From the NCBI GenBank assembly GCA_022841365.1, contig JALHRP010000022.1:1-54495 (forward strand): DNA of 54,495 nt, given 5' to 3'. Position numbers and translations under genes: made by a program. Every line of letters starts with the position of its first letter. The first letter of the stretch is position 1. Positions 1-54,495 of the stretch are shown piece after piece. Source of the DNA: Chitinophagaceae bacterium (GTDB lineage: Bacteria; Bacteroidota; Bacteroidia; Chitinophagales; Chitinophagaceae). A model generated the notes under the pieces. It was given only the letters and a program-made list of their open reading frames with translations, was not told the origin of the DNA and ran no database searches.

Positions 1-126
1 CAGCGTAACAACGATCATTCATGGACATTAACTGAATACAAATCACTGAATGAAAGCTTTGAAATAAAAACGATCAGCAAAACAATGTTATTAGCTGAGG
101 TATACGAAGGAATCTTATTCCCTTAA
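1..126 (+). CDS. C-terminal fragment of an unidentified protein
   Basis: An open frame runs from the window edge to a TAA at 124-126 and encodes 41 residues ending VYEGILFP. The gene starts upstream of the window, so neither domain nor family can be named. The stop overlaps the stop of the convergent epimerase gene by two or three bases, a tight tail-to-tail arrangement that supports a real gene end. The composition is ordinary (SLNESFEIKT, MLLAEVYEG). Function unknown. Confidence 0.55.
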   Translation, partial: QRNNDHSWTLTEYKSLNESFEIKTISKTMLLAEVYEGILFP

Positions 127-1148
127 AAATCCTGCATCAGTTGAATCCCTAAACCCGGAGATGAACTCACACCTACTCTCCCATGATCATAATTCAATCC
201 TGTTGCAATATCTTCAGCAAGTAACAATGGTCCGTCCATATCAATATAATCAACCAAGGGTGCAAGATGTGCAATAGCAGCAGAGCCTATTGTACTTTCG
301 TTCATGCAACCAATCATGATTTTCATTTCCAGCTCTCTTGCCTTTGTTATCATTCTCAGAGCAGGTGTAATACCACTGCATTTGGTTAATTTGATATTGA
401 TGCCATGAAAGCAGCCGGCACATTTTTCAACATCGGCTTCGTACACACATGATTCATCAGCAATTAACGGAAGCGAAGACTCTTTAAACAAGACAGCCAT
501 TCCTTCCCAATTATCTTTTGCCAGAGGTTGCTCAATAAACTCTACTCCCAGATCTTTTAACTGCGGAATTTTAATCAATGCTTCTTCCAGGGTCCAGCCT
601 GCATTGGCATCCACACGAAAAACAGCATCTGTATGTTTACGTAATGCAACCACCAGTTCCACATCACCCGGTACGCCCACTTTTATTTTATAAATGGGCC
701 AGGGTTTTGCGCTCATCTTCTCAATCATTTTTTCAACGGTATCTATTCCGATGGTATAATCGCACAAAGGTGCTTTGCTGTAATCCAGATTCCAGAGCTC
801 ATACAATGGTTTGTTGCGGAGTTTGCCATACATATCCCATGTAGCTATATCCAACGCACAAACAAGAAAATGATTCTGAGGAAATAAATGATGCAGGTAA
901 TGCCAGTAACGATCGGGCTCAGTAAATGCAAATTTTTCAACAAACATTTTTTTGCGTTCAAGATCTTCGATCATCTTCTCCACCGTTATATTGTAATAAG
1001 CAATAGCCGGCGCTTCGCCATAACCTTTTGCTCCACGATGCTCCAGTTCAACAATCAATGCAGGTTGATGGGTTTTGGTTCCCTTTGAAATCGTAAACGG
1101 ATACTGAAACGGAAGTTCTGTTTTTTTATAGCGGACGGCTAAAGGCAT
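123..1148 (-). CDS. Dipeptide epimerase (enolase superfamily, L-Ala-D/L-Glu epimerase type)
   Basis: 341 residues with the full muconate-lactonizing-type enolase barrel. Seen: the KxK catalytic pair in YKIKVG (K154, K156), metal ligands D180 in RVDANAGW, E206 in EQPL and D231 in ADES, and the opposite-face lysine K253 in NIKLTKCSG. The family epimerises the alpha carbon of dipeptides, typically L-Ala-D-Glu released from murein, so it likely acts in cytoplasmic cell-wall recycling. The exact substrate cannot be read from sequence, because other dipeptide epimerases share these residues. It is a single gene, convergent with the fragment at the window edge. The ATG at 1148 gives a normal family length. 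Confidence 0.88.
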   Translation of the reverse strand: MPLAVRYKKTELPFQYPFTISKGTKTHQPALIVELEHRGAKGYGEAPAIAYYNITVEKMIEDLERKKMFVEKFAFTEPDRYWHYLHHLFPQNHFLVCALDIATWDMYGKLRNKPLYELWNLDYSKAPLCDYTIGIDTVEKMIEKMSAKPWPIYKIKVGVPGDVELVVALRKHTDAVFRVDANAGWTLEEALIKIPQLKDLGVEFIEQPLAKDNWEGMAVLFKESSLPLIADESCVYEADVEKCAGCFHGINIKLTKCSGITPALRMITKARELEMKIMIGCMNESTIGSAAIAHLAPLVDYIDMDGPLLLAEDIATGLNYDHGRVGVSSSPGLGIQLMQDF

Positions 1149-1281
1149 GTTACTCTAATTTTAATGAACTTTTGGGTCAGCAAAAAACAATGGCGAACTA
1201 TTTTATTATCATCAATTTGTTGGTCAGGCGATCAGCACTGCTAGTCGTTTTAGATTTTGAAATTTTCAAATTAAAAAACTT

Positions 1282-3972
1282 CTACCCCCTGCCGCTGCTG
1301 ATTACATACCCTTTCAGTTCCTGATTGAACTCTTCTTCCTTCATCAACTCTTCCAGCGAAAGATGCATTCTGTAACGCCAGTAATGTTTTGGATTTGCCG
1401 GTATGTTAATGCGTTCATCATTCGGATTTTCTCTTCTCAACTTTGCACTCATGCCCAGCAGTTCCTGTATTTGAAAAATGCTCCACATAGCTGGCGAATA
1501 TAAATGTTGATTGATGATACGCTGCACAATCCAGGGTTCGCAGTAGTAAGGTGCCTCACCAAATTGTCCCAGTTCACTGTTGTAAAACTTTTGTGTTTGC
1601 GTTCGGTCTTCTTCCCACCAGCCACGGATGGTACTCATATCATGTGTGCTGGGTGTTACAACACTTAAATAAGGTGCATCGCCGGGATGAAAAAACTGTT
1701 TCATGGGATCTTTCGGCATCCGTTGTATTTCCAGACTCAGCATACCCATTTGCTTCATCACATCGGGCACACAGTCGGGCACCATGCCTAAGTCTTCGCC
1801 ACAAACCAGCATATCGGTAGAACGTTTCAGATTGGGCAGTTTTGCCAATGCTTCTTTCCGCCAGAAATCATCCTGCCTGCGGAAAAAATAATTTATATAC
1901 AATGCTTCCAGTTTTGCTTTTGCATCAGCATCCAGATATTTGAAAGATATGGTTGATGACATACTGATGCGGAAATGAAACTGCTGACCATTGCTGCCTT
2001 CCGCTTCAAAAAAGATCACATTGCTGATGCAATCAAACAAACCCTGTTTAATGCGGCTGTTCAATTCATTTTTTTCGAGTTGCTCAAAATAATGTTCAAC
2101 CTTACGTTGTGTGTTAAACTCTTCTTTTAATTCAAACCGCCCATCATCAAGAGCATTCAGATAAGGTTTCAGCAGTTCTGTGTCACCGCCTGTCAGTTCA
2201 GCCAAAACCGAATCGTTGATAAACGGACGGCACAAACGCTGATAATCGAACCACATACCCTGTTGTCCGAATTCGTTGATGTGAACCGGTAACGCCGGAA
2301 CAAAATATCCCATGATGCCTTCAACAGCATGCATAGGTATACTCCAGATGCGGAAAAAACCAAGTATATGATCAATACGAAACGCATCAAAGTAAGTGCT
2401 CATCTGCTCAAACCGTTGCCGCCACCATTTAAAATTATCTTCTGCCATCCGCTGCCAGTTGTACGTAGGGAAGCCCCAGTTCTGACCTTTTACTGCAAAG
2501 TCATCCGGCGGTGCTCCGGCCTGCATACTCATGTTATACAGTTCAGGTTCAACCCATGCATCACAACTGTTCCGGTAAATACCAATGGGTATATCGCCTT
2601 TTACAACAATACCGTTATTGTGTGCATAATCGGTTGCATCTTTTAACTGCAGGTGCAAATGATATTGAATGAAATAGTAAATGGCAATTTCATCATAGTG
2701 TTTTTTTGAGGGATCTGCAAACTCCAGTAATGCATGTTCATTATAAACACTGTGTGATTTCCATTGATTAAAATCGGGTGTTTTGTATTTATCCCTCAGG
2801 TAACTGAATGCCGCATAAGGAACCAGCCAATGACGGTTGAGTTCAAAAAATTCAAAGAACAGTGCATCTTCATGCATGGCCTTTTTTTGTTCCTGATACA
2901 ATTCTTTTGCAGCTGCCCATTTTACTTTCATTACAGCTTCATAATCCATCACAGGCAAATCATTCAGTTCTTTTTGCTTTTTTCTGATTGATTTTACAAT
3001 GGGATGCGTGGCAGACCCTGCAACCTGCTCAATATTTAAAAACAAGGGATGAAGTGCAAACGCAGAGATGGCTGCGTACGGATAAGAATCCTGCCAGGTA
3101 TGATTGGCAGTCGTATCATTCACCGGTAAAATCTGTATCAATTTTAAGTTGACCCGTTTGGCCCAGTCAACCAGTTTTTTAAGATCAGTAAACTCACCAA
3201 CTCCCAAACTGTTTTGTGTACGTAAACTGAAAACGGGAATGGCTACTCCTGCTCCCTTCCATGTATTGTTGGGCAGTTGTGCAAACCCATCGTGTATGAT
3301 ACTGATCTTTTTTTTCCCATAACTGTCGTACAGTATACGGTTATTCCCCTTTTCAAACCCAACAAAGGATTTTGTTTTGATGTTGAATACGCCGTACTTG
3401 TAAGCAACAGGAAAACTTTCATTTAAAAAATTGAGTTTCACTGTCCACCAGTTTCCATCACATTGCATTAAAACAGGTTCATCGGTTTCCCATTTCAATA
3501 ATGCTTCGTTACTTCCGGCAATGCATAACCGCTCATCTTCATTCAACAACGGAGCCTTTACTTTGAAAATATGCGTAATCGTTTTTTGCGGTTTTGACTT
3601 TGTTGGCTTTTGCTTCTTCAATAACACCTGCTGAAAAGGCTGCGTATAAAACGCATTTTCAAATTCGCCTTCATGGTTCCATGTATCAATGAGTGTCAGT
3701 TCCCCGGCATTTAATTTCAGTACATCTATTACACGGTCGTTACCCCATTCAACAACCTGCTCTCCCTGTTCATTTTTAAGGATATAATGATATTGCAAAT
3801 CGTTTTCAAAAGATTTATCCAGTTCAATGGTTACAGTCCAGAATTCATCGGTCAAGTATTGCATGGGCAGTGCAGCAGCCGGATCGTTATTGCCAAGAGC
3901 CGCACAGTTACCCGAAACAAAAAGGCTTTGGCCATACTGCGTAAAAAAACGCAGGTAAAATTGAATCTTCAT
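1282..3972 (-). CDS. malQ: 4-alpha-glucanotransferase with tandem N-terminal starch-binding domains (DPE2-type amylomaltase)
   Basis: About 896 residues, much longer than the roughly 500-700 residue bacterial MalQ. The extra length is two N-terminal CBM20-like beta domains (about residues 1-105 and 130-240), followed by a GH77 catalytic region. Catalytic elements seen: the nucleophile aspartate in AFRIDHILGFF, the acid/base glutamate in CGEDLGMVP and the THD stretch in PSTHDMSTIRGWW. The architecture resembles plant cytosolic DPE2, which transfers glucose from maltose to glycans. It probably handles maltose and glycogen in the cytoplasm. The ATG at 3972 (MKIQFYLRF) is preferred over a TTG nine bases upstream. 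Confidence 0.92.
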   Translation of the reverse strand: MKIQFYLRFFTQYGQSLFVSGNCAALGNNDPAAALPMQYLTDEFWTVTIELDKSFENDLQYHYILKNEQGEQVVEWGNDRVIDVLKLNAGELTLIDTWNHEGEFENAFYTQPFQQVLLKKQKPTKSKPQKTITHIFKVKAPLLNEDERLCIAGSNEALLKWETDEPVLMQCDGNWWTVKLNFLNESFPVAYKYGVFNIKTKSFVGFEKGNNRILYDSYGKKKISIIHDGFAQLPNNTWKGAGVAIPVFSLRTQNSLGVGEFTDLKKLVDWAKRVNLKLIQILPVNDTTANHTWQDSYPYAAISAFALHPLFLNIEQVAGSATHPIVKSIRKKQKELNDLPVMDYEAVMKVKWAAAKELYQEQKKAMHEDALFFEFFELNRHWLVPYAAFSYLRDKYKTPDFNQWKSHSVYNEHALLEFADPSKKHYDEIAIYYFIQYHLHLQLKDATDYAHNNGIVVKGDIPIGIYRNSCDAWVEPELYNMSMQAGAPPDDFAVKGQNWGFPTYNWQRMAEDNFKWWRQRFEQMSTYFDAFRIDHILGFFRIWSIPMHAVEGIMGYFVPALPVHINEFGQQGMWFDYQRLCRPFINDSVLAELTGGDTELLKPYLNALDDGRFELKEEFNTQRKVEHYFEQLEKNELNSRIKQGLFDCISNVIFFEAEGSNGQQFHFRISMSSTISFKYLDADAKAKLEALYINYFFRRQDDFWRKEALAKLPNLKRSTDMLVCGEDLGMVPDCVPDVMKQMGMLSLEIQRMPKDPMKQFFHPGDAPYLSVVTPSTHDMSTIRGWWEEDRTQTQKFYNSELGQFGEAPYYCEPWIVQRIINQHLYSPAMWSIFQIQELLGMSAKLRRENPNDERINIPANPKHYWRYRMHLSLEELMKEEEFNQELKGYVISSGRG

Positions 3973-4085
3973 ATTAAACAATTGGGCGGTAAAATAATGA
4001 AATTCTGATGGTTAACGCTAAAAGAACCTGCAAAAAAGGAATGATTTATAAAACCGGTTCAGGAAAACCTTTAAGTGATAAAATA

Positions 4086-4117
4086 AAAACCGGACAGCTT
4101 CGACACTGCCCGGTTTT
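4086..4117 (-). terminator. Rho-independent terminator downstream of tRNA-Ser
   Basis: A 12-bp stem (AAAACCGG, one mismatch, then CAG) around an 8-base loop follows the tRNA-Ser on the minus strand after a few bases. U-rich sequence comes after the last stem arm. It fits termination of the tRNA transcript. Confidence 0.75.
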
Positions 4118-4123
4118 ATCTGC

Positions 4124-4211
<88 letters not shown>

Positions 4212-4261
4212 GCGGCAAAAATACATTCACAGATTATTCCTCCCAAATTCTCAGCAAAAAG

Positions 4262-4291
4262 AAAAAAGAAGGGCGGCTGAAACAGCCGCCC
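4262..4291 (-). terminator. Terminator of mutS2
   Basis: GGGCGGCTG and CAGCCGCCC form a perfect 9-bp stem with an AAA loop at 4271-4291. On the minus strand it is followed by TTCTTTTTTC. It lies about 30 bp past the mutS2 stop. Confidence 0.8.
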
Positions 4292-4321
4292 ACAATGAAT
4301 TTCAGCAAAAAAACTTTTTTA

Positions 4322-6436
4322 CTATTTCGTTTCAGTTTCTTCCAATTTATCTACTACAACCACCAAATCGGTTAAACTTACAGTGATTGGAATAGCTCCC
4401 AACTGCACCACCGCATACTTACCCCGCAGTTCTTTTACAATACCTACCTGGCGGTTCTTCATCATCTTTACTTTTACACCGGGCTTTATTTCACCACCCA
4501 CTTCTTTAAACTTTTCGTTGATTTTTTTATCTTTTTTCTCGGCTACCTGTTTTTGTTTCTGATCAAACAGCAACGCATTGATCTGCTTCATTACCTCCTG
4601 CTTATTGTCGCTCCGTTTCCATTCCTGTACGATGGCTTTTAATTTGCGATCCATATCCTTTAAGTAAGTAATACGGTCTTCGGTAATTTTATTCTGCTGT
4701 TTCAGCAACTCAACCTGTTGCTGGTGCTTTTCTTTATTGAGCACCTGCTCCATTTCTTTTTTCAGCTTTTCATTTTCTTTCAACAGGCGATGCAGTTCCT
4801 TTTCTTTCTTTTCTATCTGCCGCAAATCACTCTCCGCACTGTTTAATAACTTATCTAAGCGGAAATGATCTTCATCTACCAGTTGTCTTGCACGTTCAAT
4901 CAGTTTTTTATCCAGACCAATCCGTTCTGCAATTGCAAATGTGTAGGAGCTGCCTGGTTTGCCAATGATGAGTTTATAGAGTGGCTGCAAACTTTTTTCA
5001 TCAAAACTCATTGCACCGTTAATAATCCCCGGCGTATGATTCGCCATTACTTTTAAATTGAGATAATGGGTTGTAACAATGCCAAGCGAATGTTTTTTTA
5101 CCAGTTCCTGCAGAATCACTTCAGCAAACGCACCTCCAAGGTTGGGATCACTGCCGCTGCCCAGTTCATCAATAAAGAAAAGAGTACGTCCATTTGCTGT
5201 TTCCATAAAATGCTTCATGTGCATTAAATGACTGCTGTAGGTGCTGAGATCATATTCAATACTTTGTGTATCGCCAATGTGAATCATGATTTGTTTAAAC
5301 AATCCGAATTCACTGTCGGGATGTACAGGCACCAGCAAACCGCATTGCACCATCAACTGCATCAACCCCACTGTTTTTAGTGTTACCGTTTTACCACCTG
5401 CATTAGGTCCGGAAATAACGAGTATGCGGCTCTTCTCATCTAAACGGATATGAGTAGGGATGGTAGACTTATTGTTTTTCTTATTGTAGATTAACAGTAA
5501 CGGATGAAAAGCATCTTTCAAATAGATCACTGCTTTGTCTGTTATCACGGGCAGGTTCGCCTGCATCTCTACACCCAGCTTTGCTTTAGCACGAATAAAA
5601 TCAAACTCACCAAGTATGTTGTGATAAGTTGTTAGCAAAGAAGCATACACAGATAATTGTTGCGTAAGATCCCGGAGGATGCGATAGACTTCCCGACGTT
5701 CTTCATTTTCTAAACTGAAAATATCGTTGTTGAGTTCAATGGTTTCTTCGGGTTCTACAAAAACTGTTCTTCTTGTTTCACTTTCGCCATGCAGAATTCC
5801 TTTCACCTGTCGTTTTTGCTCTGCAAACAGTGCCACCACTCTTCTGCCACTTAAAAACGATTCTTCAATATCTGCCACATAACCCTGCTTCTGTAATTTT
5901 TTCAATACTTTATCAAACTCACGCCTTAACTCATTTCTTTTCCGATACAAATTCATACGGATGCTGCTCAACTCTTCACTTGCATCATCTTTTACAATGC
6001 CGCCATCGTCCAGCACATCATTAATCAATTCAAGAATCACTTTCTCATAATAAGTTCCTTCTATCACTTCTGTTAAAGCCTTATATGCCATCCGTCTGTC
6101 TGCATCAAACCAACGAAAAATGCTTTGTGTATTTTCTGCCAGCTTGCGCAGGAGCACAATCTGTTCTTCTCCCAACACAGCACCCGGTATGGAAAGCAAT
6201 TTTAATTCTCTGGACAAATTTAAAATATAATCGCTGGGAAAATATTGCCCCTGTTCCTGGAGCAATTTCATTTCATAACTCTGCTGCAGTTGCAATTGGA
6301 TGTATTCTTTTTTGGTATGAATACGCAGATCTGCAGCCTTGTTTTTTGCATACTCTGTTTTACAATGCGCAAGCAGCAGGGCCTTTACCTTATCAAGCTC
6401 TAATTGTACAAGTGCAGAATCCGGGAAAAATTTCAT
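4322..6436 (-). CDS. mutS2: MutS2-family ATPase lacking the Smr nuclease domain
   Basis: 704 residues. Walker A GPNAGGKT is at 343-350, Walker B FIDE at 421-424 and the SGSDP signature just after. The core and clamp helices of MutS2 precede it, and a charged coiled coil (about 520-620) plus a KOW-like beta segment ([16 protein letters not shown]) follow. Standard MutS2 is about 780 residues with a C-terminal Smr nuclease domain. Here the protein stops just after the beta segment, so Smr is absent. The family acts on branched DNA or collided ribosomes. Without Smr the ATPase is intact but the nuclease would have to be separate. It is a single gene with its own terminator. Confidence 0.92.
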
Positions 6437-6675
6437 ACAGAAAAAACAGCTTTTTTATGTGCCCGCAAAGGTAATCTTAAACAGGGTTGCAGTGCCAGAC
6501 TTAAACAAATGCTGATGGAAAAAGTTGTTCGGGAGATTTATCCACCTCGCTAAAAATTCCTGAACACAAACGTTAAAGCAATTTTAAATTCCTTAATTTG
6601 ACAGCCACAATACAAATACAGTTAATCTTTCGGCACAATTTTAAACGTAAATTGCACATTGCCTAATTAAATTAA

Positions 6676-7365
6676 ATGAACATGTGGAGTAAGCTTCTTT
6701 TCAGTATTTCCTTTTTCTACAGCATTTTTCCATTTTCGTCCTGTGCCACAGGCGAAAGTAAACTTAAACTCATGAACGATCAATCAACCATAGCCGCATT
6801 TGCGGGAGACTCAATGAACAGTTCCGAAACAGATACTGCTACTTTTGGTGCAGGATGTTTCTGGTGTGTGGAAGCAATTTTTCAACAGGTAGAAGGTGTA
6901 CTGAAAGTAAAAAGCGGTTATTGTGGCGGCCATGTAGTGAACCCAACTTACGAACAGGTATGCAGTAAAACTACCGGGCATGCTGAAGTTGCACAACTCA
7001 TTTTTGATCCTAAGAAAATTTCATTTGATGAATTGCTGGAGATTTTCTGGCAAACGCATGATCCTACTACATTGAACAGACAGGGAAACGATGCCGGTCC
7101 GCAATACCGCAGCGCTGTCTTTTATCACAACGCTGAGCAAAAAGAGAAAGCTGAAAAATATAAAGCCGAACTGGATAAGAGTGGTGCATTTTCAAAACCC
7201 ATCGTAACTACCATTGAAAAATATTATAATTACAGTGAGGCAGAAAACTATCACCAGAATTATTACAACATGAATAAGAACTCCAATCCTTATTGCTATT
7301 ATGTAATTAAACCCAAGCTGGATAAGTTTGAAAAAGTGTTTAAGGATAAGAAGAGGAAAAACTAA
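6676..7365 (+). CDS. msrA: Peptide-methionine (S)-S-oxide reductase, lipoprotein form
   Basis: 229 residues. The catalytic motif GAGCFWCVEAIF has the nucleophilic cysteine at residue 61, and GYCGGHVVNPTYEQVC plus GHAEVAQ are typical MsrA segments. An N-terminal hydrophobic stretch ends in FSSC (C23), a lipobox, so the enzyme is probably anchored in an envelope membrane and repairs oxidised methionine in exported proteins. NPYC near the C-terminus may hold a resolving cysteine. It stands alone after a 240-bp gap in which I see no gene or clear promoter. Confidence 0.93.
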   Translation: MNMWSKLLFSISFFYSIFPFSSCATGESKLKLMNDQSTIAAFAGDSMNSSETDTATFGAGCFWCVEAIFQQVEGVLKVKSGYCGGHVVNPTYEQVCSKTTGHAEVAQLIFDPKKISFDELLEIFWQTHDPTTLNRQGNDAGPQYRSAVFYHNAEQKEKAEKYKAELDKSGAFSKPIVTTIEKYYNYSEAENYHQNYYNMNKNSNPYCYYVIKPKLDKFEKVFKDKKRKN

Positions 7366-7465
7366 GGCACAAGATTCAAGAGACAAGGCACAAAAGAAAA
7401 CCCAAAATCCAATATCCAAAAAACAAGAACAAACTCCAACCAGAAACTTAGAACTTTAGAACTGA
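7366..7465. repeat. Low-complexity intergenic repeat (CAAGATTCAAG / TCCAAAATCC type)
   Basis: This A/C-rich stretch is built from near-repeated words such as CAAGATTCAAG, GGCACAA, CCAAAATCC, ATCCAAAAAACAA and TTAGAAC. Similar words recur at 52898-52980 and 53451-53540, and the CCAAAATCC...ATCCAAAAAACAA part recurs inside trpG at 21561-21592. No coding potential and no terminator were seen. Confidence 0.6.
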
Positions 7466-7468
7466 CAA

Positions 7469-9121
7469 CTAGTTCAACTTAACTTTTCTTAGTTCCAGCC
7501 AGTTTAAAGCATTTGGCTTAAAGCCTTTGACAGTAGGCTGTACAAGGTGAATCACCATGTCGTACCAAAGCGGAACAACCGGCGGGTTATTCATTAACAG
7601 TTGATCCATTTGCTGATACAATTGATAACGTATTGAATCTTTTGGTTCTCTGTTCGATTGTTCATACAATGCATCATACAATGGATTTTGATAACGTGTA
7701 TAATTCGGTGGCGCCGGATTTTTTCCATAAAACACACTCAGGTAATTTTCTGCATCAGGGTAATCGGCAATCCAGCTTCCACGAAAAAACAATGCTTCAC
7801 TTTTTGATGTTTGGGTGAGCAACAAACTTTTTTGAACCACTTCTACCTTTACCTTTAACCCAATATCTTCCAACTGTCGGGCTATATAACTTCCAAGATC
7901 GGCATAGATGGGAATGGTGAGCAATTTAATCTCCGGCACATTTTGCATCGTCTTAAATCCTGCTTCTTTTAATAAAGCCATTGCTTTCGCAGGATTGTAA
8001 TGATATCCTTTAACAGCAACGGTATCAAAACTTGGTAAACCCATTGGCACAAAACCACTTTCAGCAGCCGTACCAATGGAGTTGCGTAAGTAGAGCATCA
8101 TCTTTTTCCGGTCGAATCCATAATTAATGGCCTGACGAATTGCTTTTAAACGTAGCGGAGAATTCTTTACAATGTCTTTGGTTGAATCAACCAATATACC
8201 AATGTATTCAATGTTGAGATAAGGATGTTTGTTGAGGATTACTTTGTTTTTCCAGCTTTCTCTTAATTCGCCTTTTTTACTCAACACTTCATCTTTAAAC
8301 GACGGATCAATGTCATTAATAAAATGCAAACGGCCTTGTCTGAATTCTAAAAATTCTGTAGCCTTGCTATCGAGAAAAGTTACTTTCACTCCATCAAGAT
8401 ATGGAAGCTGATTGCCTGCACTGTCTTTTTCAAAATAGTTGGGATTACGCACTAGGATCAATGCCTGTCCTTCTTCCCATGCTTTGAATTGAAAAGGGCC
8501 CGTACCACAGGGGTTTCTTCTGAAATCGGCACCATACATTTCAACCACTTCTTTTGGCACTACCGAACAATACACATTACTGAGCACACCAAGAATTTGA
8601 ACAAAAGGTTTTAACAAATTGATTTGAAAAGTACTGTCGTTGATAGCAACAAAACCTGTTGCAGCATCTACCCTGTTGTTAAAAATCCATGCACCGGGAC
8701 TGGCTGTGTTTTTATCCATCAACCGTTGAAAACTATATACAACATCAGCAGCCGTCATTTTTCTCCCCTTTCCGTTTGGAAAGGCGGAATGATCATGAAA
8801 GAACACATCTGTACGCAAATGAAAAATAATACTCAACCTGTCTGCACTTACCTCCCAGCTTTTTGCAAGTGAAGGAACAATATGCAACTGATCATCTGTT
8901 TCAACCAATGTATTGTAGAGTTGATGTGTTGCCCAAATAACAGACTGACTTTTTGCAAATGCAGGATCAAGCGAACTGATACCGCTCACTTCGTTGTAGC
9001 GAAAAATATGCTGCTCATTCTTACGGGCGTTGCCACATGAAATGAAAAAGAAACAGGAAAAGATAAATACAGAATAATGAATTATAGTATAATGCTGTCT
9101 CCAAATGCCGGTTTGGTTCAT
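7469..9121 (-). CDS. ABC-transporter substrate-binding lipoprotein, family 5 (peptide/nickel type)
   Basis: About 550 residues. After a hydrophobic segment a lipobox-like FFISC supplies the lipid-anchored cysteine. The family-5 signature region LAKSWEVSADRLSIIFHLR is present, as are the C-terminal segments LFFRGSWIADYPDAENYL and YQQMDQLLMNNPPVVPLWY. Such proteins bind oligopeptides or related ligands for an ABC importer. No permease or ATPase genes adjoin it, so partner and ligand are unknown. The second ATG at 9121 gives a more usual lipoprotein signal peptide than the ATG at 9157. It is divergent from the aminopeptidase gene, with about 75 bp shared upstream. Confidence 0.88.
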   Translation of the reverse strand: MNQTGIWRQHYTIIHYSVFIFSCFFFISCGNARKNEQHIFRYNEVSGISSLDPAFAKSQSVIWATHQLYNTLVETDDQLHIVPSLAKSWEVSADRLSIIFHLRTDVFFHDHSAFPNGKGRKMTAADVVYSFQRLMDKNTASPGAWIFNNRVDAATGFVAINDSTFQINLLKPFVQILGVLSNVYCSVVPKEVVEMYGADFRRNPCGTGPFQFKAWEEGQALILVRNPNYFEKDSAGNQLPYLDGVKVTFLDSKATEFLEFRQGRLHFINDIDPSFKDEVLSKKGELRESWKNKVILNKHPYLNIEYIGILVDSTKDIVKNSPLRLKAIRQAINYGFDRKKMMLYLRNSIGTAAESGFVPMGLPSFDTVAVKGYHYNPAKAMALLKEAGFKTMQNVPEIKLLTIPIYADLGSYIARQLEDIGLKVKVEVVQKSLLLTQTSKSEALFFRGSWIADYPDAENYLSVFYGKNPAPPNYTRYQNPLYDALYEQSNREPKDSIRYQLYQQMDQLLMNNPPVVPLWYDMVIHLVQPTVKGFKPNALNWLELRKVKLN

Positions 9122-9196
9122 ACGATCATCTCTGAATATATTTTTCGCTTTATCCATAAATAATTACTGCTAAATTTAGGCTCAAATATAAATCCG

Positions 9197-10912
9197 GTGA
9201 AAAAAAAGAATCGCACAGCCATTTTCAGTTTTCTTCTGCTTGTGTTACTGTTTCAAACAGCAACTGTTCAATCACAATCGTTTCATAACGGTGAGCAACT
9301 CACAAGACAGGACACCCTGCGTGGATCAATTACAGCAGAACGTGCATGGTGGGATGTAATTAAATATGAACTGGCAGTAACGCCCAACTTTTTAGATTTC
9401 ACCATCAGCGGAAGCAATACCATTTATTTTAAACTGGTAAAAAAGAAAGGTGCACGTATGCAGATTGATCTGCAGGATCCCTTAATCATTGACAGTGCAA
9501 TCTTAAACGGAGTTGCATTGAATTTTACACACGAAGGAAATGTGTGGTATATCGAAATGCCCAAACGCAGAATGCCAAAGACGCTTACTGCAGACAAAGA
9601 CCTTCATCAACTTCATCTTGTTTATCATGGTGTGCCAAAGCCGGCATTGCGTGCACCATGGGATGGTGGCATTGTATGGAAAAAAGATAAGAATGGTAAC
9701 CCATGGATTAATGTTGCCTGCCAGGGTTTAGGAGCAAGTGTGTGGTGGCCATGCAAAGATCACCAGAGCGATGAACCGGATAAAGGTGTACGCATCAGTG
9801 TTACTGTTCCGGATACGCTTACAAATATTTCGAACGGACGTTTACAGCAAACGGTTGCAGACGGCAAAGGAAATAAAACATGGACATGGATTGTTACACA
9901 GCCCATCAATTTATATAGTGTTACAATGAATGTGGGCAAGTATGCACATTTCAGCGATACACTGCAGGGTGAAAACGGGAAACTTGATCTTGATTATTAT
10001 GTGCTCGATTACAATCTTGCTAAAGCCAAAAAACATTTTGAACAGGTGAAGCCCATGCTTCGTGCTTTTGAATACTGGTTTGGCCCCTATCCCTTTTATG
10101 AAGATGGATACAAGCTGGTAGAAAGTCATCATCTCGGTATGGAACACCAGAGTGCAGTTGCTTACGGTAACGAATACATGAACGGTTATAAAGGAAACGA
10201 TCTGAGCGGCTCCGGTTGGGGATTGAAATGGGATTTCATTATTGTTCATGAAAGTGGTCATGAATGGTATGGCAACAACATCAGCACAAAAGATATTGCA
10301 GATATGTGGGTGCATGAAGGATTTACAAACTACAGCGAAACGCTTTACACTGATTACCTGTTTGGGACGGATGCAGGAAATGCTTATGCACAAGGCATCC
10401 GTAGAAATATCCAAAACGATATTCCGATTATTGGTAAATACAATGTAAACAAAGAAGGCAGCGGCGATATGTATCCGAAAGCTGCTAACATGATTCATAT
10501 GGTGCGGCAAATTATTGGAGATAAAAGTACCTTTCGCATGTTGCTGCGAGATATGAATGAAAAATACCGGCACAAAACAGTAACCAGTGCCGAGATAGAA
10601 GATTTCATTTCGAAACGTACGGGATATAATCTGAGTAAAGTGTTTGATCAATACCTGCGTACTACACAGGTGCCCACACTGGAATACTATATTACAACTG
10701 AAGCTGGCACACAGGTTTTAAATTATCGCTGGGCTAATTGTGTGAAAGGATTTAATATGCCCATTTTACTGCCCGGAAACAGCAATCCAAAATATGGTTT
10801 GATGCTGGCTACTGAAAACTGGCAAAAAATGCGGACTAATTTTAAAGAAGGCGAAGACATCAGTAAACTGATGGACAGAAATTTTTATGTGACTTATAAA
10901 AAGATAAAATAG
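9197..10912 (+). CDS. Secreted M1-family metallopeptidase
   Basis: 571 residues with a cleavable signal peptide (hydrophobic run ending VQSQS). The gluzincin zinc site is intact: HESGHEW near residue 352 and the third ligand in VHEGFTNYSE 18 residues on. The exopeptidase motif reads GMEHQ, where canonical M1 enzymes have GAMEN. The N-terminal beta domain (about 40-250) binds the substrate N-terminus in this family. The protein is shorter than 850-residue aminopeptidase N because it lacks the large C-terminal helical domain. It probably trims peptides in the periplasm or outside. The neighbouring peptide-binding lipoprotein is suggestive but transcribed the other way. Confidence 0.92.
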   Translation: MKKKNRTAIFSFLLLVLLFQTATVQSQSFHNGEQLTRQDTLRGSITAERAWWDVIKYELAVTPNFLDFTISGSNTIYFKLVKKKGARMQIDLQDPLIIDSAILNGVALNFTHEGNVWYIEMPKRRMPKTLTADKDLHQLHLVYHGVPKPALRAPWDGGIVWKKDKNGNPWINVACQGLGASVWWPCKDHQSDEPDKGVRISVTVPDTLTNISNGRLQQTVADGKGNKTWTWIVTQPINLYSVTMNVGKYAHFSDTLQGENGKLDLDYYVLDYNLAKAKKHFEQVKPMLRAFEYWFGPYPFYEDGYKLVESHHLGMEHQSAVAYGNEYMNGYKGNDLSGSGWGLKWDFIIVHESGHEWYGNNISTKDIADMWVHEGFTNYSETLYTDYLFGTDAGNAYAQGIRRNIQNDIPIIGKYNVNKEGSGDMYPKAANMIHMVRQIIGDKSTFRMLLRDMNEKYRHKTVTSAEIEDFISKRTGYNLSKVFDQYLRTTQVPTLEYYITTEAGTQVLNYRWANCVKGFNMPILLPGNSNPKYGLMLATENWQKMRTNFKEGEDISKLMDRNFYVTYKKIK

Positions 10913-11007
10913 TTGAATGTTTCAGGTTGATTGTTTAATGTTGCCAAATCAGTAAGGCATCTGTTAAACAGTAAGCAACCTGAAACGCTACACATTCAAC
11001 ATTAAAC
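10912..11007. repeat. Imperfect inverted repeat between the M1 peptidase and flippase genes
   Basis: GTTGAATGT plus TTCAGGTTG at 10912-10929 are mirrored at 10976-11000 (CAACCTGAAAC, CACATTCAAC). The inner GTTTAATGTTG at 10933-10943 is mirrored by CAACATTAAAC at 10997-11007. The two inverted pairs overlap, so only one can pair at a time. The composition matches the low-complexity repeats seen in other gaps of this window. There is no T-run, so it is not a classic terminator. Confidence 0.6.
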
Positions 11008-11016
11008 CCGTCATTA

Positions 11017-12525
11017 ATGGGACAAATCAGGAAACAAGCCATTATCTCCAGTATTGTTATTTACATAGGCTTTTTTGTTGGTTTTATTAATACCTGGTTA
11101 TTTACCAAGAACGGGATTTTTTTACCGCAAGAATATGCACTGACCCGTTTGTTTTTTGATGTAGGACAAATCATGTATGCTGTTGCAAGCCTTGGTTCCA
11201 TTTCAGTTATTTATAAATTCTTCCCTTATTATAAAGATAACCTTGCACCTGAGGAAAATGATTTGGCAACATGGGTGCTTATTACATCACTCATTGGTTT
11301 TTTACTGGTAATTATTGGCGGATTGATCTTTGAACCACTGATTGTACAAAAATTCTCGGGCCGTTCACCATTATTTGTTGATTATTATAAATGGGTATTC
11401 CCGTTTGGGTTGGGACTTTTATTGTTTACACTTTTAGAAACACTGAGTAATAATGCAAGAAAAACCATCTACCCTTCTTTTCTCCGTGAAACGGGTTTCA
11501 GATTAATCACCACGCTACTGATTGTATTGTTCCTGTTTAACACAATCAGCTTCGATCTGTTCATTAAATTATTTGCATTTAGTTTTCTTGTAACCACTTT
11601 CCTACTTGGTATTTCACTGTTTAAAAACGGTCATTTGTCTTTCACGTTCAAGTTGAGCCGTGTAACAAAAAAGTTTAAAGGAAAGATGCTCACACTGGCC
11701 GGCTTTGTTTTTACCGGACAGGTGATTTACATTTTAGCGCAAGTGATGGACAGTATTTTTATTGCCAGTTTAATGGGGTTGATCCCAACCGGTATTTTTG
11801 CACTTTCCTCCTATATCGCCAACCTCATTCAAATTCCGCAACGCAGTATGATCTCCATTACATTGCCTGCATTGTCGCAGGCATGGAAAGATAAAAACAT
11901 GCCGGAGATTGAACGTATCTACAAGCGATCATCCATTAATCTGTTGCTGGCGGCGCTGTTTATCTTTGGAGGTATTTGGCTCAATATTGAAGATGCATTT
12001 CGCCTGCTTGATATTCAATCGGAATATACAACGGGATTAACCGTCATCTTTATCCTTAGTATTTCTCGGATTATTGATGCTGGTACAGGAGTTAATTCAC
12101 AGATCCTGATGACATCCACTCAATGGAAGTTTGAATTTTTAACAGGTGTATTGCTCTTATCAATCAGCTTACCGTTGAACTATGTGCTCATTAAAAAATT
12201 TGGTATTGAAGGAAGTGCTTATGCAAATCTCATATCGTTCAGCATATATAATTTCATTCGTTATTTTTTTCTTTGGAAGCGTTTTCAACTGCAACCCTTC
12301 AGCAGTAAAACAATACTGAGTATTGTAACTGCCGTTGGCGCTTACTTCATCAGCTTTTATTTTTTTCAGGAAATGAGCGGATGGATGGGTATTATTCTGA
12401 GAAGCACAGTATTCACCATTCTATACTTCAGCAGCATCTTTGCATTAAAGCTTACACCTGATGCGATGCAGTTGGCAGAAATAGCGAAAAAGCGTTTCAA
12501 TCCCCCTTCCCCTAAAGGGGAGTAA
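11017..12525 (+). CDS. Polysaccharide flippase (Wzx/MATE-type, MOP superfamily)
   Basis: 502 residues with about 12-14 hydrophobic helices throughout. It starts with a short basic segment (MGQIRKQAIISSIVIYIGFF) typical of PST/Wzx-type exporters. These inner-membrane proteins flip lipid-linked saccharides, or in MurJ-like members lipid II. The substrate cannot be read from sequence, and no glycosyltransferase cluster is adjacent. The last residues NPPSPKGE are encoded by a G/C-run hairpin repeat, so the native C-terminus was probably replaced or extended by that repeat. The gene is convergent with hisA. Confidence 0.85.
   Translation: MGQIRKQAIISSIVIYIGFFVGFINTWLFTKNGIFLPQEYALTRLFFDVGQIMYAVASLGSISVIYKFFPYYKDNLAPEENDLATWVLITSLIGFLLVIIGGLIFEPLIVQKFSGRSPLFVDYYKWVFPFGLGLLLFTLLETLSNNARKTIYPSFLRETGFRLITTLLIVLFLFNTISFDLFIKLFAFSFLVTTFLLGISLFKNGHLSFTFKLSRVTKKFKGKMLTLAGFVFTGQVIYILAQVMDSIFIASLMGLIPTGIFALSSYIANLIQIPQRSMISITLPALSQAWKDKNMPEIERIYKRSSINLLLAALFIFGGIWLNIEDAFRLLDIQSEYTTGLTVIFILSISRIIDAGTGVNSQILMTSTQWKFEFLTGVLLLSISLPLNYVLIKKFGIEGSAYANLISFSIYNFIRYFFLWKRFQLQPFSSKTILSIVTAVGAYFISFYFFQEMSGWMGIILRSTVFTILYFSSIFALKLTPDAMQLAEIAKKRFNPPSPKGE
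12502..12522 (+). repeat. G/C-run hairpin repeat at the 3' end of the flippase gene
   Basis: The sequence is CCCCCTT followed by CCCCTAAAGGGGAG. It supplies the final codons of the flippase (PPSPKGE). The core pairs TCCCCT with AGGGGA around two or so bases. It has no T-run, so I read it as a member of the dispersed repeat family, not as a terminator. Confidence 0.8.
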
Positions 12526-12537
12526 TACAATCCCCGA

Positions 12538-13308
12538 CTATGAGTTAAACCGTTTTAACTCATTCAATGTAACTCTGCCTTCATAAATGGCTTTGCCCAC
12601 GATGGCACCATTGCAGCCGATCTCCGCTAATTCGTCCAGGTCTTTCATAGAGCTTACACCGCCGCTGGCAATGAAATGCAATTCGGGAAATTTTTGAATG
12701 ATGTTTTTGTAGAGTTCTGTTGATGGGCCTTCGAGACGACCATCTTTGCTTACATCGGTGCAGAATATCTGTTGCACCCCATGATTGATATATTTTTCGA
12801 TAAAGTCGTAGATCCAGACATCCGTTGTTTCGAGCCAGCCACCAACAGCAATTTTTTCATTCTTTACATCAGCACCCAATAAAAATTTATCTGCTCCAAA
12901 TTGTTGCAACCAGCTTACAAATTTCGCTTCATCTTTTACAGCAATGCTTCCAACTGTTGCGAATTCGGCACCAGAGTTGAGAACTATTTTTACATCTTCT
13001 TCCTGTTTAATACCACCGCCAAAGTCAATGATGAGTGAGGTTTTAGAAGTGATGGCTTCTAATACTTTCCAATTTTTAACTGCACCCGCTTTTGCACCAT
13101 CAAGATCAACCAAGTGCAAACGCTGCAATCCTGCATCTTCAAATTCCTTGGCTACTTCTAAAGGATGTTCGTTGTAAATTTTCTTTTGTGAATAGTCGCC
13201 TTCGGTTAAACGTACACATTTACCGTCAATGATGTCTATAGCCGGAATGATCTGAAGCCCCCCCGCCCCTAAAGGGGAGCTGGTAGCTGTACTATTTTCT
13301 TTCAACAT
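12538..13308 (-). CDS. hisA: 1-(5-phosphoribosyl)-5-[(5-phosphoribosylamino)methylideneamino]imidazole-4-carboxamide isomerase (ProFAR isomerase)
   Basis: The (beta/alpha)8 barrel is complete from IIPAIDIIDGKCVRL, with catalytic aspartates in PAIDI and in CTDVSKDG and phosphate-binding loops FGGGI and ASGGVSS. It catalyses the fourth step of histidine biosynthesis. Native HisA starts at about MQIIPAID. Here the only usable ATG (13308) lies 17-18 codons earlier, inside the tail of a DUF559 gene, and residues about 9-17 (SSPLGAGG) are encoded by a G/C-run hairpin. The frame stays open upstream to a TGA at 13432. hisH lies upstream in the same direction. hisF is not here. Confidence 0.95.
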   Translation of the reverse strand: MLKENSTATSSPLGAGGLQIIPAIDIIDGKCVRLTEGDYSQKKIYNEHPLEVAKEFEDAGLQRLHLVDLDGAKAGAVKNWKVLEAITSKTSLIIDFGGGIKQEEDVKIVLNSGAEFATVGSIAVKDEAKFVSWLQQFGADKFLLGADVKNEKIAVGGWLETTDVWIYDFIEKYINHGVQQIFCTDVSKDGRLEGPSTELYKNIIQKFPELHFIASGGVSSMKDLDELAEIGCNGAIVGKAIYEGRVTLNELKRFNS

Positions 13309-13703
13309 ATTTAATACTTTGACTTTAATCTCATGAAAAACTTCTTCAAGATTGTATTTTATTTGCCCGTTAGAAAATCTTAAAAAACAAATTCCAAATG
13401 ACTCCAAATTCTTTTGGCGTATTTTATCATTTCATTTCACTTCGTCAACTTCATGAATACTGCCGTCGATTTCAATTGCCAGTTTAATCTTGTGGGCGTA
13501 AAAATCGAGCACATAGTTAGAAGCAGGATGTTGCCTTCTGAACTTTACACCAAATTGATTTTGGCGCAAATAATTGCACAGCAATTCTTCGGTATCTGTA
13601 CATCGATTTCGTAATTCTTCCGCCTTACGAAAAATCAATGGACCTGCTTTGTAAAACATATCATCTTTCATGGTCGTAATCGCCCCCTTTAGGGCTGGGG
13701 CAT
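13256..13703 (-). mobile_element. Putative mobile element: DUF559 gene bracketed by inverted G/C-run hairpins
   Basis: The left end at 13681-13703 (GCCCC, AGCCC, TAAAGGGGGC on the minus strand) and the right end at 13256-13282 (AGCTCCCCTTTAGGGG then CGGGGGGGC) are inverted copies of the same hairpin. They enclose a DUF559 coding region of about 360 bp. The unit sits exactly between hisH, whose last residues and stop are in the left end, and hisA, whose start is inside the unit. What is seen: the inverted ends, the nuclease gene and the junctions. That it moves is inference. Homologous loci without the unit would define target-site duplications. Confidence 0.55.
13309..13671 (-). pseudogene. 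DUF559 (Vsr-like) endonuclease gene interrupted by an in-frame TGA
   Basis: From the ATG at 13671 the frame gives 79 residues with the DUF559 core: RCTDTEELLCNYLR, FRRQHPASNYVLDFY and the acidic IEIDGSIH, like the PD-(D/E)XK fold of Vsr. A TGA at 13432-13434 ends it. The same frame then resumes as NDKIRQKNLESFG, ICFLRFSN and NLEEVFHEIKVKVLN, the family's C-terminal part, and runs without another stop into hisA. A single nonsense change (for example from CGA or AGA) would explain this. The product is either a shortened protein lacking the last strand and helix, or a dead gene. Confidence 0.8.
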
Positions 13704-14369
13704 AGTAAGAAAGTTTTTAAGTATCAGATCACCCACCTTAGCACTCTTCTCCGTATGAAACTGCACACCATAAAAATTATCTTTCTGCACTGCACCTGTA
13801 TATTCCAATCCGTAGTTTGAAGTTGCAATGCAATATGGATTCATTTCTGCATAATAACTATGTACATAATAGATGTAACTATGTTCGGGTACATCTTTGA
13901 ACAGATCAGTTTTCAAGTTGTAAATATCATTCCAACCAACTTGAGGGACTTTAATAACTCCCTTTAGGCCTGCCCGACTGTCAGGCGGGGTTGGGGCAAA
14001 CAACTTCACCTTTGCCGGAATAATTCCCAAACACTCCGTATCACTTTCTTCCGAATATTCAAACAACAACTGCATACCCACACAAATTCCCAATACCGGT
14101 TGCTTTAATTGTTTGATCACTTCGTCCAGTCCTTTCTCCTTCAAACTATCCATGGCACTTCGTGCAGCGCCCACACCGGGAAAGATCACTTTATCAGCAG
14201 CAAATAATTCATCTTTATCATCCGTCACTTTTGCATCAACACCCAAGCGTTCCAATGCAAACAGCACCGACTGAATATTTCCTGCGTTGTATTTTACAAT
14301 TGCTATGTTGCCCCCTCCGCCCCCTGAAGGGGGAACTGGAAAGACTCTGCTATTTTCTGCTGTAATCAT
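13689..14369 (-). CDS. hisH: Imidazole glycerol phosphate synthase, glutaminase subunit
   Basis: Class I glutamine amidotransferase, with the oxyanion region FPGVGAA, nucleophile Cys in GICVGMQLLF and the His-x-Glu pair in VQFHTEKS. It hydrolyses glutamine and channels ammonia to HisF. At 226 residues it exceeds the usual roughly 195-205. Three repeat-encoded parts account for the excess: residues about 8-20 (VFPVPPSGGGGG) before the native start NIAIVKYNAGN, about 124-137 (APTPPDSRAGLKGV), and the last residues MPQP with the stop codon. No methionine follows the N-terminal insertion, so translation must include it. It is followed by the DUF559 element and hisA. Confidence 0.95.
   Translation of the reverse strand: MITAENSRVFPVPPSGGGGGNIAIVKYNAGNIQSVLFALERLGVDAKVTDDKDELFAADKVIFPGVGAARSAMDSLKEKGLDEVIKQLKQPVLGICVGMQLLFEYSEESDTECLGIIPAKVKLFAPTPPDSRAGLKGVIKVPQVGWNDIYNLKTDLFKDVPEHSYIYYVHSYYAEMNPYCIATSNYGLEYTGAVQKDNFYGVQFHTEKSAKVGDLILKNFLTMPQP
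13957..13997 (-). repeat. G/C-run hairpin repeat inside hisH
   Basis: On the coding strand GCCCCAACCCC, CCTGACAGTCGGGCAGG and CCTAAAGGGAG form a longer variant of the repeat with an extra inner inverted segment. It is read in frame as APTPPDSRAGLKG and lies between LFA and VIKVPQVGW of HisH. Confidence 0.8.
14310..14339 (-). repeat. G/C-run hairpin repeat in the hisH N-terminal codons
   Basis: The plus strand reads CCCCCTCCG then CCCCCTGAAGGGGGAACTGG. It is translated on the minus strand as PVPPSGGGGG, immediately before the native HisH start NIAIVKYN. Confidence 0.85.
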
Positions 14370-14409
14370 TTTTCAAAATTCAATTTCATTTTTAACTTTA
14401 AGCTCATTA

Positions 14410-14482
14410 GCGGAAGTAGCTCATTTGGTAGAGCATCAGCTTCCCAAGCTGAGGGTGGCGGGTTCGAGCCCCGTCTTCCGCT
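14410..14482 (+). tRNA. tRNA-Gly (anticodon CCC)
   Basis: A 73-nt cloverleaf: acceptor GCGGAAG/CTTCCGC, D-arm with GTAGAGC, anticodon stem TCAGC/GCTGA with loop TTCCCAA (anticodon CCC), T-arm with GGTTCGAGCCCC and discriminator T. CCA is not encoded, unlike the tRNA-Ser in this window. It lies on the plus strand between two minus-strand genes. Confidence 0.95.
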
Positions 14483-14488
14483 CATTGT

Positions 14489-14574
14489 CTGAACTGGGAC
14501 AAGTGAGATATTTGTGATTTATGGGATGGCAGCTCATCCCAAACATCTCATCCATCCTGTAAATCACAGTTCAG
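14489..14574. repeat. Long imperfect palindromic repeat after tRNA-Gly, overlapping the trpA stop
   Basis: The left arm CTGAACTG...GTGATTTATGGGATG pairs with the right arm CATCCTGTAAATCACAGTTCAG. A partial copy of the right arm (CTCATCCCAA, CACAGTTCAGA) lies at 18714-18757, just past trpF. Its outermost TGA on the minus strand serves as the trpA stop codon. It could also end transcription from either side, but it has no T-run. Confidence 0.8.
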
Positions 14575-15359
14575 ATAATTGTTTTCAAAAAATTCTTTGT
14601 TGTTGCTGCCACATCATTCGTTCCTTCCAATGCCTTAATGTACGCTGTTCCAATGATTGCACCATTCGAATGTGAACATGCCGTATCAAATGTTTGTTTA
14701 TCCTTAATACCAAAACCCACCAACACAGGATTGCTCAACTGCATGGCCTGCAGTTTTTGTAAGTATGTATTTACATCCGTCATGTTCTTATCGCTGCCTG
14801 TCGTAGAGGATGATGAAACTGCATATAAAAAACCTGTGCTCAAGCTGTCTAATTTTTTAATCCGTTCATCACTTGTTTCAGGTGTAACAAGGAAAATGAA
14901 ATCAAGACCGTATTGTTTGATGAAAGCACCATACTCTGTTTCAAATTCATACTCCGGTAAATCAGGTAAGATCAATCCATCCACACCAACGGCCGCCGCC
15001 TCCTTACAAAAACGCTCAAAGCCATATTGTAATACCGGATTCATGTAACCCATTAAAATGATGGGCACATTAATTTCTTTCCGTGCATCTTTCAATTGCG
15101 CAAATAACGTTTCAATCGTCATGCCATTTGCCAAAGCAACTAAGCCACTGTTCTGTATCACCGGACCATCTGCCAACGGATCGCTGTACGGCATTCCTAA
15201 CTCAATTAAATCTGCACCATTGTCTTGTAATGCTTTCATTACGTCCAATGTACTGTCCAGCTGCGGATAGCCTGCGGTGCAGTAGACGTTGAGAATACGT
15301 TGCCCCCCCGCCCCTGAAGGGGTGCTTTGAAACAGTTTGGTAATTCTAGATTCACCCAT
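14571..15359 (-). CDS. trpA: Tryptophan synthase alpha chain
   Basis: 262 residues. The catalytic glutamate and aspartate are in DLIELGMPYSDPLADGP, and GFGIKDKQTF and NGAIIGTAYIKAL are phosphate-binding segments. It cleaves indole-3-glycerol phosphate and passes indole to TrpB. The native start (RITKLFQ) is kept, but residues about 12-20 (STPSGAGGQ), encoded by a G/C-run hairpin, stand where homologs have a few residues before ILNVYCTAGYP. It is the last gene of the trp operon, 55 bp after trpB. The stop TGA lies on the edge of a palindromic repeat. Confidence 0.96.
   Translation of the reverse strand: MGESRITKLFQSTPSGAGGQRILNVYCTAGYPQLDSTLDVMKALQDNGADLIELGMPYSDPLADGPVIQNSGLVALANGMTIETLFAQLKDARKEINVPIILMGYMNPVLQYGFERFCKEAAAVGVDGLILPDLPEYEFETEYGAFIKQYGLDFIFLVTPETSDERIKKLDSLSTGFLYAVSSSSTTGSDKNMTDVNTYLQKLQAMQLSNPVLVGFGIKDKQTFDTACSHSNGAIIGTAYIKALEGTNDVAATTKNFLKTII
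15301..15325 (-). repeat. G/C-run hairpin repeat in the trpA N-terminal codons
   Basis: The plus strand reads GCCCCCCCG then CCCCTGAAGGGGTGC. It is read on the minus strand as STPSGAGGQ. An oppositely oriented copy lies 66 bp away at 15391-15416. Confidence 0.85.
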
Positions 15360-15390
15360 TTTTAATAATCTTAATTGTTAGTGATGTATT

Positions 15391-15416
15391 AGCTCCCCTT
15401 TAGGGGTTGGGGGCTA
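15391..15416. repeat. G/C-run hairpin repeat at the trpB stop codon
   Basis: AGCTCCCCTTTAGGGG then TTGGGGGCTA. It begins at the trpB stop codon and forms an inverted pair with 15301-15325. The stretch between encodes the native TrpA N-terminus, so the two may be separate insertions. Confidence 0.85.
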
Positions 15417-16598
15417 CATGTTTTTCATATAAGTCGCCAAATCCTTATCCCCTCTTCCGCTCAAACAAATAATCACCTGGTCGTCTTCTTTAAACTTATA
15501 ATTGTGCAACACTGCAAACGCATGCGCTGTTTCCAATGCCGGAATAATTCCTTCCAGTCTGCTCACTTCAAACGCAGCATTCAATGCTTCATCATCTGTT
15601 GCACTTAAAAATATACCACGACCACTTTCAAACAAATTTGCATGCATCGGACCAATACCCGGGTAATCCAAACCCGCCGAAATACTATGCGGCTCCACCA
15701 CTTGTCCATCTGCAGTTTGCATCAACAAACTTTTGCTGCCGTGCAAAATACCCGGCTTGCCAAGTTGTGTTGTTGCTGCACTCATGCCACTGTTTACACC
15801 ATGACCGGCTGCTTCTACAGCAATTATCTTTACACTCAACTCATCTAAGAAATGATAGAAAGCACCGGCTGCATTACTGCCACCACCCACACATGCCATC
15901 ACATGCGTTGGTAAATCCTTGCCTGTGTGTTCTTTCAACTGCCAACGCATTTCTTCACTGATCACACTTTGAAACTTCGCCACCATATCGGGATACGGAT
16001 GCGGACCTACCACACTTCCGATGATGTAATGCGTATCGTTGGGATTATTAATCCAGTCACGAATGGCTTCATTCGTTGCATCCTTTAATGTTTTGCTGCC
16101 GCTTGTTGCAGGTATAACTGTTGCACCCAGCATTTTCATACGTGCCACATTCGGCGCCTGGCGTTCAATATCTTTTTCGCCCATATAGACAATGCATTCC
16201 ACACCTTTTAACGCACACACCGTTGCTGTTGCAACACCATGCTGACCAGCACCTGTTTCTGCAATGATGCGTTTTTTACCGAGACGTTCAGCTAATAAAA
16301 TCTGTCCAATCGTGTTATTGATCTTATGTGCACCTGTATGACAAAGATCTTCCCGCTTCAGCCAGATATTTGTGTTGAACTGTGTGCTTAACCTTTGCGC
16401 ATAAAATAACGGTGTCGGACGTCCGACATAATCCTTCAGCAACGCTCTGAACTCTTTTTGAAAAGCAGCATCGCTCATTATATCGAGGTAACGGCTCTGC
16501 AGTTCCTCCACATTCCGATGCAGCATTTCAGGAATATATGCTCCACCGAATTTTCCGTAATAACCTTGCGAAGAAGGTTTTTGATATGTTGTTTCCAT
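15414..16598 (-). CDS. trpB: Tryptophan synthase beta chain
   Basis: 394 residues, normal length. The PLP lysine is K92 in HTGAHKINNT, the PLP phosphate loop is CVGGGSNAAGAF, and the C-terminal CLSGRGDKDLATY is typical. It condenses indole with serine to tryptophan in the alpha2-beta2 complex with TrpA, encoded next. No repeat has entered its coding sequence, but one abuts the stop codon. The upstream neighbour is a non-trp hypothetical gene. Confidence 0.97.
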   Translation of the reverse strand: METTYQKPSSQGYYGKFGGAYIPEMLHRNVEELQSRYLDIMSDAAFQKEFRALLKDYVGRPTPLFYAQRLSTQFNTNIWLKREDLCHTGAHKINNTIGQILLAERLGKKRIIAETGAGQHGVATATVCALKGVECIVYMGEKDIERQAPNVARMKMLGATVIPATSGSKTLKDATNEAIRDWINNPNDTHYIIGSVVGPHPYPDMVAKFQSVISEEMRWQLKEHTGKDLPTHVMACVGGGSNAAGAFYHFLDELSVKIIAVEAAGHGVNSGMSAATTQLGKPGILHGSKSLLMQTADGQVVEPHSISAGLDYPGIGPMHANLFESGRGIFLSATDDEALNAAFEVSRLEGIIPALETAHAFAVLHNYKFKEDDQVIICLSGRGDKDLATYMKNM

Positions 16599-16690
16599 CG
16601 TTTTCTATTTTTAATAATACCGGCTTTTGTTTTTCATGGCATCAACTATTGCGTCGCAATCCTTTCATCGGTTTTGCAAAAATGAATCAG

Positions 16691-17635
16691 TTATTTCTCA
16701 TCTTTACATATAAGTTTCAATTTGGACATTTCTTTATAGAACAACCTTAATCCGTATGTATTTAACCCGCCATAGTCAAATACAACTTTCTTGACTCTGC
16801 CAATATATACTTCAGTTGTATAGCTTGTCTGATCAGAGACACTTGGAACATCATACTTTGATTTCAATTTTAAGTAATCAATTATTGCCAGTATGGTCTC
16901 AATTTTTCTAACATTAGTCTTATCTAATAAGCAAGTTTTAATTCCATTCTCCCATTTTTGCTGAAACAAAGTATCAACAAAAAAATCTTGATACAGTTTA
17001 ATAGTTCCATCCTTATATAATTTAGTAACAGGTATACTTCTACCCATATTCCAAACTTGACTTACTTTAAAAACAATAGAATCAAATTCAACTAAGTCCT
17101 CATAATCACTCTTCCATTCAACAAAAGAGGAAAATTTATGCACCAAAGTATCCGACCTATATAACTTCCTTACGTCACTTTCTGTACTTCCCGGCTTGTG
17201 TATTTTTAAATTCAACAAAACCTCTCCTTTTTTTTGAATCAAATACACTCCTGCTGGAAAAAATTCTGAATACTGATTACCTAAATAAATTAAATTATAA
17301 ACAGTATCTTTGAACGATATAAAGGCATAGACATCATAATTTTTGCGTGAACTGAAAGAAGCCACCAAATCTTTTCTTCCATCCGAATTAAAGTCCGCAA
17401 TAACCCACCTTTGCTTTGCAATCGAATCAACAAATAAAGCCTGCTCTTTTGAATACTTCAGAATAACACTTTCCTGCTCATTGAAATTTATTGTCGGCCA
17501 CTTTATTCTGTTTTGCTTCCCAATCTCCTGGATAAACTTTATTGCGTCATTATCTGATACTATATCCTCTACCCGTAATTGAGAATATGCACGATTTGCA
17601 AATAGGATCATCAGTAAACAAATAACCTTTTCCAT
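16691..17635 (-). CDS. Exported hypothetical protein with a DUF6438-like C-terminal region, inside the trp operon
   Basis: About 314 residues from the ATG at 17635, with a short signal peptide (VICLLMILFANRAYSQ). A calcium-loop-like DFNSDGRKD near residue 100 resembles VCBS/FG-GAP units. The C-terminal third (GTIKLYQDFF to KVVFDYGGLNTYGLR) resembles DUF6438. Function unknown. It lies between trpF and trpB in the same direction but has no evident link to tryptophan. It is clearly more A/T-rich than its neighbours, which suggests a later insertion. The family call is from memory of its pattern, so moderate. Confidence 0.7.
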   Translation of the reverse strand: MEKVICLLMILFANRAYSQLRVEDIVSDNDAIKFIQEIGKQNRIKWPTINFNEQESVILKYSKEQALFVDSIAKQRWVIADFNSDGRKDLVASFSSRKNYDVYAFISFKDTVYNLIYLGNQYSEFFPAGVYLIQKKGEVLLNLKIHKPGSTESDVRKLYRSDTLVHKFSSFVEWKSDYEDLVEFDSIVFKVSQVWNMGRSIPVTKLYKDGTIKLYQDFFVDTLFQQKWENGIKTCLLDKTNVRKIETILAIIDYLKLKSKYDVPSVSDQTSYTTEVYIGRVKKVVFDYGGLNTYGLRLFYKEMSKLKLICKDEK

Positions 17636-17730
17636 AGCTTCTGTATAACATAGTTGATGCACAAGTACTTTTATTTACACAAGCCCTAAGAGCCTTTATT
17701 CCTCAACTACTTAACCTGTCAATTTCAATC

Positions 17731-17850
17731 AGAGTGACGTCATGCCGAGGCACGAGGCATCTCTTACGCCCTTGTTGGTGTTATCACCAACAAGTTAATT
17801 TAAACCTTTTCCCATTCATGTCGTTGGTGAAAACACCAAACGACGGCATG
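17731..17850. repeat. Intergenic repeat with two TTGGTG hairpins
   Basis: GTCATGCCGAGGCACGAGGCAT is followed by CTTGTTGGTG-TTAT-CACCAACAAG (perfect 10-bp stem, 17771-17794) and GTCGTTGGTG-AAAA-CACCAAACGAC (17820-17843). GACGGCATG then mirrors the start of the unit. The whole looks like one palindromic element with nested hairpins between the DUF6438-like gene and trpF. No coding potential. Confidence 0.75.
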
Positions 17851-17880
17851 CTTCTTTCTTACACAACCAATTATCAAATC

Positions 17881-17922
17881 TTTGTTCGACTCTGTGCCTC
17901 CGTGTCTCTGTGTTTAAATCTC
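17881..17922. repeat. CTGTGTCTCTGTG-type intergenic repeat
   Basis: Tandem near-copies of CTCTGTGCCTCCGTGTCTCTGTGTTT abut the 3' end of the first trpF. A related stretch, CTTTGTGTTCTTTGTGTCTTGG, lies at 20251-20300 between trpC and trpD. No coding role seen. Confidence 0.55.
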
Positions 17923-18616
17923 ATCCTCTCAACTCGCCCACAAACTTCTTCACTAATTCCATATCCTTTAAACCCGGTATTGTTTCAAACTTGCTGTTGA
18001 TATCTACAGCAAATAAATCCTTCGCTACTTCTTCCTTTGCAAATTCTTTAATGGCTGCTGCATCGGTTGGTTCAATGCCTCCACTAAGGAAAAATGGTTT
18101 GCCGATGTTCAAGCCTTTCAACATATTCCAGTTAAACTTCTTTCCTGTACCGCCGTATCCTGCACCCATCGTATCAAACATGTACATATCCGCTGCTTCC
18201 ACATAATCTTTAATCATCCAGGGAATATTGTCATCATCCGTAATGCGGAATGCTTTGATCACAGAAATATAATCACTCACCTTTTCACAGAACTTCGGCG
18301 TTTCATCGCCATGCAACTGCACCATATCCAATCCAAAATTCTCCACATGATTAATGATCTCATCGTACGACGCATTTACAAACACACCCACCTTATACAC
18401 TTTCAGCTTCGCCCGTTTCACCTGCACGCCGTTTAAATGTTTCAACACAAACCTCGGCGACTTATGGTAAAAAATCATCCCGGCAAATTCAACACCCATC
18501 TCGCCCAATTGTTGCATCTGTGCAAGATCCGTCATGCCGCAAACTTTAATACGAAACCCTCCCCGCTCCCTGAAGGGAGAGCCTGAAGCCTCGCTATGAT
18601 TTTTTACATCACTCAT
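17921..18616 (-). CDS. trpF: Phosphoribosylanthranilate isomerase, copy 1
   Basis: 231 residues. The general-base cysteine is in KVCGMTD, the general-acid aspartate in MFDTMGAGYGGTGKKF, and the phosphate loop is FLSGGIEPTDA. It performs the Amadori isomerisation of phosphoribosylanthranilate. It is followed, past a repeat and a hypothetical gene, by trpB. The native start would be at about RIKVCG. Instead translation begins at 18616 and residues about 10-20 (GSPFRERGGF) are encoded by a G/C-run hairpin. A second trpF copy lies just upstream, and the two are clearly diverged. Confidence 0.93.
   Translation of the reverse strand: MSDVKNHSEASGSPFRERGGFRIKVCGMTDLAQMQQLGEMGVEFAGMIFYHKSPRFVLKHLNGVQVKRAKLKVYKVGVFVNASYDEIINHVENFGLDMVQLHGDETPKFCEKVSDYISVIKAFRITDDDNIPWMIKDYVEAADMYMFDTMGAGYGGTGKKFNWNMLKGLNIGKPFFLSGGIEPTDAAAIKEFAKEEVAKDLFAVDINSKFETIPGLKDMELVKKFVGELRG
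18556..18586 (-). repeat. G/C-run hairpin repeat in the trpF copy 1 N-terminal codons
   Basis: The plus strand reads CCCTCCCCG then CTCCCTGAAGGGAGAGCC. It is read on the minus strand as GSPFRERGG, in a different frame of the repeat from the one used in HisA, HisH and TrpA. Confidence 0.85.
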
Positions 18617-18673
18617 ATTATACCAGTTTAAAAGTTAAACCGGCAAGCAACAATTGATCTATCTGTTTTATCC

Positions 18674-18757
18674 CGTCCGACGAGGGCGTCTGACGTTGTT
18701 TGCAAATTAACCTGCGCTCATCCCAACAATCCTGTCATCCCACAAATCACAGTTCAG
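18674..18757. repeat. Two adjoining repeat fragments between the trpF copies
   Basis: GTCCGACGAGGGCGTCTGACGTTGT at 18674-18698 recurs nearly unchanged at 34430-34453, downstream of the Lrp gene. Bases 18714-18757 match one arm of the palindrome at 14489-14574. The second fragment ends against the stop codon of the upstream trpF. Confidence 0.75.
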
Positions 18758-18758
18758 A

Positions 18759-19385
18759 CTATTTCATCCCTAACTTAAACTGCAGCACTAAACTCATATC
18801 TTTTTCACCGGGTGCTTTCTCCACTTTGCTGTTAACATCCACACCATAAAAATCAGGATGCTTCAATGCTTTGATTCGTTTTACATCTTCAATCCCAATA
18901 CCACCACTAAGGAAAAACGGTTTTTCAATTTTACTTTTTTCAAGAACACTCCAGTCGAATTGTTTACCGGTGCCGCCTTTCTGATTGCCGCTCTTTGTAT
19001 CAAACAAATAATAATCACAGGCTTCATCATAAGGCGCTACCAACGCATCAATATCTTTCACGGATTCATCAATATGAAATACTTTGATCACTTCCACATC
19101 TTCGTTAAGATCAGAACAAAACTCAGGTGTTTCTTCGCCATGCAGTTGCACCACATCCAAACCATAATCCTCAATGGCATCCAGAATATCGCTGTACGAT
19201 GGGTTCACAAACACACCTACTTTCTTCATGTCGTAATCTGCTTTCTTGATCTCTTTCTTATCCAACTTTCCTTCCACATAACGGGGAGAGTTCTTGTCGA
19301 AAATAAATCCGACAAAATCAATATCCAGTCCTTCTAACTGTTGTACCTGTTTCAATTGGGTAATACCGCAAACTTTAATATTCAT
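18759..19385 (-). CDS. trpF: Phosphoribosylanthranilate isomerase, copy 2
   Basis: 208 residues, normal length with native start MNIKVCGIT. The catalytic cysteine (VCGIT), aspartate (LFDTKSGNQKGGTGKQF) and phosphate loop (FLSGGIGIED) are intact. It lies between trpC and trpF copy 1 in operon order. Both copies keep the catalytic residues and share long stretches such as KVGVFVN and VVQLHG/MVQLHG, so this is an old tandem duplication, not an assembly artefact. One copy may have shifted substrate, or the pair may form a heteromer. That is inference. Confidence 0.93.
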   Translation of the reverse strand: MNIKVCGITQLKQVQQLEGLDIDFVGFIFDKNSPRYVEGKLDKKEIKKADYDMKKVGVFVNPSYSDILDAIEDYGLDVVQLHGEETPEFCSDLNEDVEVIKVFHIDESVKDIDALVAPYDEACDYYLFDTKSGNQKGGTGKQFDWSVLEKSKIEKPFFLSGGIGIEDVKRIKALKHPDFYGVDVNSKVEKAPGEKDMSLVLQFKLGMK

Positions 19386-19400
19386 TTTTACATTTTAACT

Positions 19401-19463
19401 GTTGTGGGCTAAAGCCCAATTAGAAATTTATTTTGTTACCCCGGTCTAAAGACCGGGGTTATT
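19401..19463. repeat. Double hairpin repeat between trpC and trpF
   Basis: TGGGCTAAAGCCCA (19405-19418) and ACCCCGGTC-TAAA-GACCGGGGT (19438-19459) are two perfect stems with TAAA-type loops, separated by an A/T stretch. The second stem followed by TAACAAAA could weaken transcription on the minus strand, but there is no true T-run. It resembles a dispersed element. Confidence 0.75.
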
Positions 19464-20249
19464 TTAAACTGACTTTAATCGAGATACAAATTCTTCAAAT
19501 GCTTTTCCAGGGTTCTCCTCTTTCATAAAATTTTCACCAATCAAAAATCCTCTGAACCCGTTTGCTTTGAACAATAATATATTTTCAACGGAACTGATGC
19601 CGCTCTCTGCTACTTTAATTTTATCTGTCGGAATTTGTTTCGCCATGCGTAAACTCCGTTCAATATCAACTTCAAATGTTTTCAGGTTACGATTGTTGAT
19701 GCCAACAATTTCTGTCTCCTCACAAATATGTTCCAGCTCTTCTTCTGCATGCAGCTCCAGCAACACTTCCAGCCCCAGCGATTTCGCAAAGGTCGCTAAT
19801 CGTTTCACTTCTGCAGGCGATAAACAGGCGGCGATGAGCAAAATTACATCAGCACCCATTGCTTTTGCTTCTGAAATCTGGTATTCATCAACAATGAAGT
19901 CTTTCCGTAAGATCGGAATTTCATTTACTCTTGCTTTCAATAGATCATCAGTGCTGCCTCCAAAGAACTGTTCATCGGTTAACACACTCAAACAGGATGC
20001 ACCGTTGTTTGTATAAGCAGTTGTTACTTCCACAACATCAGCCTTGCCATTGATTACACCTTTTGATGGCGATTGACGTTTGAACTCTGCAATAATTCCT
20101 GTCTTGTTATCATCGAGCAGGAAATGTTTTAATGAAAGGACAGGTCTTGCATACAAAAACTGTTGCTGTAATTCAGCAACACTGGTTTTTGTTTTCCGCT
20201 CTTCTACTTCAATTCGTTTCTGAACAATGATTTTATCTAAAATATTCAT
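19464..20249 (-). CDS. trpC: Indole-3-glycerol phosphate synthase
   Basis: 261 residues. The start segment ILDKIIVQKRIEVEERK, the catalytic lysine stretch IIAEFKRQSPSKG, LSVLTDEQFFGGS, ILRKDFIVDEYQI and the C-terminal AESGISS and FLIGENFM are all present. It closes the indole ring from CdRP. It is a stand-alone enzyme, not fused to TrpF as in enterobacteria. It lies in the trp operon, 50 bp after trpD. Confidence 0.97.
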   Translation of the reverse strand: MNILDKIIVQKRIEVEERKTKTSVAELQQQFLYARPVLSLKHFLLDDNKTGIIAEFKRQSPSKGVINGKADVVEVTTAYTNNGASCLSVLTDEQFFGGSTDDLLKARVNEIPILRKDFIVDEYQISEAKAMGADVILLIAACLSPAEVKRLATFAKSLGLEVLLELHAEEELEHICEETEIVGINNRNLKTFEVDIERSLRMAKQIPTDKIKVAESGISSVENILLFKANGFRGFLIGENFMKEENPGKAFEEFVSRLKSV

Positions 20250-20250
20250 G

Positions 20251-20300
20251 GTTTATCTCTTCGTGAATCTTTGTGTTCTTTGTGTCTTGGTGGTTCAATA
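20251..20300. repeat. CTTTGTGTTCTTTGTGTC-type repeat between trpD and trpC
   Basis: The 50-bp gap is filled by CTTCGTGAATCTTTGTG and TTCTTTGTGTCTTGGTGG, a pseudo-tandem motif related to 17881-17922. No ribosome-binding site or hairpin was seen in it. Confidence 0.5.
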
Positions 20301-21296
20301 CTAATTATTCAACTCAATCAACTTTTTCAAACATCCATTTGCTCTTCCGCTTTCTAAACTTTCAACGGCTGCTGCAAATGCATCATCATAAGTTTTATAA
20401 GCTCCTGTGCAATACAAACCCATTGCTGCATTCGCCATCACCACTGCATTCTGTGCCCATGTTCCTTCACCGCTTAATATTTTCGTGAAGATCTTCGCTG
20501 CTTCTTCAATGCTGTTGCCACCGTGGATATCGGTTTGCTGCACCGTTCGTTTGCCCAGCTGTTCCGGCGTCATAATAAATTCACCTTTGTTGGTAATCAC
20601 TTTGGTATCGTTAGTTAATGAAATTTCATCGTATCCATCCAGACTGTGAATAATGGTGAACGCACCACCCGTTTGTTGTAATAAATAATTATACACTCTT
20701 GCCATTTCCAAACTAAACACACCCACCAATTGATACGTCGGGTTTGCAGGATTCACCATTGGCCCCAGCATATTAAAGAAGGTACGCATACCTAAATTCT
20801 TACGGATAGGCCCAACTGTTTTTAACGCCGGATGAAACATGGGTGCATGCATGAAACAAATATTTGCTTCCTCCACTTCACGCTTCAACTGATCAACATT
20901 GTTCTTGAATTTATAGCCGAGCTGCTCCATTACATTACTTGAGCCGCTGATGGTTGATGCGCCATAGTTACCATGCTTGGCCACTTTTTGTCCCGCACCT
21001 GCCACAATAAAACAAGAGAGTGTAGAAATGTTAAAGGTGTTTTTTCCATCACCACCTGTGCCGACAATATCCAACACAGCATGTCCGTTCAAATCCACAG
21101 GTACACAAAGTTCCAGCAACGCATCTCGAAAACCTTGCAGCTCTTCAATAGTAATGCTGCGCATAAGATACACCGTCATGAATGCCGTGATCTCATGTTC
21201 GTTGTATACGCCCTTGCCAATATTGAGCAATACATCTTTTGCTTGCTCTCTTGACAAACTTTTATGTTCAAATAATAACTGAAGTATCTTTTTCAT
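20301..21296 (-). CDS. trpD: Anthranilate phosphoribosyltransferase
   Basis: About 331 residues from MKKILQLLFEHKSLS. The PRPP site GTGGDGKNTFNIST, KHGNYGASTISGSSNVMEQLG and NMLGPMVNPANP identify the family. It attaches phosphoribose to anthranilate. ATG at 21296 is preferred. The frame is open upstream through MSEFENLK, but that stretch is low-complexity TGAAAAT repeat and homologs begin at MKK. It is separate from trpG, which lies just upstream. Confidence 0.96.
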   Translation of the reverse strand: MKKILQLLFEHKSLSREQAKDVLLNIGKGVYNEHEITAFMTVYLMRSITIEELQGFRDALLELCVPVDLNGHAVLDIVGTGGDGKNTFNISTLSCFIVAGAGQKVAKHGNYGASTISGSSNVMEQLGYKFKNNVDQLKREVEEANICFMHAPMFHPALKTVGPIRKNLGMRTFFNMLGPMVNPANPTYQLVGVFSLEMARVYNYLLQQTGGAFTIIHSLDGYDEISLTNDTKVITNKGEFIMTPEQLGKRTVQQTDIHGGNSIEEAAKIFTKILSGEGTWAQNAVVMANAAMGLYCTGAYKTYDDAFAAAVESLESGRANGCLKKLIELNN

Positions 21297-21327
21297 TTTC
21301 AAATTTTCAAATTCACTCATTTTCAAA

Positions 21328-21921
21328 TTAAGCCTTCAACCAATTACGAAGGATGTCTTCTCCTTTTGGCGTCAACACACTTTCCGGATGAAACTGCACG
21401 CCCTGCACATCATATGTTTTATGTTGTAAGGCCATGATCATTCCTGTTTCATCTTCGGCTGTTACTTCCAATTCAGCAGGAAAGCCTTCTTTGTTTACCA
21501 CCCAGCTATGGTAACGGCCAACTTCAATTGTATCGGGCAGATCATTCAACACAGCATTTTGTTTTTTGGATCTTGGATTTTGGATTTTTATTGGTGTTGC
21601 TACTCCATGAAATACTGTTGACAAGTTCGTCAGAGTTCCGCCGAATGCTTCAGCAATTGCCTGATGACCTAAACAAACACCCAGAATAGATTTTGTTGCT
21701 GCATATTCTTTTATCAACGGCAACAACAACCCTGCTTCTTCAGGAATACCGGGACCTGGCGATAAAATAATCTTATCATACTCTTTCACCTTTTCCAATG
21801 GAATCTGATCGTTGCGATACACATCTACTTTAATGTGTGTGATCTTCTCCACCAAATGAACAAGGTTGTATGTGAAACTGTCGTAATTATCGAATACTAA
21901 TATTTTGAAATTGTAGTTCAT
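21328..21921 (-). CDS. trpG: Anthranilate synthase component II (glutamine amidotransferase)
   Basis: 197 residues. The oxyanion segment SPGPGIPEEAG, nucleophile Cys in GVCLGHQAIAEAFGG and VQFHPES with the catalytic histidine are intact. It supplies ammonia to TrpE, and may also serve aminodeoxychorismate synthase. Residues about 110-120 (KIQNPRSKKQN) are encoded by an A/T-rich direct repeat of the type found in intergenic DNA at 7400-7440, in a surface region before the LPDTIEVGRYHSW motif. It lies 8 bp after trpE. Confidence 0.96.
   Translation of the reverse strand: MNYNFKILVFDNYDSFTYNLVHLVEKITHIKVDVYRNDQIPLEKVKEYDKIILSPGPGIPEEAGLLLPLIKEYAATKSILGVCLGHQAIAEAFGGTLTNLSTVFHGVATPIKIQNPRSKKQNAVLNDLPDTIEVGRYHSWVVNKEGFPAELEVTAEDETGMIMALQHKTYDVQGVQFHPESVLTPKGEDILRNWLKA
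21561..21592 (-). repeat. TCCAAAATCC-type repeat inside trpG
   Basis: On the coding strand AAAATCCAAAATCCAAG and ATCCAAAAAACAAAA are read in frame as KIQNPRSKKQN. Nearly the same string occurs in the non-coding gap around 7400-7430. Confidence 0.75.
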
Positions 21922-21929
21922 CTTAAAAT

Positions 21930-23393
21930 TTAGGGTTGTAAAGTCCCTCCTTCGGAGGGATTTAGGGAGGTTGCTCTTTCAATCGCCTTCTTCAACGCTC
22001 CCAATTTATGATTCACTTCCTGTAATTCGTTTTCAGGATTACTTGCTGCTACCACACCTGCACCTGCCTGATACACCAGTGTATTTTGCTTACTTAAAAA
22101 CGTACGGATCATGATAGCATGATTACAACTTCCATCAAAACCCATAAAGCCAATACCACCACCGTAATAACTACGGGCCGTTGATTCGTACGCATCAATC
22201 AGCTGCATGGCTTTAATTTTTGGCGCACCACTCAAAGTACCTGCTGGAAATGTTTTGGCTAATAATTCAAATGGATTAGAGTTTGGGCGAACTTTCGCCA
22301 CCACTTCACTCACTAAATGAATCACATGACTGTAATACTGTACCTGTCTGTAATGCGCCACACTCACCTCATCACAAACACGACTCAAATCATTTCTTGC
22401 CAAATCAACCAACATCACATGCTCTGCATTTTCTTTTGCATCTTTCAACAAGCGTTCTGCTTCCTGCTGATCAACCTCATCATCACCTGTACGTTTAAAT
22501 GTACCTGCAATGGGATGAACAACAGCTTTACCGTTATTAATAATGATTTGCGATTCGGGTGATGAACCCATCAATTTATAATCTCCATAATCAAAAAAGA
22601 ATAAATAAGGAGAAGGATTGATGCTGCGCAATGCACGGTACACATTAAATTCATCGCCACTGAACGATTGCTGAAATCTTCTGCTCAACACAATTTGAAA
22701 CACATCACCTCTGTGGCAGCTTGCAATTCCTTTCTTTACCATCTCCACATATTCTTCGTTAGTTACATTCGAACTTTCTTCACCTTTTACTGCAAATGGA
22801 TAAACAGGTACATCTTTACTGCGTATTAAACTTTCAACAACAGCTACATCACTTTCAATGCCGGCGATCTTGTTTTCACAAATAAACAATTCATCTTTAT
22901 GATGATTGATGGCAATCACGTATTGATAAAAGCGATACCGCATTAACGGAATAGCAGCAGGGTCTTTCCGTTCTGCATTCAGTTTCACCGTATCAAAGAA
23001 TTGAACTGCATCGTACGTTGTATAACCATAAAGACCTTGTGCAAACTTAGAAGCCCCCTCTAAATCTCCCCCGGAGTGAGAGACTTTTGAAACCTCAAAC
23101 CTGTTTAAAAAATCAAACAACTGTTGCGGTACTTCTGTTGGTTGTTTGATGGCAATACGTTCCGGTTTTTGTCCAGGTAACTTAAACTCAATGCTGGTGG
23201 TGGAAGTAATTTCCATTCCTGCAATGGCATTGATACCAATGAACGACCAGCTGTTTTCGGCTGCATGATGATCTGTACTTTCCAGCAGGATCGTATCCCG
23301 GAACCGATCTCTCAACCGCAGATAAATTCCAACAGGCGTAAACACATCTGCCAGCATTTTTTTGCACGTTGTTTCTATGTTAATTTTCTTCAT
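21930..23393 (-). CDS. trpE: Anthranilate synthase component I
   Basis: 487 residues. The chorismate-binding core is intact: DVFQIVLSRRF, MGSSPE, HPIAGTFKRTG, EHVMLVDLARNDLSRVC and FPAGTLSGAPKIKAM. The N-terminal LLES motif, which binds feedback tryptophan in this family, is kept (residues 36-39). With TrpG it makes anthranilate from chorismate. Two repeat-encoded segments are present: residues about 103-115 (SHSGGDLEGASKF) between the N-terminal subdomains, and the C-terminal tail NPSEGGTLQP. It is the first structural gene of the operon, behind an attenuator. Confidence 0.97.
   Translation of the reverse strand: MKKINIETTCKKMLADVFTPVGIYLRLRDRFRDTILLESTDHHAAENSWSFIGINAIAGMEITSTTSIEFKLPGQKPERIAIKQPTEVPQQLFDFLNRFEVSKVSHSGGDLEGASKFAQGLYGYTTYDAVQFFDTVKLNAERKDPAAIPLMRYRFYQYVIAINHHKDELFICENKIAGIESDVAVVESLIRSKDVPVYPFAVKGEESSNVTNEEYVEMVKKGIASCHRGDVFQIVLSRRFQQSFSGDEFNVYRALRSINPSPYLFFFDYGDYKLMGSSPESQIIINNGKAVVHPIAGTFKRTGDDEVDQQEAERLLKDAKENAEHVMLVDLARNDLSRVCDEVSVAHYRQVQYYSHVIHLVSEVVAKVRPNSNPFELLAKTFPAGTLSGAPKIKAMQLIDAYESTARSYYGGGIGFMGFDGSCNHAIMIRTFLSKQNTLVYQAGAGVVAASNPENELQEVNHKLGALKKAIERATSLNPSEGGTLQP
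21933..21972 (-). repeat. G/C-run hairpin repeat forming the trpE C-terminal codons
   Basis: CCCTCCTTCGGAGGG forms a tight stem with a flanking CCCTAAA/TTTAGGG. It is read as SLNPSEGGTLQP, the last residues of TrpE. It also lies just before trpG. Confidence 0.8.
23051..23084 (-). repeat. G/C-run repeat inside trpE
   Basis: The plus strand reads AAGCCCCCTCTAAATC then TCCCCCGGAGTGAGAG. It is read in frame on the minus strand as SHSGGDLEGASK. CTCTCACTCCGGGGG-type elements are a variant of the same family. Confidence 0.75.
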
Positions 23394-23465
23394 AACCCCT
23401 ATCCCCTAAAGGGGAATTTGATTTTTTAATGATTTGCCTTTCTCCCCTTTAGGGGATGGGGGCAT
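23394..23465. mobile_element. MITE-like inverted pair of G/C-run hairpins between attenuator and trpE
   Basis: AACCCCTATCCCCTAAAGGGG at 23395-23415 and CCCCTTTAGGGGATGGGGGC at 23444-23463 are inverted copies. They enclose about 28 bp of A/T-rich DNA without a gene. The arrangement of the ends is the same as in the DUF559 unit at 13256-13703. It starts directly before the trpE ATG, so it forms the trpE translation-initiation region. Confidence 0.65.
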
Positions 23466-23491
23466 AAAAAAACCCCGAAAAACTTCGGGGT
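23464..23491 (-). terminator. trpL: trp attenuator terminator
   Basis: ACCCCGAA-GTTT-TTCGGGGT (minus strand) followed by a run of seven to eight T. It lies 34 bp after the leader-peptide stop. Its 5' arm can instead pair with GGGGTCTG at 23528-23535 inside the leader-peptide gene. Confidence 0.9.
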
Positions 23492-23535
23492 CTGAATATG
23501 ATTGAAACAATCACAGTAATAGCATTACAGACCCC
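23484..23535 (-). promoter_or_regulatory. trp antiterminator pairing
   Basis: GGGGTCTG, the last codons of the leader peptide (23528-23535), is perfectly complementary to CAGACCCC (23487-23494), which is also the 5' arm of the terminator. Pairing would prevent termination. A ribosome stalled at the Trp codons (23549-23557) leaves GGGGTCTG free. One that reaches the stop codon at 23525 covers it. This is the logic of classical attenuation. Confidence 0.85.
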
Positions 23536-23584
23536 TTAGAGTTGTATGCCACCACCACTGATTATTTAATGTTGTTTTTGTCAT
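23525..23584 (-). CDS. trpL: trp operon leader peptide with three consecutive Trp codons
   Basis: An ATG-to-TAA frame encodes 19 residues, MTKTTLNNQWWWHTTLRGL. Three adjacent TGG codons lie at 23549-23557. It sits about 130 bp upstream of trpE, followed by mutually exclusive terminator and antiterminator hairpins. Its job is to sense charged tRNA-Trp: stalling at the Trp codons permits readthrough into trpE. The peptide itself has no expected function. Position, the Trp run and the hairpins together make this call strong. Confidence 0.9.
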   Translation of the reverse strand: MTKTTLNNQWWWHTTLRGL

Positions 23585-23591
23585 TGCATTG

Positions 23592-23623
23592 CAAATATGT
23601 TGCAGGATGGCCGAACTGCAAAA
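23592..23623 (-). promoter_or_regulatory. Probable trp operon promoter
   Basis: On the minus strand TTTTG is followed after 19 bases by CATATTTG. This fits the Bacteroidota consensus TTTG-N19-21-TAnnTTTG with one mismatch. The start point would fall just before the leader-peptide ATG. Confidence 0.55.
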
Positions 23624-23721
23624 TTTTTTTTTAACGTTTACCTCTTTCTCATCATCCAATGAATGTTTAACTTGCCCTGTAATAATTCCATTTCAGAAAT
23701 ATAACCTTTAAAAATGATCGT

Positions 23722-24180
23722 ATGAAACGTATTGCATTGCTCACATTCTTAGCCTTTACATCCTCAGTTCTGTTCTCTTTCACATCCATGCAGGAAGAAG
23801 CTGATGCCATTGTGGGAGTTTGGAAAAACGGTGAAGGAACCGGAATGATCCGTATTTATAAAAATGGCGAAAAATACCAGGGAAAAATTGTGTGGCTCAA
23901 AGAACCCAACGACCCGGAAACCGGCAAACCAAAGCTCGACAAAAACCACCCGGATGAATCGGTTCGTACAAGACCTGTACTCGGTATGATTAACACATGG
24001 GGCTTTGAATACAAAGGAAAAAAACTGTGGGATGATGGTAAAATCTATGACCCCAAAAACGGCAACACATACGATTGCACCATGAAATTAAAAGATCAGA
24101 ACAGTCTTGAAGTAAGAGGTTATATCGGCGTAGCGCTCATTGGACGTACAGATGTATGGACGAGACAGGTTTCAAAATAA
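23722..24180 (+). CDS. DUF2147 family exported protein
   Basis: 152 residues with a signal peptide (LLTFLAFTSSVLFSFTS). The DUF2147 pattern is complete: VGVWKNGEGTGMIRIYKNGEKYQGKIVWLKEP, then GKPKLDKNHPDE, YDPKNGNTYDC and EVRGYIGVALIGRTDVWTR. The family is a periplasmic beta-fold protein of unknown function found widely in Proteobacteria and Bacteroidota. It is a single gene with its own terminator, divergent from the trp operon. Confidence 0.88.
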   Translation: MKRIALLTFLAFTSSVLFSFTSMQEEADAIVGVWKNGEGTGMIRIYKNGEKYQGKIVWLKEPNDPETGKPKLDKNHPDESVRTRPVLGMINTWGFEYKGKKLWDDGKIYDPKNGNTYDCTMKLKDQNSLEVRGYIGVALIGRTDVWTRQVSK

Positions 24181-24194
24181 TATTCAAAAAAGAA

Positions 24195-24220
24195 CCCCCG
24201 CAATGCGGGGGGCTTTTTTT
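24195..24220 (+). terminator. Terminator of the DUF2147 gene
   Basis: CCCCCGC-AAT-GCGGGGG (24195-24211) followed by GGC and seven T. It lies about 15 bp after the DUF2147 stop and may serve the convergent gene too. Confidence 0.88.
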
Positions 24221-24221
24221 A

Positions 24222-25253
24222 TCAGGGACTTACAAAGTTTAAACTTACATTGAAAAAAAACGGGTTACCTAATTTACTTCTGAAAAACAACTGATCATCT
24301 TTTCTTGCATCGTATTGATTCATTACATCATATCTCCAGTTGTAACGCAAACCGCCCTGTACATTCAGCCATACAAAACCAAACAGTCGCTTATCCCACA
24401 TCAGTCTTGGTTTCAGTTCTCCACGTTGAATGTATACTTCGCCCTTGGGACTCGGCGTACGCATCCAGTATTGATTTCCTTCCAGCTCATACCCTAACTG
24501 TAAAATATTAGAGGTTGAAAAATTATAGCGCAGGTGCCCACGTGCAGGCAACAGCAATTCCATACCCCAATCATCGTTAAATGTTTTATTCCATAAAATG
24601 ATTGGCACTGCAAGAGCCTGTCCTGCCCTATATGTTCTGGAAACTCCAATACCAAACATATTTTTTTCTGATTTCTTCCAGCCATAAATAGCAGCACCAC
24701 TAAAAGTTAATGCCCGGCTGTTTACTTCTTTCAGATTTTGAAACACGCCGTTAAAATCGGCACTGGCCTGAAAAATGAGGAAGTTTTTTTCATTCAACGG
24801 TTTAAAGATGGTGGTATTGATACCGGCTGTATGCATGCCCTTGTCGTTCAGTTTTGTTATAAACGGATTCTTGCCATCGTTTGCTTCAAATGCATATCCG
24901 CTTTGCCAGTAATTGGCACCCATTTGCCAGATGATTTTGGTAGTAGACACAACAGGAATGTTTACCTGCGCTCTTAAACCGGATAAACGATTTACGTTGA
25001 AAGTTTGTGGCGCCAGTGCTGTTGGGTATAATGGCACATTGGGCATGTTAAAAGATCCGTGGTATTCGTATCCAATACTCACAATCCTGTTGGGTGTCTG
25101 GTTCAATACTTTTTGTGTAACATAGCGTTTAACGCCGGCCACATCACCAAAAGAACTGTAATCGGTATTATCTACTACGGTAGAAGTATCAGTAACCTGA
25201 GCACCTGCAACAAGACAGGTAAAGCAGAAAGCAAGCAGCAGCAGTTGTTTCAT
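24222..25253 (-). CDS. DUF6268-type outer-membrane beta-barrel protein
   Basis: About 343 residues with signal peptide MKQLLLLAFCFTCLVAGAQ. Alternating amphipathic strands fill the rest (for example VSIGYEYHGSF, LRAQVNIPVV, IIWQMGANYWQSG), with a C-terminal FFFNVSLNFVSP ending typical of a barrel. This matches the DUF6268 family of Bacteroidota envelope proteins, function unknown. It ends within 50 bases of the DUF2147 terminator. ATG at 25253 is chosen because the signal peptide begins there. Confidence 0.78.
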   Translation of the reverse strand: MKQLLLLAFCFTCLVAGAQVTDTSTVVDNTDYSSFGDVAGVKRYVTQKVLNQTPNRIVSIGYEYHGSFNMPNVPLYPTALAPQTFNVNRLSGLRAQVNIPVVSTTKIIWQMGANYWQSGYAFEANDGKNPFITKLNDKGMHTAGINTTIFKPLNEKNFLIFQASADFNGVFQNLKEVNSRALTFSGAAIYGWKKSEKNMFGIGVSRTYRAGQALAVPIILWNKTFNDDWGMELLLPARGHLRYNFSTSNILQLGYELEGNQYWMRTPSPKGEVYIQRGELKPRLMWDKRLFGFVWLNVQGGLRYNWRYDVMNQYDARKDDQLFFRSKLGNPFFFNVSLNFVSP

Positions 25254-25308
25254 ATGCATATAATCGTTTCAGTATTTAACAAAGATAACTGTTGAAAATC
25301 TTTTTCAT

Positions 25309-26673
25309 TTACAACCACACCACTTTATCGGGTTGTTGCAACGCATATCGTTTAATGATGTTTCGAACAAAATCGTATTCAGGATATTCCTGCAGTTGAT
25401 TCCGGATTTCATCTTTTGCCTGAAAGTTAAATTCTGTTGCAACATAACCCATTCCATAAAACCGTCCGCCTTCCATCAAAATACAACTGTCTTTTTCATT
25501 AAAATAGGAACGCTCTCTGATCACAAAGCTGGGCAATTCTTCTTTCAGTTGATCAATGGCTTCCTGAACACGGCTGTTATATGCAATTGCAGATTCTTTT
25601 CCGTTGCAGGCTCCTTTGCAACCTTCGGCGCTGCATACAGGATCAGTTGAACGGTCAATAAAACAAAGCCTATTGCACAAATTAAATTCTTTTACTAACC
25701 GCTTCAATTCTGTTACTCCTTCGTGCCTGCTGTAAAACAAATGAACAGCCTGGAGATGTTTGTGCTTTCTGTCAACAGCCAAACGCATGTATCCGTTGCC
25801 ATCTTCAAATGTATACAAGCCATAACTGGCTTCATAGCCTTTAATGGCACGATTATATTTTGGCCACAACCGTTTTATTTCGATTGTTTCCAATACAGAA
25901 GCCATCAATTCGGTTCCGCACTGCTGATAAGAAATGCGGTGAATGTTTCGCATAAACTCCTGGCGCTGCCGGGTTGGTTTGTTATTTGAGAAATGACTTC
26001 TTACACGTTTCTTTAACTGCAGAGCTTTCCCTACGTAAACAATTTTATCCTTTGCATCATGAAAATAATACACACCCGGTGTGAGTGGCAACAGATCAAT
26101 ATCTTCTTTATTGAGATGCAAGGGTAAGTACTGTTCACCCGATTGTTTCCCGATCATTGTCTGGATATGATTGTTCACATCACTTTTGCGCAGCAGTTTA
26201 AACAGTTCTACCGTTGCGCTTGCATCGCCACCTGCTCTGTGCCGGTTATAAACAGGAATATCAAAATGACGGCATAAGTTTCCTAAGCTGTATGATTTTA
26301 GTTTTGGAAAAATCTTACGGCAGTAACGAACCGTACATAATTTTTTACACTGCAGGTTATATCCATTTTCTGAAAGCTGATGATGAATAAAGGAATAATC
26401 GAAATTTACATTGTGTGCAACAAACACTTTTCCCTGCAGCAACTCCAGCAAACGGGGCGCTATATCAGAAAAAGAAGGAGCCAGTTGTACCATTTCATCT
26501 GTGATGCCGGTGAGCGACTGCACAAACCTTGGAATGGATTGATGCGGATTAATCAGTGTTTCAAATTGATCTATAATTTGTTGCCCGTCAAAGATATAAA
26601 CGGCAATTTCTGTTATACTGTTCGAAGAGGCATATCCCCCTGTAGTTTCAATATCTGTGATGGCATAAAGCAT
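25309..26673 (-). CDS. DEDDh exonuclease fused to a UvrC-type GIY-YIG nuclease domain
   Basis: About 454 residues. Domain 1 (1-170) is a DnaQ-like 3'-5' exonuclease: ITDIETTGG (D, E), HNVNFDYSF (D) and HRAGGDASATVE (H, D). Domain 2 (about 205-285) is GIY-YIG: GVYYFHDAKDKIVYVGKA, RVRSHF, and the metal-binding glutamate in VLETIEIKRLWPKYN. A cysteine-bearing tail (CSAEGCKGACNGK) follows. Both active sites look intact. Such fusions occur across bacteria and are related to Cho/UvrC. A DNA-repair role is likely, though the exact reaction is unproven. ATG at 26673 is preferred over an upstream TTG. Confidence 0.9.
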   Translation of the reverse strand: MLYAITDIETTGGYASSNSITEIAVYIFDGQQIIDQFETLINPHQSIPRFVQSLTGITDEMVQLAPSFSDIAPRLLELLQGKVFVAHNVNFDYSFIHHQLSENGYNLQCKKLCTVRYCRKIFPKLKSYSLGNLCRHFDIPVYNRHRAGGDASATVELFKLLRKSDVNNHIQTMIGKQSGEQYLPLHLNKEDIDLLPLTPGVYYFHDAKDKIVYVGKALQLKKRVRSHFSNNKPTRQRQEFMRNIHRISYQQCGTELMASVLETIEIKRLWPKYNRAIKGYEASYGLYTFEDGNGYMRLAVDRKHKHLQAVHLFYSRHEGVTELKRLVKEFNLCNRLCFIDRSTDPVCSAEGCKGACNGKESAIAYNSRVQEAIDQLKEELPSFVIRERSYFNEKDSCILMEGGRFYGMGYVATEFNFQAKDEIRNQLQEYPEYDFVRNIIKRYALQQPDKVVWL

Positions 26674-26879
26674 AAAAACACCCAATTTAAGCCTTCTGGC
26701 CGCCTGTAGCCTGAAATTTTGACATTTAGAATTTTGCAGGTCCGAAAATCTGTGCTAATTTACACTCGATTTTAGTCCCAACATTCCTACCTGTAAAGTT
26801 TCAACAGTAACTGGTTTAAGCCAGCTTTAATTCCGTATTTCCTGTGGAAGAATTTTGTAACCTTAAAAACTTTAAAATT

Positions 26880-26984
26880 ATGGCATCAAATTCTTTTCAC
26901 ATGAGCGATGCAGCTAAGACAACTGTATTCGTAGTAGTATTTTTTGCAGCAATTGCGCTGATCACTTTATTAATGTTCAGTTAA
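26880..26984 (+). CDS. 34-residue single-pass membrane protein
   Basis: An ATG-to-TAA frame encodes a short polar head (MASNSFHMSDAAKTT) and one hydrophobic helix of about 19 residues (VFVVVFFAAIAL...LLMFS). It stands alone in a 490-bp gap and is followed by a terminator on the same strand at 27056, as expected of a real small gene. Function unknown. The shape resembles small subunits of membrane complexes or small stress proteins, but nothing proves that. Confidence 0.6.
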   Translation: MASNSFHMSDAAKTTVFVVVFFAAIALITLLMFS

Positions 26985-27055
26985 GGATTGCCTATGCTTA
27001 GAAATCTACTCTAATGCTGTTGATGAAACAGCCTTGCATCTTATTCACTTTAGTT

Positions 27056-27082
27056 AAAGCTTCTTCACAGGAAGCTTTTTTT
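27056..27082 (+). terminator. Terminator after the 34-residue gene
   Basis: AAAGCTTC-TTCACAG-GAAGCTTT is an 8-bp stem followed by T-rich sequence on the plus strand, about 72 bp after the small gene's stop. Confidence 0.75.
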
Positions 27083-27135
27083 ATTTTACAGACCATACAT
27101 GCTGTACAACAGTGAACTGACAAAACTGCTTTCCT

Positions 27136-27143
27136 TAACTTTG
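27136..27143 (+). promoter_or_regulatory. Probable -7 box of the valS promoter
   Basis: TAACTTTG matches TAnnTTTG, 24 bp upstream of the valS ATG. No clear -33 TTTG was found at the usual distance. Confidence 0.45.
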
Positions 27144-27167
27144 CCCACCTAAAAAGATACAGCCTGC

Positions 27168-29813
27168 ATGGAACTGAGCAAGAATTTTGAGCATAAAGCA
27201 TCCGAAGACAAATGGTACAGCTACTGGAACGAACAGAACTATTTCAACAGCACTCCTGATGACAGAGAGCCGTATACAGTTGTAATACCTCCACCCAATG
27301 TAACCGGTGTGTTACACATGGGGCATTGCCTTAATAATACTATACAGGATATATTGGTACGCCGTGCCAGAATGCTGGGTAAAAATGCGTGCTGGGTTCC
27401 GGGAACGGATCATGCATCTATTGCAACCGAAGCAAAAGTGGTGCAAATGCTCCGTGAAAAAGGCATTCAAAAAGCATCGTTAAGTCGTGATGAGTTTTTA
27501 GGTTATGCCTGGGAATGGAAAGAAAAATACGGCGGTATTATTTTACAGCAGTTGAAAAAGCTTGGCTGCAGTTTAGACTGGGAACGCACCAGTTTTACCA
27601 TGGATCCCGATTATTATCAATCTGTAATCAAAGTGTTTGTTGATTTGTACAGCAAAGGGTTTCTCTACCGTGGCAAACGGATGATCAATTGGGATGTGAA
27701 AGCAAAAACAGCGTTGAGTGATGAAGAAGTGATCCGTAAAGAAACCAATCAGAAGCTCTATCATCTTCAATACAAAATTGAAGGAACAGATGAACATATC
27801 ACCATCGCTACCGTTCGCCCAGAAACCATCATGGGCGATACGGCTATTTGTGTGCATCCAAAAGATGAACGATATAAACATCTGCATGGAAAGTATGCGT
27901 TTGTACCATTGATCAACCGCCGTATACCAATTATTACAGACGAATATGTAACGATGGAATTTGGAACAGGTGCATTAAAAGTTACACCTGCACATGATAT
28001 GAACGATTACCAGTTGGGACAAAAACACAAACTGGAAGTAGTTGATATTTTTAATGAAGATGGCACCTTGAATGAAGATGCACAAATCTTTATTGGTGAA
28101 GACCGCTTTGAAGCAAGAAAGAAAATGGTGGTTGAACTGGAGTCAAAAGGTCATTTGGTAAAAACGGAAGATTATACAAGTGAAGTTGGTTACAGCGAAC
28201 GTACCGATGCAGTGGTTGAACCACGATTGAGTTTACAGTGGTGGGTTGATATGAAAAAAATCTCCGGCCCTGCATTGGAGGTAGTAATGAATGAAGACAT
28301 CAAATTCTATCCTGCTAAATTCAAAAACCTCTATCGTCATTGGATGGAGAACATCAAAGACTGGTGCATCAGCCGCCAGTTGTGGTGGGGCCATCGCATT
28401 CCTGCATGGTATGATCAGGAAGGAAATTATTATGTTGCTGAGAATGAAACGGAGGCATTAAATAAGTGGGCTTTGAAGCATGGCACTCCTCCTCCTTCGG
28501 CGGAGGCAGGGAGGGGGCTGATTACTCAAGATGAAGACTGCCTCGACACCTGGTTCTCTTCCTGGCTCTGGCCGTTTGAAGTATTTAAAGGTTACAGCAA
28601 TCCGGGTAATAAAGAAGTTGAGTATTATTATCCTACCAATACACTGGTAACTGCACCGGAAATTATCTTCTTCTGGGTTGCACGGATGATTATGGCAGGC
28701 ATGGAATACAACAAGGAGATTCCATTTAAAGAAGTTTACTTTACAGGAATCGTACGTGATAAGCAGGGACGGAAAATGAGTAAGAGTTTAGGTAATTCGC
28801 CCGACTTACTTGAACTGATTGATCAATATGGTGCTGATGCCTGCCGTTTTGGAATCATGATCTCCTCTCCTGCCGGCAATGATCTGTTGTGGGATGAAAG
28901 CAGCAACGAACAGGGCCGCAACTTTAATAACAAATTATGGAATGCGTTGAAGCTGGTGAAGATGTGGGAGGGACGGACCAACGACCACGGACCACAGACC
29001 ACAGGTGAAAGCAATTTTGCAGTTGAATGGTTTGATAACCGTTTGAATGAAGCAAAAACAGAAATCAATCAACTGTTTAAAGAATTCCGTTTGAGTGAAG
29101 CATTGAAAACGATCTATTCACTCATCTGGGATGATTTCTGCAGTTGGTATCTTGAATGGGTGAAGCCCGGCTTTGAACAACCCATTGATGCAGCCGTGTA
29201 TAACAAAACAGTAAATTATTTTGAAGAGCTGATGCAATTGCTTCATCCGTTTATGCCATTTATTTCAGAAGAGATTTATCATGCATTAAAAGAGCGGGCA
29301 GCAGGTGATGATATCACCATCAAACAACTTTCTCAGCCAACGCAGGTAAATAAAGACTCTTTGCAACTTGCCATCCGTTTAAAAGAAGTGATCACTGCGT
29401 TGCGTGATGTACGGGTTAAGAATCAGATCAAACCAAAAGAAGCCATTCAGCTTTCCATTGAAACTGATGAGCAGCAATCATACAGATTAATTGAATCCAT
29501 TTTGTTGAAACAACTGAATGCAGAGAGTATTTCTTATGTGACTGCAGCTGTTGCAGGAAGCATATCAGCCGTAATACAAAAAGATAAATTCTACATTGCA
29601 ACTGAACAGCCAATTGACACGTCTGCTCAAAAAGAACAGATGTTAAAAGATCTGGAGTATCTGAAAGGTTTTCTGCAATCGGTTGAAAAGAAACTCAGCA
29701 ACGAACGTTTCGTACAAAATGCAAAACAGGAAGTGGTAGATATTGAAAAGAAAAAGAAAGCCGATGCTGAAGCTAAAATAAAAGCCATTGAAGAAAGCCT
29801 GGCAACATTGTAA
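27168..29813 (+). CDS. valS: Valyl-tRNA synthetase
   Basis: 881 residues, normal ValS length. The HIGH-type signature is in PPPNVTGVLHMGHCLN (about 42-57), the editing domain includes TATVRPETIMGDTA-like ATVRPETIMGDTAICVHP, and KMSKS is in GRKMSKSLGNSPD (about 534). The C-terminal coiled-coil arm ends the protein. It charges tRNA-Val. Two segments are repeat-encoded: residues about 440-451 (TPPPSAEAGRG) before LITQDEDCLDTWFSS, and about 601-613 (GRTNDHGPQTTG) in the anticodon-binding region. An essential enzyme tolerates both, so they must lie in permissive surface loops. Confidence 0.97.
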   Translation: MELSKNFEHKASEDKWYSYWNEQNYFNSTPDDREPYTVVIPPPNVTGVLHMGHCLNNTIQDILVRRARMLGKNACWVPGTDHASIATEAKVVQMLREKGIQKASLSRDEFLGYAWEWKEKYGGIILQQLKKLGCSLDWERTSFTMDPDYYQSVIKVFVDLYSKGFLYRGKRMINWDVKAKTALSDEEVIRKETNQKLYHLQYKIEGTDEHITIATVRPETIMGDTAICVHPKDERYKHLHGKYAFVPLINRRIPIITDEYVTMEFGTGALKVTPAHDMNDYQLGQKHKLEVVDIFNEDGTLNEDAQIFIGEDRFEARKKMVVELESKGHLVKTEDYTSEVGYSERTDAVVEPRLSLQWWVDMKKISGPALEVVMNEDIKFYPAKFKNLYRHWMENIKDWCISRQLWWGHRIPAWYDQEGNYYVAENETEALNKWALKHGTPPPSAEAGRGLITQDEDCLDTWFSSWLWPFEVFKGYSNPGNKEVEYYYPTNTLVTAPEIIFFWVARMIMAGMEYNKEIPFKEVYFTGIVRDKQGRKMSKSLGNSPDLLELIDQYGADACRFGIMISSPAGNDLLWDESSNEQGRNFNNKLWNALKLVKMWEGRTNDHGPQTTGESNFAVEWFDNRLNEAKTEINQLFKEFRLSEALKTIYSLIWDDFCSWYLEWVKPGFEQPIDAAVYNKTVNYFEELMQLLHPFMPFISEEIYHALKERAAGDDITIKQLSQPTQVNKDSLQLAIRLKEVITALRDVRVKNQIKPKEAIQLSIETDEQQSYRLIESILLKQLNAESISYVTAAVAGSISAVIQKDKFYIATEQPIDTSAQKEQMLKDLEYLKGFLQSVEKKLSNERFVQNAKQEVVDIEKKKKADAEAKIKAIEESLATL
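28486..28521 (+). repeat. G/C-run hairpin repeat inside valS
   Basis: CTCCTCCTCCTTCGGCGG then AGGCAGGGAGGGGGCTG. The inner CCTCCTTCGGCGGAGG-like stem and the trailing AGGGGGCT mark it as a family member. It is read as TPPPSAEAGRGL. Confidence 0.8.
28970..29003 (+). repeat. GGACCAACGACCACGGACCAC-type repeat inside valS
   Basis: GGGACGGACCAACGACC, ACGGACCACAGACCACAGG is a direct quasi-repeat with ACGGACCA units. It is read in frame as GRTNDHGPQTTG. The style is that of intergenic spacers in related genomes (recalled, not checked). Confidence 0.65.
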
Positions 29814-29921
29814 CAGATCCTGTTTCGGAGTTTATTAACCCTGTTAAACTTTGCACCTGATGCTGATTGGCTGTGCAATAGAAGAAAGCGATCCTTCGTT
29901 ATCAATCAAATGATTTTGTTT

Positions 29922-30389
29922 ATGAATAAAACGGTAAAAAAAATGGGGCTGTTCATGGTATTGATTGCAGGGTTCTGTCTGCAAACAATGGCTCAGCAAA
30001 AACCTGCACCTACACTAAAACCACCGCCACTGCAGTCTTTCTGGGGCACAACAAAAGGAGGTGATTTACCGCTTGAAATGGTATTGGGTATCATTGATTC
30101 TGCCGTTTGGGTAATGGATGATAAAAAAGTGCGTTACAGGATTTCACGTTTTATGATTGTATACAAAAGCAAAGACAAGTTTGAAGATGAAAAAACAGGT
30201 GAACTGAAAACAAGATTTAATGTCACTTCAATCAACATTAAAAACACCGGTTATCTGCCCGCCACCTGGCAAAAAAGTTTGTACGAGAATATCAAAAAAG
30301 ATGACGAGTTGATGATTACCGACATTATTGTACAAAACAACCGGGGAAGTTATTTTTCCTGCCCCGATGTAATCATCAGAATTAAATAA
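29922..30389 (+). CDS. Exported hypothetical protein, GldM-C-terminal-like fold suspected
   Basis: About 155 residues with a signal peptide (MGLFMVLIAGFCLQTMAQ) and then a proline-rich linker (APTLKPPPLQSF). The core has RISRFMIVYKSK and ends in KKDDELMITDIIVQ with GSYF, a pattern like the C-terminal domain of the gliding protein GldM. I infer at most a structural likeness. It lies about 110 bp after valS in the same direction and could be co-transcribed. The second ATG (29922) gives the better signal peptide. Confidence 0.65.
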   Translation: MNKTVKKMGLFMVLIAGFCLQTMAQQKPAPTLKPPPLQSFWGTTKGGDLPLEMVLGIIDSAVWVMDDKKVRYRISRFMIVYKSKDKFEDEKTGELKTRFNVTSINIKNTGYLPATWQKSLYENIKKDDELMITDIIVQNNRGSYFSCPDVIIRIK

Positions 30390-30415
30390 ATTTCTTTCAA
30401 AAGTTTTCAGAGAGA

Positions 30416-33226
30416 TTAAAATAAATCAACCGGAAGAATAAATTCAAACTGATTGGCATTTCTCCTTCTGTCGAGCAGGTCTGTATCAAGCAATCTGCTG
30501 TACCGGATACCAAAACTTGCAAAAAATGTATTCCAGATTCGTGTGTCGAAGTAGATTTCAGTTCCTGCTGTTCGTAACGGAAATACATTTCCGGTACGTA
30601 AACTTCTTCCCTTTGTATAATCATAAAACACATTGGCTCTTACACGCATAAAGTAAACAATATTGGCAATGCCAAACTCCGGATGCAGTAACGGGAAATG
30701 ATAGTTTGTGCTGATCCTCCACATGCGTGGAAAATTGATGGCGTTATACCCTCTTGCAAAAGGAAAGCTGTTTGTAAATTTTGCACCTCTGATGGTGTCT
30801 CTTGCAAACCATGATGCAAGCAACACAAGGTTATGACTCTTTGCAATACCCGGAAAATACAAACCGGCACCTGCGGTCATCTGGTTGCCAAAATTTCCAT
30901 TCACTGTTCGTCTGTATTGCAACGACATACTTTGTGCCCAACGTGGAAAAATATGTTGCCTTGCACGCTGGCTCTGGCTTAACCAACGAACCGATGAATT
31001 GATGTAATTAAATGTTTCGTCACGAATAAATGTTTTAGCCAAACCAGAATAACTGAGTTGCTCGCTGTTGAGTGATGCAGCAAAAGTTAAGTTCTTATAC
31101 ATGGTTCCGCTTGTAAGATTTAACGGAATTGTTATACCTGCATTCGCATTGAGTTGATTCCAGGTAATGGTTGTATCGTTATTCAAACGATCGCTCCTGT
31201 TCCATGTTTGTGCAACACCAATTGAAACCAACGGAAACCATCCGCCATAGATCATTGATGCAGCAACCTGATGAAAACCTTCGTTACGGTTGTAATTATA
31301 GCTGTACTCTCCTGTAAACGTGTTCAGCACATTCTCACTGAAAAATGTAATGCCATAATCCGGTTCAAGTGTTTTAGGCCGCCAGCTATGGATATTGAAT
31401 AATTTAAACGCCGGTTTATATCGTTTGATTTGTCCATCCTGTTGCTGCACATTCTTCAACAGATCGGGAACAGCAAATGTTTTTGCAGACAGATACAGCG
31501 CAGGCAAGGTTTCCAGCCGTTCTGTTTTTTGCAGCTTCATTTCACTGAGTGGCTGTTTCAATAACATACGGCCATCTGTACTGAATGTATTCCAGATTAT
31601 ACTCTTCGTTTGATGATCAAGTACTGCCTGATAGTTGCCGTTTGGTAACTGTGCTGCTTTGTACAATTCATTGTTTTTGCGGTTGAACAGAAATAATACA
31701 TCCCCTTGTTTTTGTGAAGCAGAAAATAAAACAGTATCGCCTTCTACCTGCACATAACCAATAGTTGTATTGCTGAACGGAATCAGGATCGTTTCTTCCC
31801 CATTTGAAACCGATGTCTGCAACAATGCCATCTCACCTTTTTGATTTCTTACTGCACTGATCACATGTGCTGCATCGGCTGTAAACTTTGGATAAGTATA
31901 GATGTATTGATTGGGATTAGAAAGCTGTGTGACTGTTTCATCGGCAGTGTTTATTAGTTGCAGTGCAGCCTGTTGATCTGTTCCTGAATAAGATGCAACA
32001 ACTGTTTGCCCATCTGCAGTAATATCGGGCATAAAGAGCCTGGACTTACTGCTGATGTTTTTTACTTCGTTGCTTTTACTGTTCCAGATTTTTATGACTG
32101 AATAATCTCTCCATCCCCAGCGAGCATCCGGTTCATAAGCTGTATACACCACATGACCATTCCGGAAAGAGTAATAATCATCATCAGCAATATCCTTTGT
32201 GCGTAATCGTTTTTCAGTTCCATCAGTCTCAATTCTTGTCCATGCAGGAATCTGTTTGTAACTCGATTTCAACACCAGCAACGATCCGTCGTTTTCTACA
32301 AAGGGATACTGATAGTTCACTACATTATTCTTATCGGGTTTTGTAATTGGTTGCAGTGTTTGATAGGTGGAAGATTGATCAATTGCCATTTCATTCTTAT
32401 AAAATGAAAAAGCATTATTGACAAAGGTTTTATATTTTACTCCGCTGTATTTTTTTACTGCTTTTTGAAATGGATAAAAAATACCATCATAATCCAGTGC
32501 GCTGCCGGTTACTTTTTTCCAGAAATCATTTCCATATTTTTCTCTTCCATAACTCACAAGTAAATAACCGAGATCATAATGATTGGGTACAAAATGCCGG
32601 AAAGAACCGTTGCGTAATTTTTGATAGGAATAGTTTTTTTTCTCCAGCCATAAAGATCTGTATGCATTAAAAAAATCCGGAAGCCTGCCCCTGCCCTGTT
32701 GCGTTGTAATGGTTTCGTTCCATACGGCATCGCCTTCCCAAAACCAATCTGGCACAACGGCTCCCATTGCAACCGCCTGACCTTCCTGTCCTAAAAATAT
32801 TCCCGCTGCACGTGGTATTACTTTATTGAAATTTGAAAACTGCTGTATATGTCTGAACTCATGCACAGCCAGCGACTGATGCCATGGTATAGAACTGCCC
32901 GACAAATTTGCAAGATCGGGCATCATAAAAAACTCACTGCGCCATGGTGCAGGGCCAACATATGCATTGGATGCGGTTGTTTGATTTTGTAAAACAATAT
33001 CAAAACGCCGCAACTTATTACCCAATGAAGCAGGATCGTTCTTTGCCAGTTGATGAGACAGCCATGCTACTTCTCTTGCCTGTTTCTCCAGTGCTTTTGG
33101 AAAAATAATTCGTATTGTATCAGTTGTAAGCTGATAAAATTTTACAGCAGGGGGATTACCACCGAATATCTGTGCTGATGTTGCAATCGAAAAGAAGAGA
33201 ACTGCCAATACAAAAATATATCGCAT
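30416..33226 (-). CDS. Large outer-membrane protein: HExxH metalloprotease-like domain, beta propeller, C-terminal barrel
   Basis: 936 residues with signal peptide (FVLAVLFFSIATSAQ). Residues 122-126 read HEFRH, and E164 in DWFWEGDAVW is a likely third zinc ligand, as in gluzincins of the peptidase-MA type. Residues about 290-620 contain TolB-like repeats (for example SRLFMPDITADGQTVVASYSG, PKFTADAAHVISAV). From about 650 amphipathic strands with a terminal phenylalanine (EFILPVDLF) suggest a surface-antigen-type barrel. No substrate is known. The combination suggests a cell-surface protease anchored by its own barrel. Domain limits are by eye. Confidence 0.72.
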   Translation of the reverse strand: MRYIFVLAVLFFSIATSAQIFGGNPPAVKFYQLTTDTIRIIFPKALEKQAREVAWLSHQLAKNDPASLGNKLRRFDIVLQNQTTASNAYVGPAPWRSEFFMMPDLANLSGSSIPWHQSLAVHEFRHIQQFSNFNKVIPRAAGIFLGQEGQAVAMGAVVPDWFWEGDAVWNETITTQQGRGRLPDFFNAYRSLWLEKKNYSYQKLRNGSFRHFVPNHYDLGYLLVSYGREKYGNDFWKKVTGSALDYDGIFYPFQKAVKKYSGVKYKTFVNNAFSFYKNEMAIDQSSTYQTLQPITKPDKNNVVNYQYPFVENDGSLLVLKSSYKQIPAWTRIETDGTEKRLRTKDIADDDYYSFRNGHVVYTAYEPDARWGWRDYSVIKIWNSKSNEVKNISSKSRLFMPDITADGQTVVASYSGTDQQAALQLINTADETVTQLSNPNQYIYTYPKFTADAAHVISAVRNQKGEMALLQTSVSNGEETILIPFSNTTIGYVQVEGDTVLFSASQKQGDVLFLFNRKNNELYKAAQLPNGNYQAVLDHQTKSIIWNTFSTDGRMLLKQPLSEMKLQKTERLETLPALYLSAKTFAVPDLLKNVQQQDGQIKRYKPAFKLFNIHSWRPKTLEPDYGITFFSENVLNTFTGEYSYNYNRNEGFHQVAASMIYGGWFPLVSIGVAQTWNRSDRLNNDTTITWNQLNANAGITIPLNLTSGTMYKNLTFAASLNSEQLSYSGLAKTFIRDETFNYINSSVRWLSQSQRARQHIFPRWAQSMSLQYRRTVNGNFGNQMTAGAGLYFPGIAKSHNLVLLASWFARDTIRGAKFTNSFPFARGYNAINFPRMWRISTNYHFPLLHPEFGIANIVYFMRVRANVFYDYTKGRSLRTGNVFPLRTAGTEIYFDTRIWNTFFASFGIRYSRLLDTDLLDRRRNANQFEFILPVDLF

Positions 33227-33306
33227 AAAAATATTTACTGCTGAAAATTAGCAAAGTCTCACCATAAAATTGCATCTTCCTGTTATCTTTAAACCAATCA
33301 ACATAT

Positions 33307-34017
33307 ATGCTGCTACTTGCACTTTCCATAGCACCCGGTATTGCCATCAGTCTCTACATTTTTTTAAAAGACCGTTTTAACCGTGAGCCGGGCTTAAACC
33401 TGCTTGTATGTTTTTTTCTGGGATGCCTGAGTGTTGTACCAGCCATCATCATACAGTTATTTACTGCAAAACCAACGGAACAGTTTTTTTCGAACCAGAT
33501 TGTTTACACCGCATTTTTTGCATACATCATTGTAGGCCTCAGTGAAGAATGGAGCAAATATCTTGCCCTTCGTTTTTATGCCTTCCCTAAGAAGAGTTTT
33601 GATGAACCCTATGATGGTATTGTTTACAGCGTAATGGTGGGAATGGGTTTTGCAACAGTTGAAAACATCGGCTATGTTACGCAACACGGACTTTCAACGG
33701 CCATTCTTCGTATGGTTCTCTCTGTTCCCGCACACGGAACATTTGCCATTCTGATGGGTTACTATGCCGGCAAAGCAAAATTTAATCCGCAGAAAAGAGT
33801 GTACTATAATCTGCTTGGTTTATCACTTGCTGCATTTTTTCATGGCACATTCGATTTCTTTTTATTTCTGCAGGGGAATAATGAGGTAAACAAATACCTT
33901 GGAGATGGATTATTATTTCTTGGAGCTGTCAGTTCATTTTTTATAGCAATCTGGTTGTCGAGAAAAGCCATTCGTGCACATATGCAAACATCGAAAGAAT
34001 TATTTCATCGTGAATGA
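33307..34017 (+). CDS. PrsW-family intramembrane metalloprotease
   Basis: 236 residues with about seven transmembrane helices. The CPBP-like active-site elements are present: EEWSKYLALRFY (glutamates about 80), VPAHGTFAILMGYY and FFHGTFDFFLF (histidines). PrsW of Bacillus cleaves an anti-sigma factor. In Bacteroidota the substrates are unknown. It stands alone, divergent from the large outer-membrane protein. Confidence 0.9.
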   Translation: MLLLALSIAPGIAISLYIFLKDRFNREPGLNLLVCFFLGCLSVVPAIIIQLFTAKPTEQFFSNQIVYTAFFAYIIVGLSEEWSKYLALRFYAFPKKSFDEPYDGIVYSVMVGMGFATVENIGYVTQHGLSTAILRMVLSVPAHGTFAILMGYYAGKAKFNPQKRVYYNLLGLSLAAFFHGTFDFFLFLQGNNEVNKYLGDGLLFLGAVSSFFIAIWLSRKAIRAHMQTSKELFHRE

Positions 34018-34043
34018 TGATGTAATGACATCATCACTTTAAA

Positions 34044-34352
34044 CTAACTGTTGTGATGATCAATCAGCTTCTTCATCATTTCTGCACCTGCAACATCGGC
34101 CGATACACCATAACCGTTTACAAATACACCTTTGACGCCGTCTTTTGATTCAATGGCATAAACTATCGCTTCATCATCGGGATCAGTGTTTCCTTCAAAA
34201 CGATAGATCTCCAGTATTTCAAAATCCTGCGGGCTGAGATGCATATCCGGATTAAAACATTGCAGTGCATTTGTCTGTAAATTAAAGTCGAGTGTAAAAC
34301 CTCTTGCTTTCAGGTCTTTGATTGCTTCGCTTACGGTGTCGTAGTTGTACAT
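34044..34352 (-). CDS. Small conserved Bacteroidota protein (often labelled phosphoribosylpyrophosphate synthetase)
   Basis: 102 residues: AIKDLKARGFTLDFNL, LSPQDFEILEIYRFEG, DDEAIVYAIES and KGVFVNGYGV. Homologs of this size are commonly named phosphoribosylpyrophosphate synthetase, but the protein is far too short and shows no PRPP-binding loop, so I would not accept that name. Function unknown. It lies upstream-facing between prsW and the Lrp gene. Confidence 0.75.
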   Translation of the reverse strand: MYNYDTVSEAIKDLKARGFTLDFNLQTNALQCFNPDMHLSPQDFEILEIYRFEGNTDPDDEAIVYAIESKDGVKGVFVNGYGVSADVAGAEMMKKLIDHHNS

Positions 34353-34429
34353 AGATGCTTACTTTAATTAATCATTGAAAAATGGATAATTGTGTTTTCC
34401 GTCAAACAGACTTATTTCTTTAATTACCA

Positions 34430-34453
34430 GTCCAACGAGGGCGCTGACGTTGT
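34430..34453. repeat. Second copy of the GTCCRACGAGGGCG repeat
   Basis: GTCCAACGAGGGCG then CTGACGTTGT, one substitution and one missing base relative to 18674-18698. It lies about 15 bp after the Lrp gene stop. Confidence 0.7.
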
Positions 34454-34468
34454 ATACTTCTTAGATTC

Positions 34469-34966
34469 TCACACCATCACATGCGTCTGTTTCAACACAC
34501 CCATCACAAATACACTCTGCACATTGCCGATATTTTCACTCTGGCTCAGTTTGTTTACATGAAAATGATAATAATCATCCATGTTGGCTGCCACTACCTT
34601 CAACATAAAATCAAACTCACCGGAGATATTATAACACTCAATCACTTCGCTCAGCTCATTGATATGTTTAATAAAACGGGTTCCTGCATTTTTACTGTGT
34701 TCTTTCAGAGAAACATAACAAATCACCATCAATCCTTTTTTCACTTTTGCATGATCAATCAATGCAGCATATTGTTTTATAACTCCGCTTTGCTCCAGCC
34801 ATTTAATACGGTCGTGCACAGGCGTTGTACTCAGGTGTACACGGTCGGCAATTTCTTTCACCGTCATACGTGCATTTTGCTGTAACAGCCGCAGAATACT
34901 GAGGTCGGTTTTATCCAGTACCACCTGCTCATTAGTGATTTGTTCTGTTTTAGTCGCTTTTGCCAT
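34469..34966 (-). CDS. Lrp/AsnC-family transcriptional regulator
   Basis: 165 residues. An N-terminal winged-helix unit (DLSILRLLQQNARMTVKEIADRVHLSTTPVHDRIK) is followed by a RAM domain (about 75-155) with GEFDFMLKVVAANMDDYYHF. Lrp proteins sense amino acids and control their metabolism. The gene is divergent from sahH and shares about 115 bp of upstream DNA, so sahH or itself are natural targets. That is inference from layout. Confidence 0.92.
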   Translation of the reverse strand: MAKATKTEQITNEQVVLDKTDLSILRLLQQNARMTVKEIADRVHLSTTPVHDRIKWLEQSGVIKQYAALIDHAKVKKGLMVICYVSLKEHSKNAGTRFIKHINELSEVIECYNISGEFDFMLKVVAANMDDYYHFHVNKLSQSENIGNVQSVFVMGVLKQTHVMV

Positions 34967-34998
34967 AGGTAAACAGACTTTTATTCTTTGATAGGACT

Positions 34999-35006
34999 CA
35001 AAATTA
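34999..35006 (-). promoter_or_regulatory. Probable -7 box of the Lrp gene
   Basis: TAATTTTG on the minus strand matches TAnnTTTG, 33 bp upstream of the Lrp ATG. No clear -33 element. Confidence 0.4.
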
Positions 35007-35056
35007 GACTGATTTCCTGATTTTTTTGACTTTCGTGTTATTTTATCCTGAAAAAT

Positions 35057-35064
35057 TACCTTTG
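35057..35064 (+). promoter_or_regulatory. Probable -7 box of the sahH promoter
   Basis: TACCTTTG is an exact TAnnTTTG match ending 18 bp before the sahH ATG at 35083. It argues against the ATG at 35026, which lies upstream of it. Confidence 0.55.
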
Positions 35065-35082
35065 TACTCTAAATTATTACAC

Positions 35083-36411
35083 ATGTCAACTCTTACAAGA
35101 AGCACCATTGATTTCAATCTGAAATACAAGGTGAAAGATATCAGCCTCGCCGAATGGGGTCGTAAAGAAATCCGTTTAGCTGAAGCAGAAATGCCGGGCT
35201 TAATGGCAATCCGTGAAGAATACGGTCCATCACAACCATTAAAAAATGCACGTATTGCCGGTTGTTTGCACATGACCATCCAAACTGCTGTGTTAATTGA
35301 AACATTAACTGCTTTGGGTGCAGAAGTAAAATGGAGTTCTTGTAATATTTTCTCTACGCAGGATCATGCTGCTGCTGCTATTGCTGCTGCAGGTATTGGT
35401 GTATTTGCATGGAAAGGACAAACAACAGAAGAGTCTGATTGGTGTATTGAGCAAACATTGTTCTTTGGTTCTGCTGAGCGTCCGTTAAATATGATTTTGG
35501 ATGATGGTGGCGATTTAACCAATATGGTTTTGGATAATTATTCTGAACTGATTGCAGGTATCAAAGGTCTTTCAGAAGAAACCACTACCGGTGTTCACCG
35601 TTTGTATGAGCGTATGGCAAAAGGTACGTTACCAATGCCTGCTATTAACGTAAATGATTCTGTAACCAAATCAAAATTCGATAACAAATACGGTTGCCAG
35701 GAAAGTCTGGTTGATGCGATCCGTCGTGCAACAGATGTAATGATGGCCGGTAAAGTTGCTGTTGTTGGTGGTTATGGAGATGTGGGTAAAGGAAGTGCAT
35801 TGAGTTTACGTGGTGCAGGTGCACGTGTTATTGTAACTGAGATTGATCCTATTTGTGCACTGCAGGCTGCAATGGATGGCTTTGAAGTTAAGCGTATGAT
35901 TGATGCAGTGAAAGAAGCTGATATTGTTGTTACTGCAAGTGGTTGTCGTGATTTGATCACCGGCGAACATTTTAAAGCAATGAAAGATAAAGCCATTGTT
36001 TGTAACATTGGTCACTTTGATATTGAAATTGATGTTGCCTGGTTAAATACCAACTATGGCCACACAAAAGATACCATTAAACCACAGGTTGATTTGTATA
36101 ACATTGATGGTAAAGACATCATTTTATTAGCTGAAGGACGTTTGGTGAATCTGGGTTGTGCTACAGGTCATCCATCTTTTGTAATGAGTAACTCTTTCTG
36201 TAACCAGACGCTGGCTCAGATTGAATTATGGCAGAACTACAGCAAGTACGAAAACAAAGTGTACGTTCTTCCAAAACATCTCGATGAGAAAGTAGCCCGT
36301 CTTCACCTTGCAAAAGTGGGTGCTCAGTTAGATGAGTTAACTGCTGCACAAAGTGAATACCTGGGTATTCCTCAGAACGGTCCGTTTAAATCTGATCTCT
36401 ACCGTTATTAA
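35083..36411 (+). CDS. sahH: Adenosylhomocysteinase (S-adenosyl-L-homocysteine hydrolase)
   Basis: 442 residues from [11 protein letters not shown]. The family marks are intact: [34 protein letters not shown], the NAD-binding [31 protein letters not shown] and the C-terminal KSDLYRY. It splits S-adenosylhomocysteine into adenosine and homocysteine, relieving inhibition of methyltransferases. The start is decided by homolog length and by the -7 box at 35057. It has its own terminator and is divergent from an Lrp regulator. Confidence 0.97.
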
Positions 36412-36441
36412 TACAGTTGCAGACTATATGCAACCGGAAAA

Positions 36442-36473
36442 ACAAAACCCGTTTCACTTGAAACGGGTTTTGT
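36442..36473 (+). terminator. Terminator of sahH, probably bidirectional
   Basis: ACAAAACCCGTTTC-ACTT-GAAACGGGTTTTGT is a perfect 14-bp stem, followed by TTTT on the plus strand and GTTTTTCC-like sequence on the other. It is 30 bp after sahH and abuts the convergent gene's stop. Confidence 0.9.
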
Positions 36474-36475
36474 TT

Positions 36476-37183
36476 TTATCCTGCAAAAATATAACCGCAC
36501 CCATGTTCCTGTGCCCTGCCCAATGCCCACACGCCTGATGGTACAGGCTGTATTCCGGGTAACATTGCAGCAGACCATTCTTTCCTTACATCTTCTACAT
36601 TCATTTTCATCCGATCTGCAGTTACTGCCGAATAAACAGCGAATGCGGCCTGGCAATAGCAAAACATCACTCCCTCAGCCTGTAAATCGTTTATGCCAAT
36701 TGCAACTGCTCCAATGCCGGGCACCATAAAATCATCTGCTTTTGGTTTCCAGAAAGGATTGCGCTCTGCAGCCTTTCCTGTTTTTGGATCGTTGGCATGA
36801 AACAACTCACCTAATTTATATTTTCCCCATACACTGTCATCCATTGCATAACCAATTGCTGTATGCCTCAGTACAACCACCACACTGCAATCCTTCGGAA
36901 CAGTACCTGTTGCCTGATTGGTCATTAGAAAAACTTTAGGCCATGCAAAGGGGTAAATTTCATGAGGCTGTGTTGCATCAAACACCATGCGGTGTTTACC
37001 TTTTATCTGTTTAAACCATTCATCGGGGTTGGAATCGTCTGCAGCCACTGAGTTGTTTGCATAATACGCTTCTGCTTTGCTTCCCGAAGGCAATGAAGCC
37101 AAACCGAATGCTGCTGCGCCGGCAGCAATCGTTTCTAAAAACCGACGTCTTGCAGGAACTTGCTGCTGATCATTTTTCTTCAT
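36476..37183 (-). CDS. Tat-exported hypothetical protein
   Basis: 235 residues. The N-terminus has a twin-arginine signal, RRRFLETIAAGAAAFGLASL, so it is exported folded, often with a cofactor. The mature part has VVVVLRHTAIGYAMDDSVWGKY, FMVPGIGAVAIGINDLQAEG and FCYCQAAFAVYSA, a pattern like the DsrE/DsrF fold or small intracellular sulfur-relay proteins. Function unknown. The C-terminus GCGYIFAG is at the terminator shared with sahH. Confidence 0.8.
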   Translation of the reverse strand: MKKNDQQQVPARRRFLETIAAGAAAFGLASLPSGSKAEAYYANNSVAADDSNPDEWFKQIKGKHRMVFDATQPHEIYPFAWPKVFLMTNQATGTVPKDCSVVVVLRHTAIGYAMDDSVWGKYKLGELFHANDPKTGKAAERNPFWKPKADDFMVPGIGAVAIGINDLQAEGVMFCYCQAAFAVYSAVTADRMKMNVEDVRKEWSAAMLPGIQPVPSGVWALGRAQEHGCGYIFAG

Positions 37184-37456
37184 GACTTATAGATTTAAGG
37201 TTAAAAAAATACTCAGAAAAATGGTTCTTTCAGTTGGGCACTGATCAGTATTGAAGCAGGTAGTTTTAGAAGGAAACCGGTAAGAATACAGAGAAACAAA
37301 CTAAGCTACAGTCTTTTTATATTAAATACAAGACCTGTGCAAAATTTTATTAATATATGTACATGGAGATCCCCTTTCAGATAAAACTTTTCATAAGGGT
37401 TCTTTTGTTTTGAAGTTTGAAGAGATGCAATGCTGCAGCGAAATGAGCTCGGGAAT

Positions 37457-37954
37457 TTATTTCTTTTGCTGATCAGTTTTTTTCTTTTTCATAAAGAAGT
37501 ATGTAACACCTGCACCTGCAAAAAAAGTATTGCCTGAATATAACAGCTGTACATAGCCTGCACCATCGCTCATGATTTTCTTTTGGTAGTGAAGATATAA
37601 AAGGATGTTACCGCTGTTAATTGTTTTTAAATAAGAATAGCTGCTCTCAGCTTTTAATATCCGCTCACTTTTGAATGTATGCAGAGCCATACCTGTTCCT
37701 AAAGTTATCTGAGATTCTTTCGTCAGTTTCATCACCCTTCCTGCTTTCAGAAAAAACAAATCATGTACTGTTGGATTATCTGTAATACTAACCAGGTAAC
37801 CTGTTTTTAATTCCACTTTTTTGAAGCTGTACCTGATTTCAATATTACTGACGGGTGTTGCGGAGTTATTAATGCCGGCACCAAAGTCAACCGAAATCTG
37901 AGCCTTTGAACATACTGCAATACACAGTAATACAAACGTAAAGAGTTGTTTCAT
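37457..37954 (-). CDS. Exported hypothetical protein, probably an outer-membrane barrel
   Basis: About 165 residues from MKQLFTFVLLCIAVCSKAQ, a clear signal peptide. Short amphipathic strands follow (VDFGAGINN, IEIRYSFKKVELKTGYLV, ITLGTGMALHTF, GYVQLLYSGNTFFAGAGVTYFFMKK). The family is unknown. The preceding 270-bp gap to the Tat gene holds nothing I can name. Confidence 0.65.
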   Translation of the reverse strand: MKQLFTFVLLCIAVCSKAQISVDFGAGINNSATPVSNIEIRYSFKKVELKTGYLVSITDNPTVHDLFFLKAGRVMKLTKESQITLGTGMALHTFKSERILKAESSYSYLKTINSGNILLYLHYQKKIMSDGAGYVQLLYSGNTFFAGAGVTYFFMKKKKTDQQKK

Positions 37955-38211
37955 GTTTTTTTGTGTGAATGAGATAAAAGCAACTGTTTTGGCAAGCAAG
38001 CAAAAACAGAAACTGAAAAAAACTCCCGGCTCTCTTTTGTAAATGAATAATAGGTACGTTCAGAGGAAAAATAAAAGGCCATTAAAAACAAGGCCTGCAG
38101 CAAAGAATAAATATATCTAAAACTATTGTAACAACCATTTTTTTCTTTTGTTGATGCTTTACGCCGATTTAGTTTATTAGTTATCTTTCGCAAGCAAATA
38201 CAGACTATCAG

Positions 38212-38847
38212 ATGCGTGCAGGTTTTCTTTTTACAGCATTTTTGTTTTATGTTTTTACGGCTGATGCCCAGCTTCTTAAAACAGATGCGGCTGTTTTAAA
38301 ACTAAAAGCTCCTGATACATTTCAGGCGGAGTTTATTACTACCAAAGGAAATTTTACCGTTGAAGTATACCGCAGCTGGTCGCCGTTGGGTGCCGATCGT
38401 TTTTACCAGCTCATCCGCACAGGTTATTATAACAACAACCTCATCTTCCGGGTAATAAAAGATTATCTGGTGCAGTTTGGTGTTTCAGAAGATAAAAAGA
38501 AAAATCTTTTCTGGCAGGGAAAAAATTTGAAAGATGAACCTGTGATCGGTTCAAATACAGACAGCACATTGTGTTTTTCAAGAGGTGCGCCAAACACCAG
38601 AAAAACATCCATCTTTATTAACCTACGCAATAATCTGAGTTATGACACTTTGCAATCGGCAGGCATAAAAGGGTTTGTTCCTTTTGCAAAAGTGATTGCA
38701 GGTATGGATGTGGTGAAACAGTTTTTTTCGGGTTATGGAAATGATCCCATGAAACATGCCGACTCTGTTTATTTTAAAGGAAACAGCTATCTCCTGAAAA
38801 AATATCCTGATCTGGATAAAATACTGGAAGTAAAAATTCTCAAATAA
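38212..38847 (+). CDS. Cyclophilin-type peptidyl-prolyl isomerase, exported
   Basis: 211 residues with signal peptide MRAGFLFTAFLFYVFTADAQ. Cyclophilin elements: FITTKGNFTVEVYRSWSPLGADRFYQLI, LIFRVIKDYLVQFGV, SIFINLRNN and GFVPFAKVIAGMDVVKQF. The catalytic arginine is in FRVIKDY. It probably catalyses proline isomerisation of envelope proteins. It stands alone. The 257-bp gap upstream shows no gene. Confidence 0.9.
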   Translation: MRAGFLFTAFLFYVFTADAQLLKTDAAVLKLKAPDTFQAEFITTKGNFTVEVYRSWSPLGADRFYQLIRTGYYNNNLIFRVIKDYLVQFGVSEDKKKNLFWQGKNLKDEPVIGSNTDSTLCFSRGAPNTRKTSIFINLRNNLSYDTLQSAGIKGFVPFAKVIAGMDVVKQFFSGYGNDPMKHADSVYFKGNSYLLKKYPDLDKILEVKILK

Positions 38848-38875
38848 ACTTCTTTTACGATTCAGTATAGGCTAC

Positions 38876-38893
38876 ACGATATACTTATATCGT
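38876..38893. promoter_or_regulatory. 8-bp inverted repeat, possible operator
   Basis: ACGATATA-CT-TATATCGT is a perfect inverted repeat between the PPIase gene and a small hypothetical gene. It is A/T-rich with no T-run. It is a possible protein-binding site; the regulator is unknown. Confidence 0.3.
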
Positions 38894-39033
38894 AAGTTTT
38901 CCACAAAAAATCACTTGAGCACAGGTTTTGCTGTAATTCTTCTCTCTAAAAGATCAGCAAATACATCTCATGATGGTTACGCTTTCTTTTACGAATACGT
39001 TTAGCATACAGTTCATAAAATAAATACGCTTAC

Positions 39034-39336
39034 ATGAAATTACAGGTGGTAAAAAACGTACAGTTTTCAAGGCTTATTAAAGCCGATGACCGTTTGAGGG
39101 AGTTTAACTTCAGGAAAATGGGTGGTTTACAGGAGGGGTTATTCAGTGTTGATGTAGCAGATGACCGTGGCAACAGGATCCTGTTCAAAATGCACAAAGA
39201 AGAACATTCGTGGAAAATTATAGAAGCAGGTTTGCCTTTTTGGGTGATGGATGTTGCATCTGTTTTACATGAAAAAATTGAGGAAGTACTTCATTCTTAT
39301 CATACTGAAGAAAATCAATTGCCTTCAAAAGATTAA
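39034..39336 (+). CDS. Small conserved hypothetical protein
   Basis: 100 residues without signal peptide: FSRLIKADDRLREFNFRK, GLFSVDVADDRGNRILFKMHKE, HSWKIIEAGLPFWVMDV and a C-terminal helix. The strand pattern suggests a small alpha/beta cytoplasmic protein. Function unknown. A strong terminator follows. Confidence 0.7.
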   Translation: MKLQVVKNVQFSRLIKADDRLREFNFRKMGGLQEGLFSVDVADDRGNRILFKMHKEEHSWKIIEAGLPFWVMDVASVLHEKIEEVLHSYHTEENQLPSKD

Positions 39337-39351
39337 ACTAAGGAAAACTGC

Positions 39352-39397
39352 AACCGGATAAAATAGCAAAGCTCACTTTGCCATTTTACCGGTTTTT
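39352..39397 (+). terminator. Long terminator hairpin between convergent genes
   Basis: AACCGGATAAAATAGCAAAG is mirrored by CTTTGCCATTTTACCGGTT (small bulges) around CTCA, followed by TTTT on the plus strand. The opposite strand also ends in A/T-rich sequence, so it may serve both genes. Confidence 0.85.
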
Positions 39398-39404
39398 CAT
39401 TTGT

Positions 39405-40259
39405 TTACTTTACCGAAAGGGTGAACGTCTTACTTACTGTTTTGCCACATACTTTGTACGTAAAGGTTACCGTATAAGTTCCGGCCGACTGTGGGAATAA
39501 TATGGCCCCGTTTTTTCCTGCCTTACCAAAACCGTAAGCAGCACCGGCAGGAGTTTCAACTGTACTGGTTAATTCGCCATCGGGACAATCGCAGTCGCTG
39601 ATCTCAGCATCAAAGCGACATGCTTTTCCACTGCTCATATTGGTTAATGTGTTATTGGCAGCATAGCCTGTTGTACCCTGTTCGTAGTTACCACAAGGTG
39701 CTTTGTACGCCCATGTAACCAGAATTTTTATTGAAGGATTACAATCATCGCAGCAATCATCCTTTACTTCAACCGGAATTACAGGAGCCTCCGGTGCTTT
39801 AAAACCAACCATTGCAAAAGGTGGTAAAGGAATTTGAGAAAGCAGATCGGTCATGGTTTGAACGCTGATGTCTCCAACCATTTGAGCTTTCATAATAAAC
39901 GAGATCAAGGAGAAAGTAGCTCCATCAAAATGGAACACATCATACACCGCTTTTTTAATCTGCTGCTCATCAGCTTCCAGTTTTTCAAGAATGGAAAACC
40001 CGAAATATTCAAGTGGTTGTTTACGTCCGTAGATATCAGGTTTGCCGTTGGGAAGGGTATCGAGATAGGCGTAAATACCATTCGTTCTGATTTGATTAAC
40101 CACTAACGCAATTCCCAGTTTAAACTCTGAAACAGATGTGTAAACCGGTTTCATTTGAATAGTCCGTTGATGTTTGAGCTCTTCATTTTTTTTACAGTAG
40201 ATTGAAAAGAACAGAAAGAAAACTCCGGATAATACTGTTTTAAAAAGTAAGTTTTTCAT
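39405..40259 (-). CDS. Lipoprotein-like hypothetical with C-terminal Ig-like domain
   Basis: 284 residues. The N-terminal hydrophobic stretch ends in FFSIYC, a lipobox-like cysteine. The middle (about 95-160) is helical. A cysteine-rich patch follows (DDCCDDCNPSIK, then SDCDCPDG). The last 50 residues (GTYTVTFTYKVCGKTVSKTFTLSVK) look like a beta-sandwich domain. The cysteines could form disulfides or bind metal. Function unknown. Confidence 0.7.
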   Translation of the reverse strand: MKNLLFKTVLSGVFFLFFSIYCKKNEELKHQRTIQMKPVYTSVSEFKLGIALVVNQIRTNGIYAYLDTLPNGKPDIYGRKQPLEYFGFSILEKLEADEQQIKKAVYDVFHFDGATFSLISFIMKAQMVGDISVQTMTDLLSQIPLPPFAMVGFKAPEAPVIPVEVKDDCCDDCNPSIKILVTWAYKAPCGNYEQGTTGYAANNTLTNMSSGKACRFDAEISDCDCPDGELTSTVETPAGAAYGFGKAGKNGAILFPQSAGTYTVTFTYKVCGKTVSKTFTLSVK

Positions 40260-40408
40260 GACGCTTTGTTTTAAAAGATGAAGAAATACCTGTATTTGTA
40301 TATCCCTGCTGCAACAGGGTTGTTACCTTGCAAACCAAATTTTTTTTGAACCGACACAGGCTTATATTCGCAGCCCCCTAAATGAAAAGGGAGAAAAAGA
40401 ACAGCATT

Positions 40409-42646
40409 ATGACAGAATTTTCATCAAAAATTGCAGGCATCTTAAATCTGCGTGTACAGCAGGTAGAAGCAGTTATTCAATTACTCGAAGAAGGATCAAC
40501 CATCCCCTTTATTGCCCGATACAGAAAAGATAAAACAGATAACCTTGATGAAGTAGCGATACAGCAGATACAGGATCAGTCGAAATTTTTAAAAGAATTT
40601 ACCGAACGGAAAACCTTTATTGAAAAAGCCATTACAGAACAGGGAAAGATGACAGAAGTGCTTCAGCAAAAACTAAACAATGCTGTTGCGTTAAATGAAC
40701 TGGAAGATATTTATCTGCCTTATAAACCAAAACGTAAAACCAAAGCACAGACAGCAAGAGAAAATGGTCTGGAACCTTTAGCAATCATTTTACTTGAGCA
40801 AAAAGAAACTGATCTTTCTGAACAGATTGCAACATTCATTAACGAGAAAGTGAAAACGGCTGAGGAAGCTTTGCAGGGTGCAAGAGATATTATTGCTGAA
40901 CAGATTAATGAAGATGCAACTGTAAGAGCCAGACTGCGTAAGTTTTTTGAAGAACGTGCATTGGTAAAAAGCACTGTATTGAAAGACAAAGAAACGGAAG
41001 CAGTAAAATTTAAAGACTACTTCGATTTTAGTGAGCCGGTGTACAAAATACCATCGCACAGGATTCTTGCAGTATTGCGTGGGTTTACAGAAGGCTTTTT
41101 AAAAATGAGTATTGAACCAGAAGAGGAGCTGGCGATTGAATTAATTGAAGGTCAGTTTATCAAAGGTCTTTCCGATTCATCTGCTCATGTAAGAAAAGCC
41201 ATTAAAGATGCTTATAAACGCCTGCTTCAGCCAAGCCTTGAAACAGAGTTCCGTTCTCAATTAAAACAAAAAGGCGATGAAGAAGCGATTACTGTGTTTG
41301 CAGAAAATCTTCGTCAGTTATTGTTGAGCAGCCCGCTTGGAAGCAAACGCATTCTTGCAGTTGATCCGGGTTACCGAACAGGTTGTAAAATTGTTTGTCT
41401 GGATGAGAAAGGCGAATTACAAACTACCGACCTGATTTATATTCATGAGCCGGGTAAATTATATACAGCAGAACAAACCATCCGTCATTTGGTGAATGCT
41501 TTTCAAACACAGGTGATTGCTATAGGTGATGGAACTGCAGGAAGAGAAACCGAACAGTTTATTAAAAAACTAAACCTTGGGTTATCTATATTTCTGGTGA
41601 ATGAAGATGGAGCATCAGTATACAGTGCCAGCGAAGCAGCAAGGGAAGAATTTCCTGATAAAGATATTACCGTTCGTGGTGCAGTAAGTATTGGAAGAAG
41701 GTTGATGGATCCATTGGCCGAGCTGGTGAAGATTGATCCAAAAAGTATTGGTGTTGGTCAGTACCAGCACGATGTAAATCAAATGCGGTTAAAAGAACGG
41801 CTGGATCAAACGGTGGTAAGCTGCGTAAACCAGGTTGGCGTTAATTTAAATACAGCCAGTAAACATTTACTTGCATACGTGAGCGGCATCAACACAGGTA
41901 TTGCAGAAAATATCATCAAATACAGAAATGAAATTGGCCGTTTCAGTAACCGCAAGCAACTTTTAAAGGTGCCAAGACTGGGTGAAAAAGCATTTGAACA
42001 ATGTGCAGGCTTCTTACGTATTCCCGATGGTGAAAATGCATTGGATAAAAGTGCTGTGCATCCCGAAGCTTATCCGCTGGTTGAAAAAATGGCAGCCGAT
42101 CTGCAATTGAAACTGGAAGATTTAATCGGACATGAAAACAACATCAAACAAATTGCTGCTAAAAAATATGTAAATGAAGAGTTTGGAGAATTAACCATCA
42201 ATGATATTCTCAAGGAGCTGGTTAAACCCGGTCTTGACCCACGCAGTGAAGTGCAGGCATTTGAATACGCCAATATTTTTAAAATAGAAGATGTGCATGC
42301 TGGTATGATTGTTCCGGGTATGGTAACAAACTTAACACGCTTTGGTGCATTTATAGATATTGGTGTTAAACAGGACGGACTAGTGCATGTGTCTGAAATT
42401 TCACATGAGTATATTACCGACCCTGCTGAAAAATTAAAGCTCAACGATAAAGTAATGGTGAAGGTGGTGGAAGTTGATATTGCAAGAAAGCGAATCGCCT
42501 TATCCATCAAACAAACAATGGAGGCACCTGCAAGAAAATCAAATCAGGGAAACAGATCAGGCGGTCATTTTAAAAAGGAGCAGGACTTAAGTGCATTGAG
42601 TGTTGATGATGCACTCAGCGCATTGAAAAAGAAATTCGGAAAATAA
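40409..42646 (+). CDS. tex: Tex-family RNA-binding transcription accessory protein
   Basis: About 745 residues from MTEFSSKIAGIL. Order: N-terminal Tex region (STIPFIARYRKDKTDNLDEV), YqgF-like nuclease fold (AVDPGYRTGCKIV, about 325), helix-hairpin-helix repeats (INTGIAENIIKYRNEIGRFSNRKQL) and a C-terminal S1 domain (GMVTNLTRFGAFIDIGVKQDGLVHVSEIS). Tex binds nucleic acids and affects transcription in several bacteria. ATG 40409 fits homologs better than the ATG at 40382. Its own terminator follows. Confidence 0.96.
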   Translation: MTEFSSKIAGILNLRVQQVEAVIQLLEEGSTIPFIARYRKDKTDNLDEVAIQQIQDQSKFLKEFTERKTFIEKAITEQGKMTEVLQQKLNNAVALNELEDIYLPYKPKRKTKAQTARENGLEPLAIILLEQKETDLSEQIATFINEKVKTAEEALQGARDIIAEQINEDATVRARLRKFFEERALVKSTVLKDKETEAVKFKDYFDFSEPVYKIPSHRILAVLRGFTEGFLKMSIEPEEELAIELIEGQFIKGLSDSSAHVRKAIKDAYKRLLQPSLETEFRSQLKQKGDEEAITVFAENLRQLLLSSPLGSKRILAVDPGYRTGCKIVCLDEKGELQTTDLIYIHEPGKLYTAEQTIRHLVNAFQTQVIAIGDGTAGRETEQFIKKLNLGLSIFLVNEDGASVYSASEAAREEFPDKDITVRGAVSIGRRLMDPLAELVKIDPKSIGVGQYQHDVNQMRLKERLDQTVVSCVNQVGVNLNTASKHLLAYVSGINTGIAENIIKYRNEIGRFSNRKQLLKVPRLGEKAFEQCAGFLRIPDGENALDKSAVHPEAYPLVEKMAADLQLKLEDLIGHENNIKQIAAKKYVNEEFGELTINDILKELVKPGLDPRSEVQAFEYANIFKIEDVHAGMIVPGMVTNLTRFGAFIDIGVKQDGLVHVSEISHEYITDPAEKLKLNDKVMVKVVEVDIARKRIALSIKQTMEAPARKSNQGNRSGGHFKKEQDLSALSVDDALSALKKKFGK

Positions 42647-42660
42647 AATACGGATCAAGT

Positions 42661-42702
42661 AAAAAGGCGCAGTCAAACAATTTATTTTGACTGCGCCTTT
42701 TT
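42661..42702 (+). terminator. Terminator of tex
   Basis: AAAAAGGCGCAGTCAAA pairs perfectly (17 bp) with TTTGACTGCGCCTTTTT around an 8-base loop. T-run on both strands, so likely bidirectional with the convergent PorT-like gene. Confidence 0.92.
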
Positions 42703-42776
42703 CATTTCGAGCTTTGAATGCCCTGTGAACAATAATATTCTGCTTTAATTCTGCAAGGCATTAACCACTTATGTTT

Positions 42777-43466
42777 TTACAATCTGAAACCAACAGTAAA
42801 GCTCAAAACACGGTGTTTATTTTTATCATCTGCATTACTGTTGGTACCTGATGCCAGCTTGGCAAGACCCAACCCGTAATTCAATGAGAAAACAGCATGC
42901 TCACCTTCAAATCCTACAGTACCGTTAAGACCGTAATCGAAGCGGCGTAAAATTCCAAACCCCGCTCCTTCTTCTTCAGAAGTGGTAGGATCATCATTTG
43001 AAAACTGAATGGATTCATTCCGTGTGTAACCAATACCTAAAAAACGTCCGTCTTCTTTAATTTTTCCACCAACACCCATTGCTACATACGGACCTGCACC
43101 AGCAAAGAATTTAGAACCGCCACCAACAGGTGCTTTAAACACCACGTTTAACGGCACTTCGATATACAACGGATTACTGGTAGCTCTGTGATAGGTTGCA
43201 TCGGTTGTATTACCTGTTTGTGTTTTTGTTCCTTTACCGGTAAATAAAACACCCGGCTGAATTGCTAAAAAAGGTGCAATAGGAATATCACCCTGCAAAC
43301 CAACATGAAAACTTACCAGTGATCTTGCATCATCAATATCTCCGTTTGAATTAATTGATACGTTTGCCAGATTTAATCCACCTTTTATTACAGCAGACGA
43401 TTTCTGTGCATACATGCTCCCGCTTACCAGCATGAGCATTAAAAAATAACTGAGCTTACGTTTCAT
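42777..43466 (-). CDS. PorT-family outer-membrane beta-barrel protein
   Basis: About 229 residues from MKRKLSYFLMLMLVSGSMYAQ. The barrel pattern begins GGLNLANVSIN, FHVGLQGDIPIAPFLAIQPGVLFTGKG and YIEVPLNVVFKAPVGGGSKFFAGAGPYVAMGVGGKI, and ends SFTVGFRL. This is the PorT/OmpW-like barrel type of Bacteroidota. Function is unassigned. It shares the tex terminator. Confidence 0.85.
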   Translation of the reverse strand: MKRKLSYFLMLMLVSGSMYAQKSSAVIKGGLNLANVSINSNGDIDDARSLVSFHVGLQGDIPIAPFLAIQPGVLFTGKGTKTQTGNTTDATYHRATSNPLYIEVPLNVVFKAPVGGGSKFFAGAGPYVAMGVGGKIKEDGRFLGIGYTRNESIQFSNDDPTTSEEEGAGFGILRRFDYGLNGTVGFEGEHAVFSLNYGLGLAKLASGTNSNADDKNKHRVLSFTVGFRL

Positions 43467-43599
43467 AAAATTTATTTTTTGTTCCATTGCCAAACACCAT
43501 GCCAATTTGATATGATGCCGTTTATACAGTGCACAGATACAATCATGTAACGATGCGCTGCTTTAAGAATGCAAAAAAATAATAACAGAACATACAAAT

Positions 43600-43618
43600 T
43601 GTATCACAAAGTGATACA
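43600..43618. promoter_or_regulatory. Inverted repeat TGTATCAC-AAA-GTGATACA, possible operator
   Basis: A perfect 8-bp inverted repeat in the 249-bp gap between the PorT-like gene (minus) and the GT-C gene (plus), about 115 bp from the latter. It can extend with mismatches to CAAA...TTTG. It could be a regulator site or a weak hairpin. Nothing else was seen in the gap except TATTTTTG at 43680-43687, a possible -7 box for the plus-strand gene. Confidence 0.35.
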
Positions 43619-43715
43619 GTTTTGCAGAAGAGTTTCGTATTTGTATACAGAGAAAAATAAACAGCCTGATAAATACCCTTATTTTTGAAAACTACCGGTA
43701 TAACTAATTTACACC

Positions 43716-45332
43716 ATGGAAAAAAAAACGTATTACATCGCTTTGTCTGCTCTCGGATGTTTTCTTTTTTTCTATGTCTTAAAAAGAGCCGCATTATTGT
43801 CACTGACGCATGACGAAAGTGCAACCACCGATCTGGTTTCCGTTTCGTTGAATGACATCATGTTTGCACGCAATCAATTTCAAACTGCAAACAATCATAT
43901 TCTGCATTCTATTTTTATGAAATGGAGTGTACTGCTTTTTGGGTGGAAAGAATGGAGCATCCGTTTGCCCAATGTGTTGTTTTTTATCCTCTACTTTTCA
44001 GCTTCAGCCTGGTTTGCTGCAAGGCTCACCTCTACAGGGTTATACCGGCTCCTGATTATTTGTATCTTATGTTCCGCCCCCTACCTGCTTGATTTCTTTT
44101 CGCTGGCAAGAGGCTATGGTATGGCCAATGCATTAAGCTTAGGTGCAATGGTTTCAATGCTTGTTTATTTTCAGGATGGGCAAAAAAAATATATCGCCAT
44201 TAGTTTTTTGTTTGCAGCATTTGCCGTTTACGCCAACTTCACGTGGTTAAATGTATACCTCGGTTTATGGGCGCTGCTGAATACGGGTTATGTATTATTC
44301 AACTACACAGCTAAACAGAAAGCATGGTTCAAAAAATTACTGTTGCTGAATGTTTATCCGCTGTTCATTCTTATCCTGCTTGCAGTGCTGATTTATAAAC
44401 CGGTTACTTATTTGCGGCAACAGGATGAATTTAAATGGGGCACATCAGAATGGTTCGCTTCTTTAAAACAATTTGCAACAGATCTTCTGTACGGTCGTCC
44501 GCTTCCATTTGCAAGCCCTGAGCTGTCTGTAAAACTTTTTTCTTATGCTTTGCTGTTTGCAGTTACGGTTACGTTCATCATTTGTGTAAGACATCTGAAA
44601 CGTTCTGCAACCTTTGCTTTTCAGTCTTTCCATGCAAAAGCTACGTTGCTGAGTCTTTTACTGCTTTGCATTATTGCAGTTTCAACTGTTGCACAACGCC
44701 ATCTGCTGAACACACAATATATTGATGGAAGAAAAGCAACACTTTATATTCCCGTGTTACTATGCTTGAGTGCTGCCGGCTGTATATGGCTGAAGGAAAA
44801 GTATCAACAGGCAGGAACCATGCTTTTGAGCTTTATATCTGCAATATGCATATTGCAGTTCATCCTGTCGTTTAATTTTAAAAGTTGCAGAGAATGGTGG
44901 TACGATGCAAACAGTAAACAAGCTTATGCATTCATTTGTGCAGATACAGCATCTTCAAAAAAAACAGCCGTCAACTGGTTGTTCATTCATTCCTTTTCGG
45001 TGTATAATCAACATTTTTATAAAAACTGCTTACCGTCCATTACCAGAACAGATGCAGCGCCGGATCAGTTAAAGGAAATTGATTACTATTACATTATTGG
45101 AGATGAAATCAAAAACATCCACCCTGTGTACAAACCGGTGAAGCGTTTTTTCTGGGATCGTTTTGTTTTGAAGAAAGATGAGGCAGCCTATCAGGCTGCT
45201 GTTACAGAATATCTCAAACAGCAAAAAACGCTTCCTGCAATAACAGATGAAGCGTTGTACCGTATTGCAGATTCTGCATTGATTCAACAACGAAAAGAAA
45301 TCAACTGGTCTGCTCTTTATTTCAGCAATTGA
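43716..45332 (+). CDS. Multi-pass membrane protein, GT-C glycosyltransferase-like
   Basis: 538 residues with about 11-13 hydrophobic helices. The first periplasmic loop holds SLTHDESATTD, an acidic motif of the type used by GT-C enzymes (ArnT, PMT and relatives), and a long C-terminal soluble part follows (about 395-538). Such enzymes move sugars from polyprenyl phosphates to lipids or proteins. The acceptor is unknown, and no other glycan gene is adjacent. It ends three bases before the convergent neighbour's stop. Confidence 0.72.
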   Translation: MEKKTYYIALSALGCFLFFYVLKRAALLSLTHDESATTDLVSVSLNDIMFARNQFQTANNHILHSIFMKWSVLLFGWKEWSIRLPNVLFFILYFSASAWFAARLTSTGLYRLLIICILCSAPYLLDFFSLARGYGMANALSLGAMVSMLVYFQDGQKKYIAISFLFAAFAVYANFTWLNVYLGLWALLNTGYVLFNYTAKQKAWFKKLLLLNVYPLFILILLAVLIYKPVTYLRQQDEFKWGTSEWFASLKQFATDLLYGRPLPFASPELSVKLFSYALLFAVTVTFIICVRHLKRSATFAFQSFHAKATLLSLLLLCIIAVSTVAQRHLLNTQYIDGRKATLYIPVLLCLSAAGCIWLKEKYQQAGTMLLSFISAICILQFILSFNFKSCREWWYDANSKQAYAFICADTASSKKTAVNWLFIHSFSVYNQHFYKNCLPSITRTDAAPDQLKEIDYYYIIGDEIKNIHPVYKPVKRFFWDRFVLKKDEAAYQAAVTEYLKQQKTLPAITDEALYRIADSALIQQRKEINWSALYFSN

Positions 45333-45335
45333 TAA

Positions 45336-46493
45336 TTACTCTACCAGTTGATCTACATAAGCAGATACCCAACCAACCTGTCCGTTTTTGATCAGATAAA
45401 ATTGTTTGGCTTCATTCACCGATTTAAACTGGCGCATAATACGCAGCAGTAATGCTGTGCCCGCCATGAGAGAGCGTTGATCAAAAACACCATGAACCCT
45501 CTTTATTTCTTTTGTGATCACTTCTTTATCCCAGTTACCATTGCCCATTTTTGTAATGAGGTATGTGTCAGAGAGCGAAGAAAAATTTTCGCTGAGTCGT
45601 TTTGAAAAACGTTCTACTTCTTCGTAGGTAACAGGAACCACTGCATTGGTATTTAATTCCGGATAAATTAATGTAGCCACAGCCCATGCAATTCCTCCGC
45701 TGAAAGCAACATGATCACTCACCGGATAACTGCCGCTTGAATTGACGGCGTAAATAATTTCATTGGTTTCGGCTGCAACAGCTGTGCGGATCAACTGGCG
45801 GTTAAAATTTGCCTGCGACTTATCATCACCACACATTTTTTCTGCAGCATTGGCTGTACTTTTTGTACCCCATGATAATTGAAAGAGATAAAAATCACTG
45901 TCGGTACCAAAAGGGAAAAAACCGCCTTTGGTATTGCCACTGCCAATATCAATCAAAAACGTATTATACCTCCTTGACTGCGGTACAATTCCTAAATGCG
46001 AAAGCTTTGCTTCCTGCAACACATCCACCACTTCAACCTTTCTTTCCGGTTCGTTCACTTTTAAACGAAAGGTTTGTATAAATTTTTCTACCCAGTCTTT
46101 TTTATTTTCTTTTTCTGACTGTATTTTAACCCCGCTGCTGATCACTGTAAAAATCCGTTTGGATGGAATTTTATAATTGCCCAATGCCGCTCCAAACATT
46201 CCTGCAAGCCCGCTAACAGTAGCATCAAAAGTGGGTTGTGTAAAAGAAATAAAATCGGTGTTAACGGATGTATCCTTTAAAATTGTAAATGTATTGCCTG
46301 TTACTGCATTCTTTTTCATTTCAAGAATACTCATCTTCACTCCTTTTGATCCTACCTCAATACCGGCATAAATATTCGGTGAGCTGTATTTGGGTTTGCT
46401 GCTTGTTTGTGCAGATGCATAAACCGAAAGAAAAAGAGTGCAGATAAAAAAAACGTGGAATGGGCGTATCACTTGATGGTGCATAGTATACAT
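45336..46493 (-). CDS. Exported actin-fold (Ppx/GppA-like) ATPase-type protein
   Basis: 385 residues. A signal-peptide-like segment (VFFICTLFLSVYASAQ) is followed by an actin/Hsp70-type fold: phosphate 1 in YAGIEVGSKGVKMSILEM, phosphate 2 in FLIDIGSGNTKGGFFP and adenosine-side VAFSGGIAWAVATL. The order matches exopolyphosphatase/GppA-like proteins. ATP is not normally found outside the inner membrane, so if it is exported the ligand may be polyphosphate or another phosphate compound. The signal peptide is clear by eye but unproven. Confidence 0.72.
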   Translation of the reverse strand: MYTMHHQVIRPFHVFFICTLFLSVYASAQTSSKPKYSSPNIYAGIEVGSKGVKMSILEMKKNAVTGNTFTILKDTSVNTDFISFTQPTFDATVSGLAGMFGAALGNYKIPSKRIFTVISSGVKIQSEKENKKDWVEKFIQTFRLKVNEPERKVEVVDVLQEAKLSHLGIVPQSRRYNTFLIDIGSGNTKGGFFPFGTDSDFYLFQLSWGTKSTANAAEKMCGDDKSQANFNRQLIRTAVAAETNEIIYAVNSSGSYPVSDHVAFSGGIAWAVATLIYPELNTNAVVPVTYEEVERFSKRLSENFSSLSDTYLITKMGNGNWDKEVITKEIKRVHGVFDQRSLMAGTALLLRIMRQFKSVNEAKQFYLIKNGQVGWVSAYVDQLVE

Positions 46494-46603
46494 TTAAGCT
46501 TCGTGTAAAAGTAACACAATCAACCCCCATCTGCATGTATACCTGAATGGCTGTGAGGAACTGTGAAAAAAATGTGACTAAGTAGAAAGCGGTATTGCCG
46601 TTC

Positions 46604-47473
46604 TCAGTTTAATTGAACATCGGCTTTACCAATACGCAAACCGTTGTGGTATATCTGTATGCTGTATGCACCGGGATCATATGCCGGCAATTTAACCTGC
46701 AGGTTGAGTCTCTTTGACTCTCCTTTTGTATAACTGAACTGCTGTTTTCTTGTGTACGGCATGCGGCCGTTTTTTGATTGAAATAAACCGGCCTCCCATT
46801 GATCGTCCTGTACTACATTGCCTCCGGGATCTGTAAGCACCATAAAAACTTCAGCTTCGGGAACCGAAACGCTGCTGTTTTGTAAGGAACAGGAAATACT
46901 GAAATAATCGGCTGCAGTAGCTTTGCCTGTTACCTGCTCTTTACCCTGCATGGCTTTGAAACTGATATTGAGTGCTGTTAAATATGAGGGCGTTGCTTCC
47001 GGTTTTTCGCCACTGCTTGTTTTTATTTGCTGCTGCGGGTTTGTTTGAACGCTTTCATTCGAATTATTAACGAAGCTCACTTTGGTTTCGTTGCCGTTTT
47101 TTGAAGCAACACTCATTTTTTGTTGCAGCAAACGTATCTTCTCTTCTGCTCTCCGCAGATCTTCTCTGGTAATATTGTTGATGTTGAGAATTCCGGTAAT
47201 CTCATTCCGCAAACTGTCTATCTCAGTTAACTTACCTGTTAAAGCTGTATATAATGAATCCTTACCGGTTCTTGTTGAGTCCAATGCAGATAAAGTACGC
47301 ACATAATTCAGTCGCAGCGAATCATTGATGATGGTCTGGTTTTGTGTTGTATCTTTTTTTATCACAATAGCCTGAACAGCCGCATATTTATTCTTATCAT
47401 ACAAATGATACACCCATGTGCCTACCAGACAGAGTGAAACGACTAACAGCAAAATGGTACGTGTATCCTTCAT
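46604..47473 (-). CDS. Membrane-anchored coiled-coil protein
   Basis: 289 residues: an N-terminal transmembrane helix (ILLLVVSLCLVGTWVYHLY), a coiled-coil of about 60 residues (LTEIDSLRNEITGIL, REDLRRAEEKIRLLQQ), a polar linker rich in N, Q and S, and a C-terminal beta domain of about 120 residues (LTALNISFKAMQGKEQV to AYSIQIYHNGLRIGKADVQLN). Function unknown. It is in tandem with the actin-fold gene, 110 bp apart, and may share its expression. Confidence 0.7.
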   Translation of the reverse strand: MKDTRTILLLVVSLCLVGTWVYHLYDKNKYAAVQAIVIKKDTTQNQTIINDSLRLNYVRTLSALDSTRTGKDSLYTALTGKLTEIDSLRNEITGILNINNITREDLRRAEEKIRLLQQKMSVASKNGNETKVSFVNNSNESVQTNPQQQIKTSSGEKPEATPSYLTALNISFKAMQGKEQVTGKATAADYFSISCSLQNSSVSVPEAEVFMVLTDPGGNVVQDDQWEAGLFQSKNGRMPYTRKQQFSYTKGESKRLNLQVKLPAYDPGAYSIQIYHNGLRIGKADVQLN

Positions 47474-47548
47474 TCTGCGTGCAAACTACTTATTTAAAAG
47501 GCTGTGTGTTTTTATTTTGCAGCAATGTGGAAAAGCTGTGAAATGAAA

Positions 47549-47574
47549 ATCCCTTCCGCAAGTGCGGAAGGGAT
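47549..47574 (-). terminator. Terminator of the DUF2911 gene
   Basis: ATCCCTTCCGC-ACTT-GCGGAAGGGAT is an 11-bp perfect stem followed on the minus strand by TTTCATTTC. It is about 25 bp past the DUF2911 stop. The weak T-run lowers confidence. Confidence 0.75.
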
Positions 47575-47598
47575 GGTATACATTGATGGGTTTGTAAC

Positions 47599-48105
47599 TT
47601 ACTGACTAACGGTAAAGATCACTTCTAATTTTTCCCAGAGCAAAGACACACTGCCATCGTTATGGCCTTCAATTTTCATTACTTCTGTAAAGGCATTGGC
47701 CAAACCCGGACGTACAGATACTCTCAACGCATCATCTGCTTCCTTATATCCAAATGAGCCCCACTGCTTTGCTGTTTTGTTGAAAATGATTACCCACTCA
47801 TCTTTACCCGGAATGGTGAACAACGCATACTTCCCTTTTGGTAAAAGCTGTCCTTCAATTTTTACATCCTGATCCGTTTCAAACGTAGTGGCTTCATTGG
47901 CACCTGTACGCCATACCTGTCCGTAAGGAACCAGTTTACCCCAAATCTCTCTTCCTTTTACTGAAGGAGCGTTGTAGTTAATTTTAATGGTAGCATTGCC
48001 TGCCTTAAATTCTGCAGAAGCCGCCGGACTTGGTTTTGCGTTTTGTGCACAAGCTGTGATAGTCAAAAGTGCAAATACAGGTAAGAAAGAGAATAATCGT
48101 TTCAT
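47599..48105 (-). CDS. DUF2911 family exported protein
   Basis: 168 residues. Signal peptide (FLPVFALLTITACAQ, with a lipobox-like TAC) and then the whole DUF2911 pattern: KINYNAPSVKGREIWGKLVPYGQVWRTGANEATTFETDQDVKIEGQLLPKGKYALFTIPGKDEW and IIFNK. It is a common Bacteroidota envelope protein of unknown function. It is downstream of the BNR-repeat gene, 105 bp apart. Confidence 0.9.
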   Translation of the reverse strand: MKRLFSFLPVFALLTITACAQNAKPSPAASAEFKAGNATIKINYNAPSVKGREIWGKLVPYGQVWRTGANEATTFETDQDVKIEGQLLPKGKYALFTIPGKDEWVIIFNKTAKQWGSFGYKEADDALRVSVRPGLANAFTEVMKIEGHNDGSVSLLWEKLEVIFTVSQ

Positions 48106-48210
48106 AATTTTTATTTTTACTGATATTAATTTCTATTCTAAGTCGGATTCACTGATCCATCCGCTGCATCAGTCATCAACTTTATCTGTACAAAGTACAT
48201 AAAACATGGG

Positions 48211-50781
48211 TTACTTCATCTCCGATCTCTTCTTTTCCAGATAAGCTTTATCCATGGCCAGTTTCTGCACTTCGCTTAACGAAGCAATGTAAATGCTGCG
48301 GCCATGTGTACCCAACACAATTTCATTTTCTCTTTCCTGTATAGCAATATCATGAATGGCCACACGTGGTAATCCGCTCATCCATGCCATCGAGCTTGCA
48401 CCCGCATCAACCGATACATACAATCCATGATCTGTTCCGATGTAGAGAATATTTTCTGCTTTGGGATCTTCTTTAATTACGTTCACCGGTTCGGCAGGCA
48501 AATCCATGCAGATCTGTTTCCAGGTGGTACCATAATCTTCGCTCACAAAAACGTAAGCATTAAAATGATCGTTGCGGTAGCCGTTTAATGAAATATACAC
48601 TCTGCCCTCTTTAAACTTTGATGCAATAACCCGGCTGATGTACAAGCCCTGTACATTCTTTGGAAGCTTGGTGTGCAGGGCTGTCCAGCTGTAGCCGGCA
48701 TCTTTTGTAACATGAACCATTCCATCATCACTACCCGTATAAATGAGTCCAAAACGAAGTGCTGATTCACTGATGGTAACCAATGTACCCCAAGGCACAT
48801 TGCCTTCTTTTCTTCCTCCCGTTAAATCGCCACTGAGACTGGCAGCATTTTCTCCTTTATTAAAACTGCGGTGTAAGCGATTGGTACCAAAGTAAAAAAC
48901 ATCCTGATTGTGTTTCGATAAAAGGATGGGCGACTGCCAGTTAAAACGCAAAGGCTTTTCACCTAACTCATGCATTGGACGAACATTCACTCTGCCCTGA
49001 AACGGTTTTGTTTTATCAATGCGTACATACGATCCAAATTGAGAACCGGTGTACACCGTTGTATTATCTCTTGTATCAACCTGCACCTGCATCCCATCAC
49101 CACCATTGATTGACTTGAATGCATAATTTCCATTGTCGTGCCAGTCGCTGCTTTCTTTGTTATTGGATGGACCAAACCATGAACCGTTATCCTGCAAACC
49201 ACCATACACATTGTAAGGTTTTGCATCATCAACTGCAATGGCATAGAACTGACCAACCGATGGCGAATTGGCTTTGTACCAGTTCTCCCCATCATCATAA
49301 GAAATATTTAACCCACCATCATTTCCATTAATAATGTGTGCATCTTTCTTTGGATTAAACCAGAACACATGATGATCGGAATGTACATTGGGTTTATCAA
49401 TTGTCTTAAAGGTTTTACCTGCGTCCTTACTCATCCAGGCACTTACACCCAACACCACAACTTTATCTGCATTTACCGGCGACACATAAATCTTGGCAAA
49501 ATAATAACCATAGGTGCTGAAAGCCTGCGGCAGTTTATTATTCACCAGTTTCCATGTTTTACCGGCGTCATCGCTGCGGTACACTTCGCAACCTTTAATG
49601 CCTGCATTACTGAACCCATCATCACCTGCATCAAAATAATCCCACAATGCAACGGGTTGAATTTTTCCGCTGTTCACCATTTCTTTTACCACAGCTCCTG
49701 TGTATTTTGCAGGAAACCGCTGACGACGCATAAACGAATCCAGCTTTTTATCATCCAGTGCCATGAACGTTTCTTTGCTCATGGTTTTAAAATCTTTTAA
49801 CTGCATGCTGGTATCGCCTGTTGTTGCCCTTCTTCTGCTTGTATCGGTACTCACATCATAATTATCAATCACTGCATACACAATGTTGGGGTTCTGTGCA
49901 AAAACAGATAACCCAATTCGGCCGAGTTTTTTTCCTTCTGCAAAACCACTGCCGGGTGCTGTTATGAATGTCCATGTATTTCCGCCATCCATACTTTTAT
50001 AAATGCCTGATGAAGGACCGCTTTCTTCAAACGTCCAGCCTCTTCTTGTACGATACCAAACAGCAGCATACAACTCCAATGGATTGTTGGGATTCATTTC
50101 CATTTCTACCGCACCGGTGTTTTCATTTACAAACAAAGTGAGTTTCCATGTTTTACCACCATCGGTTGTTTTATACACTCCACGTTCTTTGTTGGCTGAA
50201 TATAAATGACCCAATGCTGCCACCCATGCGGTGTTAGGATCGGTTGGATGCAATTGAATTTTTCCGATATGATGACTTTCCGGTAAACCGAGATACTCCC
50301 ATGTTTTACCATCATCTGTACTTTTATACACACCGTTGCCGGCATAAGAAGAGCGACTGCTGTTTACTTCACCCGTTCCTACCCAAATTACACGGGCACC
50401 GTTCCACTTAACAGCAATATCACCAATGGTCATTACATCTTCATTATCAAAAATGGGTGTAAACGATTGGCCGTTGTTTTTGCTGTACCACAAACCACCG
50501 CTGGCATAGGCCACATAAAACTCAGTGGGATCATTGGGGTTGATGTCGAAATCGGTTACACGGCCACTCATCACTGTGGGACCTATATTGCGGAACTTGG
50601 TTTCTTTTAACAAAGATTTCTTTTCCAGTTCCTTTCTAACCGTCATTCCTTTTTGTCTTTCTTCTGCCGTTGTTGGCTTGATTTGTGCGTTTGAAGCAAT
50701 GGAAAGCAGCAAAAATGAAAGAAGGAGGATAACTTTGCTGAAACAATTTTTAAAAGTTGCAGCCGTTTTTAATTGGTACAT
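48211..50781 (-). CDS. Exported BNR/Asp-box repeat protein (sortilin/sialidase-like propeller)
   Basis: About 856 residues from MYQLKTAATFKN, with a signal peptide (ILLLSFLLLSIASNAQ). Asp-box units recur: STDDGKTWEYLG, TTDGGKTWKLT, SMDGGNTWTFI, SDDAGKTWKLV, SKDAGKTFKTI, TKDAGYSWTAL and SEDYGTTWKQI. This marks a large beta propeller. Annotated relatives are called glycosyl hydrolases, but catalytic residues are not evident. Extracellular binding or hydrolysis of a polymer is possible. The frame is open to 50904, but the signal peptide fits the later ATG. Confidence 0.85.
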   Translation of the reverse strand: MYQLKTAATFKNCFSKVILLLSFLLLSIASNAQIKPTTAEERQKGMTVRKELEKKSLLKETKFRNIGPTVMSGRVTDFDINPNDPTEFYVAYASGGLWYSKNNGQSFTPIFDNEDVMTIGDIAVKWNGARVIWVGTGEVNSSRSSYAGNGVYKSTDDGKTWEYLGLPESHHIGKIQLHPTDPNTAWVAALGHLYSANKERGVYKTTDGGKTWKLTLFVNENTGAVEMEMNPNNPLELYAAVWYRTRRGWTFEESGPSSGIYKSMDGGNTWTFITAPGSGFAEGKKLGRIGLSVFAQNPNIVYAVIDNYDVSTDTSRRRATTGDTSMQLKDFKTMSKETFMALDDKKLDSFMRRQRFPAKYTGAVVKEMVNSGKIQPVALWDYFDAGDDGFSNAGIKGCEVYRSDDAGKTWKLVNNKLPQAFSTYGYYFAKIYVSPVNADKVVVLGVSAWMSKDAGKTFKTIDKPNVHSDHHVFWFNPKKDAHIINGNDGGLNISYDDGENWYKANSPSVGQFYAIAVDDAKPYNVYGGLQDNGSWFGPSNNKESSDWHDNGNYAFKSINGGDGMQVQVDTRDNTTVYTGSQFGSYVRIDKTKPFQGRVNVRPMHELGEKPLRFNWQSPILLSKHNQDVFYFGTNRLHRSFNKGENAASLSGDLTGGRKEGNVPWGTLVTISESALRFGLIYTGSDDGMVHVTKDAGYSWTALHTKLPKNVQGLYISRVIASKFKEGRVYISLNGYRNDHFNAYVFVSEDYGTTWKQICMDLPAEPVNVIKEDPKAENILYIGTDHGLYVSVDAGASSMAWMSGLPRVAIHDIAIQERENEIVLGTHGRSIYIASLSEVQKLAMDKAYLEKKRSEMK

Positions 50782-50809
50782 CTGTTTTGGTTTTTTAAAT
50801 CTCATGTTT

Positions 50810-51544
50810 ATGAAGCGAAAGAACGCTGTTTCAAACTTACGAATGTTGACCTTAACTGTAGTAGCCCTTGTTCTTTTTTGGATGAGCGGTGAAGCACAGT
50901 GCAAAGACTACAGCATCAGTGTAAAAGGCGATACACTCAACTGCACCGATGTTAAAGGGTTGAAGCAGGGAAAATGGTTGAACCGTTTTGATGAAGTAAG
51001 AGGTGAACCCGGTTTTGAAGAAGAAGGAGAATACAGAAACGGACAAAAAGAAGGACCTTGGAGAGTGTACACACTCCAGGGTGATTTACTGGCTATTGAG
51101 AATTTCCGTTGGGGACATAAACATGGAAAGCAGCAATACTTTAATGCCATGGGCGATATTGTGCGTGAAGAAAGCTGGCTGGCCCGTAATCCGGAAAAGC
51201 CAACTGAAACAGTTGAAGTATTTGACATTAACGATCCGAAGAAAGTATACCTGGTTGAAGTAAAAATGGAAGGGTCCACTACTGCTCATGGTTTATGGAC
51301 CATCTATGAACCGGGCACCGGAAAAATTTTAAGGAAAGAAAATTTTATTCTAGGTAAAATAGATGATGGCAGTGGTACCGCCAACGGCATCTTTAAAAAA
51401 GAAGATGGAACAGATGCAAATAACACTACAGTAAAAAAAGAAGAAACCAAACCAAAAGCCAAACCCAAAGAAGTAGAAGCTTACGAAAAGAAAAATTCCG
51501 GAAAGAAAAAGATTAAGGTAAGAACGGGACAAACGGGGGGATGA
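50810..51544 (+). CDS. Exported MORN-like repeat protein (YwqK-type)
   Basis: About 244 residues from MKRKNAVSN, with signal peptide (MLTLTVVALVLFWMSGEAQ). MORN-type units are seen: GLKQGKWLNRFDEVRGEPGFEEEGEYRNGQKEGPWRVY in two pieces, and GHKHGKQQYFNAMGD. The C-terminal 50 residues are lysine-rich and low-complexity. YwqK-type proteins are widespread in Bacteroidota, function unknown. Its start is about 28 bp from the divergent BNR gene's start, so each promoter lies in the other's coding region or the starts differ. Confidence 0.78.
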   Translation: MKRKNAVSNLRMLTLTVVALVLFWMSGEAQCKDYSISVKGDTLNCTDVKGLKQGKWLNRFDEVRGEPGFEEEGEYRNGQKEGPWRVYTLQGDLLAIENFRWGHKHGKQQYFNAMGDIVREESWLARNPEKPTETVEVFDINDPKKVYLVEVKMEGSTTAHGLWTIYEPGTGKILRKENFILGKIDDGSGTANGIFKKEDGTDANNTTVKKEETKPKAKPKEVEAYEKKNSGKKKIKVRTGQTGG

Positions 51545-51629
51545 AACAGTTTGTAGTTGGTAGTTGGGCGTGTTATTCGGTTGGCCCGGCGAAGCCGGTC
51601 TGAACGATTTTCTAAAATTTGATTAGTAA

Positions 51630-52139
51630 TCACCTGAAAGATAATTCAACTTCGTCTTTCACAATAGCAATCTGTCGACGAATCTTAGAAAACAAAAATG
51701 CTCTTACTCCAATAAAAATAACTACTAACAATAAGTTTACAATAACAGCATTAACTGATGTAAATTTATCTGAACTGACATCACCGTAAATCTTTGATAG
51801 AAAACCTAACCAAAAAAATCCCGTTAGAATCAGCAATGATAGGCTTCTACTTTTAATAATTACAGCCGAATAGCTTTTGTTGTTTTTTTGATGGGTTTGG
51901 ATTACACCTTGAACACAGCCTTTTACAGACCCTGAATCTTGAGTTCGAAATAGTATAAACTCTCTTTCAATATTAAATAAATAGACTCGATTAACATCAT
52001 CTCTTTCTGACATATCAATTCGGGTATCGGTCTCTTTCAAAATTGTTTCCTGATAAATACTTTTTTCAATAGCAAGAATATCCTTGCTGGTGGTTATCTC
52101 AAATTGAGTTTTTGGAAATAAATAGTAAGGAAATTTCAT
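51630..52139 (-). CDS. Hypothetical membrane protein with two transmembrane helices
   Basis: About 169 residues from MKFPYYLFPKTQFEIT. A polar N-terminal half (to about residue 100) is followed by two hydrophobic helices (LSLLILTGFFWLGFLSKI, AVIVNLLLVVIFIGVRAFLF) and a short basic tail. It is A/T-rich compared with pdxJ, which precedes it closely. Function unknown. An upstream ATG at 52163 would overlap pdxJ by 11 bp. Confidence 0.6.
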   Translation of the reverse strand: MKFPYYLFPKTQFEITTSKDILAIEKSIYQETILKETDTRIDMSERDDVNRVYLFNIEREFILFRTQDSGSVKGCVQGVIQTHQKNNKSYSAVIIKSRSLSLLILTGFFWLGFLSKIYGDVSSDKFTSVNAVIVNLLLVVIFIGVRAFLFSKIRRQIAIVKDEVELSFR

Positions 52140-52152
52140 AATTGAGACATCA

Positions 52153-52875
52153 TCACTCCACATTCAACGCCCTCTTATACAACTGCACTGCATTTTCATA
52201 ACCCAGATACAGCGCATCGCAAACCAATGCATGGCCAATGCTTACTTCATCAATCCACGGAATGGTTTTAATTAAGTAGTTGAGGTTTTGCAGATCAAGA
52301 TCATGACCTGCATTTAATCCCATACCAAATGCTCTTACACGCATGGCAGCTGTAAGATAAGCATGTACTGCATCACGGGGATCGGTGTGATAACGTTTGG
52401 CATAAGCTTCGGTGTATAATTCCACCCGATCAGTTCCGGTTTCTGAAGCACCTTCAATCATCCGTACTTCGGGGTCAACAAAAATAGAAACACGGATACC
52501 TTGTTTTTTAAACAGCTCCACCATTTCAATCAAATACTTTTTATTCTGGATAGTATCCCATCCATGATCACTGGTGAGCTGTCCTAATGTATCAGGAACC
52601 AATGTTACCTGTGCAGGTTTTACTTCCAGCACCAGATCAACAAAAGCCTGTTCACGACAGTTGCCTTCAATATTAAATTCGGTGCTGATTACTTTTTTAA
52701 TTTCACGTACATCATCATAACGGATATGCCGTTCATCGGGTCTTGGATGAACAGTAATACCATCTGCACCAAAGCGCTCTGCATCCAATGCTGCTTTAAT
52801 CACATTGGGATTATTACCACCACGACTGTTACGCAGTACCGCAAATTTGTTGATGTTAACGGAAAGTTTGGTCAT
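52153..52875 (-). CDS. pdxJ: Pyridoxine 5'-phosphate synthase
   Basis: 240 residues, normal length, from MTKLSVNINKFAVLRNSRGG. The TIM barrel has family marks GADGITVHPRPDERHIR, VTLVPDTLGQLTSDHGWD, VSIFVDPEV, GLNAGHDLDLQNL and EVSIGHALVCDAL. It condenses 1-deoxyxylulose 5-phosphate with 3-amino-1-hydroxyacetone phosphate in vitamin B6 synthesis. It is followed closely by the small membrane-protein gene. Confidence 0.96.
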   Translation of the reverse strand: MTKLSVNINKFAVLRNSRGGNNPNVIKAALDAERFGADGITVHPRPDERHIRYDDVREIKKVISTEFNIEGNCREQAFVDLVLEVKPAQVTLVPDTLGQLTSDHGWDTIQNKKYLIEMVELFKKQGIRVSIFVDPEVRMIEGASETGTDRVELYTEAYAKRYHTDPRDAVHAYLTAAMRVRAFGMGLNAGHDLDLQNLNYLIKTIPWIDEVSIGHALVCDALYLGYENAVQLYKRALNVE

Positions 52876-52897
52876 GTAGTAAAGATAAGAAGAATAC

Positions 52898-52980
52898 AAA
52901 AGGATCAAGGCTCAAGGAACAAGATTCAAGAAAAACAAAATCAGTTTGCAACTTGTGCCTTGCTGCTTCTTTTTTGTGCC
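52898..52980. repeat. CAAGATTCAAG / GGCACAA low-complexity repeat
   Basis: AGGATCAAGG, CTCAAGGAACAAGATTCAAG, then TTGTGCCTTGCTGC and TTTTTTGTGCC as a loosely mirrored half. It shares CAAGATTCAAG and GGCACAA with 7366-7465 and lies between the SET gene and pdxJ. Confidence 0.6.
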
Positions 52981-53388
52981 TTAAATAAATCCTCTGCAAT
53001 TCTTTGCTCCGCATGTACAAGGCAGTTTCCCATCATGATGTGTTTCTCCATAATCACAAGTCAGCTCCTCTCCTTTTTTAATCATACGCTTACTGTAAAA
53101 CTCTACCTGTCTGTATGCACGACGCATATACGTATTGGGATCGCAGGAATGATTGATGTAAGAAAGTGCATTGCGGTTTACACTTGCATCCAATGCTACG
53201 GGATCGTTATCAAACTCCACCATCAGCAATTCACCGGCATGTTGCTGTTTTACTCTGCGTTGCGCTTCTTTATAACTGATGATTTCACCAGCCATATTGC
53301 CGAGTTTTCGTTTGGCCGGAATTGCTTTTAACGCAAATGCACCCTTGCCTGCAACTTTACTTTTCTTTACTTCAATGGGAAAATTCAT
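52981..53388 (-). CDS. SET-domain protein with post-SET zinc motif
   Basis: 135 residues. SET elements are KGAFALKAIPAKRKL (SET-I start), YINHSCDPNTYMRR (the NHSCDPN core binds SAM) and EELTCDYGETHHDG. The C-terminus CTCGAKNCRG is a post-SET cysteine cluster. These together indicate a lysine methyltransferase fold. In bacteria the substrate is unknown, as histones are absent. It is small and complete. Confidence 0.88.
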   Translation of the reverse strand: MNFPIEVKKSKVAGKGAFALKAIPAKRKLGNMAGEIISYKEAQRRVKQQHAGELLMVEFDNDPVALDASVNRNALSYINHSCDPNTYMRRAYRQVEFYSKRMIKKGEELTCDYGETHHDGKLPCTCGAKNCRGFI

Positions 53389-53450
53389 GACGCAAGTTAA
53401 GGATTAGGGTTGATGGCGTAGGGTGTATGGAACCATCAATCGTAACAAAC

Positions 53451-53541
53451 TACAAAGTCCAAACTCCCAATTCCCAATTCCCAACTCCAAATTCCTTCGT
53501 CAAGGTTTTCTTACTATCAACTACAAACTATCGGCTTCTCA
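53451..53541. repeat. CTCCCAATTCCCAATTCC-type intergenic repeat
   Basis: Quasi-tandem words AACTCCCAATTCCCAATTCCC and CAACTCCAAATTCC fill the 150-bp gap before the SET gene's upstream neighbour. No hairpin or gene was seen. It has the same style as 7366-7465. Confidence 0.55.
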
Positions 53542-54330
53542 CTACAGTTCCATCCATGTATGATCTGCCAGCAATTTAGCTGATGCAACAAACTGTTTAA
53601 ACGGTCCGGCATTACCCCATTCCTGCGGACTGATCATTGAAAGCAAATAACTGTCATCATTTTTTTGATACAGATGATACACATGTCCAATCACCGGACG
53701 GAAATTTAGTTTTGCATCATAGATCATCAGCGATAATTCTTTTCGCTTTACAATTTCCTGTGCCTGCCGTGCAAGCAATTCAATTTGTTGTTTGATCTGG
53801 TCGAGCTGCATATTGGTTTGCTCTTCCATGGCTGTTAACGCCTGGTGACGGATCACTCCTTCTTTTGTTGGACGAATAGCCACACCACTTACACTGGAAG
53901 CATACGGAAGTACACTCATCTGTTTGTGATACACTTCCACATTTTTAAACCGTTTGTAATCGGGCGTAAAACCTTCCTGTGTTATTTTCAACATTCCATT
54001 GGGAAGAATTTCATGCGTGGCAGATAATTTCAATTGCCCGTTGGTTAAGAGTTCAACCACCATCGTTGATGAGTTGGTGATTTCTGCCCGGATCTTTTGT
54101 GCCACTTCTTTATTGGCAAACTCATGCAGCGAAGCATCGGGCACAAAATTGTACGAAGTATAAAACGCTTCGTTTAGGTGGGTGACCCAGTTGATGCTGA
54201 GCGCCAGTTCTGTTCCGTTTTTTACCGACTCTATTTTACAGTTACCGCTTTTGGGTGTTTCGCCAAATTCATAACTGCTTTTTTCCGGAAACAACTGCCA
54301 CGATGCTAAAAAATTATATGCCTGAACCAT
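53542..54330 (-). CDS. DUF2452 family protein
   Basis: 262 residues. The C-terminal 150 residues match DUF2452: LPYASSVSGVAIRPTKEG, AMEEQTNMQLDQIKQQIELLARQAQ, IYDAKLNFRPVIGHVYHLYQK and LLSMISPQEWG. The N-terminal 110 residues are a beta-rich region (SYEFGETPKSGNCKIESV). Function unknown. Cytoplasmic, no signal peptide. Confidence 0.78.
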   Translation of the reverse strand: MVQAYNFLASWQLFPEKSSYEFGETPKSGNCKIESVKNGTELALSINWVTHLNEAFYTSYNFVPDASLHEFANKEVAQKIRAEITNSSTMVVELLTNGQLKLSATHEILPNGMLKITQEGFTPDYKRFKNVEVYHKQMSVLPYASSVSGVAIRPTKEGVIRHQALTAMEEQTNMQLDQIKQQIELLARQAQEIVKRKELSLMIYDAKLNFRPVIGHVYHLYQKNDDSYLLSMISPQEWGNAGPFKQFVASAKLLADHTWMEL

Positions 54331-54361
54331 AGTTTGTTTTTTAATAACCTCATCCTCGTAT

Positions 54362-54380
54362 CCTTCTCCAAAAGAGAAGG
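54362..54380. repeat. Short hairpin CCTTCTC-CAAAA-GAGAAGG
   Basis: A 7-bp stem just after the partial gene at the window end. It resembles shorter members of the hairpin repeat family, without the long C-runs. Confidence 0.45.
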
Positions 54381-54383
54381 ACG

Positions 54384-54494
54384 CTACATCGGTATTACTC
54401 TAAACTTCAAATCTTCCACTTCATCATAGAGCAATAACTGAAGCAAATGTACCAACGAAGGAAAATTGAAAACAGTTTCGTCAGTTGATTGTTT
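54384..54494 (-). CDS. C-terminal fragment of an unidentified protein at the window edge
   Basis: 37 codons ending in TAG at 54384-54386 are open from the window edge: FNFPSLVHLLQLLLYDEVED then LKFRVIPM. Charged and hydrophobic pattern looks like a real C-terminus. The gene begins outside the window. Function unknown. Confidence 0.5.
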   Translation of the reverse strand, partial: KQSTDETVFNFPSLVHLLQLLLYDEVEDLKFRVIPM

Positions 54495-54495
54495 A

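Follow-up and report, generated by a model that had tools for sequence, protein, structure and literature searches.

Palindrome-ended DUF559 nuclease genes read in frame with housekeeping enzymes of Bacteroidota: a candidate homing-type selfish element

Palindromic repeats in the window

The DNA studied, hereafter the window, comprises positions 1 to 54,495 of contig JALHRP010000022.1 from a Chitinophagaceae bacterium (GCA_022841365.1). This genome is denoted G000 and the relatives used for comparison, mostly of the same genus, bear other G numbers. The assembly is composed of 326 contigs, with 4.09% contamination. With at most one mismatch allowed, 15 strand-matches to the palindromic core CCCCTNAAGGGG are found, spread over 8 places of the window, where chance predicts 0.39. 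Over the 4.56 Mb genome, 41 exact matches are found, 7 of them in the window, versus none for the reversed pattern. The palindromic repeats of the window are thus real and far above chance. Of 28 close palindrome pairs, 26 face outward and 21 are spaced by 72-132 bp.

Several histidine and tryptophan biosynthesis genes of the window had been predicted to contain the same hairpin, read as protein. The peptides listed for HisA, HisH, TrpA, TrpF, and TrpE are indeed found there, and a site-by-site comparison reveals that they are missing from most same-genus relatives. Their lengths, expected to be divisible by three, are so for all the inserts measured inside genes. Four copies had been placed at the N-terminus just before the native start; this holds for HisA, HisH, and TrpF, while the TrpA copy lies about 12 codons within the gene.

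The hisH-hisA nuclease insertion

Between hisH and hisA lies a DUF559 gene, encoding an endonuclease with the Vsr/EDxHD fold and enclosed by two outward-facing palindromic ends. The right end (13258-13281, minus strand; core match, end model, and relatives) encodes the SSPLGAGG peptide directly before HisA. Rather than a solo repeat, it is the terminus of a nuclease insertion of ~440 bp. The DUF559 domain (13318-13626, minus strand; PF04480, E 2.3e-25; ATG at 13671) is interrupted by one TGA stop codon in the studied genome; in two sister species (G009 and G011) it is intact and fused in frame to hisA. The left end (13684-13700, plus strand; model 11.2 bits, E 0.038) is inverted relative to the right one, and provides the last residues and the stop codon of HisH (TMPQP-stop).

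Solo repeats in host genes

The other copies of the window are solos or pairs of solos. At the HisH start, a solo (14310-14336, minus strand) is read as VPPSGGGGG, on the evidence of core match, relatives, and translation. A second HisH segment, TPPDSRAGLKG (13959-13991, minus strand), is degenerate and matches the model weakly (4.7 bits, E about 5); the case for it relies on the variability of this site, where G012 has a clear element and G009 a variant one. The TrpA solo (STPSGAGG, 15303-15326, minus strand) has a core match and adds 15 nt in G000 only, being absent from all 10 other genomes. Its outward-facing partner lies at the trpB-trpA junction (15395-15414, plus strand, 21.8 bits). At the TrpF start, the solo SPFRERGG (18557-18580, minus strand) is identified from relatives, with a model score of 8.0 bits (E 0.42).

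TrpE carries ends of other kinds. The SHSGGDLEG peptide, predicted to be the same hairpin, is present within TrpE as a solo right end (VSKVSHSGGDLEGA, 23052-23093, minus strand), but the type is different, and the match is to the right end of the LeuS nuclease insert of this genome. It adds 21 nt in G000 and G012 and is absent from five relatives compared as DNA and three as protein, G001 being left out. The TrpE C-terminus, SLNPSEGGTLQP (21933-21968, minus strand), is similar to the left end of a MetG nuclease insert of G004 (L112). Immediately upstream of trpE, an outward-facing pair spans 23396-23463 (23396-23414, minus strand, 20.3 bits; 23444-23463, plus strand, 22.1 bits). In the flippase gene, on the plus strand, a minus-strand solo with an exact core (12502-12520, 19.7 bits) encodes the C-terminus NPPSPKGE-stop (12499-12522). 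Beyond the range of the original prediction, ValS harbors a solo (TPPPSAEAGRGL, 28485-28520, plus strand; translation and relatives) common to G000 and G012 and absent from the nine other relatives read.

At gene starts, the repeats take the place of the native start codon. For HisA, the native ATG is found in 8 of 11 genomes and is replaced in G000, G009, and G011; in the studied genome it has become CTT, the nearest in-frame ATG being at 13308. For TrpF, ATG is kept in 7 of 11 genomes and replaced in G000, G012, and G009, with TTG in G008. For HisH, it is kept in 8 of 12 genomes and replaced in G000, G013, G001, and G009. Because the occupied genomes have lost the native ATG of HisA and TrpF, we rejected a mere misannotation of these N-termini; the same applies to HisH of G000 and G013. 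Such an error remains plausible for HisH of G001 and G009, which have a GTG left as a possible start; the argument from the HisH start is hence limited to G000 and G013.

DUF559 domains embedded in housekeeping enzymes

The studied genome possesses seven DUF559 genes. Five of them reside in frame within AroC, adenine deaminase (Ade), AcsA, LeuS, and MetH, where the ends of the element are in frame too. The AroC site is occupied in three genus members (612, 612, and 609 nt) and empty in the remaining 11 (123 nt versus 612). The first LeuS site is occupied in 3 of 14 genomes and empty in 11. At the second one, G000, G012, G002, and G009 have solos, and the full nuclease is present in G020, G026, and G100. 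In other Bacteroidota, the proteins housing DUF559 comprise LeuS, IleS, ValS, MetG, MetH, RecG, CinA, and more. Some embedded copies belong to cultured, named isolates and have host domains on either side; occupied cultured strains include Flavobacterium micromati DSM 17659 (MetH, L314) and F. cucumis DSM 18830. Sharing of a site across genera could reflect descent with losses. At the AroC nuclease insertion, no target-site duplication was seen by eye, and no precise target motif has been established for insertion.

Among solved structures, those closest in fold to DUF559 are NGO0050 and a homing endonuclease, I-Bth0305I (PDB ID: 3r3p; Foldseek 2.1e-4, profile 1.7e-6). The Vsr-like catalytic fold of the EDxHD homing endonucleases is found, together with conserved acidic and histidine residues: E19, D48, D61, and H65 occur in 86 of 86 DUF559 domains and E59 in 99%. 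A predicted fold of AroC-DUF559, computed from four sequences, was poor (pLDDT 49) and was left out of the argument. The dN/dS ratio of DUF559 is 0.04-0.17, indicating purifying selection, and some copies are partial or broken. In the nuclease tree, unrelated host genes occur within one part. A DUF559 gene has previously been assigned to the EDxHD family (PMC9403480).

Inverted ends exceed the threshold at 44 of 85 loci (41 being below), versus 26 of 420 mispaired flanks. The callable tails point outward on 41 left flanks versus 6, and on 42 right flanks versus 12; inward tails include that of the MetH copy of the studied genome (L071), L109, and L147. Across 14 genomes, the DUF559 and palindrome counts are correlated (Spearman 0.81), with G005 (two DUF559, one palindrome) and G013 (none and nine) as exceptions. 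Among 15 named genomes with embedded copies, eight are devoid of the Flavobacterium-type palindrome, the only type sought there. Sequence comparison establishes the occupied and empty alleles, the kept frame, the inverted ends, the catalytic conservation, the purifying selection, and the many hosts across the phylum.

A proposed translatable selfish nuclease and its alternatives

These observations are probably best explained by a selfish nuclease of the homing type whose palindromic ends are coding and which resides in host proteins without splicing, the short repeats being its remnants or miniatures. The element would consist of two G/C-rich palindromes, with tails usually outward, flanking DUF559, an endonuclease with the Vsr/EDxHD fold. 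The entire element, ends included, can form an open frame continuous with the host gene; surviving insertions would therefore be those in frame within, or at the termini of, housekeeping enzymes. The nuclease appears to be translated as an additional domain of the host enzyme, with no splicing signature. From these features we infer that the element is mobile and that DUF559 is an active nuclease. It would cut DNA at an empty allele, at the palindromes, or at both, thereby spreading the element through homing-like copying or end-directed insertion. Solos and inverted pairs ~100 bp apart may then derive from the element by deletion or represent miniature copies mobilised in trans. A wider proposal has about even chances of being right: a new class of selfish element, palindrome-ended and wholly translatable, hence able to enter the interior of essential enzymes, expressed only as a permanent unspliced extra domain within them, formed by one specialised lineage across the phylum, and whose decayed or miniature copies seed protein segments and gene starts.

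The palindromes might instead be REP/MITE-like repeats in their own right, mobilised by a different enzyme, for instance a Y1 (RAYT) transposase, with DUF559 as a flanked or captured passenger. The genome possesses five Y1 transposases, solos greatly outnumber full elements, and REPs within ORFs are already known (PMC3733652). None of the five Y1 loci, however, displays this palindrome with its G tail, other palindromes flanking them, and the RAYT link was rejected on this count. This palindrome, by contrast, encloses DUF559 at many loci and its number tracks that of DUF559, making the passenger explanation rather improbable. At Y1 locus L032, CCCCTTAGGGGC lies nearby.

Less plausible still is a domain domesticated to serve the host, for instance in DNA repair or regulation. 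It would account for the strong purifying selection, and a Caulobacter DUF559 protein has been predicted to function in mismatch repair (PMC12907096). Yet occupancy is patchy among close species, unrelated hosts share one part of the nuclease tree, and partial and broken copies exist. Removal of the insert from protein or RNA by an unrecognised splicing activity is very unlikely: inteins do typically sit in frame within conserved housekeeping enzymes, but no intein (Hint) domain was found with Pfam (10 proteins at 1e-10, four proteins at E up to 1) nor any group I/II intron at Rfam gathering thresholds in seven loci, and solos keep the frame without room for a splicing domain. An artefact (a chimera of the assembly, a binning error, or wrongly annotated N-termini), suggested by the contig number and contamination of the assembly and by a warning that N-terminal REPs may be untranslated (PMC3733652), can be dismissed almost entirely, as the same junctions occur in sister genomes, embedded copies in isolates are flanked by host domains on either side, and the native ATG is lost in HisA, TrpF, and HisH of G000 and G013.

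Comparison with known systems

Homing nucleases are usually said to enter essential genes harmlessly within introns or inteins. The selfish nuclease proposed here seems to invade them unaided by splicing, its sequence being translated along with that of the host gene. It would supply an autonomous partner for protein-coding palindromes and a biological context for DUF559, as well as a natural catalogue of essential-enzyme sites tolerating a domain of ~150 residues. The end peptides had no match in the literature searched, which covers few subscription journals, and an earlier description may exist elsewhere.

I-Bth0305I and other EDxHD homing endonucleases resemble the element by their fold and profile match and by the insertion of the nuclease gene in conserved host genes. 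Here, however, the nuclease is a domain inside the host enzyme itself, no intron or intein partner was found, the palindromic ends are dispersed over the genome, and homing is putative. Inteins likewise carry a nuclease domain and occupy housekeeping enzymes in frame; in contrast, no intein domain was found here and the short solos stay in the protein.

REPs are dispersed short palindromes, also forming dimers, some of which lie within ORFs or give a stop codon (PMC3733652). The present repeats share these traits, but the partner is a Vsr-fold nuclease rather than a Y1 transposase, and no GTAG or CGTC tag was seen by eye beside the hairpin in 30 copies. MITEs also share the short unit with terminal inverted repeats, seen here in the outward-facing close pairs. 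Rickettsia palindromic elements (RPEs) are palindromic repeats in frame in unrelated metabolic proteins (PMC10969869), and a likeness to them, in a different phylum, had been predicted. Palindromic insertions kept in frame in unrelated proteins are indeed found here, the comparison resting on the description of RPEs rather than on their sequences. This likeness is restricted to the short copies, because the palindromes described here are the termini of an element and flank its own nuclease gene.

Palindromic repeats in the source genome

The trp-his gene cluster occupies the minus strand of the window at 12.5-23.5 kb. With up to one mismatch allowed, 15 strand-matches to CCCCTNAAGGGG fall at 8 places of the window, where 0.39 would be expected; 41 exact copies are found genome-wide, 7 of them in the window, and none with the reversed control. 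Read in gene orientation, the repeat unit is roughly YCCCCTTYAGGGG-NN-GGGGGC, with a longer tail, GCGGAGGG, in four and CGGGGGGG in two of the 30 copies read. Close pairs of palindromes (20-250 bp), whose orientation was typed from the listings of palindromes, face outward in 26 of 28 cases, and 21 of 28 are spaced by 72-132 bp; outward pairs at this spacing are as miniature copies would look. The number of palindromes rises with that of DUF559 nuclease genes across 14 genomes of the genus (Spearman 0.81, p 5e-4, uncorrected for kinship), G005 and G013 going against the trend.

Single ends standing alone ("solos") also occur within long frames at three other loci of the source genome: L005, presumably AroA from its motifs, L016, presumably CobT, and L020, where the solo is oppositely oriented. 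Y1 transposase genes at three loci are flanked by other palindromes, ACCCCGACTTTTAAGTCGGGG (locus L031), a GTCCC-type together with CCCCTTAGGGGC (L032), and GCTCCGTAGGAGC (L033), apparently belonging to separate repeat systems. At 24417-24461 of the window, RTPSPKGEVYIQRGE, within a 345-aa protein (24222-25259), resembles a left-end peptide; no clear hairpin was found when searched for there.

Short insertions in host genes

The peptides that the original prediction read from palindromes in frame in HisA, HisH, TrpA, TrpF, and TrpE are present in translations of the window. These five families are the best NCBIfam models of the proteins, the curated cut-off being passed by TrpA, HisH, and HisA and missed by TrpF and TrpE. 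Alignment with same-genus genomes bears out the insertions, as the repeat residues of TrpE, TrpA, and ValS are absent from most relatives. In TrpE, compared without G001, 21 nt are added in the source genome (G000) and G012, and absent in G007, G003, G010, G011, G002, G013, G009, and G008. TrpA has 15 additional nt in G000 only, the other genomes (10/10) having 54 nt. The further solo in the window’s ValS is common to G000 and G012 and absent in 9/9 other relatives. The second LeuS site (site 2) has gained 57 nt in G000 and G012 and 36 nt in G002 and G009; without insert, it measures 63 nt in nine genomes and 54 nt in one. The TrpE, TrpA, and LeuS inserts are all multiples of three.

The native ATG is missing from HisA in G000, G009, and G011 and from TrpF in G000, G012, and G009 (11 genomes each), so that translation must start upstream, through the repeat. 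That of HisH is missing in G000, G013, G001, and G009 (12 genomes), a remaining GTG being a possible start in G001 and G009. Two adjacent TrpF paralogs lie at 17921-19385 of the window, with a palindrome at the start of one only. In G019 (L059) and G016 (L054), HisA shares one long open frame, devoid of a DUF559 insert, with an upstream sequence that we take from its residues to be acetyltransferase-like.

The nuclease element

The repeat at HisA belongs to a larger insertion, of which it forms one end; the order on the gene strand is hisH, an inverted end copy, a DUF559 gene, the right end, and hisA. In G009 and G011, DUF559, end, and HisA are fused into a single open frame, 377 and 390 aa long, respectively, and the DUF559 part in the source genome is broken by one TGA. 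The source genome contains seven DUF559 matches: this one, a stand-alone copy (L070), and five in frame within AroC, adenine deaminase, AcsA, LeuS, and MetH, as confirmed by the Pfam host domains. Both its AroC and its LeuS, though occupied, pass curated cut-offs. End peptides border the nuclease on both sides, e.g., PPLTPPEGEN and SPSGGDLEGAS in LeuS; the latter, right end is nearly identical to SHSGGDLEGA of TrpE, where it stands alone.

AroC is occupied in G000, G004, and G009 (612, 612, and 609 nt) and empty in nine genus members (123 nt); G011 and G002 are empty as well, and AroC of G003 matches a 143-residue query at 99%, without insert. At LeuS site 1, G000, G012, and G004 carry the full insert, and the remaining 11 genomes are empty. 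LeuS site 2 harbors solos among the genus members, and G020, G026, and G100 have full nucleases there, which ties the solos to full elements. On the LeuS host-sequence tree, the deep forks of which are weakly supported, the seven occupancy patterns tried require 1 to 4 changes each. Two DUF559 copies share one frame in LeuS of G026 (L154, 1315 aa), MetH of Flavobacterium micromati (L314, 1185 aa), and an IleS-like protein (L265, 1442 aa). A second, more distant LeuS-like frame of the source genome (L196, C107:4818-5681, 70% identical) lies on a separate contig that may be foreign, the genome having 4.09% contamination.

The ends of the element are inverted. Left flanks were compared with reverse-complemented right flanks at 85 DUF559 loci, with a threshold of 14.58 (99th percentile, reversed control): 44 exceed it and 41 fall below, vs 26 of 420 mispaired flanks above it. 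The share is similar for in-frame (25/49) and stand-alone (19/36) copies. Where callable among 86 loci, the hairpin tail points outward at 41 left flanks and inward at 6, and outward at 42 right flanks, inward at 12, and both ways at 1, the remaining flanks giving no call; it is inward in the source genome’s MetH copy (L071).

Spread across Bacteroidota

Source genome included, DUF559 is present in 11/14 genus genomes, 38/79 family genomes, and, at E ≤1e-15, 126/296 phylum genomes. Among the 144 matches listed outside the source genome in the phylum, 42 lie in open frames of at least 300 aa. The fetched loci yielded 86 distinct domains of at least 85 aa, 36 of them standing alone and the other 50 labelled as lying in a host or a long frame; some full-length matches lie outside this set, including two in G009 (C174:78783 and 79348) with identical score, ~565 bp apart, possibly a recent tandem duplication.

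Named genomes were scanned with an alignment of embedded-type domains, keeping 80 of 549 confirmed loci; among the matches listed, 76/83 domains (73/80 loci) lie in frames of at least 300 aa, a share not to be taken as that of the population because the query is itself of the embedded type. Hosts include LeuS, IleS, ValS, MetG, MetH, RecG, CinA, AroC, AcsA, and adenine deaminase, names that we presume from motifs except for ten Pfam-scanned proteins and L314. Embedded copies occur in isolates, namely F. micromati DSM 17659 (two, in MetH), F. cucumis DSM 18830, Winogradskyella sediminis DSM 28134, Salegentibacter holothuriorum DSM 23405, Pedobacter arcticus, Tenacibaculum agarivorans, and Marinilabilia rubra, and binning error is therefore no explanation. 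Of 15 named genomes with embedded copies, 7 have dispersed palindromes of the Flavobacterium type (counts inflated by overlapping matches; reversed control 0), and the other 8 have no match to that type. The L314 MetH locus also carries a SAM riboswitch and two Flavo-1 RNAs (858-980, 1065-1150, 2517-2602).

Conservation, product, and proposed mechanism

E19, W23, Q39, D48, D61, and H65 are identical in 86/86 DUF559 domains. The dN/dS values, rough because five pairs have dS >1, are 0.04-0.17 in eight embedded pairs (those computable out of ten) and 0.07 in one stand-alone pair. In the unrooted DUF559 tree, one branch (95/93) separates 41 domains, all embedded, in many host genes; nine embedded copies fall outside, including those of HisA, ArgB, and the source genome’s MetH. 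Some adjacent tips of the tree come from different hosts (MetG and Ade; LeuS sites 1 and 2), suggesting jumps, and LeuS-only groups spanning genera suggest site fidelity or descent.

No intein domain was found in the scanned host proteins and no intron at seven loci, and the product is thus read as a host enzyme with a nuclease domain. The essential role of hosts such as LeuS, together with conservation, suggests that these fused proteins are made and working, a point tempered in the source genome by its second LeuS-like frame (L196). In the most likely mechanism, the nuclease would cut either an allele that lacks the insert or the palindromic ends themselves, the element then being installed by repair. 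Only in-frame insertions at tolerant places would survive, and loss of the middle would leave a solo end. Spread might proceed by homing or by end-directed transposition, the data fitting both.

Relation to known systems

A literature search of limited coverage found no description of a non-spliced, host-embedded DUF559 or of a link between DUF559 and palindromes. The predicted DUF559 structure (pLDDT 85) is closest to NGO0050 (3hrl) and the homing endonuclease I-Bth0305I (3r3p), entries found again by profile search; E. coli Vsr ranked lower (E 0.11). DUF559 has been placed among EDxHD homing endonucleases (PMC9403480) and among Vsr-like proteins (PMC12907096). REPs have been found within ORFs before, and the same source warns that a REP at an N-terminus may escape translation (PMC3733652); in-frame palindromes within proteins have already been described in Rickettsia (PMC10969869).
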